Virus record (IMG/VR): IMGVR_UViG_3300009128_000125
Coordinates: 1 to 24,274 of that record
Source: a virus
Length of the DNA: 24,274 nucleotides
Direction: 5' to 3' (one strand)
Numbering within the stretch: the first letter of the stretch is position 1; every line of letters starts with the position of its first letter. Both the position numbers and the translations under genes were made by a program. This document shows positions 1-24,274 of this stretch, in pieces. The notes below the pieces were generated by a model. It saw only the letters and a list, made by a program, of their open reading frames with translations, made no database searches and was not told where the DNA came from.

Positions 1-9
1 ATATGATTT

Positions 10-39
10 TGTGCAAATCTAGGTGTCATAGGGTATAAT
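10..39 (+). promoter_or_regulatory. Candidate promoter before the methyltransferase gene
   Basis: A perfect TATAAT lies at 34-39. A TGTGCA box (three of six matches to TTGACA) sits at 10-15 with an 18-bp spacer. The methyltransferase ATG follows six bases after the TATAAT, so a transcript started here would be leaderless or nearly so. No Shine-Dalgarno sequence is visible before that ATG, which would fit. TATAAT arises often by chance in AT-rich DNA, so this is only a candidate. Confidence 0.25.
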
Positions 40-45
40 AACAAT

Positions 46-1287
46 ATGGAACAAATACATAGCTTAATCTCGAAATTGCACATGTCAGGTGCTTCAACAA
101 TCACGCCAGTTGCGCTCGTCAACGAGATGCTCGACAAACTCCCGCTCGACATTTGGAACGACTCAACGAAGACATTTCTAGATCCAGCTTGTGGGACAGG
201 CATTTTCATTTTATGTTGTCTTGAAAGATTGAATGAAGGACTCAAAGAAGAGATGCCTGACGATGTTGAGAGACTGACACATATTATGACTAAACAGCTT
301 TGGGCTAACGATATTGATCATAAACAGATCAGGCGATTTAAGTCTTCATTGAAAAAGTTAGGCTTAAACAAACAGGGAAATATTATATATAATAATATAA
401 GTAACGTAAACAGTTTGGATCATGAGTGGAATATGAAATTTGACGTAGTAGTAGGTAACCCACCGTATAACCCAAGCTCAAACAAAAATAGTGGCTTAAG
501 TAAAGGGTCAGGCACAAAGATTTGGCATAAGTTTATTGAAGTTGCAAATTCTGTAACAGAACCTGGTAGTTATATAAGCTTTATTACGCCTTCAAACTGG
601 AGGCTCGGCAAATCGAACAGGTTAGGTAATGCCCAAGAGATAATGTGGCGTAATGATATCATCGATATCTTCGATGCATCAAACAGGTTTGGCGGAACAG
701 CGGTGCATATGGCGCTTGATGCGTGGTTGATGAAGAAATCGCCAAGCAATATTGATGCTGTGTATGCTAAGTACCTTTACATGCCCTTAATGTTTGATGA
801 TAATACTAAGCAATTCCTTAAAGCAAAAACAGATGAAGCCTGCTTCACTATTGATATTAAAGACAATAGGCACTATGCATTTGACTGCATTAGGAAGAAA
901 GCAGTAGGTACGTCGAAATACAAATATAAGCATTTTAACACAGTGTCACAATTTAGAAACGGGCTGTATGACTGGTATTCTGAGAAAACGGTTGGCTTTG
1001 ATTCAAAGAAAGTACTGATATCTTCGACATCTAATTTGAGCGTCGAGGGCAACTTTGTTGCAAAATACGATAGCGGTGAAACTGGGTGTGGCCACTGCAC
1101 AAGCGCATACTCGGTGGAGAATGAGCTCGAAGGAATAATGCTTTCTCACTACCTAAACACATCAGAAACAATCTTAAATATTATTAAAGAATCAATTGGA
1201 GATTCTGGGTATGCGATACCATTTCATCTACTAAAAACCATTCCTAAAAATTTAGTGAAAGCTCACTACAAATCCACTGTCAAATAA
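46..1287 (+). CDS. Adenine-specific DNA methyltransferase (gamma type, NPPY)
   Basis: This 413-residue protein should transfer a methyl group from S-adenosylmethionine to the N6 amino group of adenine at a specific DNA site. Visible motifs run in gamma-class order: motif X around residues 20-29 (TPVALVNEML), motif I FLDPACGTGIF at 44-54, and catalytic NPPY at 138-141. The region after about 200 would hold target recognition; its specificity cannot be read. Length is typical of compact Eco57I/TaqI-like enzymes. The start is the first ATG, with no clear ribosome site. CTC leucine codons and GAC/GAG are common near the start, unlike the CTA/ACA/AGA-rich structural genes, which suggests separate acquisition. 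It lies 1.4 kb upstream of a nuclease gene on the same strand, so it could be half of a restriction-modification pair. Equally it may be an orphan phage methylase protecting the genome or marking it. The family call is firm; the role is inference. Confidence 0.9.
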   Translation: MEQIHSLISKLHMSGASTITPVALVNEMLDKLPLDIWNDSTKTFLDPACGTGIFILCCLERLNEGLKEEMPDDVERLTHIMTKQLWANDIDHKQIRRFKSSLKKLGLNKQGNIIYNNISNVNSLDHEWNMKFDVVVGNPPYNPSSNKNSGLSKGSGTKIWHKFIEVANSVTEPGSYISFITPSNWRLGKSNRLGNAQEIMWRNDIIDIFDASNRFGGTAVHMALDAWLMKKSPSNIDAVYAKYLYMPLMFDDNTKQFLKAKTDEACFTIDIKDNRHYAFDCIRKKAVGTSKYKYKHFNTVSQFRNGLYDWYSEKTVGFDSKKVLISSTSNLSVEGNFVAKYDSGETGCGHCTSAYSVENELEGIMLSHYLNTSETILNIIKESIGDSGYAIPFHLLKTIPKNLVKAHYKSTVK

Positions 1288-1288
1288 A

Positions 1289-1396
1289 ATGAAACACACA
1301 TACACATACCACTGCCCAACATGTAACAGCACAAGAAGAGATAGAAGAGATAGAGAATTCGATAAATACAATAGATTTCAGCGTAGTATAATATAG
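1289..1396 (+). CDS. Truncated zinc-knuckle mini-ORF, duplicate of the next gene's N-terminus
   Basis: A 35-codon reading frame begins one base after the methyltransferase stop. Its first 16 residues (MKHTYTYHCPTCNSTR) closely match the zinc-binding start of the gene at 1416 (KFTYTYHCPTCNTTRQ). An 18-bp block is identical in both (1297-1314 and 1442-1459), and the flanking divergence keeps the reading frame. After the CPTC knuckle the sequence turns into a short basic, low-complexity tail and stops, so the second CxxC and the HTH are missing. No Shine-Dalgarno sequence is visible. It could be a decayed partial duplication or a translated mini-protein. The substitutions that preserve the protein sequence slightly favour past selection. 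A TATAAT at 1387-1392 overlaps its end and could serve the next gene. Confidence 0.35.
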   Translation: MKHTYTYHCPTCNSTRRDRRDREFDKYNRFQRSII

Positions 1397-1415
1397 AAGA
1401 ACAAAAGAAAAGAAA

Positions 1416-1892
1416 ATGAAAATAATAAAACAAAAGAAATTCACATACACATACCACTGTCCCACCTGCAACACGACAAGACAGCTCAAAGTCGATCCAA
1501 AGTATCGCCCAGGAGGAAACATACGTGAATGCCGCAACTGTGCCCAGGCCAAAAGGAAACGACCAATAAGAAAGGCGTACAGTCCTACCTCTAAATTATA
1601 TGACAACTGCACACGCACAATGACTGAGGTGTCTAACCTAACTGGTGTCTCTAAGCCCACTATCAACAACATAGAGACACGTGCCTTCATAAAGATATAT
1701 GACGAGCTTTCAGACTATCTCAAATGTGACAAAATATCTCTCTCTAAAAAGAAAGGAGACCCAGCAAGAAAGGCGATGAAACGTTTCGTGATGGACTATT
1801 TCACTGAACACGGTGATGACAATTACACTGAAGACTCAGCAGTCTCTGCTTTTAAGGCTGCCCCTGTCACAAGAAAACGGAAGAAAAGATGA
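1416..1892 (+). CDS. Zinc-ribbon plus helix-turn-helix DNA-binding protein
   Basis: This is a 158-residue, strongly basic protein. Two CxxC knuckles (CPTC at 15-18, CRNC at 39-42) form a likely zinc ribbon. A helix-turn-helix follows at about 69-88 (MTEVSNLTGVSKPTINNIET), resembling Cro/XRE or resolvase-type helices, and the C-terminus is a Lys/Arg-rich tail ending RKRKKR. I infer a transcription regulator or DNA-organising protein. No exact family is recognised. It sits between a methyltransferase and a PD-(D/E)XK nuclease, the position of a controller protein in some type II restriction-modification loci, though those are normally about 80-100 residues with no zinc ribbon. Two pieces of this gene are repeated nearby: its zinc knuckle at 1289 and eight codons of its HTH at 2627. 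The ATG follows an A-rich leader (AAAAGAAAAGAAA) with only weak ribosome-site character. Confidence 0.75.
   Translation: MKIIKQKKFTYTYHCPTCNTTRQLKVDPKYRPGGNIRECRNCAQAKRKRPIRKAYSPTSKLYDNCTRTMTEVSNLTGVSKPTINNIETRAFIKIYDELSDYLKCDKISLSKKKGDPARKAMKRFVMDYFTEHGDDNYTEDSAVSAFKAAPVTRKRKKR
1656..1679 (+). repeat. 24-bp direct repeat, copy 1 (inside the HTH gene)
   Basis: Bases 1656-1679 are identical to 2627-2650, with mismatches immediately on both sides. Here the repeat is exactly eight codons (residues 81-88, PTINNIET), covering the presumed recognition helix of the HTH protein. A 24-bp identity 970 bp apart is very unlikely by chance in a window this size. Confidence 0.85.
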
Positions 1893-1936
1893 AAATAACT
1901 GAGATGTTTGATGTTGAGGGGCATATATATTAATAG

Positions 1937-1998
1937 ATGGCACATTTAGGTACAACAACGTTTTATCCTTTGGCGTTTAGCGATCCTAAATGTGCCAT
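1937..1998 (+). promoter_or_regulatory. Long stem-loop upstream of the nuclease gene
   Basis: Perfect 14-bp inverted arms ATGGCACATTTAGG (1937-1950) and CCTAAATGTGCCAT (1985-1998) enclose a 34-base loop. The second arm runs into TTTT, then the ribosome site CAGGAGG (2002-2008) of the nuclease gene. As RNA it could act as an attenuator or translational switch, or as a weak intrinsic terminator. As DNA it could be a spaced operator. A 14-codon frame (1889-1933) that overlaps the previous stop ends just before the hairpin, the layout of a leader peptide, but it is too short to support by itself. Confidence 0.6.
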
Positions 1999-2012
1999 TT
2001 TCAGGAGGCATT

Positions 2013-2534
2013 ATGCTAACTACATTAGAAATATTCAATACATTATTCGAGGACGAGATGTCACAATATCTACCACCCAACAAGAGATGGAACCATTGCA
2101 AACAAATAGGAGATCAAGGAGAGATTGCATTCCAAAACGAATTCCAAACAAGAGGAAACCTGACAGGACCAATCCATGTTAATCATTTCAGAAACCAGGG
2201 ACTAGACTACGATTGGGATTTTGAACTAGACGGAGAAACATATGAGGTCAAGACACTGACAGGAGACCATGAATATGCAGTTGTTGAGGTATGGTGTGAT
2301 AGAAATAGAACAACAAGACCTAGTTGGTGGAAAGCATCACGGCTTGATCTATTAGATTATTATGTGATCTACAGAAAAGAACAAAAGAAATTATATATTT
2401 ATAATGCCAAAACACTATACGAGAATAGATACAAATTATTTAATAGTGGTGAGATGACTGCATCAAATGGAGGAACTGGATTCATCAGACAAATTAAATG
2501 GTTGAACATTGCATTGATAAAGGTTATTGATTGA
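2013..2534 (+). CDS. PD-(D/E)XK-fold nuclease
   Basis: This 173-residue protein is a likely metal-dependent DNA endonuclease. It shows GEIAFQNEF at 36-44 (Glu37 as the helix acid), then GLDYDWDFELDGETYEVK at 63-80. The acidic Asp65/Asp67 and the E-V-K triplet at 78-80 fit the PD-(D/E)XK active site. The start at 2013 is chosen because CAGGAGG lies four bases upstream; an in-frame ATG at 1992 falls inside the hairpin arm and has no ribosome site. Context allows two readings. It could be the restriction partner of the upstream methyltransferase. It could instead be a phage recombination or resolution nuclease, since such small nucleases often sit near terminase genes. The sequence does not decide between them. 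Its stop overlaps the ATG of a 28-codon membrane peptide. Confidence 0.75.
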   Translation: MLTTLEIFNTLFEDEMSQYLPPNKRWNHCKQIGDQGEIAFQNEFQTRGNLTGPIHVNHFRNQGLDYDWDFELDGETYEVKTLTGDHEYAVVEVWCDRNRTTRPSWWKASRLDLLDYYVIYRKEQKKLYIYNAKTLYENRYKLFNSGEMTASNGGTGFIRQIKWLNIALIKVID

Positions 2535-2620
2535 TGTTTTACCTGTCCCCTCTAGAGGTTATCCTCCTTGCTTCGGTATGTATTATCCTTAGTGAGCTTG
2601 TAGGAATGAACACGAGATAA
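2534..2620 (+). CDS. 28-residue single-pass membrane peptide
   Basis: A short frame starts at ATG 2534, overlapping the nuclease stop by one base (TGATG), the arrangement of translational coupling. The peptide (MFYLSPLEVILLASVCIILS, then ELVGMNTR) is nearly all one hydrophobic segment of about 18-20 residues with a charged Arg at the end. It would sit in the inner membrane. No family is recognised. Small membrane peptides in phages include holin or antiholin-like proteins, superinfection-exclusion factors and spanin parts, but none of these is shown here. The frame stops at TAA 2618-2620, just before the second copy of the 24-bp repeat. An open frame this short can arise by chance; the coupling and the clean hydrophobic profile are the support. 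Confidence 0.4.
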   Translation: MFYLSPLEVILLASVCIILSELVGMNTR

Positions 2621-2626
2621 CGTCGT

Positions 2627-2650
2627 CCCACTATCAACAACATAGAGACA
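2627..2650 (+). repeat. 24-bp direct repeat, copy 2 (leader of the sigma-like gene)
   Basis: This is an exact copy of 1656-1679. Here it forms the untranslated leader of the next gene and ends four bases before that gene's ATG at 2655. It supplies the only weak ribosome site (GAG at 2645-2647). The frame that encodes the HTH helix in copy 1 stays open here into an ATG at 2651 but closes after 15 codons. Confidence 0.85.
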
Positions 2651-2654
2651 ATGA

Positions 2655-3155
2655 ATGAGCAGAAGAAAAAGAGGAATAAAAAAAGCTATCTTAAATGAGA
2701 TCAAAGCTGGTATTCAGAAGAAGGTTAAGACACCGATAAACTATGATGACAAAGAAAACGGTATTGTAAAGCTAAATAAATATGGTAATTTTCCAGATGC
2801 ATGGAGATATTTTGGAGGAGCTGAACATTGGCTCTTTGATTTATTAACACTAACACATACAAGATCACCTGAAGATGACTACATCAGAACAATAGACGGT
2901 GATAATCCATATGAAGAAGAAGAAATATTTATTGCAGTTGATCTAATTGCAGAGGTGTTTCATGACAGACCAAGAGAGGCATACATTGCCATAGCGCATA
3001 TATACCATGACATGAAACTGAAAGAGATAGGAGACACATTAGGCTACACTGCAGGGCGTATATGTCAATTGGTCCAGTCAGTAAAGAAAGAACTAGCAGA
3101 ATACATCCGTAACAACCGTAACGACATTGTTACGGCATACAAAATAAAAGATTGA
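2655..3155 (+). CDS. HTH protein resembling sigma-70 region 4
   Basis: This 166-residue protein has a basic N-terminus (SRRKRGIKK), an acidic middle (NPYEEEE around 85-90), and a C-terminal helix-turn-helix at about 120-146 (MKLKEIGDTLGYTAGRICQL). That stretch closely follows the sigma-70 region 4 pattern: a preceding helix, KEIG..LG, then a recognition helix and a KEL ending. No region 2 is evident, so it is not a complete sigma factor. It could steer host RNA polymerase to phage late promoters, or it could be a terminase small subunit, which is also HTH-based and lies in this position. The start is fixed by a TGA immediately upstream of the ATG. The ribosome site is poor, so expression may be low or coupled. 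Three of the CCGTAAC motifs lie in its last codons. Confidence 0.65.
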   Translation: MSRRKRGIKKAILNEIKAGIQKKVKTPINYDDKENGIVKLNKYGNFPDAWRYFGGAEHWLFDLLTLTHTRSPEDDYIRTIDGDNPYEEEEIFIAVDLIAEVFHDRPREAYIAIAHIYHDMKLKEIGDTLGYTAGRICQLVQSVKKELAEYIRNNRNDIVTAYKIKD

Positions 3156-3256
3156 TATAATATTAGGAGCAGTAATATGAGCAAGAAACTAAAATCAGCA
3201 ATTAAAAACCGTAACATTGAAGAAACATTATGGGAACTAATATCACAAACCGTAAC
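3107..3256 (+). repeat. Cluster of five CCGTAAC motifs upstream of terL
   Basis: CCGTAAC occurs at 3107-3113, 3116-3122, 3209-3215 and 3250-3256, and inverted (GTTACGG) at 3129-3135. The second and the inverted copy form a perfect 7-bp hairpin with a six-base loop. The two later copies extend to AACCGTAACAT. The only other copies I found by eye are three around 14221-14323 in the nozzle gene (one direct, two inverted). The position, across the end of one HTH gene and the start of the gene in the terS position, is where packaging-initiation sites often lie in headful phages. Iterated binding sites for the nearby HTH proteins would be another explanation. Confidence 0.6.
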
Positions 3257-3437
3257 ATCAATAGAAGCAGGTGAAGATCCTGCATACACAAGAAGCATAC
3301 TAACACCTCTCCTTAGGTCATTGACATCGTTTGAGGTTGAAAGACGCAGGCAGGAATTCGTTAAGGACAAAGACTATAGTCATAAAAATGATAGATCATC
3401 TCCACTACAGGAAGAAATACGTCAATGGTTGCAGTAA
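3177..3437 (+). CDS. Small helical protein in the terminase small-subunit position
   Basis: This 86-residue protein has a clear ribosome site (AGGAG at 3165-3169) and overlaps the start of terL by 13 bases, so the two are likely translated together. It looks mainly helical, with a basic start (MSKKLKSAIKNR) and a charged C-terminal half (EVERRRQEFVKDKDY). No domain is recognised. Being immediately upstream of, and overlapping, the large terminase gene suggests it is the small terminase subunit or a packaging accessory, although terS proteins are usually 120-200 residues and carry an HTH that I cannot see here. The preceding sigma-like HTH protein is the competing candidate for that role. Two CCGTAAC motifs fall within its coding sequence. 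Confidence 0.6.
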   Translation: MSKKLKSAIKNRNIEETLWELISQTVTSIEAGEDPAYTRSILTPLLRSLTSFEVERRRQEFVKDKDYSHKNDRSSPLQEEIRQWLQ

Positions 3438-4942
3438 GCAAGAAGCTAAATAAAATATTATCTGATCCTTATGAATTCATCAGTCGTCTAAAGATCATTG
3501 ACAAGAAAGGAAAGATAAGAAAACTAAAACCAACATCAGAACAACTAAAAATAATAGAAACACTAGAGACTGAAGAAGATGTTTTGATCTTAAAACCAAG
3601 ACAGATAGGATCATCAACTATAAATCTAGCATATTTATTCTATAAGCTATACACAGCTAAGGAACCTGTAACATTTGCAATCCTATCTCATAAGCTACAA
3701 TCATCTAAACATCTATTAAACATTGTCAAGACATACTACAACAACCTACCTCTACCATTAAGAAGAACAATATCAGAGGACAACACAACAACATTCACAT
3801 TTGCAGATACAGGTGCCTCTATCATTGCAGTATCTGCTGAAGGTAAAGGAGGACTAAGATCATTCACATGCTCTCGTCTTCTCATCAGTGAATATGCATT
3901 TGCACCTAATCCTGAAGAGCTAAAGGCAACAGCCATATCAGCACTAAACGATGGACAGCTAATCATTGAATCAACAGCCAACCAACATGGTGATGCACTA
4001 CATAAAGAGGTGACAGCAGCTCAAATAGGAGACAGTCCTTGGCACCTCCTCTTCTTCAAATGGTTCAATCATGCTCAATACAGCACAAAGCTTCCACCAA
4101 CATTCCAAATAACACAAGACGAAGACAACATAAAACAAAAATACGATTTATCAGATGAACAAATATACTGGAGAAGAAGACAGGTAAAGAGACTAGGATG
4201 GAATAAATTCAGAAGAGAATACCCAGCATGTATAGAAGACGCATTCACACAATCAGGTGATAGCTATTTCACATCAACAGATCTACAATACATAACTGAA
4301 ATACAAATAGAGAAACAAGACCTAACAATCCTACATCAACCTAGACCTGATGATAGATATGCAATAGGTGTCGATGTTGCCTCAGGCAGTGGTGGTGATT
4401 ACAGCGTGATATATGTATTGTCTAAACTATCAGGACAGCCTGTGTGTATCTTCAGGTCCAAACATACCAACACAAATGCATTGGCCAAAAGAATCCAAGA
4501 GCTAGGAACTAAATACAACAACGCCCTTGTTTTATGTGAAGCCAACAACTATGGACACGCATTACTCAATGAACTACGTCATCTAGGATATTCAAAATTA
4601 TGGAAAGACCATAATAAAAAAGACTGGCTAACAACATCAAAATCAAAAATAGAATTGTTTGAAACACTCAAGGCACACATATCAGAAGGAATACTATCAC
4701 AAATAGATAGCATAACAACAGCTGAATTAAGATCATTTGTAATAGACAAAACAGGATTAGCACCATCTATACCATCAAACCTAGATCATCATGGTGACAG
4801 TGTCATAGCATTAGGACTAGCAATCATCTGTCTAAAGCATGTATCAATGCCAACAAGGACACATCTACCTGCATTCATTAAACAACGAAGAGCATCAAAG
4901 ATAAGATCATCCGGCATAGCCAAAAAACAAAGAAGGTACTAG
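3425..4942 (+). CDS. terL: Terminase large subunit (packaging ATPase and nuclease)
   Basis: This 505-residue motor cuts concatemeric DNA and pumps it through the portal into the procapsid. The ATPase domain carries the terminase-type Walker A KPRQIGSST at 57-65, a Walker B-like LLISEYAF at 152-159 and the coupling motif ESTA at 182-185. In the Walker B strand a Ser replaces the usual Asp before the catalytic Glu, a variant known among terminases. The C-terminal RNase H-like nuclease shows GVDVASG (Asp317), LCEANN (Glu372) and HHGDSV (Asp458), the three expected metal-binding acids. The protein appears full length. The start overlaps the previous gene. The stop codon lies inside a hairpin that serves as a terminator for the gene on the opposite strand. 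Confidence 0.95.
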   Translation: MVAVSKKLNKILSDPYEFISRLKIIDKKGKIRKLKPTSEQLKIIETLETEEDVLILKPRQIGSSTINLAYLFYKLYTAKEPVTFAILSHKLQSSKHLLNIVKTYYNNLPLPLRRTISEDNTTTFTFADTGASIIAVSAEGKGGLRSFTCSRLLISEYAFAPNPEELKATAISALNDGQLIIESTANQHGDALHKEVTAAQIGDSPWHLLFFKWFNHAQYSTKLPPTFQITQDEDNIKQKYDLSDEQIYWRRRQVKRLGWNKFRREYPACIEDAFTQSGDSYFTSTDLQYITEIQIEKQDLTILHQPRPDDRYAIGVDVASGSGGDYSVIYVLSKLSGQPVCIFRSKHTNTNALAKRIQELGTKYNNALVLCEANNYGHALLNELRHLGYSKLWKDHNKKDWLTTSKSKIELFETLKAHISEGILSQIDSITTAELRSFVIDKTGLAPSIPSNLDHHGDSVIALGLAIICLKHVSMPTRTHLPAFIKQRRASKIRSSGIAKKQRRY

Positions 4943-4959
4943 ACTATTAATCTAGCACC
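4921..4959 (-). terminator. Intrinsic terminator of the reverse-strand gene, inside the terL end
   Basis: Read on the minus strand, GGTGCTAGA and TCTAGTACC pair over nine base pairs (one G-U) around a seven-base loop, and are followed directly by TTCTTTGTTTTTTG. That is a textbook Rho-independent terminator 28 bases beyond the reverse gene's stop. On the + strand the same hairpin has an A-C mismatch and no following T-run, so it acts in one direction only. The U-tract lies within the last codons of terL. Confidence 0.7.
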
Positions 4960-4986
4960 TCCCATTCATCTCAATATCTTCGGTAA

Positions 4987-5268
4987 CTACACCTCTTCGA
5001 TATCCCAGCCAGTCACCAACTGTCCTGTCTTCTTGCTCACCTTCACTTCCTCTACTCGAGAGAAGCTGAAGGCAGCCATGTCGTCTGACGATTCGTCTGT
5101 GGTAACCATCAACCTTGCCTCATAGTACGGGCTGTTACTATCAATTAGCATGCCTGTGTCTATCATCATGCATGTCCCAGTCCATGTGTTGTTAGCATCC
5201 TCAGTGTCTGAGAATCTGTATTCCTGCCCAGGCTCTATTACTAGTTTTACTGTTGTCTCATTTTCCAT
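4987..5268 (-). CDS. Small acidic protein on the reverse strand, unknown function
   Basis: This 93-residue protein is the only supported gene on the minus strand. AAGGA (plus-strand 5276-5280) lies seven bases before the ATG, a TATAAT lies upstream and a strong terminator follows, so it is a complete transcription unit. It is acidic (about 19 Asp/Glu against 7 Lys/Arg). Alternating hydrophobic stretches (TVKLVIEPGQEYRFSD, YYEARLMVTTD, AFSFSRVEEVKVSK) suggest a small beta-rich fold with no membrane segment or signal peptide. I recognise no family. Self-contained units dropped between virion genes are called morons and often encode host-altering or exclusion functions. Its leader shares a motif with that of the capsid gene, which hints at high late expression and would also suit a decoration protein. 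Both ideas are inference. Confidence 0.75.
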   Translation of the reverse strand: MENETTVKLVIEPGQEYRFSDTEDANNTWTGTCMMIDTGMLIDSNSPYYEARLMVTTDESSDDMAAFSFSRVEEVKVSKKTGQLVTGWDIEEV

Positions 5269-5298
5269 TTGTTTTTCCTTTTGTTTGTTTGTTTGTTC

Positions 5299-5349
5299 AT
5301 AGGATTATTCCTATATTAATATTATATTTAGATCATTTCAGGTGTATTA
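5299..5349 (-). promoter_or_regulatory. Promoter and palindromic operator-like site for the reverse gene
   Basis: On the minus strand a perfect TATAAT occupies 5326-5321, with only a weak -35 (AATACA, 5348-5343, 16-bp spacer). The predicted start of transcription, about 5314, coincides with the palindrome ATAGGATTATTCCTAT (5299-5314; 6-bp arms, 4-bp centre), where a bound repressor would block initiation. Downstream comes GAACAAACAAACAA, then the ribosome site. A TATAAT on the + strand at 5348-5353 could serve the portal gene. The promoter boxes are suggestive, not proven. Confidence 0.4.
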
Positions 5350-5383
5350 TAATTATCTGTTTTAAACAACATAAAATAAACAA

Positions 5384-5401
5384 TCTATTAATAATGAGGG
5401 A
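5384..5401 (+). repeat. 18-bp leader repeat, copy 1 (before portal)
   Basis: TCTATTAATAATGAGGGA is identical at 5384-5401 and 10793-10810. In both places it sits 9 bases before an ATG (portal, adaptor) at the head of a new block of genes: here after the reverse gene, there after a terminator. GAGGG provides the ribosome site. The upstream TCTATTAATAAT is more than translation needs, so it may be part of a promoter or processing site. A shorter version, AATAATGAGAGG, precedes the gene at 16530. Confidence 0.65.
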
Positions 5402-5409
5402 ACAACTAT

Positions 5410-7053
5410 ATGGCTAAACAATCTGAAATAGCATTCATCCAGGCAGTAGTACAAGAACATACTGACACCTGGGAAAAGAAACAACCAGAACTAAAAAAAT
5501 ATAAGCAAACATATGAGACCAGATTCTGGGAAGGTGAAGCATACAACGACAACATGATTAGAATAGAAACAGCAGATGCTTATGGATTCATTGAAGGATT
5601 CATCTCATCTCTATTCAGCAAACAACCAGGCATAGAGGTTGGCGACGACATATCATCAGTAGGAAATCCAAAAGCAATCAAAGATATATGCAACAGGTTT
5701 CTCTTTGATTCATGGCAAACAATTGAGTCAGCTGCACGTATGGCATTGATCTACACAAACGCTGGATTAAAGCTAAGCCCTAATGAAAACAGCAGTAATA
5801 TATACGACAAAGCTAAAATCAGACCTATCCCTCCTTGGGAAATGATAATAGATAATGATGCAACACATTGGCTAGATCAAAGGTATGTAGGGCACAGATA
5901 TTTCTTAACTGTATCAGAGGCATCAGCAAGATTCGGAAATAAACAATGGACACCCGTAGTTAAAGAAGATTATTTTACAAGCAAGAATAAATCATACAGG
6001 CATAGTGATAATACAAACCTACCACCTGAATATCTATATATTGAATTGGTAGAACTATATGATATGATCAACGACAAACTATTCTTTTGGACACCTCATT
6101 GGAAAGCAGGACAAGATATATTAGAAATAACTGAGATACCAATTAGAACATACGACGGACAACCACTACCAGCTATATCACCACTGTTCTTTAACAGACA
6201 ACCAGAACGTCCATTAGAAGGTATCAGTTCTATCAGTCGTATTTATGACCAGCTATATGAAAAGAATATATTAAGAAGCTTCTGGGCCAATGCAATAAGA
6301 CGTGATAGCAGACAGTTCCTTTATAAAGAAGGTGCATTCGATGAAGAAGCATTAGCACAAATAACAGCTGGTATAGATGGAGCAATGATCCCAGTAGATG
6401 CTGAACACCTGACTGGACTAATCACAGAGGTCCCTGTAACACCTATCTCCTCCAACCATGATAGATACCTAATGAATGTAGAAGCCGACCTATCACGAGG
6501 TAGTGTGTTGGCACCATTCACAAGAGGAGAGGCAACCAAAGCAACAGCAACAGAGATAGGTGCATTGGCTCAATATACAAGCAGTGAAATAGGAAGACTA
6601 GCAAGAGAAAGAGATGGGGCAATAGCAATTCTCTCATTGATATACATTAGGTTCTTGTCTCTTATCACAGATGAAATCCAAGAACCGTTGATCATCAATG
6701 GAGAGACAGTTGTCTTAGACAGCAATGCATTGAAAGGTAAATATAAATACGTGGCATTGGATCAAGCAGCAACACCAATGAGCGAGGCAATGAAACAAAA
6801 ACAATTCCTGGAACTACTACCAACGTTAGGACAGCTAGGTGTTAATCCTCAAATCATAAAAGAAGAATTAGTTAGAATGTTTAATCTTTCTGAGTTGCTA
6901 TTACAGGAGCCAGAACCAGTAACACCTGAACCAGTCCAACCTCCATCACCAGAAGAAGCCCTACCACCAGAAGGCGGATCACTAGGAACAGCACAGACTG
7001 ATGTACCACCAGAGATTATGGCAATGGTTAGCCAACTGCGAGGAGAGGTTTAA
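5410..7053 (+). CDS. Portal protein
   Basis: At 547 residues this is the head-tail connector through which DNA enters and leaves the capsid, forming a ring of twelve at one vertex. Evidence is its place after terL and before scaffold and capsid, its length, and a portal-like pattern: a helical N-terminus (KYKQTYETRFWEGEAYNDNM), a conserved mid-region with PPWEMIIDNDATHWLDQRYVG, and a long helical stretch with GEATKATATEIGALAQYTSS and ARERDGAIAILSLIYIRFLS before the C-terminus. The tail is rich in Pro and Glu (about 495-530) and looks disordered. It resembles podovirus portals more than HK97-type ones, though no single signature is decisive. The ribosome site GAGGG is nine bases upstream. The stop overlaps the next ATG by one base (TAATG). 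Confidence 0.85.
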   Translation: MAKQSEIAFIQAVVQEHTDTWEKKQPELKKYKQTYETRFWEGEAYNDNMIRIETADAYGFIEGFISSLFSKQPGIEVGDDISSVGNPKAIKDICNRFLFDSWQTIESAARMALIYTNAGLKLSPNENSSNIYDKAKIRPIPPWEMIIDNDATHWLDQRYVGHRYFLTVSEASARFGNKQWTPVVKEDYFTSKNKSYRHSDNTNLPPEYLYIELVELYDMINDKLFFWTPHWKAGQDILEITEIPIRTYDGQPLPAISPLFFNRQPERPLEGISSISRIYDQLYEKNILRSFWANAIRRDSRQFLYKEGAFDEEALAQITAGIDGAMIPVDAEHLTGLITEVPVTPISSNHDRYLMNVEADLSRGSVLAPFTRGEATKATATEIGALAQYTSSEIGRLARERDGAIAILSLIYIRFLSLITDEIQEPLIINGETVVLDSNALKGKYKYVALDQAATPMSEAMKQKQFLELLPTLGQLGVNPQIIKEELVRMFNLSELLLQEPEPVTPEPVQPPSPEEALPPEGGSLGTAQTDVPPEIMAMVSQLRGEV

Positions 7054-7265
7054 TGCCGATACATGAATATGCACATAATGCACAACAGAAATTACAATGC
7101 ACACATACAGAGGACGTCATGTACAAGATGTCTGATGAGGTACCTAAGGAAATAGAATGCCCAATGTGCAATAAGATATTATTAAAACAAATATCATCAA
7201 CATCTTTCAGTCTCCGTGGTGGCGGCTGGTATGCTGATGGTTATACAAACAAGAGGAAACAATAA
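7053..7265 (+). CDS. FmdB-type zinc-ribbon protein, short form
   Basis: This 70-residue protein starts MPIHEY, has CPMC near the middle, and ends STSFSLRGGGWYADGY, which matches the C-terminal block of the FmdB family (usual form MPIYEYxC...CPxC...SxFxLKGGGWY). The first CxxC pair is lost (AHNAQQ replaces it), leaving Cys16 and nearby His as possible ligands, so zinc binding may be altered. FmdB-like proteins are common between portal and scaffold genes of phages, and their function is not established; regulation or virion assembly have been suggested. It overlaps portal by one base and the next gene by one base, so all are translationally linked. A second family member lies at 7715. Confidence 0.7.
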   Translation: MPIHEYAHNAQQKLQCTHTEDVMYKMSDEVPKEIECPMCNKILLKQISSTSFSLRGGGWYADGYTNKRKQ

Positions 7266-7711
7266 TGAGAGAAGAATTTTTAGAAGAGAACTGGGAACCT
7301 GAATTTACGAAACAGGAATTGTTAAAGGAAATGCAACTACATATAGAACAGTTTGAGTCTTTTATTGAGCACGCTGAATCATCAGAAGAAGCTGCGTTCT
7401 GGAAGGATGCAAAATCAGAAACTAAAGAGCGTCTTGCTAAGGCGGCAATGATTGTCACACAAACCGAATACGATGCACAAAAAGGTGAAGGTCCTGGTGT
7501 TATTGGTGTTGCAATAGATTATTGGTCTGATAAAATACCCAGTGGAGACAGTGATGAATCATCATTCGATGAACACCAAGATAAGCGTCATTTAGAAGAA
7601 AGATTAGATGATTTATATTATCGTTTAGAAAATGAAGAAGACGAAAAAGAAAGAAAAAAAATCAATGATGAGATTTTCTCTATTCAGAATAGCTTAAAGC
7701 GCTTAAAATAA
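7265..7711 (+). CDS. Acidic coiled-coil protein, unknown, with distinct codon use
   Basis: This 148-residue, highly charged protein has a Glu-rich N-terminal helix (about 5-60) and a C-terminal coiled coil (about 108-148, with HLEERLDDLYYRLENEEDEKER). Between them is a short non-helical part (GEGPGVIGVAIDYWSDKIPS). No family is recognised. Leucine is coded mainly by TTA and arginine often by CGT, whereas neighbours favour CTA and AGA. This points to later insertion between the two FmdB-type genes. Its ATG overlaps the preceding stop (TAATG), so it would be co-translated. The charge and coiled-coil content are compatible with an assembly chaperone or an inhibitor of a host protein, but nothing in the sequence shows which. 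Confidence 0.7.
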   Translation: MREEFLEENWEPEFTKQELLKEMQLHIEQFESFIEHAESSEEAAFWKDAKSETKERLAKAAMIVTQTEYDAQKGEGPGVIGVAIDYWSDKIPSGDSDESSFDEHQDKRHLEERLDDLYYRLENEEDEKERKKINDEIFSIQNSLKRLK

Positions 7712-7714
7712 ATC

Positions 7715-8158
7715 ATGCCTATGTTTGAATACACATGCAAGAACGGACACATCACTGAAGAACTATTCTTTGTTGGTGAAAAGATCAAAGCATGGATGAA
7801 ATGTCAGTGTGGAAAGAGGGCAATGAAACAAATACCATTGACAGCCAAGATGACACATATGTGGATGGGACAATGTGAAACAAATGGTGTCAATGGATAC
7901 TATGATGCAGGCCTAGGATGCACAGTGCATTCAGCTCATGAGGCAGACAAGATAGCCAAAGAGAAAGGACTAGTCAGAGAGACAGACCTGGGATCACATT
8001 GGTGGGATGATAACATGAACAAACAAAAAGCTGATGCCGACAAACATAATGCCACTGTCAAAACATACCAAGACAATATAAAGAAATTCGATGGCAACAA
8101 AGAAAAGGCAGTGCAAGAAACATTCCCAGCTCATGAAATGCTGGCAGAAGGAGACTAA
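7715..8158 (+). CDS. FmdB-type zinc-ribbon protein, extended form
   Basis: This 147-residue protein begins MPMFEYTCKNGHITEELF and continues with CQCG, a better preserved FmdB-like zinc ribbon than the gene at 7053 (Cys8/His12 and the CxC pair as probable ligands). About 95 extra residues follow, including MWMGQCETNGVNGYYDAGLG and the charged helical end. The GYYDAGLG stretch recalls phage proteins in which an FmdB ribbon is fused to a C-terminal domain of unknown function. It appears to be a diverged paralogue of the 7053 product. No Shine-Dalgarno sequence is visible three bases after the previous stop, so translation probably depends on coupling. Confidence 0.7.
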   Translation: MPMFEYTCKNGHITEELFFVGEKIKAWMKCQCGKRAMKQIPLTAKMTHMWMGQCETNGVNGYYDAGLGCTVHSAHEADKIAKEKGLVRETDLGSHWWDDNMNKQKADADKHNATVKTYQDNIKKFDGNKEKAVQETFPAHEMLAEGD

Positions 8159-8160
8159 CA

Positions 8161-8619
8161 ATGGCAACAGACAAAGAGAAATTTGAACAAGAGCTTGTTG
8201 AAGCACAACAAATAGAAGATAACAATATACAGACATTGGCCCCAACAGGTGCTTTCAGTTCCAAGAAGATGAATGGATTGGTCATTGCCTTAAACAACCT
8301 ATCAGCACTATTCGGATGGGAACAACTACCACGCGTTACAGCAGACATTAACGGTTCAATTCCAAATGATATAATGAGAAAGCTATTGACATTATCAGCA
8401 GCCATAGATGATGCAATAACAGAAGGAATATTAGATCAAGATAATCAAATAGACACTGACATATCTGATGACCACGGATTACTAATGCTATCATCAGCAA
8501 TATCAAAGCTAACAAGAAACAAGAAATTCAAGCGCTTCCTTGAACAACCAATTGAAAACACTGAAGCAACAGAAGAAGACACCCTCAATCCAGAGGAACT
8601 ATTCAATCAACGCATTTAA
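8161..8619 (+). CDS. Helical protein of unknown function, upstream of scaffold
   Basis: This 152-residue acidic, probably all-helical protein has a good ribosome site (GGAG, eight bases before the ATG) two bases after the previous stop. No motif is recognised. Residues about 30-60 (FSSKKMNGLVIALNNLSALF) and 70-110 look like amphipathic helices. The ends are charged and likely flexible. A gene of this size between portal and scaffold is common in podoviruses and is usually annotated as hypothetical. It may take part in procapsid assembly, but that rests only on position. Confidence 0.7.
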   Translation: MATDKEKFEQELVEAQQIEDNNIQTLAPTGAFSSKKMNGLVIALNNLSALFGWEQLPRVTADINGSIPNDIMRKLLTLSAAIDDAITEGILDQDNQIDTDISDDHGLLMLSSAISKLTRNKKFKRFLEQPIENTEATEEDTLNPEELFNQRI

Positions 8620-8633
8620 ACAACGGAGAAATA

Positions 8634-9497
8634 ATGCAATCAACAACAGAGACTGTCACAGACACCACCTCACCAGAGACCACACAAGCAACCCCAGATG
8701 CTACCCCTATAGATAACACTAATGATGACACAGGTGTGGCACAGAATGAAACGTCGGTAGCCTTAGACACATTACCACAATCTACAATAGAACAACTAGT
8801 CAATGAATCATTTGAAGACTATAGTGAATTCAGTGATAACACAAATCACACAGGTATGAGACCACTGCATGAACTACTAAAGCACCTACCTGAAGATGCT
8901 AGGAAACATGTTGCTAACCTTAGATCATCATACACAACTAAGACACAGGAATTAGCACAGTTAAGAGCAGACATCAATGCAGAAAGAGAGGCATTACTAA
9001 AAGAAAGAAAAGCTTTATATGAAGGTGATTTTGCAGACAATGTCAATAAACTAGCACAAGAACCAGAGACACCACATGATGTATGGACTGAAGAGGGCAT
9101 TCAATCTCGTATTCAACAAGAGGCTGCCAAGATGTTTCAACAAATGCTTAATCCTTTACAAGAACAGATACAACTAGACAAACGACAGAATGATCTAGCA
9201 AGGTTTAAAGAGACTAATCCAGATCTAATGACTGATGAATATCGGATGCCTGTTGCCAGGCTACTGCAATCAAGACCAGAGCTAAGACTAGAAGATGCTT
9301 ATTACATTATAAAGGCACAAAGACAGAATGACCTTGAATCACAGTTGGTACGAGAAAGAGATGAATTAAGATCAAGACGTCAAGAAGCTCTATTAAAAAC
9401 ATCTACAGGATCAAACAGTCGTGGCAATGGAACACCTAAATTCAAAGATGCTTGGTCTGCATTTCAGTACCATAAGAACAATGCTAACAAGAACTGA
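8634..9497 (+). CDS. Capsid scaffolding protein
   Basis: This 287-residue protein would guide assembly of the capsid shell and then leave or be degraded. Support comes from its position just before the major capsid gene, an acidic Thr/Asp-rich disordered N-terminus (about 1-75), a pattern seen in podovirus scaffolds (LPEDARKHVANLRSSYTTKT at about 84-103), long coiled coils at 100-125 and 160-255, and a short basic C-terminus (GNGTPKFKDAWSAFQYHKNN) of the kind that binds coat protein. Scaffolds diverge quickly, so the call depends on these features together. GGAG lies about seven bases before the ATG. The gene is followed by a long leader before the capsid gene. Confidence 0.8.
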   Translation: MQSTTETVTDTTSPETTQATPDATPIDNTNDDTGVAQNETSVALDTLPQSTIEQLVNESFEDYSEFSDNTNHTGMRPLHELLKHLPEDARKHVANLRSSYTTKTQELAQLRADINAEREALLKERKALYEGDFADNVNKLAQEPETPHDVWTEEGIQSRIQQEAAKMFQQMLNPLQEQIQLDKRQNDLARFKETNPDLMTDEYRMPVARLLQSRPELRLEDAYYIIKAQRQNDLESQLVRERDELRSRRQEALLKTSTGSNSRGNGTPKFKDAWSAFQYHKNNANKN

Positions 9498-9685
9498 TTT
9501 AAAAATACATTAACTATGTAAGGAGCAATCTTTCCCGTCCTTTTAAAGGAGAACTGTAGAGACTAATTACCTCATATCAGTCACCTCCAATAAATACTGG
9601 GGAGATAGGTATTTAAAAACATATCAATGGTTGATAACTGTTAAGACGATATCGAACAAACAAACAACAAATAGGTTAAAATATA
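9498..9685 (+). promoter_or_regulatory. Long leader of the major capsid gene
   Basis: These 188 bases contain no supported gene. They hold two ATTTAAAAA copies (9497-9505, 9611-9619), the near-palindrome TCCTTTTAAAGGA (9539-9551), an inverted repeat TATCAA-TGG-TTGATA (9622-9636) and CGATATCG (9647-9654). GAACAAACAAACAA (9654-9667) follows, then a weak ribosome site (TAGGT) 11 bases before the ATG. No consensus promoter is convincing. The last 30 bases are A/C-rich and unstructured, which would favour strong translation. Confidence 0.55.
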
Positions 9686-10723
9686 ATGACAATTTCAAAT
9701 GAGCTCCTATCATCAACACTGTACAGTATTCGTGACAGTGAGGTAGATGAGCTATTCAACAAGGTCGCTTTTTTAGACGGCGCCCGTAAGCATGGTGGTA
9801 TCATCACTGAAGATGGTGGAACAAAGATCCAACGTCCTCTAGCTCTAGCAGAGCACAGTACCATCACTGACCTCCCAACAGGTTATGAAGCAGTATCTCT
9901 TACAGTGAATGGTGTTATGTCACCAGCAGCTTTTGAATGGTCTGATTTCGTAGCTCCTGTAGTTATCTCTAGGCGTGAAGAATTAGAGAATAGTGGAGAG
10001 AAAGCAATCGTTAAGATTGTAGAAGCACGTATGCGTAATGTTATGGGGCTCCTTCGTAGAGAACTAAACCAGCAGATCCTTCGAGGTAATTCAGCAACAC
10101 TAACAACACTAAACACGTTGAACGGTTACAATGCAACAGCAACCGCTGAAGGTTTGTTATATGCAGAAACAGTAGCAACACAACAAGGTCTAGCAGCTAC
10201 AGTTGGTGGTGTGGCACGTTCTTCAACAACAGCTCCTGGTTGGTCTAACCAAGCAGTTGATATCGGAGCAGCATTCAACACAGACGGTATTCGTTTGATG
10301 CAAGAAGCTTATCTTCGTGGTAACAGTGTTGCTCCTATGGGTGATGTTGATCTAGTAATCCTTTCAGAGGCTGCTATGGCTAACTATCGTAGAGCTCTAT
10401 TTGATAACGAACGTTATGTAAATGAAAAGGTTCTTGATGGCGGACGTATGCAACTAGCATTTGCTGGTGCAGCTGTTGAACAAGATGTAAATATGGGATT
10501 CACTGAGACATCTGCTGATTGGGGTGCTGGACCAATTTCTGGTTATGCATTGAATTTTGATGGTGTTAAACTAGCATTCCATAAGGATGCAGATTTTGCT
10601 GTATCTGATTTTGAGCATGTTAATGGAACAACAACACGTGCAGCACAGGTATATGTCAAATGTCAGTTGATTGCGGACCATCTTGGTTCTCAGGCTGTAT
10701 TGTTTGATGGAGACACCTGGTAA
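9686..10723 (+). CDS. Major capsid protein
   Basis: This 345-residue protein should form the icosahedral shell. It follows the scaffold gene and precedes a terminator, and its codons shift toward GGT, GCT, CGT and GTT, as expected of the most abundant phage protein. The sequence has an N-terminal helical start (LLSSTLYSIRDSEVDELFNK), a beta-rich centre and a C-terminal domain with VDLVILSEAAMANYRR and LNFDGVKLAFHKDADFAVSD. These are consistent with an HK97-type coat fold of the kind found in podoviruses, though I cannot confirm the fold from sequence alone. No separate decoration domain is obvious; the Ala/Thr-rich part at about 145-190 may be a surface insertion. No prohead protease gene is seen, fitting a scaffold that is recycled. 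Confidence 0.85.
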   Translation: MTISNELLSSTLYSIRDSEVDELFNKVAFLDGARKHGGIITEDGGTKIQRPLALAEHSTITDLPTGYEAVSLTVNGVMSPAAFEWSDFVAPVVISRREELENSGEKAIVKIVEARMRNVMGLLRRELNQQILRGNSATLTTLNTLNGYNATATAEGLLYAETVATQQGLAATVGGVARSSTTAPGWSNQAVDIGAAFNTDGIRLMQEAYLRGNSVAPMGDVDLVILSEAAMANYRRALFDNERYVNEKVLDGGRMQLAFAGAAVEQDVNMGFTETSADWGAGPISGYALNFDGVKLAFHKDADFAVSDFEHVNGTTTRAAQVYVKCQLIADHLGSQAVLFDGDTW

Positions 10724-10756
10724 TAACATTAGGTTCTTTAGGGCCTACTATATACT

Positions 10757-10794
10757 AAGGAGCCTTCTATTAACGGAGGCTCCTTTTTATTTTC
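10757..10794 (+). terminator. Intrinsic terminator after the capsid gene
   Basis: AAGGAGCCT (10757-10765) and AGGCTCCTT (10777-10785) form a perfect 9-bp stem with an 11-base loop, followed by TTTATTTTCT. It lies 33 bases after the capsid stop and would separate the head genes from the tail genes, so much capsid mRNA would end here. Curiously the loop (TCTATTAACGG) resembles the start of the 18-bp leader repeat just downstream. Confidence 0.85.
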
Positions 10795-10810
10795 TATTAA
10801 TAATGAGGGA
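10793..10810 (+). repeat. 18-bp leader repeat, copy 2 (before the adaptor gene)
   Basis: Identical to 5384-5401. Placed directly after the capsid terminator and nine bases before the adaptor ATG, it is where a promoter for the tail genes would be expected. Its GAGGG also acts as the ribosome site. Confidence 0.65.
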
Positions 10811-10818
10811 CACAACAT

Positions 10819-12282
10819 ATGAATTTATCAGAGCTCAGAGCTAAAATAAAAAATGTCACCGACTATCTTCCAGAGAATGATGAATACGATATTCAGATAG
10901 ATGAACTAGTCAATGACGCATACCAAAGAATATGGACAGGTAAGCGATGGACATTTGCACAAAAGAAAACATACATTAACACATACCCAGACATCACACA
11001 TGAATCAACAGGAATGGTTGCTAATGTGACTGATGGACAACGACAGATTATATTTCCTGCTGGTCTTGTCCCTGGCTTACAAGGAAATGAAGAAATATAT
11101 GAAGGACAAATCATTGAGATCCAAGGACGTGAATATACCATTGACCAAATATCAGGAATGGCAACACAGGCTATTCGTGTTAGGGAACCACTAAGGGCAA
11201 CAACTACAGTTGCTGATGATACATGGATTATCAAACATAGATATTACACACTACCTTCAAACACCATAGAGCTCCTATCAGTCTCCAATCGTGATGTACC
11301 TAATGGTGTTCCTGGTGTTACAACCAAACTAGCATGTATCGATGCACCATATGAGGAATCAGCCAATATAAGAGAAGACAGCACAAGCACCTATGCAGAT
11401 AGTTATATCCTAACACCACCAACAATCGTTGCTGCAGCAGAGAAATTAAATGTTGTCGTCGAAGAAGATGGTGATCCAGGTGCAGGTGATATACCTAACA
11501 GTTATTGGATTGAATTCTGTTGGGCATTTTATTGGGATGGAGGACATATAGGACCACTATCAGAATCATTCACAGCACAAACAGATAAAGGAGGTCAAGG
11601 AGGTTCTCCTCTGTTAAGACTATATCCTGTATCAGCAGACAATCGTTCTATTCAGTCACCACCTTATGTAGCAGTTACAGATGTAGAGAGGAATCCATAT
11701 GAAGGTTATCGTAAGGTCTTCTTCTATAATAGCAACTATGACCATATAAACGGAACACGTCTTGGTCTTCCTACATGGAGAATGATTACAAACAAAGATG
11801 AACACACACCATTTTTAGCTGAAGATGAAGATGACAATATTACAATTCGTTGGATGTCTGAACTACATCAAGGTAATCCTAGGTATGAGGAACATGATGG
11901 TCAGCACCAACGTATCAGACCATATCCAAGGCCACAATCCACAACCAATTATGAGGAACATGATGAGAACCCAGAGAGACAGTTCTCGCAACTAGAGACT
12001 AGATATTATTACAAGCCTAACCTATTGACACTAAACACTGACACGCCAGAGATGCCGTATGAAATGCATAGCTGTATTGTCAATGCTGCATTGGAACACG
12101 TGTTTATAAAGAATGGTAATGCCTCAATGGCACAGTTATACACAAAACGCCTGGCCGAAGATATGAAACGTCTAGAACGTAGATATACAGATCGTGTTGA
12201 TGTTCAATATCAAAGAGGTTCATTCCATTCAGGGCAACGAGCAATACGCTTTGATACTGCATCACTAAAAATGAAGAGCTAG
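10819..12282 (+). CDS. Head-tail adaptor (connector), enlarged
   Basis: This 487-residue protein probably binds under the portal and joins it to the nozzle. The first 55 residues (LSELRAKIKNVTDYLPENDE, then IDELVNDAYQRIWTGKRWTF) match the usual opening of podovirus adaptors: a helix, a paired helix with N-D-A-Y, and R-W-x-F. The C-terminal helix (MPYEMHSCIVNAALEHVFIK, then QLYTKRLAEDMKRLERRYTD) is also typical. Adaptors are usually 170-250 residues. The excess lies in the middle (about 90-400) and includes a beta-sandwich-like piece around 228-350 that resembles one in the next protein. The ribosome site is GAGGG in the 18-bp repeat. The gene ends one base before the nozzle ATG. Confidence 0.7.
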   Translation: MNLSELRAKIKNVTDYLPENDEYDIQIDELVNDAYQRIWTGKRWTFAQKKTYINTYPDITHESTGMVANVTDGQRQIIFPAGLVPGLQGNEEIYEGQIIEIQGREYTIDQISGMATQAIRVREPLRATTTVADDTWIIKHRYYTLPSNTIELLSVSNRDVPNGVPGVTTKLACIDAPYEESANIREDSTSTYADSYILTPPTIVAAAEKLNVVVEEDGDPGAGDIPNSYWIEFCWAFYWDGGHIGPLSESFTAQTDKGGQGGSPLLRLYPVSADNRSIQSPPYVAVTDVERNPYEGYRKVFFYNSNYDHINGTRLGLPTWRMITNKDEHTPFLAEDEDDNITIRWMSELHQGNPRYEEHDGQHQRIRPYPRPQSTTNYEEHDENPERQFSQLETRYYYKPNLLTLNTDTPEMPYEMHSCIVNAALEHVFIKNGNASMAQLYTKRLAEDMKRLERRYTDRVDVQYQRGSFHSGQRAIRFDTASLKMKS

Positions 12283-12283
12283 A

Positions 12284-14443
12284 ATGAAAACAAATCCAAC
12301 AAAGAGCACACAGTTTGAAGGTGTCGATGAAAGGTACCTAGCCAAACATTCTAAAGCAGGTAAAATAAAGAACCTTAAGGTTGATCCAGAAGGTTTAGGA
12401 CTGTCTAATGAATGTGGTTGGGAACCGTTACATTACCGCCAGCTTAATCCGACCGGGCTACTAAACTATACACAGGTCTTAAACATGGAATTCAAACCAT
12501 GTCGTGCATTATCAGTATGGGCTAGGCATGATGGAGCTGAGGTTTATTATCTTAAAGAGGCTGATGGTGTTCTGAACTATGCAATGGGGAATAGCACATC
12601 ACTATCTGTTGCACATTATGATCATGTAACGTTATCTTCAGGAAGACATGAGCCAAAACCAAATGAGATAGGCACACAGTTTATTCCTTATGGACGATTT
12701 AATCTAATTATAAATGGATATGATGAGCCGTTCATGTTCTTCGGGCGTGGATATGTCAGACCCTTTGGATTCAGACTACCAACACCTACACCTTCTGTTA
12801 TGGACGTTGAACCAGATTATTATTCAAATGCATCAGCAACAACAGATGATAAGACATGCATTCATTTCAGTGAAAAAGGAACCAAAGGCCTAGGCAATTC
12901 AGCAGTTGGTGATGCTAATACATATAGATACAAGATGAGCTTTATCACTGATACAGGTAGTGAGAGCCCCTTGTCTGATGCAGCTGTCGTTAATTGGACA
13001 ATAACGGCAGGTAATGAAGGGCGTTATGGTGTAATGCTCAATGATGTACCAACCGGTCCAAAAGGAACAGTAGCACGTAGAATATATAGGACACCTAATC
13101 TAGAAGATGGACAGGTTTCAGGTAAAGGTGTATTTTATTTTGTCAAACAAATAGATGATAATATTACAAAGCAATGGACTGATATTATTAGTGATTCACA
13201 TCTTACAATAGAGGCACCGTCAATTGCTGATAGTGTTATTTTAGGTCATGGACATAATGTTGGAACTGAATGGGATAACAGGCTTTGGATCGCTAAAGGT
13301 AACAAGGTATTATATTCAGACAAGAATAAACCAGAACAATTCGGAGCATTTAACTATTTTGATATGGGCATACAGAATGGTGGGCATGTTACAGCTATAG
13401 TTCCTTATTATTCCTCCCTCATAGTCTTCAGAGAGAACAGCATCTCAATGATTAGACCTACAACAGAAGGCTATACAATTGGGCAAATATCAGGAAACAT
13501 TGGAACATCAGCAACAAACACAATCAAGGTTGTACCAAATGTAGGTGTAATGTTCCTAACAAAGAAAGGATTATATAACCTATCAGGCGGCCTTCAAGGT
13601 GGAAGCCAGGTTTCCATACAGGCAATAACAACGGATGTAACAGAGACAATCCAGCGTATCTCTGCCAATGCTCTACCTAGGGCCACGGCCACATATAGTT
13701 CAAAGGAACAAGAATATTGGTGTCATTTCCCCATCGACGGAGATACTGAGAATAGTATGGGAATTGTTCTTCACACTCAAACAGGACAATATTCTTTAAG
13801 ATACACAGACAATAGAAAAGATATGAAATTTACGCAGTTGGACACTGATCCTGAAGGTTGGATTATTATTGGAACTATACCTCGAGAGACTACAGGATCA
13901 GCTATACCAGAAAATCAGATATGGAAGAATGTAGGGCTACAGGTATGGTCAGCAATAAATATGAAAGGATATATTTATCAGGATGCTAAGGCTGGATTTG
14001 AATCACCACACTATGAATATCAGATTATAGAAGGTGATACAAGGGAGGAAGCATTATATGAATCAGTCTGGATGCACCTAGGAATAAATCAGAAGATCAG
14101 GGTGTCCTCTATAGAGGTTGATATTATCACACAAGGAAACAATCAGATCAATTTTGAATATGGTATTGATGAAACAGATGATTGGAATACAACTAAATCT
14201 GTGCAACAACAGGTACCAGACCGTAACAATGATGTTACATATGGTGTTACGGGGACAACGCAAACAGATGATGCTATTATAAACACATCAGACTATGGAG
14301 ACAATCGTTACACCAGGTTACGGTTTGATGTTTCAACAAGACAGGTCAGATCATTTAGGTTTAGATTAAAGAGCACATCAGTGTTTCATGTGGTATCATA
14401 CAATTTACATATGAATCCTGGACAACGAAGGACAGTGGTATGA
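12284..14443 (+). CDS. Tail nozzle protein (beta-propeller type)
   Basis: This 719-residue protein likely forms the lower part of the short tail, as T7 gp12 and P22 gp10 do. The central region has repeated beta-propeller-like strands with NRLWIAKGNKVLYSDKNKPE (about 330-350), VTAIVPYYSSLIVFRENSIS and GVMFLTKKGLYNLSGG, patterns common in these nozzle proteins. Residues about 215-300 (YRYKMSFITDTGSESPLSDA ... RRIYRT) look like an inserted fibronectin/Ig-like domain. The C-terminal part is beta-rich. The start is one base after the adaptor stop. The last codon overlaps the next gene in an ATGA. Three CCGTAAC-type motifs occur at 14221-14323, near its end. Confidence 0.8.
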   Translation: MKTNPTKSTQFEGVDERYLAKHSKAGKIKNLKVDPEGLGLSNECGWEPLHYRQLNPTGLLNYTQVLNMEFKPCRALSVWARHDGAEVYYLKEADGVLNYAMGNSTSLSVAHYDHVTLSSGRHEPKPNEIGTQFIPYGRFNLIINGYDEPFMFFGRGYVRPFGFRLPTPTPSVMDVEPDYYSNASATTDDKTCIHFSEKGTKGLGNSAVGDANTYRYKMSFITDTGSESPLSDAAVVNWTITAGNEGRYGVMLNDVPTGPKGTVARRIYRTPNLEDGQVSGKGVFYFVKQIDDNITKQWTDIISDSHLTIEAPSIADSVILGHGHNVGTEWDNRLWIAKGNKVLYSDKNKPEQFGAFNYFDMGIQNGGHVTAIVPYYSSLIVFRENSISMIRPTTEGYTIGQISGNIGTSATNTIKVVPNVGVMFLTKKGLYNLSGGLQGGSQVSIQAITTDVTETIQRISANALPRATATYSSKEQEYWCHFPIDGDTENSMGIVLHTQTGQYSLRYTDNRKDMKFTQLDTDPEGWIIIGTIPRETTGSAIPENQIWKNVGLQVWSAINMKGYIYQDAKAGFESPHYEYQIIEGDTREEALYESVWMHLGINQKIRVSSIEVDIITQGNNQINFEYGIDETDDWNTTKSVQQQVPDRNNDVTYGVTGTTQTDDAIINTSDYGDNRYTRLRFDVSTRQVRSFRFRLKSTSVFHVVSYNLHMNPGQRRTVV

Positions 14444-15156
14444 GAACATACGAAAAGAAATCAATAGAAGAGAATAACATTGCCAAAGCGTCTGATATAA
14501 ATACTAAGACAAGCAACTATTATTCTCAGTTAAATGGAACACTAGGACAAAACAATCTACCTTTAGACAGTGTTGATATAACACACCTAGACAATCCAAC
14601 ACGTACAGCATTAACAACACAAACTAATACTGTGATGCCAACCCAAGCGTTTTATGTAACAGAAGGTTGTTTGCCAGGAACGAAAACAAATGGCGTTATG
14701 GATCCTAGAACAACATACGAATATGATGATACTGATTTTGTTGTTGGTTGGATCTCTTTATTACCAAGATTAGGAACAGCAGATGGTGTCTATTTATCTT
14801 TTCAGTCACAAGCAGGAATGCTTAAAGGAAATGCAACAATAGACATTGGAAGGTTATTAGGGACTGAATATTCTGTAGATGGACAAGGAAACGTAACGTT
14901 TAATCCTATAGGTGAAGAATGGAGATTACAAATAGGTGTCTTCGTTAATAATGTTTTGGTTGCAGAGACCGATAACATTCCATCACGAAGAGGAACAATA
15001 TGTCTTCCATATTCTATTCCAATAGACGCTGTGTGGTGTGAGGTTGAGATAAAATTCAAAGCAACTAAGCAGGTACATACCCTGATGCCCAATGTTATAG
15101 CGCCTGGTGTGTCTGTGTATTCATCAGAGCTATGGTGTAGGAATCAATATAGGTAA
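14440..15156 (+). CDS. Virion appendage protein 1 (related to the next two)
   Basis: This 238-residue protein opens with a helical segment (NIAKASDINTKTSNYYSQLN) of the 'start at an element, N, aromatic' type common at the N-termini of phage fibre and appendage subunits that dock on the tail. The rest is beta-rich, ending in SSELWCRNQYR. Two later genes have comparable N-terminal patterns and size, so they seem to be tandem diverged paralogues. I infer a tail or head appendage, possibly host-recognition related. No enzymatic motif is visible. It starts inside the nozzle gene's stop (ATGA), so translation is coupled. Confidence 0.6.
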   Translation: MRTYEKKSIEENNIAKASDINTKTSNYYSQLNGTLGQNNLPLDSVDITHLDNPTRTALTTQTNTVMPTQAFYVTEGCLPGTKTNGVMDPRTTYEYDDTDFVVGWISLLPRLGTADGVYLSFQSQAGMLKGNATIDIGRLLGTEYSVDGQGNVTFNPIGEEWRLQIGVFVNNVLVAETDNIPSRRGTICLPYSIPIDAVWCEVEIKFKATKQVHTLMPNVIAPGVSVYSSELWCRNQYR

Positions 15157-15162
15157 AACATA

Positions 15163-15813
15163 ATGACAACATTAGAGAACAATAGAAAGGAACCTGGGGA
15201 CAGGATCAATGACACAGAGCTAAATCAGATATTTACTGATGTGGTGACTATGTCGGCAACTATAGACAAAGACAACACAGGTAGGGAATGGGTATCCCGA
15301 AAACACATTGATTGGGGCAGTAGTCCATGTCATCCAAGCACATGGAAATTATTTAATACATCAAACGTATGGACAACATCTAGTGAAACACCATCTGTCC
15401 CAAATCTTGGTGTTCCTTGGTATATAGTTACAAACAAAACAATGAGAGAAGGTGATGTTTTTAGGATAACATACAGTCAAATGGTTGAAATGCTAGATGT
15501 AACGGCAGGATTCTTACCTGAGAGCCAGGCATATTTTCAGTTCTTTTATCAGTATGATGATGGTGCAGGTTTGATAGATGAAGCAATGAGCTGTGTCTAT
15601 GGATTTAACGGTTGCATTAATGCTGATCCGACGGTGCCACCAGGCTCACAACATAGACTACAATACTATAGACACCAAATGTCACACCTATACATTAATC
15701 CTGTAGAAGGACGTAATGTATATGCTATCTATGTTAAAGCCTGGGTGGAAAATGCAAACCACACACTACATTTAAAAGAATCAGATTTCAATATCATTGA
15801 GGTGAAAGGATGA
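15163..15813 (+). CDS. Virion appendage protein 2
   Basis: This 216-residue protein starts with KEPGDRINDTELNQIFTDVV, the commonest form of the fibre N-terminal docking motif (G-D-x-I-N-x-x-E-L-N). A beta-rich body follows, with several aromatic and Cys residues (SPCHPSTW, SCVYGFNGC) and an ending of ESDFNIIEVKG similar in type to the SQIEVFYK end of the next protein. It is probably a trimeric or small beta-sandwich decoration of the tail or capsid. The ribosome site is weak (TAGG, with AAAACATA spacing). It overlaps the next gene by four bases (ATGA), so stoichiometry is likely linked. Confidence 0.6.
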   Translation: MTTLENNRKEPGDRINDTELNQIFTDVVTMSATIDKDNTGREWVSRKHIDWGSSPCHPSTWKLFNTSNVWTTSSETPSVPNLGVPWYIVTNKTMREGDVFRITYSQMVEMLDVTAGFLPESQAYFQFFYQYDDGAGLIDEAMSCVYGFNGCINADPTVPPGSQHRLQYYRHQMSHLYINPVEGRNVYAIYVKAWVENANHTLHLKESDFNIIEVKG

Positions 15814-16508
15814 GCTTTACACAACAACATGTATTTGTAGCAGGAGATACACTAAATGCATCAGAGCTTGATATAAACTATAAAGAACTGAAACATTATG
15901 TTAATGGTTCCAATGTTGCTGCTGACCTAGCTGCTGATAGTGTAGGTACAAATGAAATAGTAAAAGGTGAATATCTTTCAGTTGTTTCAGATCATCTATT
16001 CACTATAGGTGATATGCACACTAATTATGTGAATATAGATGTTAATAATAGAGACTATTTCACATATCATTATAAAGCAGTAGATGCATTAGACAATATT
16101 CAGACAATATCTATTCCTGGAACTGGTAAAGAATTCTATTTAGAAAAAGATGCTGATGTTCTTTATGAGGCATATATTCATACACAAATATATGCCAACT
16201 ATTCTGCTGCAGTCATGGGATCAGCATCAACTGAATACAGTGCATTTTATGTATATGTTAATGGTACCAGGCAGGATAGCACAGTCTGTTATGGATTCTC
16301 AGAAAATTATACCGGTGGTTTTGTTAATCCAGATCCTGGTATCGCTGGTGTTAGCGGTGATATGTTAGTTCAGAGATCAATTGTAATGTCTTTTCTGGCA
16401 TGGAACCTTAAGGAAGGAATGAACAAGATAGAGGTAAGAGGACATATTAGATCTGATAAGGGACGCGCTAGTGCTAGGACCAGCCAGATAGAGGTATTTT
16501 ATAAATGA
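15810..16508 (+). CDS. Virion appendage protein 3
   Basis: This 232-residue protein begins with FVAGDTLNASELDINYKELK, again the G-D-x-L-N-A-S-E-L-N-type docking motif. It continues with an Ala/Asp-rich linker (NVAADLAADSVGTNEIVKGE) common just before the shaft in short phage fibres. The C-terminal 130 residues are beta-rich, with FYVYVNGTRQDSTV and a closing SQIEVFYK. It is the clearest fibre-like member of the three. Its ATG lies within the previous gene's stop. It carries no depolymerase motif that I can recognise, so adsorption or structural decoration is the likely role. Confidence 0.65.
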   Translation: MSFTQQHVFVAGDTLNASELDINYKELKHYVNGSNVAADLAADSVGTNEIVKGEYLSVVSDHLFTIGDMHTNYVNIDVNNRDYFTYHYKAVDALDNIQTISIPGTGKEFYLEKDADVLYEAYIHTQIYANYSAAVMGSASTEYSAFYVYVNGTRQDSTVCYGFSENYTGGFVNPDPGIAGVSGDMLVQRSIVMSFLAWNLKEGMNKIEVRGHIRSDKGRASARTSQIEVFYK

Positions 16509-16529
16509 ATAATAATGAGAGGAAACATA

Positions 16530-17225
16530 ATGGGAACAGGTAAAACATTAGGCTCTTTAGCTGGAGGACCAATTGGCGCTGTAGCTGGCACTGTCGGTGA
16601 CACAGTAGGAGGAGGAATAAAAACAGGATTGGCTGCATTAGCAGGTAGTGCTGGTGATTTTAAGAAAACAGAATTAGAAGCCCACATACGAAAGCGCGCT
16701 GCAGAACTACAAAGAAAGAAAGAGATGAACCTATTAGGCTTAACAGATGCTGAAAGGACATTGCTTTCTAGGGATGCTAATCTTGCACAACAAGCAGAAA
16801 GAACTAAACTAATGAATCTTCAGGATCAGGCTTTAGCCAATTTTGGAGGAACAGGTAGTGCTCAGTCTCTATTAGCTGGTCTTCAACAACAAGAAGCACA
16901 AGCAAGAGGACAACAACAGATTGCACATCAAATAGCAGTTAAGGATCTTGAAGCAGCAGCAGAACAAGAAGCACAGCTACAAGCTGATCTTCAATCCATT
17001 GCTGAATTGGAACAAGCAAGAGCTCAAGCCAAAGGCGAGGCAGTTCAAGCTGGTTTGTTAGGTGAGGCACAAAAAGAACAAGACAGAGATCTTATAACAG
17101 AGAATGCTGCATCTAAATTGACAACTGCATTACCTAATGCATCTGAGGAACAAATAAAGAAATGGAGCAGAATGCTCTCTGACAATCCTCAGATGATTGA
17201 TGCATTAACATCAGTATTGAAATAA
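16530..17225 (+). CDS. Internal virion protein 1 (small ejection protein)
   Basis: This 231-residue protein has a Gly/Ala-rich hydrophobic N-terminus (GTGKTLGSLAGGPIGAVAGT, then GGGIKTGLAALAGSAG) suited to membrane insertion, followed by a long Gln/Ala/Glu-rich helical region (about 60-200). This composition and its place first among three internal proteins match T7 gp14 or P22 gp7-like ejection proteins, which form an outer-membrane pore. The start at 16530 is preferred because AGAGGA (16518-16523) lies six bases before it; an in-frame ATG at 16515 overlaps that ribosome site and would add only five residues. The GKT near the start is not a P-loop, because the GxxxxGK context is absent. Confidence 0.7.
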   Translation: MGTGKTLGSLAGGPIGAVAGTVGDTVGGGIKTGLAALAGSAGDFKKTELEAHIRKRAAELQRKKEMNLLGLTDAERTLLSRDANLAQQAERTKLMNLQDQALANFGGTGSAQSLLAGLQQQEAQARGQQQIAHQIAVKDLEAAAEQEAQLQADLQSIAELEQARAQAKGEAVQAGLLGEAQKEQDRDLITENAASKLTTALPNASEEQIKKWSRMLSDNPQMIDALTSVLK

Positions 17226-17234
17226 GGGGAACAA

Positions 17235-18836
17235 ATGGCAGTATTAAAATCAAAACTAGTATCACAGGTTCCTAAGGGACAGACATTAAAAGCAGGTCTT
17301 ATATATTCTAAAATACATCATGATGGTGTTATGAAGAAATGGCATAGAGCTGTAGAAGATTCCTTGCTGTCTTATCAGCTTGATGTTAAGCGTTTTGACT
17401 ATGAGGCAGCATTATACAAAGAAGCAAGAAAGAACCTCAACAGACAAATAGCAACACAACAGAAATTAATTGATGACCTAACAACATCACAAACAAAAGG
17501 TAGAGCTGCCACTGCTAAATTCAATGCTCAACAAAAACAGTCTGCTGATAGGGCTAATGCCACTGCAGAGAATTCAAAGAGCTTAGCAATAGCACGATCT
17601 AAAAGCCAGGCAACTAGATCAAGAGCCAGAGCAGCAGAACCAGTATTCACACCTGATGATTTAGATGCAACAGTTAGAGGTCAGGTATCTAGGATTGCAA
17701 CTGGTTCAATACACAACAAATCACTGCCTACAGCTCAGTCTAAATTCGAGGCACTAGAAGAACAAAACACAGGTCACCCAGAAATGATAGGTAATATAAA
17801 TGCATCTGATGCATCTAACCTAGACCTGGCAAACAAGATTATCTCTACAAAAATGCAAGAGAAAGGAATTACAGAAGATCAAGCGCAGGCAGAGCTAATC
17901 CAAGAGCTAGGACCTGGTTCTAAATATGCTGCATCTATCAAGAGGGGAGCATCTAATTCTCAGACAACTAAAGGAGAAGCTGGTATCACCACAACAACAG
18001 CACCTATTCAGGACTATGGTGTTCAACGTGTTGGTGCTTCAACTGTGGCAGGACCTGATTTCAGAGCACAAATAAGAGATGCTAAAGCAAGATTAAAAGA
18101 AATAAAAAATCAAAAATTAAAAGCTCCAACATTACCAACTGCTCCAGATATTACTAGGTCAGCACAACGACAATATGGTGAGGTCTTTGGTGGTAAGGAT
18201 CCTAGAGCTATTGCTCCTGCTGGTGCTGTTGCTCCTCCACAATTATCACAATCATCTGATCTAATCACAGCCCTTGTCAGTAAATTTGGAGAACAAGGTG
18301 CTACACAGATTCTTGATCAGATGTCAAAAGGTCAAACACCCGACGTTGCCTCTGGTGCTACCGCAGCTGCTACGCCACCTATTACTATAGACCAACAGGC
18401 ACTAACCGACACAAGACAACCAGGGCCCACTAAACAACCTTCTGGTCTTATACCTAAGGCACCATATAAGAAAACAGACATTGATTACCACAATGAGGCA
18501 ATGATGACTGCAGCTGAAGATGGTGGAACGTGGTTAAGCACACCTGGCAAACTAGAGAGAACATTGGCAAACACAGAAGAAGGTGTCTTCATCAAACAAC
18601 TATGGGATAGGAACAAAGCCTCTAGCAAACCACAACCTTGGGAACGTATAGTTGAGAATCTAACTGTGCATTATAAAGAACCCAGACAACAGGAAAAAGC
18701 TTTAGGTCTAATCTTTGCATTAAAATTTCAGGATGATAAAAAGGTGTATGCTAAACCTAACACAAAAGAAACTAAAGCTACACAGGCAGATCCTGTTGAG
18801 CCAGAAGAACAAGATACAACTGCAATACAATTATAG
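17235..18836 (+). CDS. Internal virion protein 2 (mid-size ejection protein)
   Basis: This 533-residue, mostly helical protein is rich in Ala, Gln, Lys and Thr. The N-terminal part (about 25-140) is coiled coil, with SYQLDVKRFDYEAALYKEAR and repeated Arg/Ser/Ala (SKSQATRSRARAAE). A low-complexity middle follows, and a folded C-terminal piece (about 415-500, DIDYHNEAMMTAAEDGGTWL to LGLIFALKFQDD). The position between a pore-like small protein and a giant one matches T7 gp15, a partner in the DNA ejection channel. No catalytic motif is visible. AAGGGGA lies just before the ATG, one of the stronger ribosome sites in this window. Confidence 0.65.
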   Translation: MAVLKSKLVSQVPKGQTLKAGLIYSKIHHDGVMKKWHRAVEDSLLSYQLDVKRFDYEAALYKEARKNLNRQIATQQKLIDDLTTSQTKGRAATAKFNAQQKQSADRANATAENSKSLAIARSKSQATRSRARAAEPVFTPDDLDATVRGQVSRIATGSIHNKSLPTAQSKFEALEEQNTGHPEMIGNINASDASNLDLANKIISTKMQEKGITEDQAQAELIQELGPGSKYAASIKRGASNSQTTKGEAGITTTTAPIQDYGVQRVGASTVAGPDFRAQIRDAKARLKEIKNQKLKAPTLPTAPDITRSAQRQYGEVFGGKDPRAIAPAGAVAPPQLSQSSDLITALVSKFGEQGATQILDQMSKGQTPDVASGATAAATPPITIDQQALTDTRQPGPTKQPSGLIPKAPYKKTDIDYHNEAMMTAAEDGGTWLSTPGKLERTLANTEEGVFIKQLWDRNKASSKPQPWERIVENLTVHYKEPRQQEKALGLIFALKFQDDKKVYAKPNTKETKATQADPVEPEEQDTTAIQL

Positions 18837-18847
18837 GATAAGAATAT

Positions 18848-21800
18848 ATGGGCTGGATTGAAGCTATAGAAGAAGCAGAAAAGAAACAAACAACTGTTGA
18901 AGCACACCCTATTGAAAAACCTGTCGAAGATGAAGATGATTTGTTTATATCAAGGGTGTCTCAGCCTGATCCTAAAACAGTGGTGGAAGCAGAACAGCGT
19001 TTCATTGCTTCTGAATCTGTTGATCCATTTGGTGCATTTCAATTAGGAAAAAGAATTGATGCAGAGAAAAGAGCTGGTGCTATTGCAACACAAGCATTCA
19101 CACCTGGGGGGGAGCATCGTCCTATTCTTGATGTGACATTTCCTAGGCCTGAACCTAAGGAGCATTATGATCCTGCTAGTGCAATTGAAAGAGGCAAGCT
19201 CCCTTATTTTGATCCTGAGGCACCTAAGGAAGACCTATCAACAAGAAACATCTTAGATAAATTTAGTCCTCTTTCAGCTATTGCAGGTGTTGGAGAACTG
19301 ATTGGTGCAGCTTTACCTGATAAAATAGGAGAAGCATTTGGTGCGCAGGTCATTGCAGAATCACCGACTGGACACAAGGTTGTTGAATCAGTTACATCAC
19401 AAGCATTAAGAACATTAGCTTCTCCTGTTGCTGGATTAGCTGGCCTAACAGAGGCTTTTGTTTATGATCAAGATGTAGAAACTGCTGTTGCAAATAGAAT
19501 AGCAGGTGGTGAAACATTTATGTATGTCCTTCCTGATTTTGTTGATGTCATGCTTGAAGATGTTCCAATGTCTAACACTATAAAGAATCATACTAAAACA
19601 ACTGCAGGTATCATTGGCTTTGGTATTGATATGGTATTACCTATTGTACCAGGGGCAGGAGCAGCTCAAGGTATTTCAGTTGGTGTTAGGACTAATAAGG
19701 CTGTAACAGCACTAGGTGGAACAGCACAAGCTGGTATCAAAGCTGGTGTCAAAGCAGGAACCAAAGCAGCTGTAACAGGATTTGCTGATGATTTTGGTTA
19801 TAAGATATACAGAAACAAATTCAAGCCAGGTGTTGATCCTTATCAGTTAGATCCAGAGATCATTGCTAAATATGCTAATGATGCTGGGAACAAACAAAAG
19901 GTTGAAGACGCTTGGTCCTTTGCAAACTATGCATCAGAGAATGGTGCTACTGATGACACAATAGAACAATTATTTGCTGAATGGGAAAGCTCATTTAATG
20001 TTGGAATGCCATATGATGATTTTATTACTAGTAGTAGTAGTGTTGGTGTTGATGTAACAACACAAGGAATAAGAGAGCTAAAAAGAAATACAAGATCTAT
20101 TCTATCAGGTGCCATTGCAGAGATGTCATCAACAAAAGAATTAGACGATGTTATTGGTGATCTATTAACAGCACAGACTACATCACAAGATGAGCTACTG
20201 TTTGCTTTGCAACAACATAGCCATAAAATGTCCTCATCACAATTTCAAGATTTCCTAGATAAATTACCTGAAGATGCTAGGTTCCTTATTGATGAAGCTC
20301 TAACTGAAGGAACATCAATACCATCATTAGATAATCTGTCAGTGGCAGGAAAAGATGCAGTTGTCAAAAGCCTACTATATAAAAATGCTAATGATCTTAT
20401 CAGTCCTTCAACAGTAGCTCCTTCTGGTGGTTTCACTAGAATATCTTCAAAAGGTTATATACCTGATTCTTCAGTTCCAAAGCTACATACAAAGATGCAG
20501 GATAGTGTTGTTGGACGTATTTCAAAACGTGATGTTGGTCCTGACAATGTTGTTCGTGTTCATGAAGATGATTGGGCAGATATCAACGATCACCTCAATA
20601 TGATATATGATGAAGGTGTTGTTCCAAGATATGATAGACTACATGACAGAGAATTCACATTACAGGAATGGAACAAGATTGTTGATGATACAAATGATTG
20701 GTACGCTAGAGCTTTACCATCTTATAAGGGCATCAGCGATATAGGCCAGGAGCTCTCAGAGGTCTCTGAAGCAGGGGCTGTGGAGACAGAAAGGTATATT
20801 AACAAGGTGCTCACCACGAAGGTTCTGAGAGGTAGTGAGGTAGAGGTTAAAGCCAAGGCCGCTATTAGAAAATTAAAGGGACCAAAGGCATCTACAGTAG
20901 ATCCTTTTGTTGAAGAAACTGTTGCTGAAATTGGAGCCAGGCTTGCATCTATTGGTGATGATTTCAGGGTTCAGATAAAACAGGTAAGAGGAGAGGGGAT
21001 AAAAGACCTACCTAATGCTTGGGCTAATGTTATGACAAATAACTATACCAGACACCTTGATGAGATCATAAAGGCAGAGAAGACATCTCCAGGCATTGCC
21101 TCCATGGTTGATTTAGAAGCGAATTTAATGTTGGCCAAGGGAGGAGAACTAGCAGAAACACCAGAAGAAATCATCAAGGCAACAGGTGCTAGATTATCTG
21201 ATGATGACATTAAAGATATAAAGACTATAGCGACTAGTCAGATGTTTGATGATTTTATCGGAAGGCTTTATGGTGGCTATGATAAAATAGAAGATGCAAT
21301 GCAAACATCTTCAGGCATCACACATATTGACGGAGCATTATTAGACCACCAACAAACAAAGGTGATGGTGTCTGCATTGGTTAAACACAGTCTTATAAAA
21401 CCATTGAAAGAAAGGTTTGTTCAGCTTGTCAATGAAGGTAATAGTCTTGCAGCTCTTCAGTCTTTATTTGATGCACATGTTTTGGTAGATGGAAGACCTA
21501 TCGGACAGTTCATCAGATCACAAGATGATTTTGCAAGACTGTTAGGAAAAGAAGCTGATGGTTTAACTAGGACAGAACAATACATATATACTATGGGAGC
21601 AGAAGAGGCACCAATATTTACAGTTGGCAATCATATGGATGTCTTATCTTCTCAGTATATTGGACGTAGGCAACAAGGCATCATTGCTGATATAACAAGA
21701 GATTTGTCTAATTCATACCCAGAACTATTTCCATCATCAAGACAAATTCAAGAAAGGGCAGCACAGTTTGCCACTGATCTAAATATTCGTGATATTGCAG

Positions 21801-23956
21801 GAGCAGTAGGAGAAGCTAACCCAGGGTTTGTTGAAGACGTAACAACAACAGGTGTTGATATGTCTGAGCTCTGGTCTGCCATTGTAGCTGATGAGATTGG
21901 TTGGAGACTAGTTGGAAAAGAAAAACAATTCACTGATAATACGTCTAGACTATTGGCTCAATATGGCATTGTACCAACAGGTGCTAAAGACTATTCATTC
22001 TTAAGAGAGGTGTCTGGAGCCAAGGAATACATAGACACACTATATCCTAAATTCAGACCTGAATCGACACCACAATTCTATCAGGTCCTCGCTAACACAA
22101 TCAAAGCAAATGCTAGATCAAACATTATTGCAATGACAGATAGTCCAGCAGAGATGATCAATAGAATGCCATTGACATTTAAACAATCGGCTCAGATTAA
22201 ATCAGGTGCTAGAGGAAAACTAAACCTAACACAAGCAACGGAGACATTAGATAATTTATCTATTCCTAGCACACAAAGAAAGCTAGATCCAGAGGTGGCA
22301 TCAGAGACATTTGGAAATATTGAAGCTAGTCTTGATGCAGTGTTTGATCTACGTAAAGGACAAGAAGCTGGACGATTAGGAAAGGTTATTGATGAGGTTG
22401 TTTCTGATTTTGCAGCAATGAATGCTGTTGCCAAAGGTGGTGTCTTAGGTGGAAACGTTGCTCCTAATTTCAGGTTCCTTCTTAATAACTATATTACAGC
22501 ACCAGCCATTGTTTATTCGACAGTAGGTCCAGAAGCTGGTGGGGCTGCACTAAAGGCTGCAGTTGGTATGAACTATGCAACATCAAGGATAATGAAACAT
22601 CTTGGTGGAGGTGTTAATGAAGCTGCCTCCGCCTTTGGTAAGACTGCAGAGATAACTGAAAAGATTGTGGTACAAACACCTGGTGGATTGGTTTATACAG
22701 ACAAGATGTTAGCCGACATGATATCACAAGCAGGTATCACCAGATCACAGGCTAGTGCAGAGCTTTCAGAAAATGTGCTTAAGGATATTATCTCTTATTC
22801 AGGAATTGAGGCACAGAAATTACGCAGTGCAGGGAAACTAACTGATGCTGAATATACAAAGACAAGACAGTTTATGAACACATGGTTAGGAAAACTATCT
22901 AGGTCTGGACGTGAGGTCAATGTATTTTCAGAGATTGGGAACATGACTGATGTTAGATTCAGGACTGCAGTTCTTGTTGATGCTTTGGAACGAGGTGTTG
23001 CTGAAAAGGATGCTATTAAATTAGCAAGGGAATCATTATTTGATTATGGAAATACATCAGCTGCTGAAAAGAAAACTGTTATGAAGGCTTTCTGGTTCTG
23101 GACATTTAGAAGAAACAACCTTAGAGCACAGGCCAAAAATCTTTTATCACACCCAGAACGTCTTAGGAATATGTACATTGCAAACAAAGGATTCTCTGGA
23201 ACAGATCAAGAGGGACACCTTATAACTAAAGACTATGCTGAATTCAGGCCACTAATGACAATGTTAGAAGATCCAGAGATTAGAAAACGTCTTGCGATCT
23301 TTGGTCCTAGTATTCCAGCTTTAGATGGTGTTGGCGAGCTTATTGATTACATGGCATTCTTTCCAGCTCTGATAACAGATGCAAGAGCTGGTGGTACAGA
23401 AAAGATGATGGAAGCATTACAAGAGGTTGTAGCTAGTGGTGTCTCACAGACACACCCAGGTATTCAAGCAGTTGTAGGAACAGCATTCAACATAGATGCA
23501 CGTTCAGGATGGGACAGAGGAACCTGGTTAGATCCAAGGTTTATGTGGTATATGCAACAGAACGAAACAACATGGGATATGTTTAATACAATTATTCGTA
23601 CCGAAGCTATTCCTTTAGATGAAGAGAGGCCAGGCAATGGTTATTATCAAGGACGTCAATGGCGTATTAGAAAGAACGATGATGCATCTATCAGGGCATG
23701 GTATGCTATTCAAACAGGATTGTTAGCTATAGGTATGCAAAGGAACATAAGAGATATGTCAGCTCTTGGTTCAGTGATTGCTGGTCCTACCTCAGACGCA
23801 CCTGATCCTAAGGTTGCTGGTGACATATGGTCAGCACTATACCAAACAGGATTGGTCACACCAACAGACATGCCTACATTACAAGAGAGAATGGAAATGA
23901 ATGAGAAAGCAGTAACAAGAGAATTTAAACGTAGAACACCTAGAAAGGAAGATTAA
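18848..23956 (+). CDS. Giant internal virion (ejection) protein
   Basis: This 1702-residue protein is the largest here, comparable in place and size to T7 gp16 (about 1300) and larger. It is expected to be carried in the head and ejected to form the inner-membrane part of the DNA conduit. Visible regions: an acidic N-terminus (1-60); a Gly/Ala-rich hydrophobic part at about 250-315 (TAGIIGFGIDMVLPIVPGAG, then IKAGVKAGTKAAVTG) able to lie in a membrane; long helical segments; a second hydrophobic part at about 1213-1250; and, at about 1397-1425, LFDYGNTSAAEKKTVMKAFW, the 'FDY...E...PF/W' pattern shared by many large phage internal proteins. The C-terminus is soluble and charged. I see no transglycosylase or other enzyme signature, so a separate lysis or cell-wall activity must come from elsewhere. 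Confidence 0.75.
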   Translation: MGWIEAIEEAEKKQTTVEAHPIEKPVEDEDDLFISRVSQPDPKTVVEAEQRFIASESVDPFGAFQLGKRIDAEKRAGAIATQAFTPGGEHRPILDVTFPRPEPKEHYDPASAIERGKLPYFDPEAPKEDLSTRNILDKFSPLSAIAGVGELIGAALPDKIGEAFGAQVIAESPTGHKVVESVTSQALRTLASPVAGLAGLTEAFVYDQDVETAVANRIAGGETFMYVLPDFVDVMLEDVPMSNTIKNHTKTTAGIIGFGIDMVLPIVPGAGAAQGISVGVRTNKAVTALGGTAQAGIKAGVKAGTKAAVTGFADDFGYKIYRNKFKPGVDPYQLDPEIIAKYANDAGNKQKVEDAWSFANYASENGATDDTIEQLFAEWESSFNVGMPYDDFITSSSSVGVDVTTQGIRELKRNTRSILSGAIAEMSSTKELDDVIGDLLTAQTTSQDELLFALQQHSHKMSSSQFQDFLDKLPEDARFLIDEALTEGTSIPSLDNLSVAGKDAVVKSLLYKNANDLISPSTVAPSGGFTRISSKGYIPDSSVPKLHTKMQDSVVGRISKRDVGPDNVVRVHEDDWADINDHLNMIYDEGVVPRYDRLHDREFTLQEWNKIVDDTNDWYARALPSYKGISDIGQELSEVSEAGAVETERYINKVLTTKVLRGSEVEVKAKAAIRKLKGPKASTVDPFVEETVAEIGARLASIGDDFRVQIKQVRGEGIKDLPNAWANVMTNNYTRHLDEIIKAEKTSPGIASMVDLEANLMLAKGGELAETPEEIIKATGARLSDDDIKDIKTIATSQMFDDFIGRLYGGYDKIEDAMQTSSGITHIDGALLDHQQTKVMVSALVKHSLIKPLKERFVQLVNEGNSLAALQSLFDAHVLVDGRPIGQFIRSQDDFARLLGKEADGLTRTEQYIYTMGAEEAPIFTVGNHMDVLSSQYIGRRQQGIIADITRDLSNSYPELFPSSRQIQERAAQFATDLNIRDIAGAVGEANPGFVEDVTTTGVDMSELWSAIVADEIGWRLVGKEKQFTDNTSRLLAQYGIVPTGAKDYSFLREVSGAKEYIDTLYPKFRPESTPQFYQVLANTIKANARSNIIAMTDSPAEMINRMPLTFKQSAQIKSGARGKLNLTQATETLDNLSIPSTQRKLDPEVASETFGNIEASLDAVFDLRKGQEAGRLGKVIDEVVSDFAAMNAVAKGGVLGGNVAPNFRFLLNNYITAPAIVYSTVGPEAGGAALKAAVGMNYATSRIMKHLGGGVNEAASAFGKTAEITEKIVVQTPGGLVYTDKMLADMISQAGITRSQASAELSENVLKDIISYSGIEAQKLRSAGKLTDAEYTKTRQFMNTWLGKLSRSGREVNVFSEIGNMTDVRFRTAVLVDALERGVAEKDAIKLARESLFDYGNTSAAEKKTVMKAFWFWTFRRNNLRAQAKNLLSHPERLRNMYIANKGFSGTDQEGHLITKDYAEFRPLMTMLEDPEIRKRLAIFGPSIPALDGVGELIDYMAFFPALITDARAGGTEKMMEALQEVVASGVSQTHPGIQAVVGTAFNIDARSGWDRGTWLDPRFMWYMQQNETTWDMFNTIIRTEAIPLDEERPGNGYYQGRQWRIRKNDDASIRAWYAIQTGLLAIGMQRNIRDMSALGSVIAGPTSDAPDPKVAGDIWSALYQTGLVTPTDMPTLQERMEMNEKAVTREFKRRTPRKED

Positions 23957-24008
23957 ACAATCCAGCTTATAATGAAAGGAATTCACCATTTAGTCGTAGG
24001 AGAAGAAA

Positions 24009-24274
24009 ATGGGAGCAACAGGAAAATTTAAACACGTTGCAACAGCAACAGGCACAGCAGGTATCACATCAGCTTATTCAGCACATATGGCTGTTGAGCT
24101 ATCACAGGCCACACTAATTCAGTCAAGCTGTTTTATCTATGTTGATGCATTAGCAGGTGGAGCTACAACGCTCACAACACGTATCACATCAGATGCAGCA
24201 GGAGATGAATGTCTTGTACCTGACACAGAAGCAGATATCAGCCTTGGCATCACAACAGCAACAGAGGGAACAGT
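24009..24274 (+). CDS. Partial structural-type protein, runs off the window
   Basis: The first 88 codons of a gene that continues beyond the window. TAGGAG lies six bases before the ATG. The visible part (MGATGKFKHVATATGTAGIT ...) is small-residue, Thr/Ala-rich and beta-prone, like phage virion proteins such as decoration, tail or fibre subunits. No family can be named from this fragment. A TATAAT at 23968-23973 lies upstream but has no -35 partner. Confidence 0.65.
   Translation, partial: MGATGKFKHVATATGTAGITSAYSAHMAVELSQATLIQSSCFIYVDALAGGATTLTTRITSDAAGDECLVPDTEADISLGITTATEGT

Follow-up and report, generated by a model that had tools for sequence, protein, structure and literature searches.

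A probable minus-strand moron between terL and portal in an uncultured podovirus

The locus and its minus-strand gene

We analyzed a virus record of 24,274 bases, referred to here in its whole length as the window, whose genes include terL, portal, major capsid protein and an SU10-type adaptor. Our interest lies in the interval between terL (terminase large subunit; 3425-4942, plus strand) and the portal gene (5410-7053, plus strand), which is SU10-portal-like at a score under Pfam's cut-off. The major capsid protein gene (9686-10723) and an SU10-adaptor-like gene (10819-12282) follow, and the best Pfam matches for portal and adaptor are the SU10 portal and adaptor families. A sigma-like protein is encoded at 2655-3155 (NCBIfam TIGR02937, 9e-7, under the curated cut-off). 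Neither portal nor adaptor matched any of 50,697 phage records, TerL is merely 28% identical to that of Roseobacter phage CRP-7, and a search of bacterial genomes with the portal returned no match, and with it no host or prophage. IMG/VR holds many relatives, with TerL identities mostly of 42-56%. The window's virus is a member of an uncultured, SU10-tail-like podovirus family. We note that one IMG/VR record (3300009008_000940, 18,381 bp) carries a portal 100% identical to that of the window; its contig begins near the insert described below, about 150 bp into the portal gene (residue 50), which could reflect differences between strains at this block or be a coincidence.

The terL/portal interval contains a 93-codon ORF on the minus strand (4987-5268; MENETTVK...GWDIEEV) with an ATG start. 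As the first-pass annotation had stated, the product is acidic, with a predicted pI of 4.06 and a net charge of -12.5 (about -12), and the ATG has a good ribosome site, AAAGGAA, about 8 nt upstream (Shine-Dalgarno region 5274-5282, minus strand; core AAAAGGAAA). That annotation also called it the only minus-strand gene, which holds in the sense that no other intergenic minus-strand ORF combines an ATG with a Shine-Dalgarno site. In 115 of 5000 shuffles (2.3%) of the 467-nt gap an ATG ORF of 93 codons or more arose, and the length by itself is only moderately unusual. The frame is supported as coding by its codon-position bias (G at codon position 1, 0.38) and by the 13 and 7 stops found in the other two minus frames across the ORF. 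GC3 is 0.56 in this gene versus 0.21-0.46 in the 21 other genes, all on the plus strand (terL, 0.26; portal, 0.29), and its codon-usage score is the lowest among all genes scored. These values show a codon usage foreign to that of its neighbours. The next outliers, an Eco57I-like DNA methyltransferase (46-1287) and a zinc-ribbon/HTH-like ORF (1416-1892), also have foreign codon usage, which fits accessory genes.

We searched widely for homologues of the 93-residue protein. No match above cut-off was obtained in PHROGs, Pfam, NCBIfam or PADLOC, and no homologue by tblastn of phages and plasmids. Viral contigs gave no match to short exact peptides, a search that reaches close relatives only, and none to a degenerate alignment that included two invented conservative variants used purely as a search device; genome contigs gave none either. 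PDB sequence matches, including ribosomal L24, all had E values above 0.4 and were dismissed as noise. AlphaFold2, run on this one sequence, returned a model with a pLDDT of 48, which is unusable; Foldseek matches of that model to levivirus coats (probability of at most 0.20) were dismissed as meaningless. Domain searches found no nuclease domain (GIY-YIG, HNH or LAGLIDADG) in the protein. As for Acr families, the general libraries PHROGs, Pfam, PDB sequences and PADLOC yielded no significant match, and no phage RNA polymerase regulator in PHROGs, Pfam or NCBIfam matched above cut-off. Rfam and tRNA scans were empty.

Transcription and translation signals

The block has a strong intrinsic terminator on the minus strand (4963..4931), 23 nt beyond the stop codon of the 93-codon ORF. 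Its hairpin has a stem of 15 pairs, the most among the terminator-like sites in 4900-24274, and folds at -20.0 kcal/mol versus a shuffle mean of -7.5 (z of -5.3). The U-tract covers about 4922-4930, within terL codons. Because the 3' arm and the U-tract are complementary to the end codons of terL (...AAA AAA CAA AGA AGG TAC TAG), a single stretch of DNA reads as KKQRRY-stop on the plus strand and as a terminator on the minus strand. On the plus strand the same site folds at -8.6 kcal/mol and has no U-tract. The claim of a one-directional terminator reaching into the end of terL is therefore borne out, and the site is a clear case of the tail of a coding sequence serving as a neighbour's terminator. 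The sequence of this interval thus shows an ORF, a ribosome site and a terminator specific to the minus strand, for which the terL end serves as 3' arm and U-tract.

The same terminator weakens an earlier suggestion that transcription of the minus gene interferes with terL, as a minus transcript would stop within the final terL codons. If anything, the reverse would apply: terL transcripts meet no plus-strand terminator at this site and would run antisense through the 93-codon gene.

Upstream of the gene, a TATAAT hexamer lies at 5321..5326 on the minus strand and a second copy at 5346-5351 on the same strand. TATAAT occurs seven times between genes where 3.2 are expected, a mild enrichment (43 of 1000 shuffles). 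Neither minus-strand copy has an acceptable -35 box, and a promoter scan gave no hit for either on that strand. Hence the hexamers of the proposed TATAAT promoter exist, and by sigma-70 standards they do not rise above chance. The palindrome reported at the expected transcription start, ATAGGA-4-TCCTAT, is likewise present (5299..5314, minus strand) and might form a 5' hairpin or an operator, although its occurrence is at chance level (432 of 1000 shuffles).

A further candidate, not mentioned in the first-pass annotation, is TATTAATA, at 5314..5321 on the minus strand, which shares a base with the first base of the palindrome. This motif has four copies in the 24,274 nt, each intergenic (1928, 5314 ahead of the 93-codon gene, 5386 and 10795), where shuffles predict 0.17 intergenic copies and none of 1000 shuffles reaches four. 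The evidence is suggestive only, since the motif was picked after the portal/adaptor repeat had been seen and since it is its own reverse complement. That repeat is the 17-nt portal leader CTATTAATAATGAGGGA (5385..5401, plus strand), which contains TATTAATA as its core and is identical to 10794-10810, ahead of the SU10-adaptor-like gene. TATTAATA ahead of the minus gene suggests a phage-specific promoter, which is plausible because the window carries the sigma-like gene noted above and SU10 encodes a sigma factor of its own (PMC4281155). As a family-wide portal motif TATTAATA was rejected (16 of 91 versus 9.1 expected); relatives prefer a CTTGACTTT-like sequence ahead of portal.

Two of the other copies have surroundings of their own. 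The CTATTAATAATGAGGGA copy at 10794-10810 stands directly 3' of a strong plus-strand terminator (10757-10785) that follows the capsid gene. One base on from the TATTAATA copy at 1928 begins a perfect 14-nt inverted repeat (ATGGCACATTTAGG, 1937-1950; CCTAAATGTGCCAT, 1985-1998), and the second arm is followed by a short T run, AGGAGG and an ATG at 2013. The true start of the ORF at 1992-2534 is probably 2013.

The leader of the minus gene contains GAACAAACAAACAA (5285..5298, minus strand), 14 nt that recur unchanged in the leader of the major capsid gene (9654-9667, plus strand), a feature likewise absent from the first-pass annotation. The two copies stand 30 and 32 nt before the respective start codons. 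Sharing this element with a capsid gene suggests that the 93-codon gene would be translated efficiently. Such a capsid-like leader sits awkwardly with the antisense effect expected from late terL transcription.

The terL/portal junction across relatives

We collected 157 loci with both terL and portal and reduced them to 92 distinct junctions, the window included. In 68 of the 92, at most 66 nt, mostly 30-50 nt, separate the end of terL from the portal ATG. Twenty junctions, again including the window, exceed 200 nt and all of these carry cargo; the remaining four measure 83-117 nt. In 11 junctions the cargo encodes CxxC proteins with weak EndoVII/HNH similarity, in three GIY-YIG endonucleases above cut-off, and in four N6/N4 methyltransferases, one of them (L093) assigned merely by sequence resemblance to another (L080). 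One further junction (L185) has a 62-aa ORF, an uncertain assignment because a longer TTG minus-strand ORF overlaps it. All loaded junctions other than the window carry their cargo on the plus strand, and the window is the only one of the 92 with minus-strand cargo. The comparison shows the junction, across the sequences sampled, to be a recurrent cargo site of the family, mostly empty and with varied cargo in about a fifth.

The CxxC...CxxC proteins, of about 80-115 aa, come from several clades (L062, L064, L083, L091, L112, L120, L130, L137, L140, L151 and L154), and a Pfam search with two of them gave no match. In several loaded relatives (L091, L053, L130, L154 and others) the cargo gene starts on the terL stop or no more than a few bases away from it and appears to use the terL tail GGAGATAC, which codes for R-R-Y, as its ribosome site. 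Minus-strand GIY-YIG-like genes occur elsewhere in relatives (L016, 2509-2919; L085, 5702-6310), and the window is therefore not alone in having opposite-strand cargo as such.

On a portal tree the junction switches between empty and loaded at least 12 times, a parsimony count from a quick method on a tree with long branches. Close relatives can be unlike in state: L004 is empty where L028 has a GIY-YIG gene, and L057 is empty where L054 has methyltransferases. In the latter pair, a 51-nt block that begins just past the terL stop and extends to the first portal codons is retained beyond the cargo. This geometry, with the portal leader preserved past the cargo, is the same as in the window.

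In the window, the 36 nt before the portal ATG (5374-5409) agree in 23 of 36 positions with the empty junction of L068, likewise 36 nt long; this was the best of 63 junctions compared and a level seen in none of 300 shuffles. From this match we infer the right boundary of an inserted block of about 431 bp, spanning about 4943..5373 from the terL stop to the ancestral portal leader. Direct repeats on either side of the block (10 nt at 5377/5415; 8 nt at 4963/5432) were considered as an insertion scar and set aside, being short enough for chance. Since the window is alone on a long portal-tree branch (0.59) and the relatives with this junction have TerL at most 56% identical to its own, the direction of change, gain or loss of the block, is our reading and is not formally polarized.

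None of the 91 remaining distinct junctions has the minus gene itself, and tblastn over 188 sequences found no homologue. The gene is also absent from 30 longer relative records, in a search that had no positive control. The first-pass annotation had placed the block at 4943-5383 and proposed that it is an independent unit inserted among virion genes. The relatives bear this out, both in the short spacing of most junctions (30-66 nt) and in the repeated loading of the site with other cargo.

A moron and its possible product

A moron is a segment of DNA present in one genome and missing in a relative, typically comprising an ORF, a promoter and a terminator (PMC3029335). The block is absent between terL and portal in relatives, has its own terminator and is unlike its neighbours in composition. 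We consider it very probably a moron, a self-contained minus-strand unit at a recurrent cargo site and thus a known kind of element; this reading follows from the empty and loaded junctions of relatives together with the foreign codon usage. It resembles described morons (PMC3029335, PMC6316719) in having a single ORF, a terminator and a candidate promoter between genes that are adjacent in relatives, and in its unusual codon usage and short product. It differs in lying on the strand opposite the late genes, in borrowing the 3' arm and U-tract of its terminator from the terL coding sequence, and in that its promoter is putative. Against known morons, the opposite orientation and the terminator shared with terL are modest twists. 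In phage SPP1, the morons ORF 3-5 sit between terL (gp2) and portal (gp6) (PMC6316719), exactly the same position, although SPP1 has three genes there and belongs to a different phage group, with no sequence relation shown. Compared with the cargo of relatives (GIY-YIG, N6/N4 methyltransferase and EndoVII/HNH-like CxxC genes), the block occupies the same site, from terL stop to portal leader; unlike that plus-strand cargo, it is on the minus strand, has its own signals and encodes no nuclease or methylase domain.

We weighed three other accounts of the gene and its product. It is improbable that the protein is an abundant virion or assembly protein, such as a capsid decoration or head-tail accessory protein, made as part of the late programme although its gene points the other way. 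Capsid decoration would be a suitable task for a small acidic beta-rich protein, the gene sits among virion genes, and its upstream region has in common with the major capsid gene the 14 leader nt at a near-equal distance to the start codon and with the portal and adaptor leaders TATTAATA; its absence from the other 91 junctions and from the 30 longer records (the latter searched with no positive control), its foreign codon usage and the antisense course that late terL transcription would take all speak against such a role. We give similarly little credence to a regulator of the phage's own transcription, a partner of the sigma-like factor comparable in function to the small protein of phiEco32/SU10 that inhibits the sigma-70 polymerase while activating certain phage promoters. 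Both a regulator of this type and a sigma factor are encoded by SU10 itself (PMC4281155), and the window's sigma-like protein and the SU10 affinities of its portal and adaptor are in keeping with this idea. However, the protein matches no regulator in PHROG, Pfam or NCBIfam, and a core regulator should be kept, whereas this gene is missing at the site in relatives. Finally, the ORF could be an accidental or decaying passenger in a block that serves merely as terminator, antisense RNA or leftover filler after cargo exchange; the 2.3% of shuffles that reach its length, the lack of a homologue in our searches and the homing-type elements gathering at this site in relatives fit that account, but it is quite unlikely given an ORF, Shine-Dalgarno site, codon-position bias and terminator 23 nt past the stop all on one strand, and an ORF that is intact within an otherwise compact genome.

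For the moron at the cargo site, a scheme of expression can be proposed. The minus promoter would lie within 5314-5351 and would be recognized by host polymerase, alone or together with a phage sigma factor, for which the sigma-like protein is a candidate. The transcript would open with a small 5' hairpin, its unstructured CAAA-repeat leader may give good translation, and it would stop inside the 3' end of terL. The 10.5-kDa acidic product, probably beta-rich, might bind and block a host protein; a defence nuclease, a nucleic-acid-binding enzyme and RNA polymerase are conceivable targets, though this step is a guess.

A host-directed inhibitor is, tentatively, the likeliest role of the protein, a conjecture drawn from its size, its acidity, its accessory status and the company found at the site. 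On the functions proposed in the first-pass annotation, a nucleic-acid mimic, exclusion or anti-defence, the searches for homologues and folds spoke neither for nor against. Small acidic inhibitors that mimic DNA exist, for example AcrIF2, of 90 aa (PMC6538845). The 93-residue protein is like AcrIF2 in length, acidity and accessory status, and unlike it in that we detected no relation of sequence or fold; nor is there an HTH regulator gene (aca), common though not universal beside anti-CRISPRs, the block holding a single ORF between start region and terminator. The whole explanation, a moron at a cargo site with a host-directed inhibitor as its product, we place slightly above even chances. 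It is doubtful, though conceivable, that a new family of small acidic, beta-rich inhibitors, made by phages against host defence or RNA polymerase, has its first seen representative in this gene, with a phage-specific TATTAATA promoter, a capsid-type leader and a terminator within the terL frame.

Taken alone, the 93-codon gene is an orphan that carries no larger claim yet. The junction has wider meaning: in a podovirus family common in IMG/VR, the interval between terL and portal is a recurrent site for methyltransferases, homing-type endonucleases and one minus-strand unit, and recurrent cargo sites of this kind are good places to seek new counter-defence genes.
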